Shown: positions 1 through 47,750 of the stretch, piece by piece
Numbering within the stretch: position 1 is the stretch's first letter
How the letters are laid out: each line of letters opens with the position of its first letter
Assembly: GCA_944383925.1 (NCBI GenBank)
Contig: CALWRM010000010.1
Span: 1 to 47,750, forward strand
Reading direction: 5' to 3'
DNA length: 47,750 nt
Origin: an uncultured Clostridia bacterium
GTDB taxonomy: Bacteria; Bacillota; Clostridia; Christensenellales; UBA1750
Position numbers and translations under genes: made by a program
The notes under the pieces: generated by a model
Told to the model about the DNA's origin: nothing
The model's database searches: none
Seen by the model: only the letters and a program-made list of their open reading frames with translations

Positions 1-18
1 AGGTCGAGGGCTTGATCT
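1..18 (+). rRNA. 23S rRNA, 3' tip (partial)
   Basis: The first bases, AGGTCGAGGGCTTGATCT, match the conserved 3' end of Bacillota 23S rRNA (..AATAGGTCGAGGGCTTGACC..). The rest of the gene lies outside the window. A 5S rRNA follows about 120 bases later, which fits a normal rRNA operon. Confidence 0.8.
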
Positions 19-140
19 AAAGGGAAGACGAAGAAGAAGCGGAAGGCGGAGCGGAAAGCGAAGCGTGAAAGGAAGCGTCCCGAAAGGCGAAGTACAGTAT
101 GGGGTTTTGAGGGTGCGAAGGCACAGACCCTCACAACTTT
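19..140 (+). other. 23S-5S spacer with purine-rich tract and processing stem
   Basis: Bases 24-95 are strikingly purine rich, built from GAAGCGGA/AAGCGAAGCG-like units. A 7-bp stem follows (TGAGGGT at 108-114 with ACCCTCA at 127-133) just before the 5S rRNA. It is probably part of the rRNA processing signals. No coding potential is apparent. Confidence 0.5.
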
Positions 141-254
141 CCGGTGGCGATGGCAGAGAGGATCCACCTGTTCCCATCCCGAACACAGAAGTTAAGCTCT
201 CTCACGCCGACAATAGCTGGCTGGCAACGGCCCGTGAAGATAGGTAGCCGCCGG
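141..254 (+). rRNA. rrf: 5S rRNA
   Basis: The segment contains the conserved 5S core TTCCCATCCCGAACACAGAA followed by GTTAAGC. The terminal helix pairs CCGGTGGC (141-148) with GCCGCCGG (247-254), including one G-U pair. Its length of about 114 nt is typical. It lies between the 23S tip and tRNA-Asn. Confidence 0.93.
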
Positions 255-269
255 ATCCCTTTGGGAGAC

Positions 270-301
270 GATGGTATGCGGACGACGGTCCGCGTACCAT
301 C
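270..301 (+). other. 14-bp hairpin between 5S rRNA and tRNA-Asn
   Basis: GATGGTATGCGGAC (270-283) pairs with GTCCGCGTACCATC (288-301) over 14 bp, with one G-U pair and a GACG tetraloop. No T-run follows, so it is more likely an RNase III-type processing stem than a terminator. Confidence 0.6.
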
Positions 302-315
302 GCATCCATATATAT

Positions 316-390
<75 letters not shown>

Positions 391-392
391 AC

Positions 393-425
393 AAAAGAGC
401 CCGCATGCAGCGGGCTCTTTTTGTT
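393..425 (+). terminator. Intrinsic terminator of the rRNA/tRNA unit
   Basis: GAGCCCGC pairs with GCGGGCTC across a short ATGCA-type loop, with flanking A-tract and T-tract (TTTTTGT). It lies directly behind tRNA-Asn. Confidence 0.9.
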
Positions 426-430
426 GTGCG

Positions 431-731
431 AAAAAAGCAGATGGGATGCAGGCGAATAGATGGATTCCAAGGTGGAATCGCATATTGTCCACCGGCCTTC
501 CGGACGCTTCCCGCTTGTGGCAAACGACGCGGGTTGGCTGGAACGCTAAATGGCTGTGCCAGCGTCCATTTAGCCATATTAACGCAGAAGTAGACAAATT
601 AATGGTCCTAAAGTTCTCATTTCTACTTGTAATATTTGTTATCTAATGTTAATGTAAATTTCGAGGAGAAATGGACGGCACCCCTTTCTTTCCGCGCCGC
701 GGATGTTCACGGGCGTATTGCTTTGCGTGAT
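431..731. other. Untranslated stretch with several hairpins, no gene
   Basis: No convincing ORF was seen. Perfect short inverted repeats occur: GATTCCA/TGGAATC (463-469, 473-479) and GCTAAATGG/CCATTTAGC (545-553, 566-574). The half before rex (580-731) is AT-rich. It could hold a structured RNA or simply the long upstream region of rex; no known RNA family was recognised. Confidence 0.4.
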
Positions 732-761
732 GGTTTATCGATAAATTAATATCGATAAACC
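732..761. promoter_or_regulatory. Perfect inverted repeat, candidate Rex operator upstream of rex
   Basis: GGTTTATCGAT (732-742) and ATCGATAAACC (751-761) are perfect 11-bp arms around AAATTAAT. The left half contains TTATCGATAA, which recurs upstream of the malate dehydrogenase gene at 1855-1864. It lies just upstream of the rex promoter, as expected for autoregulation. It does not match the usual Rex site TTGTGAAA-N4-TTTCACAA; assignment to this Rex is inferred. Confidence 0.6.
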
Positions 762-771
762 AAGAAGGGAA

Positions 772-800
772 TTCCATTGGGCACGCCTTGGTGGTATAAT
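772..800 (+). promoter_or_regulatory. Extended -10 promoter of rex
   Basis: TATAAT lies at 795-800, preceded by TGG to give an extended -10 element. A weak -35 (TTCCAT, 772-777) sits 17 bp upstream. The rex start codon is about 50 bases downstream. Confidence 0.7.
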
Positions 801-850
801 ATCTGTAAGCGCAATAAAGCGCGAATATGGGGCGGAAGGGAGGAAACGCC

Positions 851-1498
851 TTGGACACGCACCCCATTTCGACACAAACGCTGCGCAGGTTGCCGGTATA
901 TCTCAGCTACCTGAAGCACATCCCCCAACGGGAGACGGCCACCATCTCCGCCACGGGGATCGCCGCAGCCCTCAACCTCAACGAGGTGCAGGTGCGCAAG
1001 GATCTATCCGCGGTCAGCAGCAGCGGCCGGCCGAAGATCGGCTATGCGGTACGGGACCTTATCCACGATATCGAGCAGTTCCTGGGTTATAACAACGCCG
1101 AGGACGCCGTGCTCGTGGGCGCGGGAAACCTGGGCAAGGCTCTGCTCTCCTACGAAAGCTTTAAGGACCATGGACTGAACATCGTGGCCGCCTTCGACGT
1201 GGATCGAGAGGTCGTCGGTGGCAAAATCAGCGGAAAGCCCGTGTACGAAACTTCTCAAATCGAACACATCTGTAGGCGGTTGCGCATCCGCATGGGCATC
1301 TTGACCGTGCCCTCCGTGGCCGCGCAGGAGGCCTGCGACGCCTTGGTGCGCGGCGGCGTGCGAGCCATTTGGAACTTCACCCCCACCCATTTGGACGTGC
1401 CCGATAGCGTGCTGGTGCTCAACGAAAACCTCGTTTCTTCCATCGCCGTGCTATCCAAAAGGCTTAACGAGCGCCTGATGGAGGAAGAGGCCCTGTGA
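851..1498 (+). CDS. rex: Redox-sensing transcriptional repressor Rex (variant DNA-binding region)
   Basis: Rex is a cytoplasmic homodimer that binds DNA when NAD+ is high and releases it when NADH rises. The product is about 215 aa, normal for Rex. I chose TTG at 851 because AGGGAGGAAA sits 6-7 bases upstream; the in-frame ATG at 827 lacks a ribosome binding site and gives an atypical N-terminus. The winged-helix domain contains VQVRKDLS (about residues 46-53). The following wing reads SSSGRPKIGY rather than the canonical FGEFGKRGVGY-like sequence. The NAD Rossmann motif is GAGNLGKAL (about 90-98), with AFDVD after the second strand. It is the first gene of the redox locus and probably controls itself and the downstream genes through the repeats at 732-761 and 1855-1864. 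Family is secure; targets are inferred. Confidence 0.93.
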   Translation: MDTHPISTQTLRRLPVYLSYLKHIPQRETATISATGIAAALNLNEVQVRKDLSAVSSSGRPKIGYAVRDLIHDIEQFLGYNNAEDAVLVGAGNLGKALLSYESFKDHGLNIVAAFDVDREVVGGKISGKPVYETSQIEHICRRLRIRMGILTVPSVAAQEACDALVRGGVRAIWNFTPTHLDVPDSVLVLNENLVSSIAVLSKRLNERLMEEEAL

Positions 1499-1570
1499 AC
1501 CGATTTCGCGCCACTGCGGCCGGAGGCCGCTTGAAAAAACAATTCGCACATTAGCTAGGAGGACGCAACA

Positions 1571-1810
1571 ATGAAAATCACCGTTTGCATCGGAAGCTCC
1601 TGTCATTTGAAGGGTTCCAGAAGGATCATCGAGCGCTTGCAGGCCCTCATCGCCGAGCACAACCTGCAGGACAAGGTGGTCATGGCCGGCCAGTTCTGCA
1701 TGGGCGATTGCATGAACGGCGTTTGCCTGACCGTGGACGATGTGAAGTTTTCCCTGAAACCGGAAAACGTGGACACCTTCTTCCAGGAACAGGTGTTGGC
1801 CAAGGTATAG
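1571..1810 (+). CDS. Small thioredoxin-like [2Fe-2S] ferredoxin domain protein
   Basis: This 79-aa protein is a free-standing version of the C-terminal half of NuoE/HydC-type subunits, which carry one [2Fe-2S] cluster and pass electrons from or to NAD(H) flavoproteins. The cluster ligands are visible as C6-X4-C11 and C43-X3-C47, with an additional C52. AGGAGG at 1557-1562 is well placed for the ATG. A GC-rich hairpin without a T-run lies between rex and this gene (1517-1534). It is co-directional with rex and mdh. Its electron partner is not encoded next to it; the Flx-Hdr complex downstream is a possible one, but that is inference. Confidence 0.8.
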   Translation: MKITVCIGSSCHLKGSRRIIERLQALIAEHNLQDKVVMAGQFCMGDCMNGVCLTVDDVKFSLKPENVDTFFQEQVLAKV

Positions 1811-1854
1811 CCGCCCAAAAATGGAAGGCCTTGGCCCGATAAATGAGTAAAATT

Positions 1855-1905
1855 TTATCGATAAGCCGGGTATCTATATTCTCTTTGCGAGAAGTATGCT
1901 ATCAT
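1855..1905 (+). promoter_or_regulatory. Extended -10 promoter of mdh with TTATCGATAA operator-like palindrome
   Basis: TTATCGATAA at 1855-1864 repeats the palindrome found upstream of rex. TGCTATCAT at 1897-1905 forms an extended -10 element; the -35 region (TATTCT, 1877-1882) is weak. The start codon of mdh follows at 1979. This is the probable internal start for the catabolic part of the locus. Confidence 0.6.
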
Positions 1906-1978
1906 GAACAGCGAGAAAACTGGCGAAACGCCGGATATGGACCAAGAACAATCCGAGTTTTAGAGGAGGGGCAGATTC

Positions 1979-2929
1979 ATGGGTAAGAAGGTTACCGTCA
2001 TCGGCGCCGGAAACGTGGGCTCCAGCATCGCATTTTTGCTCGCCATCAAGAACGTGGCAACGGAGGTTGTCATCATCGACATCAACGAGGAGAAGGCCAT
2101 GGGCGAGGCCATGGACATCCGCCAGGGCATGCCGCTTTGCGACACCCCGGTTTCCATCTATGCCGGCAGCTACGCCGACGCCAAGGACTCCGACGTGGTC
2201 ATCATCACCTCCGGCGTGCCGCGCAAGCCCGGCCAGACCCGCATCGATCTGGCGCAGACCAACGTCAACGTCATCAAGTCCATCGCGCCTTCCATCGTTC
2301 CCTACGCTCCCAACGCCTTCTACCTGTTGGTGAGCAACCCCGTGGACATCCTCACCTACGTCTTCCAGAAGGTCAGCGGCATTCCCGAGGAGAGGATCAT
2401 GGGCTCCGGCACCCTGCTGGACACCGCCAGGCTGCGCGCCCGCATCGCCGAGTACCTCAACGTCAGCCAGAAGAACATCCATGCCTACGTGCTGGGCGAG
2501 CACGGCGACAGCTCCTTCATTCCCTGGTCCGTGGCCCAGGTATCCACCATCCCCCTGTCGGATTATAAGGAGCTGATCCACTACAAGAACCAGAACTTCA
2601 TGGAGCTGGATTACGACGAGGTGGAGAAGTACATGCGCACCTCCGGCAGCAAGATCATCTCCCGCAAGGGCGCCACCTATTATGCCATCGCCATCTCCGT
2701 TTGCGAGATTTGCGAGAGCCTATTTGGCAGCGTGGACGCCGTGACCACGGTCTCCACCATGATGCACCCCGAATATGCCATGGAAGACGTGTGCCTGATC
2801 ATCCCCCCCCTGGTGCGCCCCAAGGGCGTGGCCGGCAAGACCACCCCCAATCTCCCCGCCGAGGAGGAGGCCAAGCTGCTCAACAGCGCCAACGCCCTGA
2901 AGAAGGTCATCGCGGAGCTGGACATCTAG
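1979..2929 (+). CDS. mdh: LDH-fold malate dehydrogenase (NAD-dependent)
   Basis: The 316-aa protein belongs to the lactate/malate dehydrogenase family. It has NAD motif GAGNVG (9-14), an acidic residue ending strand 2 (D34, favouring NAD), catalytic D148 and R151 in LLDTARLR, and H175 in GEHGDS. The scaffold (GSGTLLDTARLR, KGATYY) is L-lactate-dehydrogenase-like. However, the substrate loop reads SGVPRKPGQTRIDL, with Arg82 where lactate dehydrogenases carry Gln. That swap is the established determinant of oxaloacetate/malate specificity. Position before fumarase and fumarate reductase subunits supports oxaloacetate reduction to malate. AGGAGGGG precedes the ATG. Family is certain; malate rather than lactate is likely but not proven. 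Confidence 0.85.
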   Translation: MGKKVTVIGAGNVGSSIAFLLAIKNVATEVVIIDINEEKAMGEAMDIRQGMPLCDTPVSIYAGSYADAKDSDVVIITSGVPRKPGQTRIDLAQTNVNVIKSIAPSIVPYAPNAFYLLVSNPVDILTYVFQKVSGIPEERIMGSGTLLDTARLRARIAEYLNVSQKNIHAYVLGEHGDSSFIPWSVAQVSTIPLSDYKELIHYKNQNFMELDYDEVEKYMRTSGSKIISRKGATYYAIAISVCEICESLFGSVDAVTTVSTMMHPEYAMEDVCLIIPPLVRPKGVAGKTTPNLPAEEEAKLLNSANALKKVIAELDI

Positions 2930-2965
2930 AACGAGAAAGGCATTCTAGGAAGGGAAGGAAGACAG

Positions 2966-4336
2966 ATGGAGTATCGCATCGAACGGGATTCCATGGGCGA
3001 AATGCGCGTGCCCGCCGACAAATATTGGGGCGCCCAAACCCAGCGCAGCTATCAGAACTTTGAAATCGGCGTGGAGACCATGCCCAAGGAGATCATCAAC
3101 GCCTTTGGCATCTTGAAAAAGGCGGCCGCCCTCACCAACCATACCCTCAAGCCCGAAAAGATGGACGACAGGCGCTGTCAGGCCATTTGCGCGGCGGCGG
3201 ACGAGGTGATCGCGGGCAAGCTGAACGACCACTTTCCCCTGGTCGTCTGGCAGACGGGCAGCGGCACCCAGTCCAACATGAACGCCAACGAGGTGATTGC
3301 CGGCCGCGGCAACGAAATCCTGGGCGAAAAGCTGCTGCACCCCAACGACCATGTGAACATGTCCCAAAGCTCCAACGACACCTTCCCCACGGCCATGCAC
3401 ATCGCGGCCACCCTGCAAATCGAGGACCGGCTGCTGCCCGCCATCGACGAGCTACGGGAAACCTTCCTGCGCCTGGAGAAGGAGAACGAGGGCATCGTCA
3501 AGACCGGCCGCACCCACCTGCAGGACGCCACCCCCATCCGCTTCTCCCAGGAGATCAGCGGCTGGCGCAACATGCTGGAAAAGACCAGGGCCCAGATCGT
3601 GGCCTCCCTGGATGGGCTGCATGAGCTGGCCCTGGGCGGCACGGCCGTCGGCACCGGCCTCAACTGCCCCAAGGGCTTTGCGGAGCTGGTGGCGGAAAAC
3701 GTGAGCAAGCTCACCGGCAAGGCCTTTAGGACCGCGGAAAACAAGTTCCACGCCCTGACCTCCAAGGACGACCTGGTCTTCGCCCACGGCGCCCTCAAGG
3801 CCTTGGCCGCGAACCTGATGAAGATCGCCAACGACGTGCGCTGGCTGGCCAGCGGCCCCAGGGACGGCCTGGGCGAGATCTTCATCCCCGAGAACGAGCC
3901 CGGCTCCTCCATCATGCCCGGCAAGGTGAACCCCACCCAGTGCGAGTCCATGACCATGGTGGCCGTGCAGGTGATCGCCAACGACGTGGCCGTGGGCTTC
4001 GCCGCCTCCCAGGGCAACTTCGAACTCAACGTGTTCATGCCGGTGCTGATCTACAACTTCCTGCAGTCCGTGCGCCTGCTGTCGGATTCCCTGCGCTCCT
4101 TCAATAAGAACTGCGCCTCCGGCATCCGCGCCAACCGCGAGAAGATGCGCCACAACCTCTACAATTCCCTCATGCTGGTGACGGCGCTCAACCCCTATAT
4201 CGGCTATGACAACGCCGCCAAGACGGCAAAAAAGGCCTACAAGGAAAACATCTCGCTCAAGGAGGCCTGCGTGGAGCTGGGCTTCCTGACAGCCGAAAGG
4301 TTCGACGAGGTGTTCAAGCCCGAGGAGATGGCCTAA
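2966..4336 (+). CDS. fumC: Class II fumarate hydratase
   Basis: The enzyme interconverts malate and fumarate without an Fe-S cluster. Length (456 aa) matches FumC. The N-terminus [20 protein letters not shown] is typical. The superfamily signature [15 protein letters not shown] (around residues 313-327) has the fumarase form; aspartase would read PAKVNPV. The [20 protein letters not shown] stretch is also FumC-like. It lies 36 bases after mdh and 24 bases before the chosen hdrB start, so it is almost certainly in the same operon. It supplies fumarate to the reductase at the end of the cluster. Confidence 0.95.
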
Positions 4337-4360
4337 GGCACAAGGGAGATGAAACAAACG

Positions 4361-5152
4361 ATGAATTACAGCTACTACCCTGGCTGCACCCTGAAGACCA
4401 AGGCCAAGGAGCTGGACCGCTACGCGCGCAGCTCCGCTGAAAAGCTGGGCCTGCACCTGGAGGAGCTGGAGGATTGGCAATGCTGCGGCGCGGTTTATCC
4501 CCAAGCCGAGGACGAAATCGCCACCAAGCTCTCCGCCGTGCGCGCCTTGGCCCAGGCCAAGGAAAAGGGCGGCAAGCTGGTGACCCTCTGCTCCGCCTGC
4601 CACCACGTGATCAAGCGCGTCAACCTGGATATGCAAAACAACGAGTACATCCGCACGCGCGTCAACAACTACATCGCGCCCGACGCTCCCTATGCGGGCG
4701 AAACGCAGGTGCTGCATTACCTGGAGCTGCTGCGCGACGAGCTTGGCTTCGAGCAGCTGAAAAAGAGCGTCGTCAACCCCCTCAAGGGCCGCAAGATCGC
4801 CGCCTATTACGGCTGCATGCTGCTCAGGCCTGCCGAGGAGATGGGCATGGACGATCCGGAAAACCCCAAGATCCTGGAGGATTTCCTTCGCGCCCTTGGC
4901 GCGGAGCCCGTGCTCTACCCCTACCGCAACGAGTGCTGCGGCGGCTATATCGCCCTGGAGGACAAGGGCCAGGCCAGACAAAACGTGGACAAGATCCTGC
5001 ATTCGGCCAGCCTGGCCGGAGCGGAGGCGGTCATCACCGCCTGCCCGCTGTGCCTGTACAACCTGGCCCAAAACGCCGGGAAGGAACGCTTGCCCGTGCT
5101 CTACTTCACCGAGCTTCTGGCCGAAGCCCTCGGGGTAAAGGAGGAGGCGTAA
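4361..5152 (+). CDS. hdrB: HdrB-like subunit, two CCG cysteine-rich domains
   Basis: This is a heterodisulfide reductase subunit B homologue, cytoplasmic. In methanogens HdrB carries two noncubane [4Fe-4S] clusters that cleave a disulfide. Both CCG motifs are complete: C9, C41-C42, C77, C80 and C152, C192-C193, C228, C231. I chose the ATG at 4361, giving MNYSYYPGC, the usual HdrB start. The earlier ATG at 4349 abuts the AAGGGAG ribosome binding site and is too close. Operon neighbours are fumC and hdrC. HdrB is fused to FrdB in the TfrB subunit of methanogen thiol:fumarate reductase, a precedent for electron exchange with the FrdB-like protein encoded downstream. The physiological partner here is inferred. 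Confidence 0.9.
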   Translation: MNYSYYPGCTLKTKAKELDRYARSSAEKLGLHLEELEDWQCCGAVYPQAEDEIATKLSAVRALAQAKEKGGKLVTLCSACHHVIKRVNLDMQNNEYIRTRVNNYIAPDAPYAGETQVLHYLELLRDELGFEQLKKSVVNPLKGRKIAAYYGCMLLRPAEEMGMDDPENPKILEDFLRALGAEPVLYPYRNECCGGYIALEDKGQARQNVDKILHSASLAGAEAVITACPLCLYNLAQNAGKERLPVLYFTELLAEALGVKEEA

Positions 5153-5155
5153 ACC

Positions 5156-5551
5156 ATGCTGCATGAAAACGAACGCGACCTGCGCGAGACGATCCTGCGC
5201 ATCAGCGCGGTGGACGTACGCAAATGCATGAAGTGCGGCAAGTGCTCGGGCAGCTGTCCTGCCTACGAACAGATGGAGTACCATCCCCACCAGTTCGTGG
5301 CCATGGTGGACAACGGCGACATCCAGGCCTTGCTGGACTCGGACGCCTCCTTTAAGTGCTTGACCTGCTATGCCTGCACCGAGCGCTGCCCCAGGGACGT
5401 TAGGCCCGCAAGGCTGGTGGAGGCCGTTCGCCTGCTCAAGATTCGCAAGCAGGGCCAGAACCACCTCAAGCCCGACGCCATCCCCGCAAAGCTGGAGGCC
5501 GAGTTGCCCCAGCAGGCCATCGTGGCCGCCCTTCGCAAATACAGCAAATAA
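5156..5551 (+). CDS. hdrC: HdrC-like [4Fe-4S] electron-transfer subunit
   Basis: This 131-aa protein carries two [4Fe-4S] cubane motifs: C24-C27-C30-C34 (CMKCGKCSGSCP) and C68-C71-C74-C78 (CLTCYACTERCP). HdrC wires electrons from HdrA to HdrB. The gene starts 3 bases after the hdrB stop, with GGAGG inside the end of hdrB. Length is somewhat short compared with methanogen HdrC but normal for bacterial versions. No membrane segment is present, so the complex is soluble. Confidence 0.9.
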   Translation: MLHENERDLRETILRISAVDVRKCMKCGKCSGSCPAYEQMEYHPHQFVAMVDNGDIQALLDSDASFKCLTCYACTERCPRDVRPARLVEAVRLLKIRKQGQNHLKPDAIPAKLEAELPQQAIVAALRKYSK

Positions 5552-5566
5552 GGAGATGAAGAGAGT

Positions 5567-7552
5567 ATGCAGAGAATAGGCGTCTTTGTTTGCTGGTGCG
5601 GAAGCAACATCGCGGGCCCGGTGGATGTGGAACGGGTGGCCGAGGCCATGAAGTCCGTGCCCGGCGTGGTCCATTCCACCACCTACCAATACATGTGCTC
5701 CGAGGTGGGACAAAGCCGCATCATGGAGGCCATCAAGGAGCATCAGCTCACGGGCGTCGTGGTATGCTCCTGTTCCCCCCGCATGCATGAAAATACCTTC
5801 CGCAAGACCGCCCAGCGCGCTGGGCTGAATCCCTACATGGTGGAGATCGCCAACATCCGCGAGCAGTGCTCCTGGATCCATAAGGATAAGGAAGTGGGCA
5901 CCCAGAAGGCCATCGTGCTGGCCAAGGCCGCCGTGGCCAAGGTGATGCTCAACACCCCCCTGCAGGCGGGCACCAGCCCCGTGATCAAGCGCGCCTTGGT
6001 CATCGGCGGCGGCATCGCCGGCATCCAGACCGCGCTGGACATCGCCGACGCCGGCTACGAGGTGGACATCGTGGAAAAGTCCCCCACCATCGGCGGCCGC
6101 ATGGCACAGCTGGACAAGACCTTCCCCACCCTGGACTGCTCGGCCTGTATCCTCACCCCCAAGATGGTGGACGCGGCCCAGAACGAGAAGATCGACATCA
6201 TCAGCTACGCCCAGGTGGAAAAGGTCTCCGGCTTCGTGGGCAACTTCACCGTTACCATCCGCAAGAAGGCCCGCTTTGTCGATGAGCTCAAGTGCACGGG
6301 CTGCGGCGCCTGCATGGAAAAATGCCCCTCCAAGAAGGGCAAGAACGAGTTCAACATGGGCCTGAACAACCGCACCGCCATCTACATCCCCTTCGCCCAG
6401 GCCATCCCCAACGTGGCCGTGATCGACCCCGAGCAGTGCCTCAAGCTCAAGACCGGCAAGTGCGGCCTGTGCGAGCGCGTCTGCTCCGCCGGGGCCATCA
6501 ACTACAAGCAGGAGGACGAGGTGTTCGAGCGCCAGTACGGCGCCATCGTGGCGGCCACCGGCTTTAAGCCCATCGATCTGGACGCCTTCGACGAATACGG
6601 CTACTCCCAGAGCAAGGACGTGGTCACCAGCCTGGAGTTTGAGCGCATCATGAACGCGGCCGGCCCCACCGGCGGCCAGCTGGTGCGGCCCTCCGACGGC
6701 AAGCATCCCCACGAGATCGTCTTCATCCAGTGCGTGGGTTCCCGCGATACCTCCGGCTGCGGCAAGCCCTATTGCTCCAAGATCTGCTGCATGTACACGG
6801 CCAAGCACGCCATGCTGGTGCGCGACAAGTATCCGGACGTGAACGTGCACGTGTTCTACATCGACGTGCGCACCCCCGGCAAGAACTTCGACGAGTTCTA
6901 CCGCCGGGCCGTGGAGCAGTACGGCGTGGATTACATCAAGGGCATGGTCGGCAAGGTCTTCCCCGAAGGGGACAAGCTGATCGTGCAGGGCAGCGACCTG
7001 ATCAACGGCAAGCAGCTGGCCCTTCAGGCGGACATGGTGGTGCTGGCCGCCGCCATCGAGCCGGATCCCAGCGCCCGCAAGCTGGCCACCATGCTCACCG
7101 CTTCCATGGATACCAACGACTTCTTCACCGAGGCCCATCCCAAGCTGCGCCCCGTGGAAAGCCCCACGGCCGGCGTGTTCCTCTCCGGCGTTTGCCAGGG
7201 CCCCAAGGACATTCCCGAGACCGTGGCCCAGGCCGGCGCCGCGGCGTCCAAGGTCATCGGCCTGCTGGCCAAGGACCACCTGGTCACCAACCCCTGCGTG
7301 GCCCAGAGCAACGAGCTGCTGTGCAACGGCTGCTCCCAGTGCGAGCGGGTTTGCCCCTACGGCGCCATCAGCTATGTGGAGAAGGAGATCCGCGGTCCCG
7401 GCGTGCGCGAGGTGCGCCGCGTGGCCCAGGTCAATCCGGCCGTCTGCCAGGGCTGCGGCGCCTGCACGGTGACCTGCCCCTCCGGCGCGATGGACCTTCA
7501 AGGCTTTAGCAACCTGCAGATCATGGCGGAGGTGGATGCGATATGCAAGTAA
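5567..7552 (+). CDS. hdrA: HdrA-like FAD/iron-sulfur subunit, electron-bifurcation core
   Basis: HdrA (661 aa) binds the FAD that splits electron pairs in Hdr complexes. The N-terminus has VFVCWCGSNIAG, then a CSCSPRMHE segment, a Rossmann FAD motif GGGIAGIQ (about 147-154) and the family stretch TLDCSACILTPKM. Four ferredoxin-type motifs follow: CTGCGACMEKCP, CGLCERVC, CNGCSQCERVCP and CQGCGACTVTCP, the last two forming a C-terminal ferredoxin domain. AAGGAGATGA lies upstream. Its 3' end overlaps the MvhD-like gene by 10 bases, implying translational coupling. Family is certain; bifurcation is the known role of HdrA, not something shown by sequence alone. Confidence 0.93.
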   Translation: MQRIGVFVCWCGSNIAGPVDVERVAEAMKSVPGVVHSTTYQYMCSEVGQSRIMEAIKEHQLTGVVVCSCSPRMHENTFRKTAQRAGLNPYMVEIANIREQCSWIHKDKEVGTQKAIVLAKAAVAKVMLNTPLQAGTSPVIKRALVIGGGIAGIQTALDIADAGYEVDIVEKSPTIGGRMAQLDKTFPTLDCSACILTPKMVDAAQNEKIDIISYAQVEKVSGFVGNFTVTIRKKARFVDELKCTGCGACMEKCPSKKGKNEFNMGLNNRTAIYIPFAQAIPNVAVIDPEQCLKLKTGKCGLCERVCSAGAINYKQEDEVFERQYGAIVAATGFKPIDLDAFDEYGYSQSKDVVTSLEFERIMNAAGPTGGQLVRPSDGKHPHEIVFIQCVGSRDTSGCGKPYCSKICCMYTAKHAMLVRDKYPDVNVHVFYIDVRTPGKNFDEFYRRAVEQYGVDYIKGMVGKVFPEGDKLIVQGSDLINGKQLALQADMVVLAAAIEPDPSARKLATMLTASMDTNDFFTEAHPKLRPVESPTAGVFLSGVCQGPKDIPETVAQAGAAASKVIGLLAKDHLVTNPCVAQSNELLCNGCSQCERVCPYGAISYVEKEIRGPGVREVRRVAQVNPAVCQGCGACTVTCPSGAMDLQGFSNLQIMAEVDAICK

Positions 7553-7989
7553 GGCAGGATTGGAAGCCCAAGATCGTGGCCTTTTGCTGCAACTGGTGCA
7601 GCTACGCGGGCGCGGATCTGGCGGGCAGCAGCCGCCGGTCCTATCCGGCGGATGTGAAGATCATCCGCGTGCCCTGCTCCTGCAGGGTCAACCCCCTGTT
7701 CATCCTGCGCGCCTTCCAAAGGGGCGCCGACGGCGTCATCATCTGCGGCTGCCATCCGGGCGATTGCCACTACACCTCGGGCAACTATTACGCCAGGCGG
7801 CGCATGACGCTGCTGTTTAAGATGCTCGAATACCTGGGCATCGAAAAGGGCCGCACCCGCGTGGAGTGGGTGTCCGCCGCCGAAGGCGCAAAGTTTTCCA
7901 GCGTGATGAACGACTTTGTGCAAACCGTCACCGCCTTGGGCGAGAATGTGAAGCTGGAGGATTTAAGATGCAAGGAACCGCTCAACTGA
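7543..7989 (+). CDS. flxD: MvhD/FlxD-like [2Fe-2S] connector subunit
   Basis: This 148-aa protein belongs to the methyl-viologen-reducing hydrogenase delta family, which links an electron-input module to HdrA. Cysteine-rich motifs include FCCNWCSYAGAD near the N-terminus, PCSCRVNP, and CGCHPGDCHY with NYYARRR after it, all typical. Start overlaps the end of hdrA by 10 bases; GGAGGTGG lies about 7 bases upstream. No hydrogenase or formate dehydrogenase gene is present, and an NADH-type flavoprotein follows instead. The module is therefore FlxD rather than MvhD proper. Confidence 0.9.
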   Translation: MQVRQDWKPKIVAFCCNWCSYAGADLAGSSRRSYPADVKIIRVPCSCRVNPLFILRAFQRGADGVIICGCHPGDCHYTSGNYYARRRMTLLFKMLEYLGIEKGRTRVEWVSAAEGAKFSSVMNDFVQTVTALGENVKLEDLRCKEPLN

Positions 7990-8882
7990 TCCTGGAACGC
8001 GCCCGCGAGCTGATGCAAAGCGGTCAAATCCAGCGCGTGCTCGGCTGGGAAAAGGGCGAGTTCGAGCACGACCCCACCCCCGCTTTCTTCGAAAGCGAGG
8101 AGGAGCTTCAAAACTTCTGCTACAACGACTATTGCGGCGCAAACCTGAGCAAGTACCTGATCGCCGCCTCCAAGCTGGAGGGCAAGACGCTGGTCTGCAT
8201 CAAGCCCTGCGACAGCTACAGCCTCAACCAGCTGATCACCGAGCACCGCGTCAACCGCGAAAAGGTCTTCGTGCTGGCCGTGCCCTGTCCCGGCATGCTG
8301 GACCCGGTCAAGACCGAGGGAAAGGACCTAAGCCAGGGGGAGCGCAAGGACTACCTGCTGGATAAGTGCCTTTGCTGCAAGGGAGCGGAGCATAAGATCG
8401 CCGACGAGACCATTGAGGGGCCCAGCCTGGACCTGGCGCCGGAGGACCGCTTCGCCCAGGTGCGCGAGCTGGAGGCCCTCAGCCCCCAGGAGCGCTTCGA
8501 CTTCTGGCGCGGCGAGCTGTCCCGCTGCATCCGCTGCAACGCCTGCCGCAACGTTTGCCCGGCCTGCTCCTGCGTCAAGTGCGTGTTCGATAACCCCAAC
8601 TCGGGCGTCTCCTCCAAGGCCAGCGCGGACGACTTTGAGGAAAACATGTTCCACATCATCCGCGCCTTCCACGTGGCCGGCCGCTGCACCGATTGCGGCG
8701 AGTGCAGCCGCGTCTGCCCCCAGAGGATTCCCCTGCACCTGCTCAACCGCAAGTTCATCGCCGACATCGACGAGCTGTACGGCGAGTACCAGGCCGGCGA
8801 GGAGGCCGAACAGCGCTCCCCGTTGGTCAACTACCAAACCACGGACAAAGAGCCCAGCGACGCGCTGAAGGGGAGGGGATAG
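7968..8882 (+). CDS. flxC: FlxC-like iron-sulfur subunit with two [4Fe-4S] motifs
   Basis: A 304-aa protein with an N-terminal domain containing CIKPCDSYSLNQLITEHRV and DKCLCCKGAEH. A dicluster ferredoxin region follows (CIRCNACRNVCP with a further CSCVKC, then CTDCGECSRVCP). Such proteins accompany NADH-oxidising FlxA in Flx-Hdr complexes. I chose ATG at 7968, which overlaps the flxD end by 22 bases and has GGAGG 7 bases upstream; an upstream in-frame start would extend far into flxD. The C versus B label is by gene order only, since both are ferredoxin-like and the order here is D-C-B-A. Confidence 0.8.
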   Translation: MQGTAQLILERARELMQSGQIQRVLGWEKGEFEHDPTPAFFESEEELQNFCYNDYCGANLSKYLIAASKLEGKTLVCIKPCDSYSLNQLITEHRVNREKVFVLAVPCPGMLDPVKTEGKDLSQGERKDYLLDKCLCCKGAEHKIADETIEGPSLDLAPEDRFAQVRELEALSPQERFDFWRGELSRCIRCNACRNVCPACSCVKCVFDNPNSGVSSKASADDFEENMFHIIRAFHVAGRCTDCGECSRVCPQRIPLHLLNRKFIADIDELYGEYQAGEEAEQRSPLVNYQTTDKEPSDALKGRG

Positions 8883-8884
8883 GC

Positions 8885-9922
8885 TTGAAAAAGATCGCTG
8901 AAAACAGGCTGCCGGAGCTGTACCAGGCCCTGAGCGCGGAGCGCAAGCTCTACCTGCCCCTGGAGGAAGGCGGCGTGGTGGGCTATGGGCTGTATTCGCC
9001 GGAAAAGAAGACGGCCCTCACCGCCCCCTCCACCGTCAAGAGCCCCAAGGAGCTGTTCTTTCCCCAGGTGGAGGGCGTGGTCAACTTCCAGATGCAGGGC
9101 AAGAACATCGACATCCTGCCCATCGAAATGCCCAAGGAGGACTTCGTGGTCATGGGCGTGCGCGCCTGCGACGTGCGCAGCTTTGACGTGCTGGACCGCG
9201 TCTTCCTCTCCGACCCGGTGGACGGCTACTACGCCGCCCGGCGCGAGCATGGCACCATCGTTTCCCTGGCCTGCGACCAGCCGCAAAACAGCTGCTTCTG
9301 CGAGGCCTTCGGCATCGACGCCGCCGCGCCTGCGGGCGACGTGCGCTGTTTTATTCGGGAGGGCGTGCTGTATTGGCAAGCCCTGACCGATAAGGGCCAG
9401 GCGCTGACCGACTCCCTGTTCGGCCTGCTGGAGGAGGCCGGCCCTGCGGGCCAGGAGCAGCAGGAAGCCTTCACGGCGGAAACCAAGGAAAAACTGCAAG
9501 CCCTGCCCTACCATGGGCTGGACCTGTCCGCCTTTACCCCCGACCGGCTGGGCGAGCTGTTCCACGATCCCAAGTGGAAAAAGCTGTCCCAGGCCTGCTT
9601 GGGCTGCGGAAGCTGCACCTTCGTTTGCCCCACCTGCCAGTGCTACGACGTGCGCGACTTCGACACCGGCCACGGCATCCAGCGCTATCGCTGCTGGGAC
9701 TCCTGCATGTATTCCGACTTTACCATGATGGCCCACGGAACCCCCCGCCCCACGCAGCTGGAAAAGTTCCGCCAGAGGTTCATGCACAAGCTGGTCTACT
9801 TCCCCTCCAACAACGAGGGCATGTATTCCTGCGTGGGCTGCGGCCGCTGCGTGCGCAAATGCCCCATCCATATGCACATCGTCAAGGTCATCAAGGCGCT
9901 AGGAGGGAAGAAAGATGAGTGA
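8885..9922 (+). CDS. flxB: FlxB-like 4Fe-4S dicluster protein (AsrA/sulfhydrogenase-beta family)
   Basis: The product is about 345 aa. It has the family segment MGVRACDVRSFDVLDRVF in the N-terminal half and two C-terminal [4Fe-4S] motifs (CLGCGSCTFVCP and CVGCGRCVRKCP) separated by a cysteine-bearing region CQCYDVRD...RCWDSCMYSDF. This matches AsrA/HyhB-type electron-transfer subunits. I chose TTG at 8885, two bases after the flxC stop, because GGGAGGGG lies 6-10 bases upstream. Its end overlaps flxA by 8 bases. It likely relays electrons between FlxA flavin and FlxC/FlxD. Confidence 0.8.
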   Translation: MKKIAENRLPELYQALSAERKLYLPLEEGGVVGYGLYSPEKKTALTAPSTVKSPKELFFPQVEGVVNFQMQGKNIDILPIEMPKEDFVVMGVRACDVRSFDVLDRVFLSDPVDGYYAARREHGTIVSLACDQPQNSCFCEAFGIDAAAPAGDVRCFIREGVLYWQALTDKGQALTDSLFGLLEEAGPAGQEQQEAFTAETKEKLQALPYHGLDLSAFTPDRLGELFHDPKWKKLSQACLGCGSCTFVCPTCQCYDVRDFDTGHGIQRYRCWDSCMYSDFTMMAHGTPRPTQLEKFRQRFMHKLVYFPSNNEGMYSCVGCGRCVRKCPIHMHIVKVIKALGGKKDE

Positions 9923-10739
9923 GGCCCTAATCCCGATGCTCGGCGTCGTCACGGCCATCCGCCAGGATACGCCGGATGTGAAAACCTTCCGCGTGGAGGC
10001 CTTGGGCGGCGGCAAGTGCTTCGAGCACATGCCCGGCCAGTGCGCCATGCTGTCCATCCCCGGCGTGGGCGAGGCCATGTTCTCCATCACCTCCTCGCCC
10101 ACCGTGAAGGAATATATGGAGTTTTCCATCAAGAAGTGCGGCTGCCTGACCGACTGGCTGCACCGCATGGACGTGGGCCAGCAGATCCTCATCCGCGGCC
10201 CCTACGGCAACGGCTTCCCCGTGGAGGGAGAGCTCAAGGGCCAGAACCTGCTCTTCATCGCCGGCGGCATCGGCCTGGCGCCCCTGCGCTCGGTGATCAA
10301 CTATTGCAGGCATTACCGCCAGAACTATGGCAACATCCAGATCCTCTACGGCTCCAGATCCAAGGACGACCTGGTGGATTACCAGGAGATCCTGGACGAG
10401 TGGATGCAGGACGAGGGCATCAAGGTGTATCTGACCATAGACCGCGCCCAGGAGGGCTGGGACGGCCACGTGGGCTTCGTGCCCTCCTATGTGGAGGAGC
10501 TGGGCTTCGATCCCCAGGGCAAGGTGCTGGTCTGCGGCCCGCCCATCATGATCAAGTTCACGCTCCAGTCGCTGGAGAAGCTGGGCTTCACCAAGCAGCA
10601 GGTCTTCACCACCATGGAGCTTAGGATGAAGTGCGGCGTGGGCAAGTGCGGCAGGTGCAACATCGGCGACAAATACGTTTGCAAGGACGGCCCCGTGTTC
10701 CGCTTTGACGAGCTGAGCGAGCTGCCGGACGAGTATTGA
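9915..10739 (+). CDS. flxA: FlxA-like NAD(P)H:FAD/[2Fe-2S] oxidoreductase
   Basis: A 274-aa ferredoxin-reductase-family protein, related to AsrB and PyrK-type subunits. The FAD domain contains FSITSSP (about 56-62). The NAD-binding half starts with IAGGIGLAPLRS (115-126) and includes VCGPPIMIK. The C-terminal [2Fe-2S] ligands are C240, C245, C248 and C256. It would oxidise NADH and feed the Hdr module; NADH over NADPH is a family-based guess. The ATG has AGGAGGGAAGAAAG upstream within the end of flxB. It is the last of the Flx genes, 16 bases before frdB. Confidence 0.88.
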   Translation: MSEALIPMLGVVTAIRQDTPDVKTFRVEALGGGKCFEHMPGQCAMLSIPGVGEAMFSITSSPTVKEYMEFSIKKCGCLTDWLHRMDVGQQILIRGPYGNGFPVEGELKGQNLLFIAGGIGLAPLRSVINYCRHYRQNYGNIQILYGSRSKDDLVDYQEILDEWMQDEGIKVYLTIDRAQEGWDGHVGFVPSYVEELGFDPQGKVLVCGPPIMIKFTLQSLEKLGFTKQQVFTTMELRMKCGVGKCGRCNIGDKYVCKDGPVFRFDELSELPDEY

Positions 10740-10755
10740 TCGGAGGATAGAGACT

Positions 10756-11430
10756 ATGGCAGAAATGGTAAACGTGTTTTTGATGGGCAAGCGTTACGAG
10801 GTTCCCTCTGGTCTTACCATCATGGGCGCGATGGAATACGCGGGCTATAAGCTGGTGCGCGGCTGCGGCTGCCGCAACGGCTTTTGCGGGGCCTGCGCCA
10901 CGGTGTACCGCATCAAGGGCGACCGGGAGCTGAAAACCGCCCTGGCCTGCCAAACCACCGTGCAGGACAACATGTATGTGGCCACGCTCCCCTTCTTCCC
11001 CCTGAACAAGGAGCTGTACGACATCGGCAAGCTCCGCCCGGACGAGCAGGTGATGATGCAGCTCTATCCGGAGATCTACGCCTGCATCGGCTGCAACGCC
11101 TGCACCAAGGCCTGCCCCCAGGAGCTGAACGTGATGCAGTACATCGCCTATGCCCAGCGCGGCGACTTCAAGAAGTGCGCCGAGCTGTCCTTCGATTGCG
11201 TGATGTGCGGCATCTGCTCTTCCCGCTGCCCGGCGGGTATCTCCCATCCCCAGGTAGCCATGCTGGCCAGGCGCCTGAACGGCAAGTACATCGCGCCCGA
11301 GGCCCAGCACCTGACCAAGCGCGTGAAGGAAATCGAGGACGGCGAGTGCGCCAAGGCCCTGGAGGCCATCATGAACAAGCCCGTGGAGGAGCTCAAGGAG
11401 CTCTATAACCACCGCGAAATCGAAGAATAA
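10756..11430 (+). CDS. frdB: FrdB-like iron-sulfur subunit of a soluble fumarate reductase
   Basis: A 224-aa SdhB/FrdB-family protein. The N-terminal [2Fe-2S] domain has C39, C44, C47 and C65 (GCRNGFCGAC). The C-terminal part has two complete [4Fe-4S] motifs, C110-C113-C116-C120 and C148-C151-C154-C158. Quinone-linked SdhB/FrdB proteins have a [3Fe-4S] site with one missing ligand in the last motif; here all four cysteines are present. No membrane anchor genes follow. There is no fused CCG domain, unlike methanogen TfrB, but HdrB is encoded separately in the same operon. It probably passes electrons from the Hdr module to FrdA. Confidence 0.85.
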   Translation: MAEMVNVFLMGKRYEVPSGLTIMGAMEYAGYKLVRGCGCRNGFCGACATVYRIKGDRELKTALACQTTVQDNMYVATLPFFPLNKELYDIGKLRPDEQVMMQLYPEIYACIGCNACTKACPQELNVMQYIAYAQRGDFKKCAELSFDCVMCGICSSRCPAGISHPQVAMLARRLNGKYIAPEAQHLTKRVKEIEDGECAKALEAIMNKPVEELKELYNHREIEE

Positions 11431-11446
11431 GGGGGGAGCCGTTGAA

Positions 11447-13042
11447 ATGTTCACACAGGAAATGCTCGATTCCATGAAAAAGGTGGAGGCGGCTCGCGCG
11501 CATAACATTGCCACCGAACCCAGGCGCATGACCGCCGAGGAAAAGGAAGAACTGCTCAAGCACTACCACCCCGACTATAAGGAAGAAGGCTTTACCCACC
11601 TGAGCATGGGCCCCAACGCCGGCGACAAGGTGCCCGAGGAGCTCTGCGAGCTGTTGCAGGGCAAGAGCCGCGTGGAGGACCTGGAACTGGATCTGACCAA
11701 GGCCGACTATGAGGCCGACGTGCTGATCATCGGCGGCGGCGGAGCCGGTTCTTCCGCGGCCATCGAGGCGGACGAGGCCGGCTGCAAGGCCATGATCGTC
11801 ACCAAGCTGCGCATCGGCGACGCCAACACCATGATGGCCGAGGGCGGCATCCAGGCCGCCGACAAGGAGAACGACTCCCCGGCCCAGCATTACCTGGACG
11901 CCATGGGCGGCGGCCACTATGCCAACGTGCCCGAGCTGCTCAAGAAGCTGGTCACCGAGGGCCCCGGCGCCGTGCAATGGCTCAACCGCCTGGGCGTGGA
12001 GTTCGATAAGGCCGAGGACGGCACCATGATCACCACCCATGGCGGCGGAACCTCCCGCAAGCGCATGCATGCCGCCGCGGACTACTCCGGCGCCGAGATC
12101 ATGCGCACCCTGCGCGACGAGGTGCTCAACCGCCGCATCGGCGGGGGGGACTTCACCTCCGCCATCGAGCTGCTGCTGGACGAGCAGGGCAGGGCCACCG
12201 GCGCCGTGCTGCAAAACATGGAGACCGGCGAGATCCTCATCGCCAGGGCCAAGACCGTCATCATCGCCACCGGCGGCGCGGGCAGGCTCCATTACCAGGG
12301 CTTCCCCACCTCCAACCATTATGGCGCCACCGCCGACGGCCTGGTGCTGGGCTACCGCGCGGGCGCGAAGCTGCTCTACGCCGATACCCTGCAATACCAC
12401 CCCACCGGCGTGGCCTATCCCCAGCAGATCTTCGGCGCGCTGGTGACCGAAAAGGTGCGCTCCATGGGCGCTAAGCTCATCAACGCCAACGGCGAGGCCT
12501 TCATGCATCCCCTGGAGACCAGGGACGTGTCCGCCGCCTCCATCATCCGCGAGTGCTCCGACCGGGGCAACGGCGTGGACACCGGCGCCGGCAAGGCCGT
12601 TTGGCTGGATACCCCCATGATCGACCAGATCCATGGCGAGGGCACGCTGGAAAAGCGCCTGCCCGGCATGCTGCGCATGTACTCCAAGTACGGCATCGAC
12701 ATCCGCAAGACCCCCATCCTGGTCTATCCCACCCTGCACTACCAGAACGGCGGCCTGCAGATCACCCCGGACGGACAGACCTGCGTGGAGAACCTCTTTG
12801 TGGCCGGCGAGGCCGTCGGCGGCATCCATGGCCGCAACCGCCTCATGGGCAACTCCCTGCTGGATGTGATCGTGTTCGGCCGCAACGCCGGCCAGCACGC
12901 CTCCGCCAAGGCCAAGGAGGTTACCCTGGGCAAGGCCACGCTGGACCATGTGCAGCGCTTCGCCAAGGAGCGCGAGGAGAAGGGCATCCACACCCAGACC
13001 CTTTCGCCCAAGCTGCTGCCCGACTACACCCGCAAGGTGTAA
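11447..13042 (+). CDS. frdA: FrdA-like fumarate reductase flavoprotein, non-covalent FAD type
   Basis: A 531-aa SdhA/FrdA/NadB-family flavoprotein that should reduce fumarate to succinate in the cytoplasm. The FAD motif is IIGGGGAGSSAA (94-105). Active-site residues equivalent to E. coli FrdA are conserved: H318 in QYHPTG, R359 in TRDV, H431 in LHYQNGG and R465 in RNRLMGNS. The site of the covalent FAD histidine reads ANTMMAEGGI, with N127 in place of His, so FAD should be non-covalent. About 90 residues precede the FAD domain, and the usual long C-terminal helical domain is almost absent. GGGGGGAG precedes the ATG. L-aspartate oxidase is an alternative, but the adjacent FrdB-like gene argues against it. 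Confidence 0.85.
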   Translation: MFTQEMLDSMKKVEAARAHNIATEPRRMTAEEKEELLKHYHPDYKEEGFTHLSMGPNAGDKVPEELCELLQGKSRVEDLELDLTKADYEADVLIIGGGGAGSSAAIEADEAGCKAMIVTKLRIGDANTMMAEGGIQAADKENDSPAQHYLDAMGGGHYANVPELLKKLVTEGPGAVQWLNRLGVEFDKAEDGTMITTHGGGTSRKRMHAAADYSGAEIMRTLRDEVLNRRIGGGDFTSAIELLLDEQGRATGAVLQNMETGEILIARAKTVIIATGGAGRLHYQGFPTSNHYGATADGLVLGYRAGAKLLYADTLQYHPTGVAYPQQIFGALVTEKVRSMGAKLINANGEAFMHPLETRDVSAASIIRECSDRGNGVDTGAGKAVWLDTPMIDQIHGEGTLEKRLPGMLRMYSKYGIDIRKTPILVYPTLHYQNGGLQITPDGQTCVENLFVAGEAVGGIHGRNRLMGNSLLDVIVFGRNAGQHASAKAKEVTLGKATLDHVQRFAKEREEKGIHTQTLSPKLLPDYTRKV

Positions 13043-13068
13043 CGACAGGGGAAGAAAACAAGGCAAAC

Positions 13069-13099
13069 AAGCCCCCGCGCCTATGGCGCGGGGGCTTTG
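13069..13099 (+). terminator. Intrinsic terminator after frdA
   Basis: GCCCCCGCGCC pairs with GGCGCGGGGGC across TAT; the T-run is short (TTT). It closes the long redox operon. Confidence 0.8.
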
Positions 13100-13592
13100 C
13101 CGTGCAGCCTCCGGGCGGATCCCATCGCATGGCTGGAGGGGAAGCGGAGATGGACTCGCCCAAGCCGAACCAGGCGATCCCCGCACGGCGCAATGGTGAA
13201 TCACGAGGGGCTTGCGCCCCTAAAGCCAAATTCCATCAAAAAAGCCTTAGGCTGACCGCTTGTAGGAAATCGTGGGGAATTGCACGGGAAAGGCGGACGT
13301 GAAGCAGGGGGTGGCAGGGGACCGTTTCCGGCGGTTGTGCAGGCAAAAGCCGGCCTCGTCGCCGTGGGTGCTCCCGGTATCGCGCCTCCATCGGATCCCC
13401 ATGAGCCCGCAGGGAGGGGACCCGGGCAAAAGCCGCCGCTTCTTGGCGAAGAGGGACGGCATGTACCTAACCGGCTGGGCGCGAGGCTGGCTAGAGCGCA
13501 AACCCGTGCCTTGGGAAACCCAAGCGCACCCAGGGCAAAGATGCTTCCCTTCATATCTGCGCCAGATCTGTAGAAGGCATGGGAAAATCGAC
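13100..13592. other. About 490-bp region without a recognisable gene
   Basis: Short ORFs here have low-complexity, Pro/Ser/Arg-rich translations and no plausible starts. Small hairpins are present (GGGGC-TTGC-GCCCC near 13205-13220 and CTTGGG-AAA-CCCAAG near 13510). No known element was recognised. It lies between the convergent 3' ends of frdA and the aldo/keto reductase. Confidence 0.5.
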
Positions 13593-14720
13593 TCAAAGCA
13601 GGGCGCTAAAATCAGCCATGGCTTCCGAAATCCTCAGCTGCTGGGGACAAACCGCCTCGCAGCTGCGGCAGCCGAGGCACGCGCTGGGTCGCTTTTCCGC
13701 AGGAATGGCGGAAAGCGCCATCGGGGCGATAAAGCCGCCGCCGGAGAAACGATGCTCATTGTAAAGGGCGAGCAGATGGGGAATGTCCAACCCCTGGGGA
13801 CAGTGGCTGGCGCAGTACCGGCAGGCAGTGCAAGCGAGCGCCTTGGAGTCGGTCATCTTTCGGCCCAGCGACACAAGGCCGTCCCACTCTTGCTCTGTCA
13901 GGGAGTCGCTTGATGCAAAGGTGGCCAGATTGTCCTCCAATTGCTCCAGGTTGGACATGCCGGATAGAATAACCACCACATTGGGAATGCGCTGAAGAAA
14001 GCGGAAGGCCCAGGCGGGGAGGGAACGCTGTGGAGCCAGGGCGTGGAGCCTTGCAGCCTCCTCTTCATGCAGGCGGACCAGCCGTCCGCCGCGAAGAGGT
14101 TCCATCACCCAGACGGGGATGTTGTATTGGGCCAAGAGCCCGGCCTTCTCCTTTCCGCCCTGAAACGTCCAATCGATGTAGTTTAGCTGGAGCTGGCAAA
14201 ACTCCATGTGCTCTGCGTATGCCTCCAAAAAACGCTTCAGCACCGGCATGGAGCCATGGCAGGAAAAACCGAGGTGGCGAATGCGGCCGTTTCTCTTTTG
14301 CTCCAACAAATAATCCAAAATACCATATTGGGGATCCAAATAGGCGTCGATGTTCAGCTCGCACACGTTGTGGAACAGATAAAAGTCAAAATAATCCACC
14401 CGGCACTTCTTCAGCTGTTCCTCGAAAATTTCTTCCACCTTGCCCATGTTGCGAAGGTCGTATCCGGGGAATTTGTCGGCCAGATAGAACTTTTCGCGGG
14501 GATAAGCGGACAGGGCCTTACCTATGGCCAACTCCGACTGTCCGGCATGATACCCCCAAGCGGTGTCGAAATAGTTAACGCCATGCTTTATGGCGCAGGC
14601 CACCATCTCCTCTACGGCGGGCTGATCCACAGCTCCGTCGTCTTCATTTATCACGGGCAGGCGCATGCAGCCCATGCCCAGGTTGGAAAGTTGCAGGCCT
14701 TGAAAGCTTTTGTAGTTCAT
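13593..14720 (-). CDS. Aldo/keto reductase with C-terminal [4Fe-4S] domain
   Basis: This 375-aa protein has the aldo/keto reductase barrel tetrad: D and Y in YFDTAWGYHAGQSE, K in LADKF, and H in YLFHNV. A C-terminal ferredoxin extension carries two motifs, CTACRYCASHCP and CLGCRSCEAVCP. Such proteins are common in anaerobic Clostridia; the substrate is unknown. AAGGAGCTGC precedes the ATG. It is the last gene of the minus-strand group running from the MerR regulator, 19 bases after the CMD gene. Confidence 0.9.
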   Translation of the reverse strand: MNYKSFQGLQLSNLGMGCMRLPVINEDDGAVDQPAVEEMVACAIKHGVNYFDTAWGYHAGQSELAIGKALSAYPREKFYLADKFPGYDLRNMGKVEEIFEEQLKKCRVDYFDFYLFHNVCELNIDAYLDPQYGILDYLLEQKRNGRIRHLGFSCHGSMPVLKRFLEAYAEHMEFCQLQLNYIDWTFQGGKEKAGLLAQYNIPVWVMEPLRGGRLVRLHEEEAARLHALAPQRSLPAWAFRFLQRIPNVVVILSGMSNLEQLEDNLATFASSDSLTEQEWDGLVSLGRKMTDSKALACTACRYCASHCPQGLDIPHLLALYNEHRFSGGGFIAPMALSAIPAEKRPSACLGCRSCEAVCPQQLRISEAMADFSALL

Positions 14721-14739
14721 AAAAGCAGCTCCTTATTGC

Positions 14740-15489
14740 TTATTTTGAAGCCTCGTTCACACAACGCAGGGCGTTGAGACTCCTGGGATAGCCGATGTAG
14801 GGCAGGCATTGGGAAACCACATCGATGAGGAAGGACCGATCGTTGCCAACATGAAAATTCCCTGCGGCATGGCTCACGAGCTGGGGTTCGCAGCCGCCTT
14901 GGGCCGCGAGAATGCAGAAGGTGATCAGTTCCCGCTGCCTGTAATTCAGCCCGCTTCGGGTATAATAGTCCCCGAAGCAGTTGCCGGATAGCCACCGATG
15001 GATATGCCGCGTTTCCTGTGGGCCGCTGTTCTGATACCCTCGCATCTGCTCGCCGAAGATGTCCACCTGGGCTTGGTTGCCAGCTTCTATGCGAGCGTCC
15101 GGCTCAATGGTTTGTTGAGAGGGCAGCGGCAGGGAAAGACCGCTGTCTGTCAACGCTTCGTTGAGGACCCTCAGAAAGGGCAGTATGCGCCCAAGCCCCA
15201 GATAGGCCGTTCCCTGATAGACCATTTCCTTGAGCATGACAGGCGTTACGCCGCTCTGTAGGGCCATGGGAACCATGGCCCGGAAGACCTCTAGACCTTG
15301 GCAGCCCAAAAGAGCGGATAAAATGGACAGCAGACGGGTCTTTTCGTCCAGCGTGCTTTCCCCAACCACCTCGTCAAATGCGAAGCTGGAAAACAGAGCG
15401 GAAAAGTCCGGGTCGCTCGACTCAAGACCGAAGGAAGGGCCGGCGAACGCTTGCTGGGAAAAGCCGGCCGCGCTTTTTCGAAATTCCAT
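14740..15489 (-). CDS. Carboxymuconolactone decarboxylase-family protein (two CMD repeats)
   Basis: The 249-aa product has two CMD-like helical repeats, one in the first half (LLSILSALLGCQGLEVFR region) and one in the second (RELITFCILAAQGGCEPQL region). The AhpD CXXC peroxidase pair is not visible, so classical alkylhydroperoxidase activity is doubtful. I chose the ATG at 15489, preceded by AGGAGG; a much longer upstream extension overlaps the preceding gene and is not credible. Its neighbours, a flavodoxin lipoprotein and an aldo/keto reductase, suggest a redox or detoxification role, but the substrate is unknown. Confidence 0.82.
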   Translation of the reverse strand: MEFRKSAAGFSQQAFAGPSFGLESSDPDFSALFSSFAFDEVVGESTLDEKTRLLSILSALLGCQGLEVFRAMVPMALQSGVTPVMLKEMVYQGTAYLGLGRILPFLRVLNEALTDSGLSLPLPSQQTIEPDARIEAGNQAQVDIFGEQMRGYQNSGPQETRHIHRWLSGNCFGDYYTRSGLNYRQRELITFCILAAQGGCEPQLVSHAAGNFHVGNDRSFLIDVVSQCLPYIGYPRSLNALRCVNEASK

Positions 15490-15526
15490 GTTTTTGCCTC
15501 CTATTGCGCAATGCGCGTTGTGCCGT

Positions 15527-16582
15527 TCACTCAAATATGGAAATTTGCACCTCAAATTCGCCTTCCATGCTGGATAAAAGTTCAAGGCCGGAGGTGACGC
15601 GCCCCATGGGCACCAAGCCGGAGGCGCTGTCGGCGTCGCCATAAAAGATGGCAAGATTCCCCCAAGGCGCGTATAAGGCTACGTCGCCCACCCGGGGATC
15701 ATAGCGTTCGGGTGCGCCTGCTGTGGATACTTCCTCTGCCAGGTAGCTGATCTTTTCGCAGCCCGCATACTCTTGGAAGAGCAAGGAGGCCGGCAGTATG
15801 GAGAGAAAGTCCCTGGTGGTGGCGTTGTTCTCCAACACGATATGGGCTTCTCCGCCTTCAAAGGTGAGCAAAAGCTGCGTTCCCGCCCGCTCTTCTTCGC
15901 CGGAGGACAAAGGCAGATCCAAGCTCTCTACCCAGGAGGCCACATCGGAAACGGAGGCGCTGGCGCTGAACCTTTGCCCAGGCAGCCATCGGGCGTTTTC
16001 CGCCAAAGCTTGCAGACCGTCGGCGCTTGAACCCATGCCGCTGGACCCGGAAGTGCAAAAGGGCACGATGGTTGCGCCGCCAAAGTCATAGCGTTCCAGA
16101 AAAGTGTAGAGGATTTTGGGCGCCTGTCCCCACCAAATGGGATAGCCCAAGAACACCACATCGTAGAGGCCGGGGTTTTCTAGTTCGTTGGCAATGGCGG
16201 GACGGGAGGCGGGGTCGTTTTGCTCCAGGTTGGCCCTGCAATGGCCATTGCCATACTCGAGATCCTCAGCGGTGTAGGGCGTTTCCGGGACAATGGCATG
16301 CAGGTCGGCGTTCAAAATGCTTTGCAGGTGCTCGGCAATGGCTCGGGTGTTGCCGGTGGCGGAGAAATACGCTACCAACACGTTGGATTGCGTAGGATCG
16401 GCCTTACCTCCGCCCGTCTCCGGCGTGGAGGGGGAGGAGGGCGTGGAAGCTTCTTCAGCGGGGGATGCGCCTGCCGGCGTCGCCTGTGTCAGGCTGGAGA
16501 CGCTCGGCGAACCCGGGGTTGCGCAGCCGATAAGCGCGCATAGCAGAAAAAATGCGGTCAACCCAACAAGCATACGCCTCAA
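15527..16582 (-). CDS. Lipoprotein with flavodoxin and cyclophilin-like domains
   Basis: A 351-aa exported protein. The N-terminus is a lipoprotein signal with lipobox ALIGC, lipidated Cys20. A Ser/Thr/Pro-rich linker runs to about residue 65. A flavodoxin domain follows (VAYFSATGNTRAIAEHL phosphate loop, then FLGYPIWWGQAPKILYTFLE), about 67-215. The C-terminal part, about 225-351, resembles the small cyclophilin-like domain found next to such flavodoxins. The start is TTG at 16582, overlapping the end of the merR-like gene by 4 bases (ATTGA) with GGGAGGAAT upstream; ATG at 16573 is the alternative. A surface FMN protein is unusual for flavodoxins, which are normally cytoplasmic. Confidence 0.85.
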   Translation of the reverse strand: MRRMLVGLTAFFLLCALIGCATPGSPSVSSLTQATPAGASPAEEASTPSSPSTPETGGGKADPTQSNVLVAYFSATGNTRAIAEHLQSILNADLHAIVPETPYTAEDLEYGNGHCRANLEQNDPASRPAIANELENPGLYDVVFLGYPIWWGQAPKILYTFLERYDFGGATIVPFCTSGSSGMGSSADGLQALAENARWLPGQRFSASASVSDVASWVESLDLPLSSGEEERAGTQLLLTFEGGEAHIVLENNATTRDFLSILPASLLFQEYAGCEKISYLAEEVSTAGAPERYDPRVGDVALYAPWGNLAIFYGDADSASGLVPMGRVTSGLELLSSMEGEFEVQISIFE

Positions 16583-16950
16583 TTTTCGATTCCTCCCGTC
16601 CTGCTTTGTGCCTTTTGAAGCTCGCGGCGCAGAAAGTCCAGGCGTTGAAGCTGGCGCTCCTTAAAATGTATCTCGTCCAGAGCAGCGTTCCGCTTTTCCT
16701 CCAGCATCCGGAGCCGCTGGCGTTCCGAGTGGGGCTGCTCCAGCAGCAGCCGCATGTAGGTTTCTACCTCACGGACGGTAAAACCCAGGTCGTGGAGCGT
16801 CATAATGGTGCTCAACCGGTCCAGATCGGCGTCATCGTACTGCCAGGCTCCCATGACCTCCTTCACCACCCCGCACAAGCCCCAGCGTTCGTATTCGTTC
16901 AGAATGTGCAAGGGAATTTGGTAACGTTCGCTAGCTTCTTGTTTGGTCAT
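16579..16950 (-). CDS. MerR-family transcriptional regulator
   Basis: A 123-aa protein with a MerR-type N-terminal helix-turn-helix (KQEASERYQIPLHILNEYER) and a coiled-coil dimerisation helix at about 75-115. The short C-terminus has no metal-binding cysteines, so it is probably not a metal sensor. AAGGAGG precedes the ATG. It heads the minus-strand group and is translationally coupled to the flavodoxin lipoprotein, so it probably regulates that group. The inducer is unknown. Confidence 0.85.
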   Translation of the reverse strand: MTKQEASERYQIPLHILNEYERWGLCGVVKEVMGAWQYDDADLDRLSTIMTLHDLGFTVREVETYMRLLLEQPHSERQRLRMLEEKRNAALDEIHFKERQLQRLDFLRRELQKAQSRTGGIEN

Positions 16951-16966
16951 AGCAAACCTCCTTCAT

Positions 16967-16999
16967 AAAAAACGCAGGCGCCGCTTTTCGCACGCCTGC
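16967..16999 (-). terminator. Intrinsic terminator between lysR and merR genes
   Basis: On the minus strand GCAGGCG pairs with CGCCTGC and is followed by GTTTTTT. It most likely ends the LysR transcript and insulates the MerR group. Confidence 0.75.
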
Positions 17000-17032
17000 A
17001 TTGTAAGACCGTCGGGGAAATATGTCTAATGC

Positions 17033-17920
17033 TTATTTTGGATCATCAGAAATAGAAGATAGGCATTCTTTGAGGTATTCCAAAAAGGCGGACAGGGCGG
17101 GAGGGAAGGCTTGCGTCTTTTTCCAAGCCAAGACCGTGCCCGCTTCCAAAGCCGGCGATAGGGGAATAAATCGCAGCCCCTCATAGCTGCAGCGCAGCTT
17201 GACCGTGAGAAACGCCCCCATGCCCGCCCGGGCGAGCTGTGCCATGTTGTAGGGCAGGTTCCCGCTGGCGCAGATTTGTATGCGGTCCGCGTGGGGCCCA
17301 AACCACCGCTGCAGTTCCCGTTGGACAAGGCCCCTTCTTGTGGCGATCAGCGGGATTCCAACCAGGTCTTCTGCCGTTACCATTTCCTTGGATGCCAGAG
17401 GAGAATCCTCCCTGACATGGACGCCCCAGCATTCCTTTGTCGGAAGGCGAAGAAAATCATATCGGCTGATGTCCACCGGCTCCAGCAATAACCCCAGATC
17501 CAAAGCGCCGCCCTCCAGGCGTTCCTTAATATGGTCTGCATTGCCGCTGTAGATCTGATACGTCATCTGTGGGTTCTCTTTCTGAAAGCTGGCAAGCAGT
17601 TGGGCCAGGGTGGTCATCGCGTCTAGATCGCCGCTGCCAATGGAGATTTCTCCGCGCAGCTCCGGATCTGTCCGAAACTCCTGGACCGTCTTGTCCGCCA
17701 ATTCCACCAGTTCTTGGGCACGGCGGCGCAGCAGCATGCCCTCGTCGGTGAGAAGAATCCGGTAACGGCTGCGGCGAAAGAGCTGCACCCCCAACTCTTC
17801 CTCCAGCTGCATCAACTGCCGCGACAGGGTGGGCTGGGTCATGTGGAGCAGGGCAGCGGCTTTGGTGATGTTTTCCTCTCGGGCCACCGCCAGAAAATAG
17901 CGCAAAACGCGAAGCTCCAT
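17033..17920 (-). CDS. LysR-family transcriptional regulator
   Basis: A 295-aa LysR regulator. The N-terminal winged HTH reads MELRVLRYFLAVAREENI then TKAAALLHMTQPTLSRQL, and an effector-binding domain follows (EISIGSGDLDAMT onward). I chose ATG at 17920, with AGGAGG about 8 bases upstream; longer reading has no motif. It is divergent from the flavodoxin/aldo-keto reductase pair at 18159-19683, the standard LysR arrangement, so it probably controls those genes. The signal is unknown. Confidence 0.92.
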   Translation of the reverse strand: MELRVLRYFLAVAREENITKAAALLHMTQPTLSRQLMQLEEELGVQLFRRSRYRILLTDEGMLLRRRAQELVELADKTVQEFRTDPELRGEISIGSGDLDAMTTLAQLLASFQKENPQMTYQIYSGNADHIKERLEGGALDLGLLLEPVDISRYDFLRLPTKECWGVHVREDSPLASKEMVTAEDLVGIPLIATRRGLVQRELQRWFGPHADRIQICASGNLPYNMAQLARAGMGAFLTVKLRCSYEGLRFIPLSPALEAGTVLAWKKTQAFPPALSAFLEYLKECLSSISDDPK

Positions 17921-18158
17921 CCGCGCACCTCCTTTTTGCCATCCTAGCATAGCCGCTGTTGGATAACAAGATAAAAATGCCCAATATGAATATTTTAGGA
18001 TAGAAAATGAGCATTGTACATTTTTGAACCATGGATTTACAATTGGAGATGGGAAAAGGCCCAACAGGCCTTTTCGGAGAAAAGCCAAGCCCTCCTGCGC
18101 GCAGCGCCCCAGCGGAAGGACGCGCAGGAGGATGTCTGAATTTAAGGAGGAAATGCAC
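17921..18158. promoter_or_regulatory. Divergent control region with 11-bp leader hairpin
   Basis: An AT-rich part (17940-18030) between the two genes carries the palindrome AATAT-GA-ATATT (17983-17994), a possible LysR site. A minus-strand -10 like TATGCT lies at 17946-17951. Nearer the flavodoxin gene, CCTCCTGCGCG (18091-18101) and CGCGCAGGAGG (18121-18131) form a perfect 11-bp stem with a 19-base loop, ending 12 bases before the ribosome binding site. Function unknown. Confidence 0.5.
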
Positions 18159-18635
18159 ATGAACGCATTGGTTGCTTACTTTTCCGCCACCGGGACCACC
18201 GCCAAAGCGGCAAGAACACTGGCAAAGGCCTTGGGAGCAGCGCTATATGAGATTAAGCCCGCCGTTCCTTACACCAGCGCAGACCTTAACTGGATGGACA
18301 AGAGGTCCCGTAGCAGCGTGGAGATGAAGGATCAGCATTCCAGGCCGGCCTTGGCCGACACGCAGGCTCCGGTGGCCGATTACGATGTGATCTTTCTGGG
18401 CTTTCCGGTGTGGTGGTATGTGGCCCCAACGATCCTCAACACGTTTCTGGAAGCATACGATTTTTCCGGCAAAACCATCGTGCTCTTCGCCACCTCCGGC
18501 GGCAGCGGTTTGGGAGAGTCGGCCGCTGGGCTCCGTTGCAGCGCCCCCGGCGCCAGAATTTTGGACGGACGGCTGCTCAACGGCCGCTTGAGCGAGGAAG
18601 AACTCAAGAACTGGGTGTCCGGGCTGCAGCTGTAA
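18159..18635 (+). CDS. Flavodoxin
   Basis: A 158-aa soluble flavodoxin. The FMN phosphate loop is YFSATGTTAKAA (residues about 7-18), and FPVWWYVAPTILNTFLEAYD and ATSGGSGLGES are typical of the flavodoxin_4 group. It is the cytoplasmic relative of the domain in the lipoprotein at 15527-16582. I chose the ATG at 18159 because AAGGAGG lies 8 bases upstream (18144-18150). It starts a two-gene unit with the aldo/keto reductase 10 bases downstream. Confidence 0.9.
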   Translation: MNALVAYFSATGTTAKAARTLAKALGAALYEIKPAVPYTSADLNWMDKRSRSSVEMKDQHSRPALADTQAPVADYDVIFLGFPVWWYVAPTILNTFLEAYDFSGKTIVLFATSGGSGLGESAAGLRCSAPGARILDGRLLNGRLSEEELKNWVSGLQL

Positions 18636-18645
18636 AGGAGACCAT

Positions 18646-19683
18646 ATGAAGTATACAAAACTGGGCAATTCCGATTTGTGTGTTTCCCGCATCTGCATGG
18701 GGTGCATGGGCTTTGGGGATGCCCGCAATGGCCAGCATTCCTGGACCGTGGACGAAGCACGCTCTCGGGAGATTCTTCGACAAGGACTGGAACTGGGCGT
18801 GAATTTTTTCGATACCGCGATCGGTTACCAGAGCGGCACCAGCGAACAGTATGTGGGCCGGGCGCTACGGCAATTCGTCAAACGAGACCAGGTGGTGGTG
18901 GCCACGAAGTTCCTCCCCCGTACCAACGCGGAGATCGACGGCGGGATCAGCGGCCAGGAGCATATCCGGCGCATGTTGGACAAGAGCCTGAAAAACCTCG
19001 GAATGGAGTATGTGGACCTATACATCTACCACATGTGGGACCACCAGACGCCCATATATGATATCATGGAGGGCCTGAACAACGCAGTAAAGGCAGGCAA
19101 AGCGAGGTACATCGGCATTTCCAATTGCTTTGCGTGGCAGCTTGCCAAGGCCAACGCCCTAGCGGAGCGAGAGGGCTTCGCCAAATTTGTCTCCGTCCAG
19201 GGGCATTACAACCTGATCTTCCGGGAGGAGGAGCGGGAGATGGCCCCATATTGCCGGGAAGAGAACATCGCCATGACGCCCTACAGCGCCCTGGCGGGAG
19301 GCAGGCTGTCAAAACGACCCGGAGAAAGCTCCAAACGTCTGGAAGAGGATCGCTATGCCATGCTGAAGTATGGCGCCGCGCGGGACCTGGACGCCCCCAT
19401 CCTGGCCCGGGTGGCGGAGCTGGCCGACCGAAGAGAGGTATCCATGACGCAGATCGCCCTGGCGTGGTTGTTGACCAAGGCGACCGCGCCGGTGGTAGGG
19501 GCAACCAAACCCTACCACATTGCAGACGCCGCCAAAGCGGTGGATTTGGAGTTGACGGCGGAAGAATGCAGCTATTTGGAAGAGCTCTACGCGCCCCATC
19601 CCTTGGTGGGCGTCATGGCGCAGAACACGGCCGCATCTGTGAAGAGCGAACATGTCTGGTCCGCCGGAAATCAAACCTTCTGA
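18646..19683 (+). CDS. Aldo/keto reductase
   Basis: A 345-aa aldo/keto reductase barrel without the Fe-S extension of the other copy. Catalytic residues appear as D and Y in NFFDTAIGYQSGTSE, K in VATKF and H in YIYHMWD. The C-terminal NADP-binding part contains VVGATKP. AAAGGAG lies before the ATG. It is co-transcribed with the flavodoxin and divergent from LysR. The substrate is not predictable. Confidence 0.92.
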   Translation: MKYTKLGNSDLCVSRICMGCMGFGDARNGQHSWTVDEARSREILRQGLELGVNFFDTAIGYQSGTSEQYVGRALRQFVKRDQVVVATKFLPRTNAEIDGGISGQEHIRRMLDKSLKNLGMEYVDLYIYHMWDHQTPIYDIMEGLNNAVKAGKARYIGISNCFAWQLAKANALAEREGFAKFVSVQGHYNLIFREEEREMAPYCREENIAMTPYSALAGGRLSKRPGESSKRLEEDRYAMLKYGAARDLDAPILARVAELADRREVSMTQIALAWLLTKATAPVVGATKPYHIADAAKAVDLELTAEECSYLEELYAPHPLVGVMAQNTAASVKSEHVWSAGNQTF

Positions 19684-19823
19684 ACGGCGGAGCTAGAGGG
19701 CAAGCGCAAAGGCCGTTGTGATAAGAGGCGCGGACAGCGCTGCCTGCCAAGGGCAACGCAGCTTTGCTACGGGGCGGCTGTCCCCCCGGCGGCGCCGGGC
19801 GCGCCCCTCTCCCGGAGAGGACG

Positions 19824-19853
19824 AAAAAAGAAGCTGGGCCAAAACCCAGCTTC
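19824..19853 (-). terminator. Intrinsic terminator downstream of the ATC-hydrolase-like gene
   Basis: On the minus strand AAGCTGGG and CCCAGCTT form an 8-bp stem around TTTTGG, followed by CTTTTTTC. The reverse direction also has a weak T-run, so it may work for both converging genes. Confidence 0.8.
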
Positions 19854-19930
19854 CCTTTTGGGCTAAAGCGGATAAAGCAATGCGGGTTGGTCATAGCGTC
19901 CCCCGGCAACGCCAAAGGCCGCTGGAAGGT

Positions 19931-20632
19931 TCAGATCTGGGGAAGAAAGCTGAAGTCCTGATCTTGAAGGCGAAGCAGCGTGTCCACCGCAGGCTGGCCA
20001 TAGCGCTCTGCGTAAAGCTCCAGAACCTTGTTGCAAAGCGCAGCGCCTTCCTGCTGGCCATAGACGCTCGCCAGCACGCCGCAAAAGGCGTGGTAGAGGT
20101 GGGCGCAGTGGTAGCCAAAGTCCAGCTGGTCCGCCGGATCCGGCGCCCCCAGGGAGGGCAGCGCCGCCGCCCCGCAGCGCCGGTGCAGGCAAAGCGCCCG
20201 GCCGTCCTGGACCTGCTGGCGCATCTCGTAGCGCAATTCGGGATTGAAGCCGCGGGCAATGGAGGTATCCAGGTCCGCGCAGTAGTCCTGCACGCCGTCC
20301 GCAAGGCCCAGGCGCAGGTAGCAATCGCCCCAGGGACAGGCTTCCACCCGGGAGCAGAGGTCGTCGCCCTCCTCCCAGTTGCTGGAACAGCCCTCGTAGG
20401 CGGCCGCGATAGGCGGGGTATAGCTCCATTCGCAGTAGTGCAGGTAGGAAGCGAAGTCCAGGGGACGGCCGTCCCGCAGGGCGCGCTGGGCCATGCGCAG
20501 GCCACGCTCCTGGGCGTAAAGCCGAACGGCAAAGCGGAAAACGCGCACGGCGTCGTGGTAGCCGCCCTCCTTGAGCAGGCGGTAGAAACACGCGGAAAGA
20601 AACGCATGGCTGGTTTCATCGAAGCTCGGCAT
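19931..20632 (-). CDS. L-2-amino-thiazoline-4-carboxylic acid hydrolase-family protein
   Basis: A 233-aa protein resembling the ATC hydrolase family. The conserved pattern ACPWGDCYLRLGL, then YCADLDTSIARGFNPEL and DGRALCLHRRCG is visible in the middle. Cysteines and the acidic residue match the family arrangement. Some Clostridia carry many members whose substrates are unknown, so activity on the thiazoline is not implied. ATG at 20632 follows AGGGAGGG. It is monocistronic, with its own promoter and terminator. Confidence 0.65.
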   Translation of the reverse strand: MPSFDETSHAFLSACFYRLLKEGGYHDAVRVFRFAVRLYAQERGLRMAQRALRDGRPLDFASYLHYCEWSYTPPIAAAYEGCSSNWEEGDDLCSRVEACPWGDCYLRLGLADGVQDYCADLDTSIARGFNPELRYEMRQQVQDGRALCLHRRCGAAALPSLGAPDPADQLDFGYHCAHLYHAFCGVLASVYGQQEGAALCNKVLELYAERYGQPAVDTLLRLQDQDFSFLPQI

Positions 20633-20660
20633 ATGCAGCCCTCCCTGTTTGTTTTTGTCC

Positions 20661-20669
20661 AGTATAGCA
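20661..20669 (-). promoter_or_regulatory. Extended -10 promoter of the ATC-hydrolase-like gene
   Basis: On the minus strand TGCTATACT forms an extended -10 about 30 bases before the start codon. The -35 region is poor. Confidence 0.6.
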
Positions 20670-20970
20670 CAAAACGGGCGCCAGCGTCCGCCTTGTTCCA
20701 CGTTCCGCTTCCCGTTGCGCTTGCGGGGGCCTCGCCGGCCGCCGTATGTGCGGACGGCTGCATGCAAAGCTCCAAGCAGCGCAGGCGCCGGCGCTTGACC
20801 GGCCGCGTTTGCCGTGGCGATGGACGCGCCAGCGACCGGTTGACGATGCGCGAACGGCCAAGAGGCCGCCTTTGCCCCCCCAAGAGGTTCCGGCCCGGCT
20901 TGCGCGGGCCTACGGATCCGTGGTATCCTTGCGCATAGGGAAAACGGCCTTGGAAGAAAGGGGGAGGCGC
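20670..20970. other. GC-rich intergenic region between divergent genes
   Basis: About 300 bases with no plausible gene. For the plus-strand gene a possible promoter is TTGCGC (20898-20903) with TATCCT (20922-20927), 18 bp apart. Nothing else was recognised. Confidence 0.4.
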
Positions 20971-21318
20971 ATGAAGATCGCCATCCGACCGGAAGGAACC
21001 TGGTACCACGGCTCCAACCGTCTGTTCGACACCCTGCGGGAAGGGAGCACGATCACCCAGTGGAGGCAACTGGCGGAAGCCTTTGCCCACAAGCCGACGC
21101 AGCTCAGCTACGAGGAGGACGGCGGCATCCAACACAACGGCACGCAGCCGGGCTACCTGTACGCCATCGACGAACCCGTGAAACCGGGAAAGGACGTTTT
21201 CCAACACCCGAGGTCCACCATGGACGAAAACGCCGAGTTTTTGACCGCGCGCCCCCTGAAGCTCCGGCTGCTCTCCAGGCTCGACGGCCTGGAAAGCGCA
21301 AAAGAACAGGCCCCTTGA
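20971..21318 (+). CDS. Small conserved hypothetical protein with a WYHGSN motif
   Basis: A 115-aa protein of unknown function. Visible conserved-looking blocks are WYHGSNRLFDTLREGSTI, QLAEAFAHKP and IQHNGTQPGYLYAID. The H-G-S/T start, a following LAxAFxHKP helix and a late Glu/Asp-rich strand recall small ADP-ribosyltransferase-fold proteins, but this is a weak resemblance. GGGGGAGG precedes the ATG. Its stop codon falls inside the loop of a terminator hairpin. Confidence 0.65.
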   Translation: MKIAIRPEGTWYHGSNRLFDTLREGSTITQWRQLAEAFAHKPTQLSYEEDGGIQHNGTQPGYLYAIDEPVKPGKDVFQHPRSTMDENAEFLTARPLKLRLLSRLDGLESAKEQAP

Positions 21319-21328
21319 GGGCCTGTTT
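21305..21328 (+). terminator. Terminator hairpin containing the stop codon
   Basis: AACAGGCCC (21305-21313) pairs with GGGCCTGTT (21319-21327) around CTTGA; the loop holds the TGA stop of the upstream gene. The T-run is short. Confidence 0.65.
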
Positions 21329-21329
21329 C

Positions 21330-21606
21330 ATTTCGGTTTTGTGAAAGAGCCGTTTTTGGCCTTCACACCGGCAGGCCGTCGGAGGGGGAAAAACGGCCGG
21401 CAACGCCGCCGCGGTTTTTGTGGTTTTTTTCACAAGCAGATCGTTGCATTTTTTCGTTTTTCCATCGAGGGGAAGCCGGCGGCGCGGGCAACGGCGGGCA
21501 GGGCAGACCCTGGAAGCCAACGAGAGGCGCGAGGCCCGAGCTTGAAAAAATAGGGGATATACATAAAGACTATTTTTTAGGATGGGAGTTTTTTGTGCGC
21601 TGAGGA
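21330..21606. other. Intergenic region with homopolymer tracts, no gene seen
   Basis: The region contains T-runs (TTTTTGTGG then seven T) and a 9-bp AT-rich inverted repeat (AAAAAATAG 21545-21553, CTATTTTTT 21570-21578) that could act as a weak terminator on either strand. No coding region or known RNA was recognised. Confidence 0.4.
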
Positions 21607-21646
21607 ATAAAAAAACCACCTGCCATCCGACATGGATGGGCAGGTG
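21607..21646 (-). terminator. Intrinsic terminator of tRNA-Val
   Basis: On the minus strand CACCTGCCCATCC pairs with GGATGG-CAGGTG, with one bulge, followed by GTTTTTTTA. It sits just downstream of the tRNA. Confidence 0.85.
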
Positions 21647-21659
21647 ATCGCTTGAAAAC

Positions 21660-21736
21660 TGGTGGGGTTAAATGGACTCGAACCATCGACCTTCACGATG
21701 TCAACGTGACACTCTAACCAGCTGAGCTATAACCCC
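21660..21736 (-). tRNA. tRNA-Val (anticodon GAC)
   Basis: The 77-nt minus-strand cloverleaf has acceptor GGGGTTA/TAACCCC, a D arm with TAGCTCAGCTGGTTAGAG, and anticodon stem TCACG/CGTGA with loop TTGACAT, which gives anticodon GAC. The T arm contains GGTTCGAGTCC and CCA is encoded. Confidence 0.95.
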
Positions 21737-21749
21737 AAGCCGCCTTGTT

Positions 21750-21778
21750 ATTATACATAAGATCATAAGAAAATGCAA
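21750..21778 (-). promoter_or_regulatory. Strong promoter of tRNA-Val
   Basis: On the minus strand the -35 TTGCAT and -10 TATAAT are separated by exactly 17 bp, with TG one base before the -10. It lies 14 bases upstream of the mature tRNA. Confidence 0.85.
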
Positions 21779-21840
21779 GGAAAATATGGATTTACAAATG
21801 TAATGGTTTGGAGATGTATGGGAAGATTGAGAAAAAAGCC

Positions 21841-21868
21841 TTGATTCTGGGAATTTTCATGGTATACT
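21841..21868 (+). promoter_or_regulatory. Promoter of the HPr-like gene
   Basis: TTGATT (21841-21846) and TATACT (21863-21868) are 16 bp apart, with TGG before the -10. Confidence 0.8.
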
Positions 21869-21897
21869 GATCATGTCAATTGAAAGGAGGCGATCGT

Positions 21898-22125
21898 ATG
21901 AAAACAGTTACGGTTAAGCTGTCTCTGACCGAGAATGTAAAGGCGTTTGTTGACATTGTCAGTCGTTACCCCTTTGATGTTGACCTTCGTTCCGGCCGCT
22001 ATGTGGTGGATGCCAAGTCCCTGCTGGGTATTTTCTCCCTGGACCTGAGCAAGCCCATCACCATGGAGATCTACGAGGACAACTGTGACGATCTGCTCAA
22101 GGAGATCGAGGCCTTCAAGGCGTAA
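21898..22125 (+). CDS. HPr-family protein lacking the phosphorylatable histidine
   Basis: A 75-aa HPr-fold protein. The block VVDAKSLLGIFSLDLSKPI (36-54) matches the regulatory serine region of HPr; S41 corresponds to HPr Ser46. The N-terminal active-site loop, normally G-[IL]-H-A-R-P, is replaced by LTENVKAF, so His15 is absent and it cannot act in the PTS phosphorelay. It may be regulatory, like Crh. ATG 21898 follows AAAGGAGG by 7 bases. It is monocistronic, with its own promoter and terminator. Confidence 0.85.
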   Translation: MKTVTVKLSLTENVKAFVDIVSRYPFDVDLRSGRYVVDAKSLLGIFSLDLSKPITMEIYEDNCDDLLKEIEAFKA

Positions 22126-22177
22126 GCGGAGAGGCCGCGCCGGTCAAACTGGCGCCAAACATTTTTCGCAAGAGACA

Positions 22178-22207
22178 AAGGACGCCCATAGAGTTGGGCG
22201 TCCTTTT
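22178..22207 (+). terminator. Intrinsic terminator after the HPr-like gene
   Basis: AAGGACGCCCA pairs with TGGGCGTCCTTTT over 11 bp, ending in a T-run. Confidence 0.9.
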
Positions 22208-22208
22208 A

Positions 22209-22217
22209 TGTTATACT
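22209..22217 (+). promoter_or_regulatory. Extended -10 promoter of the DUF4364 gene
   Basis: TGTTATACT forms an extended -10 directly behind the preceding terminator and 38 bases before the next start codon. No good -35 was seen. Confidence 0.55.
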
Positions 22218-22254
22218 AAAGCCGGATCGGGCGAGGAGAGGAGGAAACGGGCCC

Positions 22255-22782
22255 ATGGAGAGGCAGAGCATACCGCCGGCGGAAAACAAGCTGTTGTTGC
22301 TGTACATCATCAGCCGCATGGGTGCCATGGACGACCAGAGCCTGGAGCGCTTTGTGCTGGAAAACGGGCTCATGGGCTACATGGAGGCCAGGCTCGCCCT
22401 GGCGGAACTGCTGGAGGCCGGGCTTTTGCAAGCCCTGGACGATCAACCCCCCCGGGTCTATCTGATCACGGGCGACGGCACCAAGACGCTGGAGCTGTTC
22501 CTGACCAAGCTGCCCTATTCCAGGCGCAACAAGGTGGAGGAGCTGTGCGCGGCCTGGCGCGCCAAGCTGCGCAGGGAAAAGCAGGTCCTGGCCCAGTACC
22601 GGCCCCATCCGGGCGGCTGCACGGTGCGGTTGTTCCTGTTGGAAGAGAGCATGCGCCTGCTGGATATTTCCCTGGACCTGCCGGACGTGGAGTCGGCCCG
22701 AAAGCTGTGCGAGGACTGGGAGAAGAACACGGCCCAGCTCTACACCGCCGTGCTCCAGGCCCTGCAGGTTGGCAGCGCATAG
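22255..22782 (+). CDS. DUF4364-family protein
   Basis: A 175-aa protein of a family common in Clostridia with unknown function. The N-terminal part (about 8-75: ENKLLLLYIISRMG, then YMEARLALAELLEAGLLQAL and PRVYLITGDGTKTLELF) looks like a winged helix, so it may bind DNA. The C-terminal part is alpha/beta (CTVRLFLLEESMRLLDISLD). GGAGGAAA is 9 bases before the ATG. It stands alone between two terminators. Confidence 0.8.
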   Translation: MERQSIPPAENKLLLLYIISRMGAMDDQSLERFVLENGLMGYMEARLALAELLEAGLLQALDDQPPRVYLITGDGTKTLELFLTKLPYSRRNKVEELCAAWRAKLRREKQVLAQYRPHPGGCTVRLFLLEESMRLLDISLDLPDVESARKLCEDWEKNTAQLYTAVLQALQVGSA

Positions 22783-22827
22783 GGCTGCGGGGCCTGGAAA
22801 GCGCCGCAAAGGGACGAACAAAAAACG

Positions 22828-22859
22828 AGGGAGCGACCCAAGAAGGGCCGCTCCCTTTT
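22828..22859. terminator. Bidirectional intrinsic terminator
   Basis: AGGGAGCG and CGCTCCCT form an 8-bp stem with CC/GG-type extension. CTTTT follows on the plus strand and CGTTTTTTG on the minus strand. It serves both the DUF4364 gene and the convergent glucan synthase gene. Confidence 0.85.
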
Positions 22860-22867
22860 GCGTTTGC

Positions 22868-25800
22868 CTAGGGCTGTTGGCCGGCGGGATCCTCCTGGCG
22901 GCCTGCGGCGGACCAGCGCAGCTCCCGGCCATGGTAGCGCAGGGAGAAGCCCTCCCAGTCCTCGGGCGGGCAGGGCCGCAGGCAGAGCCGGCCGTCCTCT
23001 GCTCGAAGGCCCAACACCCCCTCCACGGCCGCGCGCCACAGCCAGCCCGCCGAGCCCGTGTACCAGGTCCAGCCCCCGCGGCCGGGGTGTTCGCCCGCGT
23101 AGATGTCCGCGGCGGCCACGTAGGGCTCCACCATGTAGCGTTCCGGGTCCCGGCCGGTGGGCAGCAGCTGCAGGAGCAGCTGGGCGCCGCGAGGATCGTC
23201 CAGGCGGCACAGGGCCAGGGCGGCCCAGGCGGCCGCGTGGGTGTATTGACCGCCGTTTTCCCGCACACCGGGGACGTAACCGGCGATATAGCCCGGGTTA
23301 GGACCGTGGCCGTCAAAGGGCGGATCCAGCAGCTTGAGCATGCGAAGCCCCGGCAGATAGAGCCGTTCCAGGGCCGCGTCCAGGGCCCGGCGGGCCCGAT
23401 CCGGCCTTGCCGCGCCGGAAAGCACGGCAAGGACCTGGGCGGTCAAATCGATGCGGCACTCCTCCGCCGCCTCGCCGCCCAGGGGAACGCCGTCCCCGAA
23501 AAAGGCACGCAGGTACCAGTTTCCGTCGTAGGCGTTGGCCTCCAGGGCGGCCGCCACCTCCGCACCAAGCCGCTCCAAGGCCGGCCGCTGCGCGGCGGGA
23601 ACGTAGGGAAGGAAGTCGCGCAGGCACAGGCAAAGAAACCAGGCCGTGAGCACGCTCTCGCCGGGCCCATCCAGGCCCACGCGGTTCATGGCGTCGTTCC
23701 AGTCCCCGCCGCCCATCAGCGGCAGGCCGTGGGGCCCCAGACGGGACGAGCGGCGAAGGGCGCGCAGGCAATGCTCCAGCAGGCTGGCGCTTTCGCCCGT
23801 TTCCGGCTCAAAGTAGCGATCTTCCTGGCCCGGCTCCAGCTCCGGCCCCCGCAAAAAGGGCACCTCCACCGCCAATAGGCCCGTATCGCCCGTGCGGCGC
23901 AGGTATTGGGCGGCGGCCCAGGGCAGGAACAGAAGGTCGTCGCTGATGCGCGTGCGCACGCCCCTGCGCTCGGGGTGCCACCAGTGCTGCACATCGCCCT
24001 CCTCGAACTGGTGGGCGGCGCAGAGCAGCAGCTGTTCGCGCAAAAAGGCGGGGTCATAAAAGGCCAGCATGGCCGCGTCCTGTAGCTGGTCGCGGAAGCC
24101 GTAGGCGCCGCCAGACTGGTAAAAGCCCGTGCGGCCATAGAGGCGGGCGCTGAGCACCTGGTAGGGCAGCCAGAAGTTGCACAGCCGGTTCAGGCGCTCG
24201 TTGGGGGTATCCAGGCGGATCCTGGAGAGCAGGTCGTCCCAATACGCCTCCGTGCGCCGAAACAGGGCCTGCGGGTCCAGCCCTTCCAGCAGCGCCAGGG
24301 CCTCGGCCTCGTCGCCGGCGGCGCCCAGGGCAAAGCAGAGGGTGCGCGTTTGGCCGGGTTCCAGCCGCAGGGGCACCTCCAGCAGCGCACAGGGTTCCAT
24401 GCCGCAGCCCTGGCGGCAGCTGAGCCTTGGACGGCCCGCCAGGGCCTGGGCCAGCTCCTCGCCGTCGCAGCTGTAGGAAAAGGGGAGCTCGTCCAACAGG
24501 GCTAGGAAGCCCAGCGCGCCGCCCAGGGCGTTGCGGGCCAGCAGCGCGCGGCCCTTTCGCCAGGTCAAGATCCCCATGGCGTTGAGGCGGACGTCCTCGC
24601 CGAGCACCCAACGGGCAAAGGCATAGACATGCAGGCTTCTCACCGCGGCGCTGGGGTTGTGCAGCCGCAAATGCAGCAGCTTGACGGGCAGCTTGGGATC
24701 CACCGCCTGGGTCTGCCTGGCGTAAAGCCCCAGCGCGCCGCTCTCGCCCACCGCAAATCCCTGCCCGTATTGGACGCGGTCGCAGAGAAAGTCCGGCTCG
24801 CCGCCGTATTCGTCCAGAAGAAACACGCCCTCGCCCCGCGGGTCCTCCACGGGATCGTTGGAAAAGGGGGTTAGGCGAAAGAGACGGGCGTTTTGATAGA
24901 AGCTGTAGCCGCCGAAGCGCTCGGTGACCAGGGAGCCGAAGCGAGGGTTGGCCAGCACATGGCTCCAGGGCAGGGGCGGCGTCTTGAGGATGAGATAGCG
25001 CCGGCCATCCTGGGAAAAGCCGCCATAGGGACAGGCGTCGTGCAGGGACTCGTCGGCCAGGGCCAGGGCCGCGGGCGCGGCGTGTCGGGGCGGCGGGGCG
25101 GCCGGCGGTGCGTGGCGTAGGCGGGGAAGCTGGGCTTCCAGATCCGCCTCGCCTTCCAGAAGCAGGGCGGAGCGGCTGCGGAGCAGCAGGCGCTCCTCCG
25201 GGCGCAGGGCGCTTTGTTGCAGGGCCACGCCCCGATGGGCCAGGGTTTGCAGCTGCCGCAACAGGGACTGGTGGTAGTCCGCAGGCCCCATGTCCACCAG
25301 GCAGAGCTCCACGGGTAGGCCCATGTCGTACAGATAGGCATGGAGCTTTACGGCCTGCCTGGCCAACGGCAGCTGGCTTGCATCCTGCACCCAGACGCTG
25401 ATGAGGGGCTTTTCGCCGGACAGTCCGAAGCGCCACAGGGCACAGAGGGGGAGCGTGCTGTCCCATGCGGCCTGCGCCCGGGCCCCGCCCACGCGATCCG
25501 GCCGCAACAGGCAGCCCAGGGCGCGGTTGGCGGCGCGCAGGAAGCGCGGCCCAAGCCCATAGGCGTGGGCCTCCGCCTGGGCACGGATCTTTGCATAGCC
25601 AAAGAGGCGCTCCAGCTGTAGCGCCGGGGAGGGGGACAGCGGCGCCGGGCTCAGCAGCCCGCAGCAACCTTGCACGCGGCCGTCCTTGCCCCGGAAGCGG
25701 CGGGCGAGCGCCGCGCAGGGATATAAAGGGGTGCGCTGCAGGGCTTCTGGCTCGTCGAGTTGCAACTGGGGATGCCACAGATCCCGACCACGGCCGAGGA

Positions 25801-28800
25801 AGCGCAGGCGCGAGCTCTGCGCGCCGGCAAAGGCGCCGTCCCCAAAGAGCAGGAAGCGCAGTTCCTTGGGCGTCGAGCCGTCCCGGGAACGGCGGCGCAG
25901 GCACAGGCCTTCCCCCTCCAGAGCCTCAGCCTGCAAAAAGAGGGAGAGAAAGGCGGGATGGGCCGCCGCCTCCTCGGGCCTTGCCAGAAGAGGTTCGCAA
26001 TACACGCAGAGCAGGGCCTCCTGTCCGTCCTCCAGGCCCTGGACCTCTGCCCGCAGTCCTAAGGCGCCGTCTTCCGGGGAGAGGGCCAGCTCCAGCCGCA
26101 GGCCAAGGCCGGACGCCTCCCCCTGCAGGGTGCAGACCCCCGCCTCGTGGCGCATGCGCGCAAAGACCACCCGCCGGCCGTTGAGATAGAACAGCAGCCC
26201 CTCCTCGCCGGGATCGGCGCGGTAGAGGGCGTCGCCCCGGTGCAGGCAGAGGGAAACGCCGTGGTTGAGCAGCTGCAGGCAGCTGTTGCCGCCGCCCAGC
26301 AACTGCCCGCCCAGCTCCCCGGCGGACAGGGAATAGGCGGTTTTGGGCGGCTGGTAAGGGGCGTTTTCCCGCGGACGGGCGGGCCGGCGCCGTTCGGGAG
26401 GCTTACCCGCAGGGGCCCTTTCCTGCAACAGCCATTCGTAGGCCGCCACGGCGGGGAGGGAGGCGAAGGCCTCCCGAATGCCGCCCTTCAGCGCGGCCTC
26501 CATGGCCAGCAGGGCCATGCCCTGGTGGTGGGCCATGTGGGATTGCACCAAGGCGTAGGGCCGGCCCAGGCCGTCCGCGCCCGGCTGGGTGTAGTCGGCC
26601 GCCTCAAAAAAGCCGTGGCCGTCCGCCCAGCCCAGGGCCTCCATGGCGCGCAGGTTTTCGGCGGCGGCCCGGGGCCGCACCAGCAGGGCCAGGGCCGCCG
26701 CATAGGGCGCAACCACCACCTCTTCGCCGCCGGCGCCCCGCATGGAAAGGGAGGGCAGGCCAAAGGCCTTGTATTGGTAGTTGAGGTTTAGGTCAGAGGC
26801 ATAGCGGCCGGATTCGGACTCCCCAAAGGGCCGTTCCCCGCCCGCGGCCGCCATTTGGGCCCAAACGGCCCCCTGGGCGCTGCGGTCCAACAGGGAGCCC
26901 GGGGCGGGCGTGAGCAGCAAGAGGGGCATGAGGTATTCGAACAGGGTGCCGGACCAGGATAGCAGCGCGAGCTGGCGGCCCTGCCGGCACAGCGGTCGGG
27001 ACAAGGCGCGAAAATGGCGCAGGGGAACGTCTCCCTTGGCCACGGCCAGGAAGCTGAGCAGCAGGGATTCGGAGGCCAGAAGGTCGTAATGCCCCGCAGA
27101 CGCCTCCCCTCGCCCCTGGTCGAAGCCGATGTGGAAGAGGGAGCGCTCCGGGTCGTAGAGCAGGGAGAAATCCATGCGGCGCACGAGGGCGTCGCAGCGG
27201 TCCGCAAGGCCCATTTCCCCCACGGCCCGCAGCCTGGCCGCCGCCGCCCACAGGCAACAGCCCAGGTTTCCGTTGTCCACGCTAGACACGTAGCGGGGCG
27301 GCAGGACGGAGCCGTCCTCCGTGGAATACCAATTGTAGGGATGGCCCTTCCAGGTTTCCAGCGCTTCCAGGCTGGCCAGGGTTTGCTCCATGCGCCTGGC
27401 CATGAGGGGCGCGTCGATCAGGCCGAGGGAGTGGGCGGCCGCGTGGGCCAGCAGGGAAAGGCCGATGTTGGTGGGGGAGGTGCGGCGAGCCAGCTTGGGA
27501 CCGGGCTGCTCCTGCAGGTTGTCGGGAGGCAAAAAGCGATCCTCCGGGCGCAGGGTCTCCTCGAAAAAGCGATAGCTTCGCCTGGCCATCTCCAGCAAGA
27601 AGGCCCGGTCCTCCTGCGTCAGGGACTCGCGGGGGAAGCCCGGCCTGGGCAGATAGAGGCAGAGCAGGGGTGCCAAGCCCCAGAGGGGCAGCAACAGCGG
27701 CGAGAGGGAGAGGGCGCCGGCCAGGGGGCAGGCCCACAGCCGCAGGGGCCGCAGCTCTCCCCGCTCGCCCACGTCCGCGGAGGTGACCCAGGAGAGCAGC
27801 CCCTTGCGGGTGACGGCCATGCGCCAAAGGCTGGTGCAGGCCGCGTCCAGCTGCAACACGGCCTGCCAGGGAAGCAGCGCCAGGCGCAGCGGCCACGCGG
27901 GGTCGCGGGGAAGCCCCAGCTCAAAGAGCAGGGGCAGCAGCCCGGCCGGGCCGCACAACACCGCCGCCAGCACGGCGAACAGCGGGCTTAGGGAGCGGCG
28001 CAGGTTGTCCAACAGCTTGAAACGGTCCAAACCGCGAAAGCCTCGCTGGAAGACGAAGGGCAGCAGCTGCCAGTCGCCGCGCACCCAGCGGTGCTGCCGG
28101 GCCGCCCAGGCGCGCAGGGTCTGGGGCTGGCGCTCGTACACGCACACATCGCTGACCAGGGCCGCCTTGGCCAGCAAGCCCTCCAGGCAGTCGTGGCTGA
28201 GGATGGCGTTTTGGGGCAGGTGCTCCGTGGCCTGCTCGAAGGCGCGCAGGTTGTAGATGCCCTTGCCGCCGAAGATGCCCTCGCCGAAGAGGTCTTGGTA
28301 GGTTTCCGATACGGCGGTCACGTAGCTGTCCACGCCGCCGCCCGCGGAAAACAGCCTGGAAAACAGGCTTTGCCCGTGAAAATACAGGCTTTGCGCCCGA
28401 GGAGCCAGCACGCCGTGGTCCCGGTTGAGGGGATGGGCGGCCGCGCCGGCCAGCTTGGCGGCGGCGTTGGGGGGCAGGTAGGTGTCCGCGTCCAATGTCA
28501 GCACATAGCGGACCCCTTCCAGCCCTTCCAGGGAGGGGACGCAGCAGAGAAAGTCCTGGTCGCTGCCGCTGAGGATGGCCTGGTTGAACTGCTTGAGGGC
28601 CCCGCGCTTGCGCTCCCAGCCCAGGTACTGTTCCTGGGTGAGGGAATAGCTCCTGGGCCGGTGCAGGTAGAAGAAGCGCTCGCCATAGCGCAGGTTGAGG
28701 GCGCGGACGGCCTCCTGCCCGGCGCGCAGGATGTCTCGGTCGTCCTCGCGCTCGGGCTGATCGTGGTCGGCAAAGTCGCCCAGGAGCACGAAGCGCAGGC

Positions 28801-30160
28801 CTTCCTGGGGGTTGGCCAGGTAGGCCTTTTCCAGGTTGAAGGCGGCGGCGCGGACCCGCTCCGGGGAGGAGAGCAGGGCCGGGATGCACACGGCCGTGCC
28901 GGCATCCGGCGCCAGGGCGGAGGAAAAGTCCAGCTTGCACAGCACGCGCGGGGGAAAGCAGGGCCGCAGCAGCGCGCTGGCCAGCCTGCCTGCCAGCCCC
29001 AGGGCCGGGAGCAGGGCTAGCGCCGCGGCCAGCGGGCCAGCCAGCCACAGCAGCAAGCCCGCCGCGCCGGCGGCGAGGAGCGCGTACAGCCCGAAGAAGG
29101 CGCCCCTGCTGTGGGCATGGAGGAACAGGCGCGCGTTGAATCCCGCGCCGGCTCCGCCCAGCACGGCGGAAAGCTTGCGCAGTCCCTCCACCTCCAGCAG
29201 GTAATAGCCCGGCTGCTGCTCCTTGAGGCCGGCCCCCGCCTTGCACAGCAGGAGCAGCTTTTCCGCGGTCTCCACCTCGCCCAGGCCGTGGCTGCGCGCC
29301 ACGCGGCCCAGGCGCCTGCGCAGCAGGTCCCGGGTTTCAAAGTCGCTCAGGCCGTAAACGCCGCTGGGTTCCCGGCGCAGCAGGCGCTCCACGGGGCAAA
29401 GGGCCTCGAACAGGTCGGCGTAGTTCAGCTCGCCCAGGCGGCGCAGGGAATCCACAAGCCCGGCCATCTGGTATTCGCCCAGGGCGCGGGATTCCCGGTA
29501 GGCGGCCAGCAGGGGCTTGAGTTCCAGGCCGTTGGAGCGAAGGGCGTCCGACAGGGCCTCCCCGCCGCCCTGCTCCTGCAGCAGGCCGTGGATGGCCGCC
29601 ACGCCCGCCGCCGTGTAATGGCGCGGGGCCAGGGCGCGCAGGTCCCGGCCGGCGCGCAGGGCCGTCCGGGCGGCCTGAACGGCCTCGCGTTCCAGGGAGA
29701 GCTGCTCGGCCTGTTCCTCCCCCAGGCGGGCGCAGGCCTCCACCAGGGATAGGCGCAGCAGGTCCGGAATGGCCCAAAGCTCGTCCATGGAGAGCGGGCG
29801 CAGGGCCAAGAAGCCCTCCAGCACCAGCCGCAGGGCCTGCTCGTCCACATGGCCGTCGAACTGCTCCACAGCGATGCGGCTCAGCTGTAGCGCGCGAAGC
29901 TCCGACCTGGCCAGCAGGGGCAGGCGGACGCGGGGCGGCGGCAGAAGGGCCGTCTCCTCCAGAAGCGGATAGTTGTCCAAAAACCAGCAAACCGCCGGCG
30001 GCGACTCCAGGTCCCGGCTCAGGCGCTGCAAGGCCTGGCGCGCCCGCTCCAAGCGCCTGCGCAGGGGCGCCTGGGAAGGGACGCGGCCAAGCCCGCGCGG
30101 ATCCCGCGAGGCCAGCTCGCGCATGCGGCGGTCCAGGACCGCAAAACCAGTTTCCGGCAT
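22868..30160 (-). CDS. Cyclic beta-1,2-glucan synthase (GT84-GH94 multidomain)
   Basis: A 2430-aa membrane enzyme of the NdvB/ChvB family that builds beta-1,2-glucan from UDP-glucose and cyclises it. An N-terminal helical region is followed by hydrophobic segments near residues 355-385, 715-745 and 810-837. A family-2-like glycosyltransferase core lies between them (TLDADTYLP near 557 and QHRWVRGDW near 688). A DUF3131/glucoamylase-like region starts near 860 (RSYRFFEETL). Carbohydrate-binding and GH94 parts follow, with PWSHVLANPRFGSLVTERFG near 1735 and the catalytic Asp in GGGDWNDAMNRVG near 2150. I chose ATG at 30160 with AAGGAGG upstream. It is slightly shorter than proteobacterial homologues. 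No dedicated glucan exporter is adjacent. Confidence 0.92.
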   Translation of the reverse strand: MPETGFAVLDRRMRELASRDPRGLGRVPSQAPLRRRLERARQALQRLSRDLESPPAVCWFLDNYPLLEETALLPPPRVRLPLLARSELRALQLSRIAVEQFDGHVDEQALRLVLEGFLALRPLSMDELWAIPDLLRLSLVEACARLGEEQAEQLSLEREAVQAARTALRAGRDLRALAPRHYTAAGVAAIHGLLQEQGGGEALSDALRSNGLELKPLLAAYRESRALGEYQMAGLVDSLRRLGELNYADLFEALCPVERLLRREPSGVYGLSDFETRDLLRRRLGRVARSHGLGEVETAEKLLLLCKAGAGLKEQQPGYYLLEVEGLRKLSAVLGGAGAGFNARLFLHAHSRGAFFGLYALLAAGAAGLLLWLAGPLAAALALLPALGLAGRLASALLRPCFPPRVLCKLDFSSALAPDAGTAVCIPALLSSPERVRAAAFNLEKAYLANPQEGLRFVLLGDFADHDQPEREDDRDILRAGQEAVRALNLRYGERFFYLHRPRSYSLTQEQYLGWERKRGALKQFNQAILSGSDQDFLCCVPSLEGLEGVRYVLTLDADTYLPPNAAAKLAGAAAHPLNRDHGVLAPRAQSLYFHGQSLFSRLFSAGGGVDSYVTAVSETYQDLFGEGIFGGKGIYNLRAFEQATEHLPQNAILSHDCLEGLLAKAALVSDVCVYERQPQTLRAWAARQHRWVRGDWQLLPFVFQRGFRGLDRFKLLDNLRRSLSPLFAVLAAVLCGPAGLLPLLFELGLPRDPAWPLRLALLPWQAVLQLDAACTSLWRMAVTRKGLLSWVTSADVGERGELRPLRLWACPLAGALSLSPLLLPLWGLAPLLCLYLPRPGFPRESLTQEDRAFLLEMARRSYRFFEETLRPEDRFLPPDNLQEQPGPKLARRTSPTNIGLSLLAHAAAHSLGLIDAPLMARRMEQTLASLEALETWKGHPYNWYSTEDGSVLPPRYVSSVDNGNLGCCLWAAAARLRAVGEMGLADRCDALVRRMDFSLLYDPERSLFHIGFDQGRGEASAGHYDLLASESLLLSFLAVAKGDVPLRHFRALSRPLCRQGRQLALLSWSGTLFEYLMPLLLLTPAPGSLLDRSAQGAVWAQMAAAGGERPFGESESGRYASDLNLNYQYKAFGLPSLSMRGAGGEEVVVAPYAAALALLVRPRAAAENLRAMEALGWADGHGFFEAADYTQPGADGLGRPYALVQSHMAHHQGMALLAMEAALKGGIREAFASLPAVAAYEWLLQERAPAGKPPERRRPARPRENAPYQPPKTAYSLSAGELGGQLLGGGNSCLQLLNHGVSLCLHRGDALYRADPGEEGLLFYLNGRRVVFARMRHEAGVCTLQGEASGLGLRLELALSPEDGALGLRAEVQGLEDGQEALLCVYCEPLLARPEEAAAHPAFLSLFLQAEALEGEGLCLRRRSRDGSTPKELRFLLFGDGAFAGAQSSRLRFLGRGRDLWHPQLQLDEPEALQRTPLYPCAALARRFRGKDGRVQGCCGLLSPAPLSPSPALQLERLFGYAKIRAQAEAHAYGLGPRFLRAANRALGCLLRPDRVGGARAQAAWDSTLPLCALWRFGLSGEKPLISVWVQDASQLPLARQAVKLHAYLYDMGLPVELCLVDMGPADYHQSLLRQLQTLAHRGVALQQSALRPEERLLLRSRSALLLEGEADLEAQLPRLRHAPPAAPPPRHAAPAALALADESLHDACPYGGFSQDGRRYLILKTPPLPWSHVLANPRFGSLVTERFGGYSFYQNARLFRLTPFSNDPVEDPRGEGVFLLDEYGGEPDFLCDRVQYGQGFAVGESGALGLYARQTQAVDPKLPVKLLHLRLHNPSAAVRSLHVYAFARWVLGEDVRLNAMGILTWRKGRALLARNALGGALGFLALLDELPFSYSCDGEELAQALAGRPRLSCRQGCGMEPCALLEVPLRLEPGQTRTLCFALGAAGDEAEALALLEGLDPQALFRRTEAYWDDLLSRIRLDTPNERLNRLCNFWLPYQVLSARLYGRTGFYQSGGAYGFRDQLQDAAMLAFYDPAFLREQLLLCAAHQFEEGDVQHWWHPERRGVRTRISDDLLFLPWAAAQYLRRTGDTGLLAVEVPFLRGPELEPGQEDRYFEPETGESASLLEHCLRALRRSSRLGPHGLPLMGGGDWNDAMNRVGLDGPGESVLTAWFLCLCLRDFLPYVPAAQRPALERLGAEVAAALEANAYDGNWYLRAFFGDGVPLGGEAAEECRIDLTAQVLAVLSGAARPDRARRALDAALERLYLPGLRMLKLLDPPFDGHGPNPGYIAGYVPGVRENGGQYTHAAAWAALALCRLDDPRGAQLLLQLLPTGRDPERYMVEPYVAAADIYAGEHPGRGGWTWYTGSAGWLWRAAVEGVLGLRAEDGRLCLRPCPPEDWEGFSLRYHGRELRWSAAGRQEDPAGQQP

Positions 30161-30270
30161 GGATTTTCCTCCTTGTCCTTTCTTTGGCAAAGCTTATTTT
30201 GCCAAGCGGCCGGCGCTTTCATGCGCCGCCCCGGCGGGGAGGGCTTGCCGGCCGCGCCCGGACGGAAGGA

Positions 30271-30316
30271 AAACAAAAGGGCGGCCGTCCGCCCCGAAAA
30301 GGGGCAGCGGCCGCCC
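30271..30316 (-). terminator. Intrinsic terminator of the uracil permease gene
   Basis: On the minus strand CGGGCGGCC-type 9-bp outer arms (30308-30316 with 30279-30287) enclose an inner GCCCC/GGGGC stem, followed by TTTTG. It lies 22 bases after the permease stop. Confidence 0.9.
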
Positions 30317-30338
30317 GCGTTGCGCGAGGAAGCGGTCC

Positions 30339-31724
30339 TTACTTGTGGGGCGTGGTGAACTGCACGCCGGTGTCGGTCTTGAACTCGTAATCCTTGCCGG
30401 GCAGCACGGCGTTGAGCACGATGCCCAGAATGGCCGCGATGGCCAGGGAGGTCAGGGTGATGGTGGTGGTGCCGATGGTGAAGCTCAGCCCGTCGCCAAA
30501 GCCCAGGGCGCTGACCAGGATGACCGCGGCGATGATCACGTTGCGGGACTTGGACAGGTCCACATGGTTCTCCACCACGTTGCGCACGCCGATGGCGGAG
30601 ATCATGCCGTAGAGGATGAAGGAGACGCCGCCCACGATGGCGGCGGGGATGGAATGCACCAGCTGGGCAAACACCGGGCTAAAGGACAGCACGATGGCAA
30701 AGAGCGCGGCCAGGCGCACAACCTTGGGATCGTACACGCGGGACAGGGCCAGCACGCCGGTGTTTTCGCCATAGGTGGTGTTGGCGGGACCGCCGATGAG
30801 GGCCGCGAGGGAGGTGGCCAGGCCGTCGCCCAGCAGGGTGCGGTGCAGGCCGGGGTCTTCCACGAAGTTTTGGCCGGTGGTGGCGGAGATGGCGGAGATA
30901 TCGCCCACGTGCTCCATCATGGTGGCGATGGCGATGGGAGCCATGACCAGCACCGCGGTCCAGTCAAACTTGGGAAGGGTGAAGGGCTGCAGGCCGACGA
31001 TCTTCGCGGCGGCCACTTCCTCAAAGTGGATGTAGGCGCCGGAGCTGGGATCCAGCACGCCGGTAAGGGTCAACACCAGGGAAAGGGCGTAGGGAACCAG
31101 CACGCCGAGGAGAATGGGGATGATCTTGATCATGCCCTTGCCGAAGATGTTGGCCACGATGATGGTGGCCAGGGCCACGAAGGCCAGCCACCAGCAGCTG
31201 GAGGCGCTGTCGATGGCGCTGCTGGCCAGGATCAGGCCGATGGAGATGATGATGGGGCCGGTGACCACGGGGGGGAGGAAGCGCATCACGCGGCGCACGC
31301 CCACCAGCTTGATGATCAGGGCCATGATCAGGTAGAGCACGCCGGCCACCACCACGCCGCCCAGGGCGTAGGGGAGCTTTTCCGCGCCGCTCATGTTGGC
31401 GAAGATGCCCGTATCCAGGTTGGCCACGGTGGAGAAACCGCCCAGGAAGGCGAAGCTGGAGCCAAGGAACGCGGGAACCTTCAACTTGGTCAACACGTGG
31501 AACAGCAGGGTGCCCAGACCCGCGCACAACAGCGTGGTCTGGATGCTCATGGGAAGGCCGTACTCGTTGAGCAGCAGGGGCACCAACACCGTGGCGCCGA
31601 ACATGGCGAACATGTGCTGCAGGCCGAGCACCAGCATGCGCGGCCAGCCCAGAACGCGGGCGTCGAGCAGGCCCTCTTCCGGGATCTGTAGCTTGGCGGC
31701 TTTCTTGACGGGTTTGGAGCTCAT
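30339..31724 (-). CDS. uraA: Uracil permease, NCS2 family
   Basis: A 461-aa polytopic membrane protein of the nucleobase:cation symporter-2 family with about 12-14 hydrophobic segments. GLQHMFAMFGATVLVPLL near the N-terminus and GGPANTTYGENTGVLALSRV near residue 315 are the uracil-type signatures; xanthine permeases differ in the latter. It imports uracil with protons. ATG 31724 follows AAGGAGGAGGTAA. It is monocistronic with a roughly 260-base leader that contains a possible attenuator. Confidence 0.9.
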   Translation of the reverse strand: MSSKPVKKAAKLQIPEEGLLDARVLGWPRMLVLGLQHMFAMFGATVLVPLLLNEYGLPMSIQTTLLCAGLGTLLFHVLTKLKVPAFLGSSFAFLGGFSTVANLDTGIFANMSGAEKLPYALGGVVVAGVLYLIMALIIKLVGVRRVMRFLPPVVTGPIIISIGLILASSAIDSASSCWWLAFVALATIIVANIFGKGMIKIIPILLGVLVPYALSLVLTLTGVLDPSSGAYIHFEEVAAAKIVGLQPFTLPKFDWTAVLVMAPIAIATMMEHVGDISAISATTGQNFVEDPGLHRTLLGDGLATSLAALIGGPANTTYGENTGVLALSRVYDPKVVRLAALFAIVLSFSPVFAQLVHSIPAAIVGGVSFILYGMISAIGVRNVVENHVDLSKSRNVIIAAVILVSALGFGDGLSFTIGTTTITLTSLAIAAILGIVLNAVLPGKDYEFKTDTGVQFTTPHK

Positions 31725-31817
31725 GGGGTTACCTCCTCCTTTTCCTTGGGAACCGGCCATGTTGCGCGCCCCATGGCCAAGGGCGGTGCGGCGGGCGCAG
31801 GCGCGCGGGCGGCGGGC

Positions 31818-31860
31818 AAAAAAAATGGCAATCCGTTTCGGAAAAGGAAACGAGAATGCC
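31818..31860 (-). promoter_or_regulatory. Candidate transcription attenuator in the uraA leader
   Basis: On the minus strand GGCA...TGCC encloses CGTTTC/GAAACG (7-base loop), followed by A and eight T. The 9-mer CGAAACGGA in its 3' part recurs earlier in the leader (31945-31953) and could compete for the 5' arm. It lies between the promoter and the start codon. Confidence 0.55.
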
Positions 31861-31986
31861 GGGTATGGATCCAGAGGGAATCGGGCGACAGCTTGCGCGG
31901 AAAAGGCCTTCCCGAAAAGCAACGGCTGCGCATCCTTTCCACCCTCCGTTTCGAGCGTGCCCTACGCCGCAGGCACATTTTCATGC

Positions 31987-32015
31987 ATCATAGCATAGTG
32001 GACGCCGGCTTTCAA
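31987..32015 (-). promoter_or_regulatory. Promoter of uraA
   Basis: On the minus strand TTGAAA and TATGAT are exactly 17 bp apart, with TGC before the -10. The start codon is about 260 bases downstream. Confidence 0.85.
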
Positions 32016-32016
32016 G

Positions 32017-32043
32017 GAAATTTTTGCGAAAAAACGCAAAATT
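32017..32043 (-). terminator. Possible terminator hairpin after rfbB
   Basis: On the minus strand AATTTTGCG pairs with CGCAAAAATT around TTTTTT, followed by TCC. The stem is AT-rich and its end touches the uraA -35 box. Strength is doubtful. Confidence 0.4.
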
Positions 32044-32059
32044 CGGCGAAGGGGACGCC

Positions 32060-33025
32060 CTAGGAAGGGGCGCGCAGATAGTCCCGGATCGTGGAGCGCA
32101 GCTGGTCCAGGCCGCTGTGTTCCGGCGCGAAGCCCAGCTCCCCGGCGGCGCGGCCATGGTCCAGGGCGTAGCGGAAGGCGTGGCCCGGCCGGTCCTGGAC
32201 ATGGACCAACAGCTCCGCCGGCAGGCCGGCCTCCTCCAACACCAGGGAGGCCACGCGCCGGTTGCTCAGCTCCAGGCCGGAGCCTAGGTTGTAGGGCCGG
32301 CCGGGCTGGCCATGCTCCAGGCAGAGCAGCAGCCCCCGGCAGTGGTCCGATACGTGGATCCACTCCCGCACCTGCTCGCCGCTGCCATACAGCGGGAGCG
32401 CGCGGCCGGCGGCGGCATGGCGGCAGAGGGTGGGGAGCAGCTTTTCGCCGTGCTGCAAGGGGCCGAAGTTGTTGCAGCAGCGGGTCACCAGCGCGGGAAA
32501 GCCGTGGGTGCGGCAGAAGGCCAGGGCGGCCAGATCCGCGCCCGCCTTGGAGGCCGCGTAGGGACTGTTGGGCCGCAGGGGGCTGTCCTCCGTGAAGCGC
32601 CCCTCCGCCCCCAGGGCGCCGTACACCTCGTCCGTGGAGACCAAGAGGAAGCGCCGCCGGCCCGCCCCGGGCCCCCAGGCCCGCCTGGCGGCCTCCAGCA
32701 GCTGCTGCGTGCCCAATGTGTTGGTGCGGAAAAACTCCGCGCCGTCGCCGATGGAACGGTCCACGTGGGACTGGGCCGCGAAGTGCACCACGCAGCGGAA
32801 GTCCTCCTGGGCAAAGAGGGCGTCCAGCAGGCGGCGGTCGCAAACGTCCCCTTGGACGAAGCGGTAGCCCGCGCCCTCCTGAAGGTCCTTCAGCCGCCTA
32901 AGATCCGCCGCATAGGAAAGCAGATCCAGGTTCACCAGCCGAAGCTGTGGACGCCGCGCCCGCAGCAGGCGCAAAAACGCCGACCCAATAAAGCCCGCGC
33001 CGCCCGTAACCAGCCAAGTCTCCAC
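32060..33025 (-). CDS. rfbB: dTDP-glucose 4,6-dehydratase
   Basis: A 321-aa extended short-chain dehydrogenase. The NAD motif is TGGAGFIGS (8-16), catalytic residues lie in VSTDEVYG and YAASKAG, and TRCCNNFGPLQHGEKLLPT is the RfbB hallmark. It converts dTDP-glucose to dTDP-4-keto-6-deoxyglucose for deoxysugar synthesis. The other rml genes are absent from the window, so it is an isolated copy. The gene has its own promoter at 33063-33091. A related NDP-sugar dehydratase is possible. Confidence 0.85.
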   Translation of the reverse strand: METWLVTGGAGFIGSAFLRLLRARRPQLRLVNLDLLSYAADLRRLKDLQEGAGYRFVQGDVCDRRLLDALFAQEDFRCVVHFAAQSHVDRSIGDGAEFFRTNTLGTQQLLEAARRAWGPGAGRRRFLLVSTDEVYGALGAEGRFTEDSPLRPNSPYAASKAGADLAALAFCRTHGFPALVTRCCNNFGPLQHGEKLLPTLCRHAAAGRALPLYGSGEQVREWIHVSDHCRGLLLCLEHGQPGRPYNLGSGLELSNRRVASLVLEEAGLPAELLVHVQDRPGHAFRYALDHGRAAGELGFAPEHSGLDQLRSTIRDYLRAPS

Positions 33026-33062
33026 AAAAAGTCCCCCTTGTTTGCGCGCTTTTCACAAAATA

Positions 33063-33091
33063 AGCATAGCAAAGCCCCGCGCACTTGACAA
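33063..33091 (-). promoter_or_regulatory. Promoter of rfbB, overlapping the ABC-F promoter
   Basis: On the minus strand TTGTCA and TATGCT are 17 bp apart with TGC before the -10. Its -35 shares the bases CTTGACAAG with the plus-strand promoter. Confidence 0.85.
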
Positions 33092-33113
33092 GCGCCTTCT
33101 CGTCTGGTATACA
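33085..33113 (+). promoter_or_regulatory. Promoter of the ABC-F gene
   Basis: Consensus TTGACA (33085-33090) and TATACA (33108-33113) are 17 bp apart with TGG before the -10. The coding start is about 220 bases downstream, leaving a long leader. Confidence 0.88.
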
Positions 33114-33166
33114 AAGGAGGAAACAAACCCCCAGACCGGGGTGGGAAGGGAGCACGAGGGTTCGGA

Positions 33167-33181
33167 ATGAGGAAGAACTAA
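33167..33181 (+). CDS. Four-codon upstream ORF (MRKN) in the ABC-F leader
   Basis: ATG-AGG-AAG-AAC-TAA lies in the leader with GAGGG 6 bases upstream. Very short upstream ORFs in leaders of antibiotic-responsive ABC-F genes are known to sense stalled ribosomes. Here the sequence only shows the ORF and a following terminator hairpin; translation is inferred. Confidence 0.45.
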   Translation: MRKN

Positions 33182-33237
33182 GCGGCTGGCTGGAAAGACC
33201 AAGGCGGGCGTTCCGTTGGGGCGCGCCGCGTTTTCCG

Positions 33238-33283
33238 GCGCCGCTGGTTCCGTTGCCCGCATTCCAGCTCGGTGCTTTTTTTT
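33238..33283 (+). promoter_or_regulatory. Intrinsic terminator/attenuator in the ABC-F leader
   Basis: GCGCC-GCTGG (33238-33247) pairs with CCAGC-TC-GGTGC (33264-33275), with a TC bulge and 16-base loop, followed by eight T (33276-33283). The upstream segment GGCTGGCTGG (33184-33193) could pair with CCAGC instead and act as antiterminator. It lies 55 bases before the ABC-F start. Confidence 0.7.
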
Positions 33284-33338
33284 GCGCGCGCAAGGGCCAT
33301 TTGGCGCCAGGACCTCATGAAAAAAGGAGGGGCGTCCT

Positions 33339-34865
33339 ATGGCCCTTTTGCATGCGAGAAATTTGACGAAAAGCTATGGGGAGATCAGCGTGTTGCGAGG
33401 CGTTTCCCTGGATCTGGAGCCCAAATGCCGGGCGGCCCTGGTGGGCGACAACGGCTGCGGCAAGTCCACGCTGCTGCGCCTCTTGGCCGGCCTGGAATCC
33501 CCGGACGGCGGCGTCCTTCGGCGGAGCGCCTCGGCGCTGCTGCTGGACCAGCGCAAGGAACTGGACGGCGCGGCCCTGCCGGAGGAGGGCAGGCAAAGAA
33601 GGGCGGAGGGACTGTTTTCCGCCACGGAGCTGCCTGGGGAGGAGACGGCCTCCGGCGGGGAAAGGATGAAGCTGGCCCTGAGCCGGGCCCTGGCCTGCGG
33701 CGCGGAGCTGCTGCTGCTGGACGAACCCACCAACGACCTGGACTTTGACGGCACGCGCCAGCTGCTCCAGCTGTTGCGCGGGTATCCGGGCGGCGTGCTG
33801 GCGGTGTCCCATGACCGCTACTTTCTCGATCAGCTGGCGGAGGTCTGCTTCGAGCTGGAGGACGGCGTCCTGCAGCGCTACCAGGGCGGTTACAGCGACT
33901 ACCGCCGGGAGAGGGAGCGCAGGCGGTCCGCCGCCCAAAAGCGCTTTGAGGAGGAGCGGAAGGAGCAGGAGCGCATCCGCCAGGCCATCCGCCAGAGCGA
34001 GGCCTGGGCCGAGAAGGCCCACCGCCAGTCCACCCAAGCGGACGGCTCCGGGCTCAAGATGGGCAAGAAGGAGGAGCGCCGGGCCAAGGCCAAGAAGCTG
34101 GACCGCCAGGCCAAGGCCAAGACCAAGCGCCTGGAGAGGCAGCTCCAGCAGGCCGCGCCGGCCCCGCCGGAGGAGAGGCGCGTGTTCTTGCGCCTGGAGG
34201 GCGGGGGACAGGGCGGCCGGCGGATCCTACAGGCCCAGGGCCTGGCGCTGGGGTATGCGGGCAAGACACTGGCTGTGGGCGCGGACTTCTTTTTGCTGCG
34301 CGGCGAGCGCATGGCCGTTTTCGGCCCCAATGGCTGCGGCAAGTCCACCCTGCTCCATACGATCCTGGGCCGCACGGCCCCGCTGGCCGGCGAGCTTTGG
34401 CTTTCGCCGGGCCTGGATGTGGGCGTGCTGGAACAGGGAGAGGAAGGCTTGCCCGAGGGGATGGAGGCGTTGGCCTTTTTGCGGGAAATGCTGGGGCCGG
34501 TGGACGGCCGGGCCCGCTCGCTGCTCCACCAGCTGGGCTTGGATAGGCGCCATTTGGGGCAGAGGATCGCCAGCTTGTCCCTCGGGGAGAGGATGAAGCT
34601 CAAGCTTTCCCTGCTGCTGTTGCAGGGGCACGAGCTGCTGCTTCTGGACGAGCCCACCACCTGCCTGGACGCCAGCGCCCGGGACGCCCTGGAGAACGCC
34701 CTGCTGCAATATGGGGGCACGCTGCTGTTGGTCTCCCACGACGTCTACTTCCTCAGCCGGCTTTGCGACCGCTGCCTGCTGTTCGAAGAGGGAACGCTTC
34801 GCCGCGACGAACACCCCTTTGCGCAGCTGCTTTCCGGCATGGAAGAGGAATTGTATCATAAATGA
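33339..34865 (+). CDS. ABC-F ATPase, ribosomal-protection type
   Basis: A 508-aa soluble protein with two ABC domains and no membrane segments. The first Walker A is GDNGCGKST (about 37-45) with signature SGGER and LLLLDEPTNDLD. The second is GPNGCGKST with SLGER and LLLLDEPTTCLD. Between them lies a highly charged linker (roughly 185-280). The size and domain layout match antibiotic-resistance ABC-F proteins (Vga/Lsa/Msr/VmlR group), which dislodge drugs from the ribosome. Housekeeping ABC-F translation factors are the alternative. AAAGGAGGGGCG precedes the ATG. Leader control as in known inducible ABC-F genes supports the resistance role. Confidence 0.85.
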   Translation: MALLHARNLTKSYGEISVLRGVSLDLEPKCRAALVGDNGCGKSTLLRLLAGLESPDGGVLRRSASALLLDQRKELDGAALPEEGRQRRAEGLFSATELPGEETASGGERMKLALSRALACGAELLLLDEPTNDLDFDGTRQLLQLLRGYPGGVLAVSHDRYFLDQLAEVCFELEDGVLQRYQGGYSDYRRERERRRSAAQKRFEEERKEQERIRQAIRQSEAWAEKAHRQSTQADGSGLKMGKKEERRAKAKKLDRQAKAKTKRLERQLQQAAPAPPEERRVFLRLEGGGQGGRRILQAQGLALGYAGKTLAVGADFFLLRGERMAVFGPNGCGKSTLLHTILGRTAPLAGELWLSPGLDVGVLEQGEEGLPEGMEALAFLREMLGPVDGRARSLLHQLGLDRRHLGQRIASLSLGERMKLKLSLLLLQGHELLLLDEPTTCLDASARDALENALLQYGGTLLLVSHDVYFLSRLCDRCLLFEEGTLRRDEHPFAQLLSGMEEELYHK

Positions 34866-34895
34866 AAGCTTTTCTGGAGAATTGTTCGTTTTGCC

Positions 34896-34924
34896 TTGCA
34901 CTGGACGGACCTTTGCGCTATGAT
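34896..34924 (+). promoter_or_regulatory. Promoter upstream of the MacB-like ABC operon
   Basis: TTGCAC (34896-34901) and TATGAT (34919-34924) are 17 bp apart. Confidence 0.8.
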
Positions 34925-34925
34925 G

Positions 34926-34944
34926 TTGGCGGTGAGTCCGCCAA
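34926..34944. promoter_or_regulatory. Inverted repeat at the transcription start
   Basis: TTGGCGG and CCGCCAA flank TGAGT directly behind the -10 box. This is a good position for a repressor operator, or a stabilising 5' RNA hairpin. Confidence 0.5.
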
Positions 34945-35021
34945 AGTGTTGCGAAAGTGTGGAAGGGTGGAAACATTTTTGAAGGCTTTCCAACATCTTT
35001 CTGAAACATAAATGGGCAAAG

Positions 35022-35049
35022 ATCGTCTATCGTTTATAGATGATTTTTT
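35022..35049 (+). terminator. Intrinsic terminator in the leader of the MacB-like operon
   Basis: ATCGTCTAT pairs with ATAGATGAT (9 bp, one G-U) around CGTTT, followed by TTTTT. It lies about 115 bases after the promoter and 75 bases before the first gene. It may be an attenuator or the end of a small RNA. Confidence 0.65.
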
Positions 35050-35124
35050 CCATTCCCCAAGGGGGGATGGAAATGCGGGAGTTGGCTGCGAGGGCCTTTT
35101 GCCCGCCGGAAGGAGGCGCATGGG

Positions 35125-35880
35125 TTGGAACCCATCATCAAGCTGAGAAACCTGGTGAAGGTCTACCACGTCGGCGACGAAAAGCTTCGGGCGCTGGATG
35201 GGGTGAACCTGGACGTATATCCCGGCGAGTTTTTGTGCATCGTCGGCCGGTCGGGCAGCGGCAAGTCCACCCTGCTCAACATGTTGGCCGGCCTGGAAAA
35301 ACCCACGAGGGGAGCCATACAGATCGCCGGAGAACGCCTGGACAAGATGAACGAAAGCCAGCTGGTGCGCTTCCGTCTGCAGCATGTCGGCTTCATCTTC
35401 CAACAGTTCAACCTCTTTCCCTCGCTCACGGCTCTGGAAAACGTGACGATGCCCCTGGTGTATAGAGGGGTTGCCCCGAAGGTGCGAAAGAAAAAGGCGC
35501 TGGCCATTCTCAAACAGCTGGGGTTGAGCACCCACGTGAAGCACAAGCCCTCCCAGATGTCCGGCGGACAGCAGCAGAGGGTGGGCATCGCAAGGGCGCT
35601 GGTCGCCTCGCCCGAGATCGTCTTTGCGGACGAGCCCACGGGCAACCTGGATTCGCGCACCAGCGACGAGATCCTCGGCCTCATCAAGGAAATTGCCCGG
35701 AAAAACGGCGCCACGCTCATCATGGTGACCCATGACAACTCCATCGCCGAGCGCGCGGACCGCGTGGTACGCCTGCTGGACGGCAAGATCATCGAGATCA
35801 TCGACAACAGGCAAAACGCCCAAGAACAACCCCAAGCCCCACAAAACAACCAGAGCCCAAAGGAGGAACTACCCGCATGA
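35125..35880 (+). CDS. ABC transporter ATP-binding protein, LolD/MacB type
   Basis: A 251-aa ATPase. Walker A is GRSGSGKST (about 41-49), the signature is SGGQQQR, and Walker B is IVFADEPTGNLD. The C-terminal tail after residue 230 is Gln/Asn/Pro-rich. I chose TTG at 35125 (AAGGAGG is 8 bases upstream). The ATG at 35120 is out of frame and encodes only eight codons. The stop overlaps the next start as ATGA. Together with the secreted protein and the FtsX-like permease it forms a MacB-like system, probably working on envelope or peptide substrates rather than small-molecule import. Confidence 0.92.
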   Translation: MEPIIKLRNLVKVYHVGDEKLRALDGVNLDVYPGEFLCIVGRSGSGKSTLLNMLAGLEKPTRGAIQIAGERLDKMNESQLVRFRLQHVGFIFQQFNLFPSLTALENVTMPLVYRGVAPKVRKKKALAILKQLGLSTHVKHKPSQMSGGQQQRVGIARALVASPEIVFADEPTGNLDSRTSDEILGLIKEIARKNGATLIMVTHDNSIAERADRVVRLLDGKIIEIIDNRQNAQEQPQAPQNNQSPKEELPA

Positions 35881-37334
35881 ACGCCTTGAAGAAAACCCTG
35901 CTGCCGCTGCTGCTGGCATGCCTGCTGCTCGTGCCCATGTTTGCCTTGGCCGCCGAAGACGACGAGTCCGGTATCAGCGGAACCCAGATTTCCGGCGGCT
36001 TTAAGGATCTGCCGGACCAGATCACGGCCGTGCAACGCCCCATCGCCGTGGACAGCGATATCCACTATATCGATATCCAGGTCTCCTTGAAGTACAAGAT
36101 CTACGAGGCCCTTAACCGCAATCCCTTTAAGTACTTTACCATTACCCCGGAGTTTGACGACAGCATCAAGGACCTGTTCGTCTTCGATAAGTCCAACTAC
36201 ACCCAGTATATCAGCGACCTGGTCGTCGTCACCGACGAGGAGGGCAACTACATCGAGGACTACTTCTCCTTCCCCTTCTGGGTCAAGGAGGACGCCATCA
36301 ACGGCAATTACACCATGAACTTCAAGGTGAAGTTCCTCAACTTCTACGCCGATGTGAACCAGGAACAGCCGGAAGAGGCCACCATCCCCGTGCACTTCCG
36401 CATCGAAAACGGCAAGGACGCCCCCAAGACCTCCGATGGCGGCTCCTCGGACGGCACGCCGGAGAAGAACCCCTCCACCGCCATGCTGCTGCTGGAAAGC
36501 TACACCCTCAACCCCGAGGATGTGGTGGCCGGCGATGAGTTCGACCTCACCTTTGTGTTCCGCAACACCACCTCCAAGACCATCTACGACATCAAGGCCA
36601 CCTTGTCCAATGAGCTAAATACCCTGTTGCCCGCCAACGGTTCCAGCACCATCTACATCGAAAAGATCGCCGCCGACGAGACCGCAGAGGCCACGGTGCG
36701 GATGCGTTCCACCCCCAATTGCGGCATCGAACCGGCTGTGTTGAAGGTTGCCTACAACTATGTGCAGTCTAAGCTGGCCTACGAAGGCTCCGACTCCATC
36801 ACCCTGCCCGTGCGCCAGCTGCCAAACCTGTCCCTGGACACCCCCTATTATCCCACCGAGGTGTACCAAGGCGATGCGGTGAACCTGATGATGAACCTGT
36901 TCAACAAGGGCAAGTCCACCATCTATAACGTGACCGTTTCCCTGGAGAGCGACGGCCTGCGCGCCGAGGAAACCTACTTTGCTGGCAACATGGATTCCGG
37001 CGCCTCCAAGTCCTACGACGTGATGGCCTACACCATGGACGGCGTCAGCGGGCCCGTCACCGGCAACATCGTGGTCACCTATGAGGACGACTACGGCGTG
37101 GAGACCCGCAAGGAGGTCCCCATCAGCCTCAACGTCATCGCCATGGACTACGGCATGGACGAGCCCGTCGTGGACATCCCCGTGGATGTGGAGCCCGTGC
37201 AAACCGGCATGCCCCTGTGGGGCTGGATCGCCATCGGCGGCGGCGTGGCGGTGGTCGCGCTGGTGATCGTGCTGCTGGTCGTGAAGAGGGCCAAGCGCAA
37301 GAAGAATGAGGAAATGGACGATGAGATGGACTGA
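35877..37334 (+). CDS. Exported, membrane-anchored CARDB-like adaptor protein
   Basis: A 485-aa protein with an N-terminal signal peptide (KKTLLPLLLACLLLVPMFAL, cleavage near ALAAED). The extracellular region is rich in beta strands, with COG1361/CARDB-like repeats from about 210 (LLLESYTLNPEDVVAGDEFD) and 330. A C-terminal transmembrane helix lies near 447-468 (WGWIAIGGGVAVVALVIVLL), followed by a Lys-rich cytosolic tail. It lies between the ATPase and permease and overlaps both. This suggests a three-part system in which it acts as the outer-face adaptor, analogous to but unrelated in sequence to MacA. Function unproven. Confidence 0.8.
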   Translation: MNALKKTLLPLLLACLLLVPMFALAAEDDESGISGTQISGGFKDLPDQITAVQRPIAVDSDIHYIDIQVSLKYKIYEALNRNPFKYFTITPEFDDSIKDLFVFDKSNYTQYISDLVVVTDEEGNYIEDYFSFPFWVKEDAINGNYTMNFKVKFLNFYADVNQEQPEEATIPVHFRIENGKDAPKTSDGGSSDGTPEKNPSTAMLLLESYTLNPEDVVAGDEFDLTFVFRNTTSKTIYDIKATLSNELNTLLPANGSSTIYIEKIAADETAEATVRMRSTPNCGIEPAVLKVAYNYVQSKLAYEGSDSITLPVRQLPNLSLDTPYYPTEVYQGDAVNLMMNLFNKGKSTIYNVTVSLESDGLRAEETYFAGNMDSGASKSYDVMAYTMDGVSGPVTGNIVVTYEDDYGVETRKEVPISLNVIAMDYGMDEPVVDIPVDVEPVQTGMPLWGWIAIGGGVAVVALVIVLLVVKRAKRKKNEEMDDEMD

Positions 37335-38637
37335 CCTGCTGCGGATGAGCGCCCAGAACCTGTGGAGGCGCAAGCTGCGCACCATCCTGACCATGGTGGG
37401 CGTCATGATCGGCACCGCCTCCATCGTGGTGATGGTCTCCCTGGGCATCGGCATCAACCAAGGTTACATCGACTCCCTTTCGGAAACCGGCGAGCTGACG
37501 CGCATCCAGATCAGCTCCCAGCTCTATTGGAGCTCCAACAACAACGCCGTCGTCTATCTGGACGACGAAACCACCGTCAAGGCCCAGAAGCTGGACGATA
37601 CCATGATCCGCAAGATCTCCGCCCTGGACCATGTGGAATCCGTTTCGCCCTACATGTCCTTCTACAACTTTCAGGTGCGCACCGGCAAGCTGCAAAGCTA
37701 TTACGGCCTGCTGGCCGTCAACAGCAGCGCGATCAAGACCCTGAACTTTGAGTTCAAGGAGGGCGGCGGCTTTTCCAGCAGCGCCGGGGAGACCCTGGAG
37801 CTGATCTTGGGCGAGAACACCCTGGCCTCCTTCCGCAAACAGAGCTCCCAGGTGTGGGACAACGAGGCCCCCGATCTGGACTGGCTCAACGAAAAGTTCA
37901 CCGTGGTCCTGCAGGACTACAACAATGCCGACAGCGACGGCAATCCCAAGGAGTATGAGTTCAAGGCCAGGGTTGTCGGCATCGTCAAGGACAACGGCGG
38001 CGACGCAGCCTACAACATCTATACCAACATCGACACCATGAAGCGCATCATACAAAAGCACAAGTCGGTGTTCAAGGATCAGAACATCAAGACCGACCAG
38101 TACGAGCAGGGCTATGTCCGGGTGGACGATTTCAACAACGTGCTGGACGTGCAAAGCCAGATCAAGGAGCTGGGCATCGATGCCTGGTCCTACGCCCAGA
38201 TGATCCAGAGCATGCAGCAGCAGTCCAGATCCTTGCAGCTGATGCTGGGCGGCATCGGGGCCGTGGCCATGCTGGTGGCCGCCATCTCCATCGCCAATAC
38301 CATGCTGATGTCCATCTATGAAAGAACGAAGGAGATCGGCGTGATGAAGGTGCTCGGTTGCCGCATGTCCTCCATCGGCGCCATGTTCCTCTGCGAGGCG
38401 GCCATCATCGGCTTGGTCGGCGGCATCGTGGGCTTGGCCTTCTCCTATGGCATCGGGGCCGTGGTCAACATGGTCCTGGGCGCCAGCGGGGCCTACAGCT
38501 CCTTCCGCTCGGTCATTCCCCTTTGGCTTTGCCTGGTGGGCTTGGGCTTCTCCACGATGGTCGGCGTGCTGGCGGGGCTGTATCCCTCCCAGAGGGCCAT
38601 GCGCCTCTCCGCCTTGGCCGCCATCCGAACCGAATAA
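37321..38637 (+). CDS. ABC transporter permease, MacB/FtsX type
   Basis: A 438-aa permease. The first TM helix follows a Lys/Arg-rich start (LRTILTMVGVMIGTASIVVM). A large extracellular MacB-like domain spans about 45-285. Three C-terminal helices follow, with the FtsX signature SIYERTKEIGVMKVLGC between the first two. I chose ATG at 37321, which has GAGGA about 8 bases upstream; ATG at 37306 in frame would add five residues. It overlaps the upstream gene by 14 bases. It is the last gene of the operon, closed by a strong terminator. Confidence 0.9.
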   Translation: MRWTDLLRMSAQNLWRRKLRTILTMVGVMIGTASIVVMVSLGIGINQGYIDSLSETGELTRIQISSQLYWSSNNNAVVYLDDETTVKAQKLDDTMIRKISALDHVESVSPYMSFYNFQVRTGKLQSYYGLLAVNSSAIKTLNFEFKEGGGFSSSAGETLELILGENTLASFRKQSSQVWDNEAPDLDWLNEKFTVVLQDYNNADSDGNPKEYEFKARVVGIVKDNGGDAAYNIYTNIDTMKRIIQKHKSVFKDQNIKTDQYEQGYVRVDDFNNVLDVQSQIKELGIDAWSYAQMIQSMQQQSRSLQLMLGGIGAVAMLVAAISIANTMLMSIYERTKEIGVMKVLGCRMSSIGAMFLCEAAIIGLVGGIVGLAFSYGIGAVVNMVLGASGAYSSFRSVIPLWLCLVGLGFSTMVGVLAGLYPSQRAMRLSALAAIRTE

Positions 38638-38653
38638 TTCCTCCAAACGATCC

Positions 38654-38690
38654 AAAGGCGGCGTCCGGACCCTGGACGCCGCCTTTTTTT
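38654..38690 (+). terminator. Strong intrinsic terminator after the MacB-like operon
   Basis: AAAGGCGGCGTCC pairs with GGACGCCGCCTTT (13 bp) around GGACCCT, with the T-run continuing to 38690. Confidence 0.95.
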
Positions 38691-38716
38691 GCCCTTTTCC
38701 CAAGGAAAAACGCCCG

Positions 38717-38746
38717 TTGACAAGCGGAATGAAAGCGTGGTATTAT
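38717..38746 (+). promoter_or_regulatory. Promoter of the ABC-2 operon
   Basis: TTGACA (38717-38722) and TATTAT (38741-38746) are 18 bp apart with TGG before the -10. The first gene starts 277 bases later. Confidence 0.8.
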
Positions 38747-38810
38747 ATCCGTCTCACGACCATCCGTACCTCTGGCAGCGGCGTTGCCGCCAAGTACGAA
38801 AAGCGGGCAA

Positions 38811-38841
38811 GGGCTGCATGCAGGGCATGCAGGCCGTTTTT
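38811..38841 (+). promoter_or_regulatory. Terminator-like hairpin in the ABC-2 operon leader
   Basis: GGGCTGCATGC (38811-38821) pairs with GCATGCAGGCC (38825-38835) with one mismatch and an AGG loop, followed by G and five T. It lies between promoter and first gene, so it would act as an attenuator. No clear upstream ORF was seen. Confidence 0.6.
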
Positions 38842-39022
38842 GCGCGCCTAAAAAGAGGCGGGCTTTTCGACGAAGAAAGGGGGGCGGCTGCCAAGGGAAA
38901 AGCGCGTGCAGGCAAAAAAGGCGTTTCGGCAAGGCCGAAGCGCGGCTGCGCGCCGCCGGACAGAAACGGCGGCGCGCAAGAGCGCCGGCCGGCGACGGCC
39001 GGAGAAGGGAGGGATACTACCT
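38842..39022 (+). other. Rest of the ABC-2 leader, GC-rich, no gene
   Basis: About 180 bases with several GC-rich inverted repeats (for example GCGCGCCGCC / GGCGGCGCGC around 38949-38978, and CCGGCC pairs near 38990) and no credible ORF in its own right. It precedes the GGGAGGG ribosome binding site. Confidence 0.4.
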
Positions 39023-39985
39023 ATGCTCATCACATTGGAAAACATTGGAAAGGACTATGTGGTCCACAGGAAGCTGCCCGGCCATGTGCTCAAGCGGGAG
39101 CGCACGCTGGTGCGTGCCCTGGGAGAGGTGAGTTTTTCCATCGACAGGGGCGAAATCGTGGGTTACATCGGCCCCAACGGCGCAGGCAAGTCCACCACCA
39201 TCAAGATCATGTCCGGCATCCTCACGCCCGATCGGGGGCTGTGCCGGGTGGACGGCCGCATTCCCCATAAGGTCCGCAAGGAGCATGTGCGCCACATCGG
39301 CGTGGTGTTCGGCCAACGCTCCTCCCTGTGGTGGGACGTGCCCGTGATCGATTCCTTCAACCTGCTCAGGGATATTTACGGCGTGGACAAGGAGCGCTAT
39401 GGGCGGACGTTGCGCCGCCTGAGCGAGATGTTGGACCTTGGCCCGCTGCTGCGCACGCCCGCCAGGCAGTTGAGCCTGGGCCAGAGGATGCGCTGCGAGG
39501 TGGCGGCCGCCCTGCTGCACGAGCCGGACATCCTCTTTCTGGACGAGCCCACCATCGGCCTGGACGCCGTGAGCAAGCTGGCCGTGCGCGACTTCATCCT
39601 GGAGATCAACCGGGAGCGGGGCGTGACGGTGCTGTTGACCACCCACGACATGCACGACATCGAGGCCCTGGCCAAGCGGGTGATGCTGCTGGGCAAGGGC
39701 GCCCTGCTCTACGACGGCAGCCTGGAGGCCATACGGGAGCGCTATGCCGGCGAAAAGCAGCTCTCCCTGCGCTACGCCCGCGGCCGCCTGCCGGATCGTC
39801 TGGAGGGGGCGCAGATCGTGCAGGCGGACATCGGCCATGCCACGCTGCGCTTCGACCCTTCCAAGACCAGCGCCCAGCGGCTCTTCGCCCAGCTGTCCCA
39901 GCTGGTGGAGCTGCGCGACGTTTCCATCCAGGAGGCCCCCTTGGAAACCGTCATGGCCACGCTGTACAAGGAGATGGGGCTATGA
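39023..39985 (+). CDS. ABC-2 type transporter ATP-binding protein
   Basis: A 320-aa ATPase. Walker A is GPNGAGKST (about 51-59), the signature reads LSLGQRMRCE and Walker B LFLDEPTIGLD. VVFGQRSSLWWDVPV after the Q-loop is characteristic of the group paired with PF06182-type permeases. An accessory C-terminal region (about 245-320) follows the core. I chose ATG at 39023, with GGGAGGG about 12 bases upstream. It overlaps the next gene by ATGA. It exports an unknown substrate. Confidence 0.92.
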   Translation: MLITLENIGKDYVVHRKLPGHVLKRERTLVRALGEVSFSIDRGEIVGYIGPNGAGKSTTIKIMSGILTPDRGLCRVDGRIPHKVRKEHVRHIGVVFGQRSSLWWDVPVIDSFNLLRDIYGVDKERYGRTLRRLSEMLDLGPLLRTPARQLSLGQRMRCEVAAALLHEPDILFLDEPTIGLDAVSKLAVRDFILEINRERGVTVLLTTHDMHDIEALAKRVMLLGKGALLYDGSLEAIRERYAGEKQLSLRYARGRLPDRLEGAQIVQADIGHATLRFDPSKTSAQRLFAQLSQLVELRDVSIQEAPLETVMATLYKEMGL

Positions 39986-40788
39986 GGCCGCGCGTGTGGT
40001 GGGCGGTGTTTGCGCTCCGGTGCAAGAACGCGCTCCAATACAGGACCGCCGCCTGGGCCGGCGTGTGCACCCAGTTCGCCTGGGGTTTCATGCTCATCAT
40101 GCTCTACCAAGCCTTTTACCGGAGCAACGCCCAGCAGAGCATGCAGTTTTCCCAGCTGGTCAGCTACGTTTGGCTGCATCAGGCCTTTTTCGCCATCGTC
40201 AACACCTATGCCAGGGACGGCGAAATCGGCGAGATGGTGATCAGCGGACAGGTGGCGTACGAGCTTTGCCGCCCCCAGGACCTGTACTTCATCTGGTACG
40301 CCAGGCTCTTGGCCCAGCGCTTTGCCGCGGCCCTGCTGCGCTTCCCGCCGGTGGTGCTGGTGGCCCTGCTCCTGCCCCAGCCCTACGGCCTCTTGCCCCC
40401 GGCCAGCCCCTGGCATCTGCTGCTCTTCCTCCTCACCCTGGCCCTGGCGTGCCTGTTGATCACGGCCATCTCCATGATCATGCACACGCTGGTGTTTAAG
40501 CTGATGAACCTGCTCAGCGCCATGGCCGTTTTGTCCGTGTTTGCGGAGTTTCTGTCCGGCGACATCCTGCCGGTGCCCTTCATGCCCCCCTGGCTTCGGG
40601 CCGTGAGCTACTGCCTGCCCTTCCGCTACTGCGCCGATCTGCCCTTTCGGGTGTATTCGGGCAGCATCGGCTTGCAGGAGGCGGCCCTTTCCGTGGGCGT
40701 GCAGCTGTTTTGGATCCTGCTGTTGGGCCTGTTGGGCCACGCCTTTTTGTCCAAACAGCTGAAGAACGTGGTGGTGCAGGGAGGGTGA
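39982..40788 (+). CDS. ABC-2 family permease (first subunit)
   Basis: A 268-aa membrane protein with about six hydrophobic segments, for example CTQFAWGFMLIMLY and LLLFLLTLALACLLITAISM. ISGQVAYELCRPQDLYFIWY is typical of PF06182-like permeases. ATG overlaps the ATPase stop, and its TGA overlaps the next ATG (TGATG). It likely forms a heterodimer with the following subunit. Confidence 0.88.
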   Translation: MRPRVWWAVFALRCKNALQYRTAAWAGVCTQFAWGFMLIMLYQAFYRSNAQQSMQFSQLVSYVWLHQAFFAIVNTYARDGEIGEMVISGQVAYELCRPQDLYFIWYARLLAQRFAAALLRFPPVVLVALLLPQPYGLLPPASPWHLLLFLLTLALACLLITAISMIMHTLVFKLMNLLSAMAVLSVFAEFLSGDILPVPFMPPWLRAVSYCLPFRYCADLPFRVYSGSIGLQEAALSVGVQLFWILLLGLLGHAFLSKQLKNVVVQGG

Positions 40789-41567
40789 TGCAGGTGCTCA
40801 GGCTTTATTTCCGTCATGTGGCCATCCATGTGCGCGCCGCCATGGAGTATCGCGCCTCCTTCGCGCTGATGCTGGTGATCCAGGTGCTCACCCCGCTCAG
40901 CGCCCTGGCGGGCGTGTACTTCCTGTTCCAAAACTTTGGCGCGCTGCAGGACTGGACACTGCCGCAGATCCTGTTGTGTTTTGCCGTGACCTATCTGTCC
41001 TTTGCCCTGGCGGAATGCTTCGGCAGGGGCTTTGACACCTTCAGCCGCCTCATCCGCCAGGGCAGCTTCGACCGGCTGATGGTGCAGCCCAGAAACCTGA
41101 TCCTGCTGACCTTTTGCTCCGACTTCGCCCTCAACCGCGTCAGCAAGATCGGCCTGGCCCTCTGCCTGCTGGTGTATGCGGCGCTGCACGCCGGCATTCG
41201 CTGGACCGCCTACAAGCTGTTGGTGCTGGTCCTGATGGCCCTGAGCGGCACGCTGGTGTTTCTGGGCGTGTGGATCGCCTTTGCGGCCCTATGCTTTGTG
41301 ACCATCGAGGGGTTGGAGGTGGTGAACATCTTCACCGACGGCGGAAGGGAGCTATCCAGCTATCCCCTGGATATCTACCTCAAGCCCGTCTGCCGCTTCT
41401 TCACCCTGGTGATCCCCTTTGGGGTGATGAACTACCTGCCGCTGCGCTTCCTGGTGGGGAAGGCGCCCGCCATCTACGGGCTTTCCCCCCTGTATGCCCT
41501 GCCCTTCCTGGCCGCCTGCGTGGGCGTGTTCTATCTGGGCGTGCGCCATTACCGCTCCGCCGGCTAG
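40788..41567 (+). CDS. ABC-2 family permease (second subunit)
   Basis: A 259-aa polytopic protein with about six hydrophobic segments. SFDRLMVQPRNLILLTF is the counterpart of the first subunit motif and supports a PF06182-like pair. ATG overlaps the upstream stop; GGGAGGG precedes it. It is the final gene of the three-gene exporter. Confidence 0.88.
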   Translation: MQVLRLYFRHVAIHVRAAMEYRASFALMLVIQVLTPLSALAGVYFLFQNFGALQDWTLPQILLCFAVTYLSFALAECFGRGFDTFSRLIRQGSFDRLMVQPRNLILLTFCSDFALNRVSKIGLALCLLVYAALHAGIRWTAYKLLVLVLMALSGTLVFLGVWIAFAALCFVTIEGLEVVNIFTDGGRELSSYPLDIYLKPVCRFFTLVIPFGVMNYLPLRFLVGKAPAIYGLSPLYALPFLAACVGVFYLGVRHYRSAG

Positions 41568-41595
41568 GCGCCGCGTAGGGGGCATGTTTGCCCGT

Positions 41596-41630
41596 CCCCC
41601 TCCATACCTTTAAGGATGGAGGGGGTTTTT
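41596..41630 (+). terminator. Terminator hairpin whose 3' arm holds the next ribosome binding site
   Basis: CCCCCTCCAT pairs with ATGGAGGGGG around ACCTTTAAGG and is followed by TTTTT. The GGAGGGGG of the 3' arm is also the only ribosome binding site for the ATG at 41633. Confidence 0.8.
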
Positions 41631-41632
41631 GT

Positions 41633-42670
41633 ATGCGCGTCTGGATCGCCCGCGTGCCGCTGTTTCTGTTGGCGCTGGCCTGCGTGTTGGCGGCGCCCTG
41701 GGCCCTGTCCGCCCTGCCTGTGGAACAGAAGAGCTTTCTGCTGGGGAGCAGGCCGTCGTGGGAGGGAATCCTCACCGTCGGCGTGGTGGAGAGCTTTGAC
41801 CAGGGGAATTTGACCGGCTGGCTCAGCGCCAGGGCGAGGGAATTCGAGGGGGAAAACCAGGGCGTGCTGGTGAGCGTGCGGGAAATGAACGTGAGCACCT
41901 ATCGGGCCCTGCGGGCCTCCTGCCAGTTGCCCGACGCGCTGGTGCTGGGGCCCGGCGTGGAAGGGGCGCCGGAGGAAGCGCTGCTGCCCATCTCCGGCGG
42001 CAGCCGGGGCCTGCGCCAGGAGGCGGTGGCGGCTGCGGAGCGGGGAGGGCTGCAATACGGCCTGCCGCTGGCCCTGGGCGCCTATGGCCTGCTGGGCAAC
42101 CAGGCGCTGGTGGACGGCCTGCAAATAGGGCCGGAAACCTCCTCGGAGGCCATGGCGCGCGTGTTCGAGGAGCAGGGCAGGTGGATCGGCTGCCCCGCGC
42201 CGTCCCTGGCGCGGCCGGACCTGGCGCTGGAAGCCCTCGCGCCGGAGCTAAAGCCCTTCGTGCGCCTGGCCATCCGCGCCAAGGCTTGGCCGGAGTTCGC
42301 CCTGGACCAAAGAACCGTGTTCTACGTGGGGACCCAGCGGGAGGTGCTGCGCATGCGCCAGCTGCAGGCAGCCGGCCGCGGCTTTGACACCTGCCTGCTC
42401 ACGCCGGGAGAGAAGAGCTATACGGACCAGGTGCTGTACCTATGCGCGGTCAACCCGAGCTTCAGCGGCCATGGCGGGGACGCGGCCTCGAGGCTGGAGG
42501 TCCTGGGCCGCTTTGCGGCCCTGTTGCTGGGGGAGGAGGCGCAGGGACAGCTGACGGACGCGGGGCTATTCGCCGCGCGGGAAGGGCTGCGGCTATACCA
42601 GGAGGGGAACATGGCCGCGCTGGAGGCCGGGCTGGAAAAGCCCCTGGATGTTCCGGCGGCCTTTGGATAG
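41633..42670 (+). CDS. Secreted solute-binding-like protein
   Basis: A 345-aa exported protein. A signal peptide covers about residues 1-28 (MRVWIARVPLFLLALACVLA and following Ala-rich residues). No lipobox cysteine is present at the expected place. The body has periplasmic-binding-protein-like features (LTVGVVESFDQGN, QYGLPLALGAYGLLGNQALV), so it may be a divergent family 1 extracellular solute-binding protein. The start is placed at ATG 41633, right behind the hairpin that contains its ribosome binding site. No dedicated importer lies next to it, though an exporter operon is upstream. Binding activity is unproven. Confidence 0.65.
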   Translation: MRVWIARVPLFLLALACVLAAPWALSALPVEQKSFLLGSRPSWEGILTVGVVESFDQGNLTGWLSARAREFEGENQGVLVSVREMNVSTYRALRASCQLPDALVLGPGVEGAPEEALLPISGGSRGLRQEAVAAAERGGLQYGLPLALGAYGLLGNQALVDGLQIGPETSSEAMARVFEEQGRWIGCPAPSLARPDLALEALAPELKPFVRLAIRAKAWPEFALDQRTVFYVGTQREVLRMRQLQAAGRGFDTCLLTPGEKSYTDQVLYLCAVNPSFSGHGGDAASRLEVLGRFAALLLGEEAQGQLTDAGLFAAREGLRLYQEGNMAALEAGLEKPLDVPAAFG

Positions 42671-42780
42671 GCCGGCGGGGGCTCGCTTCGGTTTTGGGCG
42701 GGAAGGGCGGTTGTTCTTGATTGTTTGGGCCGTTTGGGGTACACGAAAAGTGTTGAAATCCACCCACCGGGAGGCCTAGG

Positions 42781-43683
42781 ATGAGCGATTGCTTGTGGAA
42801 GCTGCCCTTTCAGGGGGAGCTGCGCCGGATGGAACCCATGCGCGAGCACACGACCATGCGCGTGGGAGGACCTGCGGACCTGTTCCTGGAAGCCCAGGGC
42901 GAGGAGGACGTGGTCTTGGCCTGGCGGGCCTGCCGGGAATGCGGCGTTCCCCTGACCCTGCTCGGCCGGGGAAGCAACCTGCTGGTGCTGGACGGGGGCA
43001 TCGAAGGCCTGGTCCTCTCCCTGGGGGAGGGCTTTGCCCAGACGAGGGTGGAGGGCTGCGCCCTCTACGCCCAGGCCGGCGCCAAGCTCAAGGCCCTGGC
43101 CAACCTGGCCCTGGACGCGGGGTTGACGGGCTTGGAGTTTGCCGAGGGCATCCCCGGCTCCCTGGGCGGGGCCGCGTGGATGAACGCCGGCGCCTATGGC
43201 GGGGAGATGGCCCAGGTGGTGGAGAGCCTGCGCGTGCTCGATCGGGAAGGGCGCTGCCAGACCCTGCCCGTGCAGGAGCTGGCCTATGGCTACCGCCATT
43301 CCCGCATGATGGACGAGGGCCTGCTGGTGCTATCGGCCAAGCTGCGCCTGCAACCCGGGGATCGGGAACGGATCGGCGCCCGCATGCAGGAGCTATCCAG
43401 GCTGCGCCGGGAAAAGCAGCCCCTGCAATACCCCTCCTGCGGCAGCTTTTTCAAGCGGCCGGAGGGCTATTTTGCCGGAAAGCTGATTCAGGACGCGGGG
43501 CTGAAGGGCGCGCGGGTGGGCGACGCGCAGATCTCCACCCAGCATGCGGGCTTTTTAATCAACCTGGGCAACGCCAGCGCGGCGGACGTGATCGGCCTGA
43601 TGCGCTTGGTGCAAAAAGAGGTGTACGAACGCTTTTTCGTGCGCTTGGAACCGGAGGTCCGCATCGTCGGACGGGACCTGTAG
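42781..43683 (+). CDS. murB: UDP-N-acetylenolpyruvoylglucosamine reductase
   Basis: A 300-aa FAD enzyme completing UDP-MurNAc synthesis for peptidoglycan. The family motifs HTTMRVGGPADLF, LGRGSNLLV, GIPGSLGGAAWMNAGAYGGE, the catalytic-serine segment CGSFFKRP and the final EPEVRIVG are present. It is of the shorter type found in Bacillota. GGGAGG precedes the ATG. It heads the cluster with rapZ and whiA. Confidence 0.96.
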   Translation: MSDCLWKLPFQGELRRMEPMREHTTMRVGGPADLFLEAQGEEDVVLAWRACRECGVPLTLLGRGSNLLVLDGGIEGLVLSLGEGFAQTRVEGCALYAQAGAKLKALANLALDAGLTGLEFAEGIPGSLGGAAWMNAGAYGGEMAQVVESLRVLDREGRCQTLPVQELAYGYRHSRMMDEGLLVLSAKLRLQPGDRERIGARMQELSRLRREKQPLQYPSCGSFFKRPEGYFAGKLIQDAGLKGARVGDAQISTQHAGFLINLGNASAADVIGLMRLVQKEVYERFFVRLEPEVRIVGRDL

Positions 43684-43722
43684 CACACGGCCGGCCAGCC
43701 CGGCAGCAAGGAGGGGTGAGGC

Positions 43723-44577
43723 ATGCAGCTTTTGATCGTGACGGGACTGTCCGGCGCGGGAAAGACCACGGCCCTGAAGGCCCTGGAGGACATGGGCTTT
43801 TATTGCGTGGACAATTTGCCCCCCGTGTTGATCCCCGAAATGGCCCAGCTGTGCAGCGAGACCAAGGCCATTCAGCGGGTGGCCCTGGGCGTGGACACCC
43901 GGGGCGGGGTGTTCTTTGCCGAGGCGGATAAGACGCTCAAGGCCTTGCGTAACCACGGCATCTCCTACGAGGTGCTGTTCTTCGACGCCTCCGACGAGGA
44001 GCTGGTGCGCCGCTATAAGGAGACCAGGCGGGCCCATCCCCTGGGGGACGACGGCCTGCTCATCGAGATCATCAAGAAGGAGCGGCAGGTGCTGGAGACC
44101 ATGCGCCAGAACGCCAGCCGCGTGATCGATACCACCAACATGCTTACCCGCCAGGCCCGGGAAATGTTGCTGCGCCTCTACGGAGAGGAAAGCCTGGAAA
44201 AGGCCCTGCACGTGTCGGTGGTGTCCTTTGGCTTTAAGCGGGGCATTCCCCAGGAGGCGGACCTGGTTTTCGACGTGCGCTTCATCCCCAATCCCTTTTA
44301 CGACCAGGCCCTGCGCCCCTTGAACGGATTGGACAAGCCCGTGCGGGACTTCGTGCTCTCCTTCGATGAGAGCCTTGTCTTTCTGGACAAGGTGGTGGAT
44401 ATGCTCTCCTACCTGATCCCAAGGTATGTCAGCGAGGGCAAGGTGCGCCTGGTGGTGGGCATCGGCTGCACCGGCGGCCAGCACAGGAGCGTGGCCCTGG
44501 CCCAGGCGCTCAACGACGCCCTGGCGAAAAAGGGCTTCAAGACGGCGGTTACCCATCGGGACCTGCCCACGGCGTAG
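43723..44577 (+). CDS. rapZ: RapZ/YvcJ-family nucleotide-binding protein
   Basis: A 284-aa P-loop protein with Walker A GLSGAGKTT (7-15). The C-terminal block GIGCTGGQHRSV is the RapZ hallmark. In E. coli RapZ controls glmZ RNA; in Bacillota (YvcJ) it binds nucleotides and its role is less clear. AAGGAGGGGTGAGGC precedes the ATG. In many Bacillota the next gene is yvcK/mgfK; here whiA follows directly. Confidence 0.95.
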   Translation: MQLLIVTGLSGAGKTTALKALEDMGFYCVDNLPPVLIPEMAQLCSETKAIQRVALGVDTRGGVFFAEADKTLKALRNHGISYEVLFFDASDEELVRRYKETRRAHPLGDDGLLIEIIKKERQVLETMRQNASRVIDTTNMLTRQAREMLLRLYGEESLEKALHVSVVSFGFKRGIPQEADLVFDVRFIPNPFYDQALRPLNGLDKPVRDFVLSFDESLVFLDKVVDMLSYLIPRYVSEGKVRLVVGIGCTGGQHRSVALAQALNDALAKKGFKTAVTHRDLPTA

Positions 44578-44610
44578 CCCGAGGAAAGAGCGGAGGAGGG
44601 GCGGTCGGCC

Positions 44611-45567
44611 ATGTCCTTTTCATCCTTGGCCAAGCAGGAGCTTTGCCGCCTGGAGGAGCTGCGGGATTGCTGCGCCCTGGCGGAGCTGGCGGCGCTGCTC
44701 CACGGCTGTGCCATCCTGCACCTGGGGCGCGAGGGCTGGCGCCTGAGCCTGAGCACGGAGAGCCCCGCCGTGGCCCGGCGGACGGCCCTGCTGCTCAAGC
44801 ACGTGTTTCTGGTCTCGCCCCAGCTGAACACCCTGCAAAGGCGCAGGCTTGGCCGGTCCAAGGTGTACCGCTTGACCCTTGGGCCTGGGCCGGAGGTGTT
44901 GCAGATTCTTCTCAAGACCGGACTCATGCGCCAAAGCGAGGAGGGGCTGACCTTTACCAGGGCGGTGCCCGGGAGCATTTTGCGCAGGAGCTGCTGCCGC
45001 TATGCCTATATGCGCGGGGCCTTTCTGGCCACGGGCTATTTGAACGACCCGGAAAAGGGATATCATCTGGAAATCTGCGGCACGGACGCGGAATATGCCG
45101 CCAGCCTGTGCCGCTGGCTGAACCGGCAGGGCCTGCGCGCCCGGGTGGTCAGCCGCAAGGAGGTGCAGGTGGTTTACATCAAGGACAGCGAGCAGATCGT
45201 CACCTTCCTGTCCATGGTGGGCGCCCACAAGGCGCTGTTGGAGATGGAAAACGTGCGCGTGGAGAAGGACATGCGCAACCGTGTCAACCGCATCGTCAAC
45301 TGCGAGCAGGCAAATATAGAAAAAACCCTCTCGGCTTCCCAAAGGCAGGTGGAGGCCATACAGGACCTGGAACGCCTGGGAGGTCTGCGGCGCCTGAGCC
45401 CCGCGCTGCTCAAAACGGCGGAGCTGCGCCTGGAATATCCCGACGCGACATTGCAGGAGCTGGGGGAGTACTTCAGCCCGCCGGTGGGAAAGTCGGCGGT
45501 CAACCATAGACTGCGCAAGCTGGAACAGCTTGCCTGCGAATGGAAAGAGAAGTTGGGGGAGGAATAG
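44611..45567 (+). CDS. whiA: WhiA-family DNA-binding protein
   Basis: A 318-aa protein with an N-terminal degenerate LAGLIDADG homing-endonuclease-like domain (CRYAYMRGAFLATGYLNDPE block near residue 130) and a C-terminal helix-turn-helix (ELGEYFSPPVGKSAVNHRLRK near 290). It influences cell division and chromosome segregation in Bacillota. GGAGGAGGGG precedes the ATG. It is followed 4 bases later by the HPr-like gene, as whiA is followed by crh in Bacillus subtilis. Confidence 0.95.
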   Translation: MSFSSLAKQELCRLEELRDCCALAELAALLHGCAILHLGREGWRLSLSTESPAVARRTALLLKHVFLVSPQLNTLQRRRLGRSKVYRLTLGPGPEVLQILLKTGLMRQSEEGLTFTRAVPGSILRRSCCRYAYMRGAFLATGYLNDPEKGYHLEICGTDAEYAASLCRWLNRQGLRARVVSRKEVQVVYIKDSEQIVTFLSMVGAHKALLEMENVRVEKDMRNRVNRIVNCEQANIEKTLSASQRQVEAIQDLERLGGLRRLSPALLKTAELRLEYPDATLQELGEYFSPPVGKSAVNHRLRKLEQLACEWKEKLGEE

Positions 45568-45571
45568 CGGC

Positions 45572-45832
45572 ATGGCAAAAAGACAGGCGAACATGGGCCG
45601 CTCCAAGAAGCTGGAGGCGGAGGAGGCGCAGCGCCTTGTGCGCATCGCCAGCAAGTACAGCGCCCAAATCAGCTTGGAGACCGGCGGCAAACAGGTGAAC
45701 GCCAAGTCCCTGATGGGCGTGATGACCTTGGGCGCGGAGGGCGCGCCGGAGATCTTGGTGCGGGCCAATGGCGCGGACGAGACCGAGGCCGTCCAGGCGG
45801 TCGTGCGCTACTTGGAGACCAGACAGGGCTGA
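45572..45832 (+). CDS. crh: Crh-like HPr paralogue lacking His15
   Basis: An 86-aa HPr-fold protein. QVNAKSLMGVMTLGAEG holds the regulatory serine at exactly position 46, while position 15 is Glu (KLEAEE) instead of the PTS histidine. That combination defines Crh, which is phosphorylated by HPr kinase and acts with CcpA but not in sugar transport. The genomic position behind whiA is the same as in B. subtilis. GGGGAGG lies about 9 bases before ATG 45572. Crh is the best name; a His-less HPr of other function is possible. Confidence 0.82.
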   Translation: MAKRQANMGRSKKLEAEEAQRLVRIASKYSAQISLETGGKQVNAKSLMGVMTLGAEGAPEILVRANGADETEAVQAVVRYLETRQG

Positions 45833-45852
45833 CGGGCAAAGGAGGCAAGCGC

Positions 45853-46704
45853 ATGCGAGAGTTTCTCTACAAGACTCGGGACGGAATGGATCTGTGCGCC
45901 TATGCCTGGGAGGCGGAGGGCCCCTGGGCAGACCTCTGCCTGATCCACGGGCTGGGGGAGCATGCGGGACGCTATGAGGAGATGGCCAAAACCATGAACC
46001 GGGCCGGCATCTGCGTGTATGCCTACGATCAGCGGGGCCACGGACGTTCCCCTGGCAAGCGGGCGACCGCGAGGCTGGAGGAGCTGAGCCTGGACGCCAA
46101 GGGATTCGTGGAGCGGATCCATGGAAAGACGGGCCGGCCGACGCTGCTCTTTGGGCACTCCATGGGCGGGGGCGTTGGGCTGTATACCCTGTTGTTTCAC
46201 CAGCCGCAGGTGGTGGGCGCCATCATCACGAGCCCCTGGTTGCGGCTGCGCAACCCGCCGCCCGGCGCGCTGATCTCCCTGGTGGGGGCCATGCCCTGGC
46301 TCTTTGGCGGCATGAACATGAAAAACGGCATCGACGCCGCGCTGCTCTCCCATGACCAGGCCGTGGTGCAGGGCTATCCCAAGGACCCCTTGAACCACAG
46401 CATGGTGGGCCTCTCCCTGGCGGCGGATATGGTCCGTGGGGGAGAGAGAAGCATCGCCAACGCCGGCCGGCTGAAGGTCCCCCTGCTGCTGTTGCACGGC
46501 GAGGAGGACGGCATCTGCGACGTGGAGGGGAGCCGCGCCTTTGCCAAGAACGCAGGGCCCAACTGCCGCTTGGAGAGCTATCCGGGCCAGTTCCACGAGC
46601 TGCACAACGAGCCGGAGGTCAAACAGGCCCTGTTCCAAAGGGAGATTGACTTCGTGCGTGAAGCGGCGGGGCGAGCGGTACGAAAGGACCCAGAGCGCGC
46701 ATAG
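45853..46704 (+). CDS. Alpha/beta hydrolase, monoacylglycerol lipase-like
   Basis: A 283-aa hydrolase without signal peptide. The nucleophile elbow is GHSMGG (about 97-102), the acid in HGEEDGICD and the histidine in QFHELHNE. LIHGLGEHAGRY and YDQRGHGRSPG are hallmarks of the lysophospholipase/monoglyceride lipase group. AAAGGAGG lies before the ATG, and the gene follows the Crh-like gene by 20 bases, so they may be co-transcribed. Confidence 0.9.
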   Translation: MREFLYKTRDGMDLCAYAWEAEGPWADLCLIHGLGEHAGRYEEMAKTMNRAGICVYAYDQRGHGRSPGKRATARLEELSLDAKGFVERIHGKTGRPTLLFGHSMGGGVGLYTLLFHQPQVVGAIITSPWLRLRNPPPGALISLVGAMPWLFGGMNMKNGIDAALLSHDQAVVQGYPKDPLNHSMVGLSLAADMVRGGERSIANAGRLKVPLLLLHGEEDGICDVEGSRAFAKNAGPNCRLESYPGQFHELHNEPEVKQALFQREIDFVREAAGRAVRKDPERA

Positions 46705-46721
46705 GGCGCTCGACGGACAAG

Positions 46722-46768
46722 GGAAAGGGGCGCAGCGCCCATTGGGATGGCGGACCCTTTCCTTTTTT
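46722..46768 (+). terminator. Intrinsic terminator after the lipase-like gene
   Basis: GGAAAGGG pairs with CCCTTTCC over a 25-base loop and is followed by six T. Confidence 0.8.
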
Positions 46769-46796
46769 ACGGGAATCAAGAAGGAGAGGCGAGAAA

Positions 46797-47723
46797 ATGC
46801 GCAAGGAAATTTGGCAGCCAAGGCCGATGGAACGGGAGGCGTTCCCGGCCAGTCAGGAGGCCCCGGAGGGCATGAAGACCCTGTGCCTGGATCCGGTGGA
46901 CCGCGAGGGCGTCCTCTATGAGCATGACGTGCCCTATATCCAACGAGGGGAGCAGACGCTGCACCTGCAGATCCTTCGGCCCAGCTTTGGCAAGGCGCCC
47001 TTCCCGCTGATCCTCTATGTGCAGGGCTCCGCCTGGCACCGGCAGGAATGGCTGTATCCGGGCCTGCCCAAATGGGTGGACGTGGCGCGGGAGGGCTTTG
47101 TGGTGGCGCTGGTGGAGTACAGGGCCACCGAGGATCGGGCGCCCTTCCCCGCCCAGCTGCAGGACGCCAAGGCGGCCCTCCGCTTCCTGCGCAGGCATGC
47201 CCAGGACTATGGCATCGATCCGGAACGGGTGGCCGTGTGGGGCGATTCGTCCGGCGGGCATACGGCGCTGATGCTCGGCATGACCGACGGGATCCAGGAA
47301 TTGGATGCCCAGGATGGGTTTGGGGAATCGACCGCCGTTTCCTGCATCGTGGACTTCTACGGCCCCACGGACGTTTCCCGCATGAACGACGTCCCCTCCA
47401 CCATGGACCATCTGGGGGCTGGGTCGCCGGAAGGGATGTTGGTGGGCGGACCTGTGTTGGAGCGCATGGAAACGGTGCGCAAGGCAAGTCCCCTGCGCTA
47501 TGTGGACCGGGAGGCAAAGCTTCCACCGCTGTTGATCCTCCACGGCAACAAGGACAGGCTGGTTCCCTTTCAGCAAAGCGTGTTGCTTTACGAGGCGATG
47601 CGCAAGGCGGGAAGAGAGGTGGAGTTCTATCGCCTGGAGAACGCGGACCACGGCGGCGCCGAGTTCTGGCACCGAGAGGTGTTGGACCTATGCCTGGACT
47701 TCATCCGCAGATCCATGCAATAG
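46797..47723 (+). CDS. Alpha/beta hydrolase, acetyl esterase/BD-FAE-like
   Basis: A 308-aa esterase-family protein. The nucleophile motif is WGDSSGGH (about 147-154), the acid in HGNKDRLVP and the histidine in NADHGG. The oxyanion strand reads LYVQGSAW instead of the classical HGGG, as in the BD-FAE/feruloyl esterase-like branch. There is no signal peptide. AAGGAGAGGCG precedes the ATG. Substrate unknown; carbohydrate-ester cleavage is plausible for the branch. Confidence 0.85.
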   Translation: MRKEIWQPRPMEREAFPASQEAPEGMKTLCLDPVDREGVLYEHDVPYIQRGEQTLHLQILRPSFGKAPFPLILYVQGSAWHRQEWLYPGLPKWVDVAREGFVVALVEYRATEDRAPFPAQLQDAKAALRFLRRHAQDYGIDPERVAVWGDSSGGHTALMLGMTDGIQELDAQDGFGESTAVSCIVDFYGPTDVSRMNDVPSTMDHLGAGSPEGMLVGGPVLERMETVRKASPLRYVDREAKLPPLLILHGNKDRLVPFQQSVLLYEAMRKAGREVEFYRLENADHGGAEFWHREVLDLCLDFIRRSMQ

Positions 47724-47750
47724 GCCGCGCGGTCGCAGCGGAACCCGCGA

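What the first reader, a model, noticed from the sequence alone, without database searches (positions are those of the whole stretch)
11447..13042. FrdA homologue without the covalent-FAD histidine, with a 90-residue N-terminal extension and short C-terminus
Catalytic residues H318, R359, H431 and R465 are kept, but the FAD attachment position reads ANT (N127). The FAD domain starts near residue 90 rather than near the N-terminus, and the usual helical C-terminal domain is largely missing. Non-covalent FAD is known from L-aspartate oxidase and soluble fumarate reductases and disfavours succinate oxidation. This points to a one-way fumarate reductase. The extension could be a docking element for the Hdr module.
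Basis: partly seen in the sequence, partly recalled or inferred. Interest (0 to 1): 0.65.

Follow-up and report, generated by a model that had tools for sequence, protein, structure and literature searches.

The report
Fumarate reductase of a bifurcating operon
This gene makes the catalytic subunit of a soluble fumarate reductase that probably lets gut Clostridia turn fumarate into succinate while also recovering energy-rich electrons; this kind of operon was already proposed in one relative, and the subunit's extra N-terminal piece is not specific to its Hdr partner as first guessed.

Summary
The 531-aa ORF is a FrdA/SdhA homologue. Its FAD-attachment histidine is Asn127, the fumarate-site residues are kept, 88 residues precede the FAD domain, and only 42 residues follow it (187 in E. 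coli FrdA).

It closes a syntenic operon: malate dehydrogenase, fumarase, HdrB-C-A, MvhD, FlxC-B-A, FrdB, FrdA. The HdrB-to-FrdA order is intact in 60 of 60 related loci long enough to test. Best reading: the soluble, non-covalent-FAD fumarate site of a Flx-Hdr-Frd complex that oxidises NAD(P)H, reduces fumarate and probably ferredoxin. This operon type was already described in Pseudoclostridium thermosuccinogenes.

The one-way reading is plausible, by analogy to Wolinella MFR and from bifurcation energetics. The Asn alone does not prove it: two genomes carry His there inside the same operon.

Docking the extension on Hdr is not supported. All 130 family members have the extension, including four near-complete genomes with no detectable HdrA or HdrB, where it is no less conserved. 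It is more likely an intrinsic FrdA element, perhaps standing in for the lost C-terminal helical domain.

The parts
11447..13042 (+). frdA: flavoprotein (fumarate site) of soluble fumarate reductase, 531 aa
   Evidence: Pfam FAD_binding_2 E 2.3e-68; best NCBIfam TfrA 342 bits, below its 718-bit cut-off; orthologues 68-80% identical
11447..11713 (+). N-terminal extension, residues 1-89, helices 4-22 and 30-40 then beta/alpha elements to residue 70
   Evidence: AF2 block pLDDT 77-95 in the full-length model; R17, R27, L37, H41, P42, D43, G55 invariant in 130 members; no sequence or fold match
11825..11827 (+). codon AAC = Asn127 at the position of the FAD-linking histidine
   Evidence: alignment with EcFrdA/SdhA; codon position
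12398..12400 (+). His318, substrate-binding (EcFrdA His232 in mature numbering)
12521..12523 (+). Arg359, catalytic proton donor (EcFrdA Arg287; Fcc3 Arg402)
   Evidence: role from established knowledge of the family
12737..12739 (+). His431, substrate-binding (EcFrdA His355)
12839..12841 (+). Arg465, substrate-binding (EcFrdA Arg390)
12914..13039 (+). short C-terminal tail, residues 490-531; the helical domain of SdhA/FrdA/NadB is missing
10756..11430 (+). frdB: [2Fe-2S] plus two [4Fe-4S] binding motifs, 224 aa, no CCG domain
   Evidence: Pfam Fer2/Fer4; the 12 canonical ligand Cys at least 99% conserved in 77 operons
9915..10739 (+). flxA: NAD(P)H/FAD subunit (HydG/AsrB/DHODB type)
8885..9922 (+). 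flxB: Fe-S subunit (ShyB/AsrA type)
7968..8882 (+). flxC: Fe-S subunit
   Evidence: weak family matches, position in operon, conserved Cys
7543..7989 (+). flxD/mvhD
   Evidence: PF02662 FlpD E 1.1e-54
5567..7552 (+). hdrA: flavin protein, putative bifurcation site
   Evidence: NF040770 HdrA2 796 bits, below its cut-off
5156..5551 (+). hdrC
   Evidence: TIGR03290 E 1.9e-20
4349..5152 (+). hdrB with two complete non-cubane cluster motifs
   Evidence: 2 CCG domains; best NCBIfam MFR SdhE 151.7 bits; 10/10 Cys invariant in 61 operons
2966..4336 (+). fumC, class II fumarase
   Evidence: TIGR00979 725.9 bits, above cut-off
1979..2929 (+). malate dehydrogenase of the LDH-like type
   Evidence: LDH/MDH families; Arg82 at the LDH Gln102 specificity position in 47 of 47
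827..1498 (+). rex, NADH/NAD+ redox-sensing repressor (likely regulator)
   Evidence: NF003994 293 bits, cut-off 130
13070..13098 (+). intrinsic-terminator-like inverted repeat closing the operon
   Evidence: read in the sequence: GCCCCCGCGCC-TAT-GGCGCGGGGGC-TTT

Best explanation
FrdA is the fumarate-reducing end of a cytoplasmic Flx-Hdr-Frd complex. SHOWN by sequence: operon order, fumarate-site residues, Asn in place of the FAD-linking His, cluster motifs, no membrane anchor gene in the operon. INFERRED: FlxA takes a hydride from NAD(P)H; FlxBCD passes it to the HdrA flavin, which splits the pair. The low-potential electron goes to ferredoxin (re-oxidised by Rnf, whose RnfC is in the genome). 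The high-potential electron goes through HdrC and the two non-cubane clusters of HdrB to FrdB and then to a non-covalently bound FAD, which reduces fumarate from the neighbouring MDH and fumarase. FrdB has no CCG domain of its own, so direct HdrB-to-FrdB transfer is more likely than a thiol shuttle. The enzyme works one way in the cell because the coupled reaction is strongly exergonic (about -43 kJ/mol at standard potentials, taking ferredoxin at -450 mV) and because the FAD potential is lowered by the missing covalent bond. The N-terminal extension is an intrinsic folded part of this FrdA subfamily. It most likely stabilises the FAD domain or the FrdB interface in place of the lost C-terminal helical domain, and is not an Hdr dock.
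For: Full HdrB-C-A-MvhD-FlxC-B-A-FrdB-A order in 60 of 60 loci with enough upstream sequence; of 56 loci with about 10 kb upstream, MDH in 45 and fumarase in 45. Catalytic residues effectively invariant and N127 in 127 of 130. HdrB 10/10 cluster Cys and FrdB cluster Cys conserved. MDH Arg82 in 47 of 47. RnfC in the genome, 546.9 bits. The window FrdA is the only clear FrdA/SdhA/NadB relative found in its genome. Extension present in FrdA of G440 (a single-contig genome, 99% complete), G356, G131 and G127, none with an HdrA or HdrB hit; there its identity to the window's extension is 0.41-0.53, against 0.35-0.41 in equally distant Hdr-adjacent members. AF2: extension well predicted in the full-length context (block pLDDT 77-95), less so alone (pTM 0.37). 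Precedents: MFR, non-covalent FAD and no succinate oxidation; engineered loss of the covalent bond lowers the FAD potential by about 90-150 mV; P. thermosuccinogenes operon; tfrAB interspersed with flx-hdr in tubeworm symbionts.
Against: No biochemistry is available here. The Moorella MetFV-HdrABC-MvhD complex did not reduce ferredoxin when purified (reported in PMC8578096), so an Hdr operon does not prove bifurcation. His127 occurs in two genomes that keep the operon. Fully conserved non-cubane clusters in HdrB would also fit a thiol/disulfide partner. The role of the extension at FrdB is inferred only; no complex was modelled.
Confidence: 0.68

Rival explanations
1. The extension is a docking element for the Hdr module (HdrB/HdrC); in Hdr-free genomes it has been kept for another, newly acquired partner.
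For: In the window's neighbourhood and its 60 testable relatives FrdA is always encoded with Hdr. The extension is conserved and unlike any known fold.
Against: It is present and no less conserved in four near-complete genomes with no HdrA or HdrB hit, and in FrdBA loci not next to Hdr.
Confidence: 0.12
2. Thiol-linked fumarate reductase: HdrB reduces a disulfide and the thiol is re-oxidised by FrdAB, as in methanogen thiol:fumarate reductase.
For: HdrB keeps all ten non-cubane cluster Cys in 61 of 61; TfrA is the nearest named family. PMC7282089 describes Flx-Hdr as passing electrons to ferredoxin and thiols.
Against: FrdB is 224 aa with no CCG domain, whereas TfrB carries its thiol-oxidising HdrB-like half in the same chain (established knowledge). 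MFR SdhE, the best NCBIfam match to this HdrB, works as a subunit of its fumarate reductase.
Confidence: 0.18
3. A plain NADH-dependent (non-bifurcating) soluble fumarate reductase in which Hdr is only an electron wire.
For: Moorella MetFV-HdrABC-MvhD shows no ferredoxin reduction; Blautia luti was modelled with a simple NADH-dependent fumarate reductase (PMC12773636).
Against: The full Flx-HdrA set is kept in 60 of 60 operons although a wire would need far fewer subunits.
Confidence: 0.2
4. Reversible succinate dehydrogenase/fumarate reductase, or an enzyme for another enoate.
For: The substrate-loop Phe of FrdA/SdhA is Gly199, with His198 beside it, and HGANRLGGN reads HGRNRLMGN, so pocket details differ from FrdA. 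His127 in two genomes would allow covalent FAD.
Against: Fumarate-contacting residues are effectively invariant; MDH and fumarase lie directly upstream; the coupled reaction is strongly exergonic toward succinate.
Confidence: 0.08

Closest known systems
Flx-Hdr-linked fumarate reductase ('succinate operon') of Pseudoclostridium thermosuccinogenes (PMC7282089; Koendjbiharie and van Kranenburg, Preprints 2019)
   Same: Fumarase, then a Flx-Hdr complex (locus-tag range for seven genes), then a two-gene fumarate reductase; proposed to couple fumarate reduction to ferredoxin.
   Different: Its FrdA sequence could not be read here, so Asn127, the extension and the short C-terminus are untested there. 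The window operon also has MDH, and a rex gene upstream.
Methylmenaquinol:fumarate reductase SdhABE (MFR) of Wolinella succinogenes
   Same: FAD-linking His replaced (Ala86), non-covalent FAD, no succinate oxidation; SdhE is the best NCBIfam match to the window HdrB.
   Different: MFR is Tat-exported, membrane-linked and uses a quinol; the window system has Flx-Hdr, no anchor gene and an unrelated N-terminal extension. FrdA scores 214 against the MFR SdhA cut-off of 1100.
Thiol:fumarate reductase TfrAB of methanogens
   Same: Nearest named family for FrdA (NF004900, 342 bits); soluble.
   Different: Far below the 718-bit cut-off; FrdB has no fused CCG half.
Flavocytochrome c3 (soluble Shewanella fumarate reductase)
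   Same: Best VIA-align match (1e39, Z 31.5, rmsd 3.3, 385 residues); non-covalent FAD; extra N-terminal part and no C-terminal helical domain.
   Different: The N-terminal part is a tetrahaem domain there; here it has no haem motif and no fold match.
FlxABCD-HdrABC of Desulfovibrio vulgaris
   Same: Same Flx and Hdr subunit types.
   Different: No FrdAB in the operon as described; linked to ethanol metabolism (title cited).

Membership tests
SdhA/FrdA/NadB flavoprotein superfamily | FAD_binding_2 domain with fumarate/succinate site His, Arg, His, Arg and proton-relay Glu/Arg | tested here: met
Classical complex II (SQR/QFR) | histidine for covalent 8-alpha-histidyl FAD | tested here: not met
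   Asn127 aligned with EcFrdA/SdhA His45
Classical complex II (SQR/QFR) | C-terminal helical domain of the flavoprotein | tested here: not met
   42 residues after position 489 against 165-187
Classical complex II (SQR/QFR) | membrane anchor subunit(s) beside frdAB/sdhAB | tested here: not met
   none in the operon; neighbours annotated
Thiol:fumarate reductase (TfrAB) | TfrA score over curated cut-off | tested here: not met
   342 against 718 bits
Thiol:fumarate reductase (TfrAB) | TfrB with fused HdrB-like CCG half | tested here: not met
   FrdB 224 aa, no CCG; HdrB is a separate gene
L-aspartate oxidase (NadB) | score over cut-off; Glu121 | tested here: not met
   266 against 452.75 bits; Gly199 at Glu121
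Flx-Hdr-linked fumarate reductase operon (P. thermosuccinogenes type) | fumarase, Flx-Hdr genes and frdBA in one operon | tested here: met
   window and relatives against the description in PMC7282089
Flx-Hdr-linked fumarate reductase operon (P. thermosuccinogenes type) | same FrdA subfamily (extension, Asn127, short C-terminus) in the reference organism | not tested
Flavin-based electron-bifurcating enzymes | coupled ferredoxin reduction | not testable with these tools
   needs enzyme assay
Soluble flavocytochrome c fumarate reductases | haem domain | tested here: not met
   no CXXCH motif in the 531-aa sequence (read); no Pfam haem domain

The most novel reading that the evidence does not exclude
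A large, soluble, non-covalent-FAD FrdAB subfamily with a new N-terminal element acts as a plug-in fumarate acceptor. In gut Clostridia it is wired directly through a HdrB-FrdB contact to a bifurcating Flx-Hdr core, with no thiol intermediate; in other lineages it is wired to other donors. Its FAD attachment residue toggles between Asn and His by single-codon changes.
Probability: 0.4. Interest if true: 0.6.

Novelty: new member of a known kind. Interest (0 to 1): 0.4.

Why it matters
If the operon bifurcates, succinate formation in many gut and rumen Clostridia yields reduced ferredoxin and, through Rnf, extra ATP. This operon type is in Ruminococcus flavefaciens FD-1 and Blautia glucerasea, while a recent energy budget for the related Blautia luti assumed a plain NADH-dependent fumarate reductase. 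The natural Asn/His variation inside one operon type offers a clean test of what covalent FAD is for.

Tried and rejected
Filing under TfrA or NadB: scores are well below the curated cut-offs. Naming the N-terminal extension from families or folds: Pfam, NCBIfam and PDB sequence gave nothing significant; the extension predicted alone had no Foldseek hit below E 4 and no VIA-align row at Z 2 or more, which does not prove a new fold. Hdr docking of the extension: argued against. Rex operator near the operon: TTGTTAAnnnnTTAACAA with up to 3 mismatches, no match in the window; other Rex consensus forms were not tried. Calling 1979-2929 a lactate dehydrogenase, as the top NCBIfam hit says: rejected because Arg stands at the Gln102 specificity position in 47 of 47 relatives and fumarase follows it. 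Covalent flavin as a refuter of one-way catalysis: rejected because MFR A86H is covalent and still one-way. The 2019 preprint on the P. thermosuccinogenes enzyme is not in the library. A model of FrdA with FrdB and HdrB could not be made, as only single chains can be predicted.

Full report
OBSERVATION. The ORF 11447-13042 is real and its start is firm: no in-frame start lies between the upstream stop at 11372 and the ATG, and the start region is conserved. Pfam places an FAD_binding_2 domain at residues 91-471. Against E. coli FrdA, SdhA and NadB, Asn127 sits on His45/His45/Ser45, and H318, T334, E335, R338, R359, H431 and R465 sit on the known substrate and proton-relay residues. The C-terminus is 42 residues beyond position 489, against 187, 165 and 130 in the three references.

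HOW WIDESPREAD AND HOW CONSERVED. A sample of 398 genomes of the phylum shows a sharp gap: about 40 matches at 690 bits or more that start at residue 1-4, then a drop to 290 bits with matches starting near residue 86. So the extended FrdA is a distinct subfamily. Among 130 members Asn127 is found in 127 and His in 3; two of the three are the same genome, because L009 and L083 lie on contigs of the same length, 48,344 bases, with identical codons. The two His genomes lie in different parts of the tree, L063 beside an Asn sister (L056), so these look like separate changes inside the subfamily. L142-L145, among the nearest sequences outside it, have His. L063 and L083 both keep the operon around FrdA.

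THE OPERON. Upstream lie Rex, a malate dehydrogenase, fumarase, HdrB, HdrC, HdrA, MvhD/FlxD, FlxC, FlxB, FlxA and FrdB. In all 60 loci with at least 8 kb upstream, the nine genes HdrB to FrdA are present, in order and on one strand; of 56 loci with about 10 kb upstream, 45 show MDH, 45 fumarase and 41 both. MDH is named L-lactate dehydrogenase by the top family but has Arg at the malate-specificity position in 47 of 47. HdrB keeps all ten Cys of the two non-cubane cluster motifs in 61 of 61 and FrdB keeps its cluster ligands. No anchor gene is present. A strong hairpin followed by T's ends the operon at 13070-13098 (read).

MECHANISM. Shown: the parts, the order and the conserved residues. Inferred: NAD(P)H enters at FlxA, HdrA splits the pair, ferredoxin takes one electron, and HdrC-HdrB-FrdB-FAD carry the other to fumarate. 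With fumarate/succinate at +33 mV and NAD at -320 mV (PMC5861303) and ferredoxin taken as -450 mV, two NADH give about -43 kJ/mol, so the coupled reaction would not run backward in practice. RnfC is present to re-oxidise ferredoxin (546.9 bits), and [FeFe] hydrogenase pieces are present. HdrB best matches SdhE of MFR, a HdrB-like subunit of a fumarate reductase, and FrdB lacks the CCG half of TfrB; both favour direct transfer over a thiol shuttle. Caution: the Moorella MetFV-HdrABC-MvhD complex did not reduce ferredoxin when purified (PMC8578096).

ONE-WAY AND FAD. In Wolinella MFR the FAD histidine is Ala86, FAD is non-covalent and succinate is not oxidised; A86H makes it covalent but still gives no succinate oxidation (PMC2680327). 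The covalent bond raises the flavin potential, and engineered loss lowers it by about 90-150 mV (PMC9557727). So Asn127 makes one-way catalysis likely, but neither Asn nor a covalent bond alone settles it.

THE EXTENSION. In the full-length AF2 model residues 1-90 are well predicted (block means 77-95) with helices 4-22 and 30-40; alone, the same stretch falls to pTM 0.37, which suggests that its placement depends on the rest of FrdA (inference). It matches no family or solved fold. The overall model is closest to flavocytochrome c3 (Z 31.5) and then urocanate reductase and E. coli FrdA. The direct test of the docking idea is genomes with this FrdA but no Hdr: G440 (one contig, 99% complete), G356, G131 and G127 have no HdrA hit at 1e-20 and no HdrB hit at 1e-15, yet keep the invariant R17, R27, L37, H41, P42, D43, G55 and 0.41-0.53 identity in the extension, against 0.35-0.41 in equally distant Hdr-adjacent members. 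Other members have FrdBA next to pyruvate carboxylase, NapC/ResB-like genes or a small Fe-S protein instead of Hdr (names from reading the sequence). The extension therefore belongs to FrdA itself.

WHAT IS KNOWN. The operon type was described in Pseudoclostridium thermosuccinogenes, with ferredoxin coupling proposed (PMC7282089; the preprint it cites could not be read). tfrAB genes interspersed with flx-hdr are reported in tubeworm symbionts (PMC6315080). The finding is a new member of that kind. What seems undescribed in the papers I could search is the FrdA architecture, its occurrence without Hdr, and the Asn/His changes.

Noticed in passing
window 1571-1810 (+): 79-aa ORF between rex and MDH with CX4C and CX3C spacing (MKITVCIGSSC...CMGDC), looks like a thioredoxin-like [2Fe-2S] ferredoxin (NuoE/HydC type).
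   Followed up: partly
L063:7996-9591 and L083:10001-11590: FrdA with His (CAC) instead of Asn at the FAD position: natural candidates for covalent FAD.
   Followed up: partly
L136, L138, L141: Distant FrdBA of the same subfamily lie near NapC/ResB-like and fumarase-like genes, suggesting a different, membrane-linked electron donor (names from reading the sequence).
   Followed up: no
L133:653-1642, L134:4848-5855, L135:427-1413, L138:3178-3657, L141:11034-11516: A conserved small Fe-S protein (RLLSxG...CxxCGxCxDxC) accompanies FrdBA where Hdr is absent nearby; possible alternative electron-entry subunit.
   Followed up: no
L140 / G440: Single-contig genome without detectable HdrA/HdrB has frdBA beside a pyruvate-carboxylase-size gene (1144 aa); electron donor unknown.
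   Followed up: no
L052, L069, L099: Records labelled Treponema, Planctomycetaceae and Bacteroidaceae carry the same operon at 72-77% FrdA identity: probable mis-binned contigs or transfer.
   Followed up: no
window 13593-19683: Downstream cluster of two aldo/keto reductases (one with ferredoxin motifs), two flavodoxins, a carboxymuconolactone-decarboxylase-like protein and a LysR regulator.
   Followed up: no
L095 (Blautia glucerasea), L102 (Ruminococcus flavefaciens FD-1): Both carry the full HdrB-to-FrdA order, so bifurcating succinate formation can be tested in named, culturable organisms.
   Followed up: partly
L011 (G021): One otherwise intact orthologue is reported with an in-frame TAG; sequencing error or decay, not checked.
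   Followed up: no
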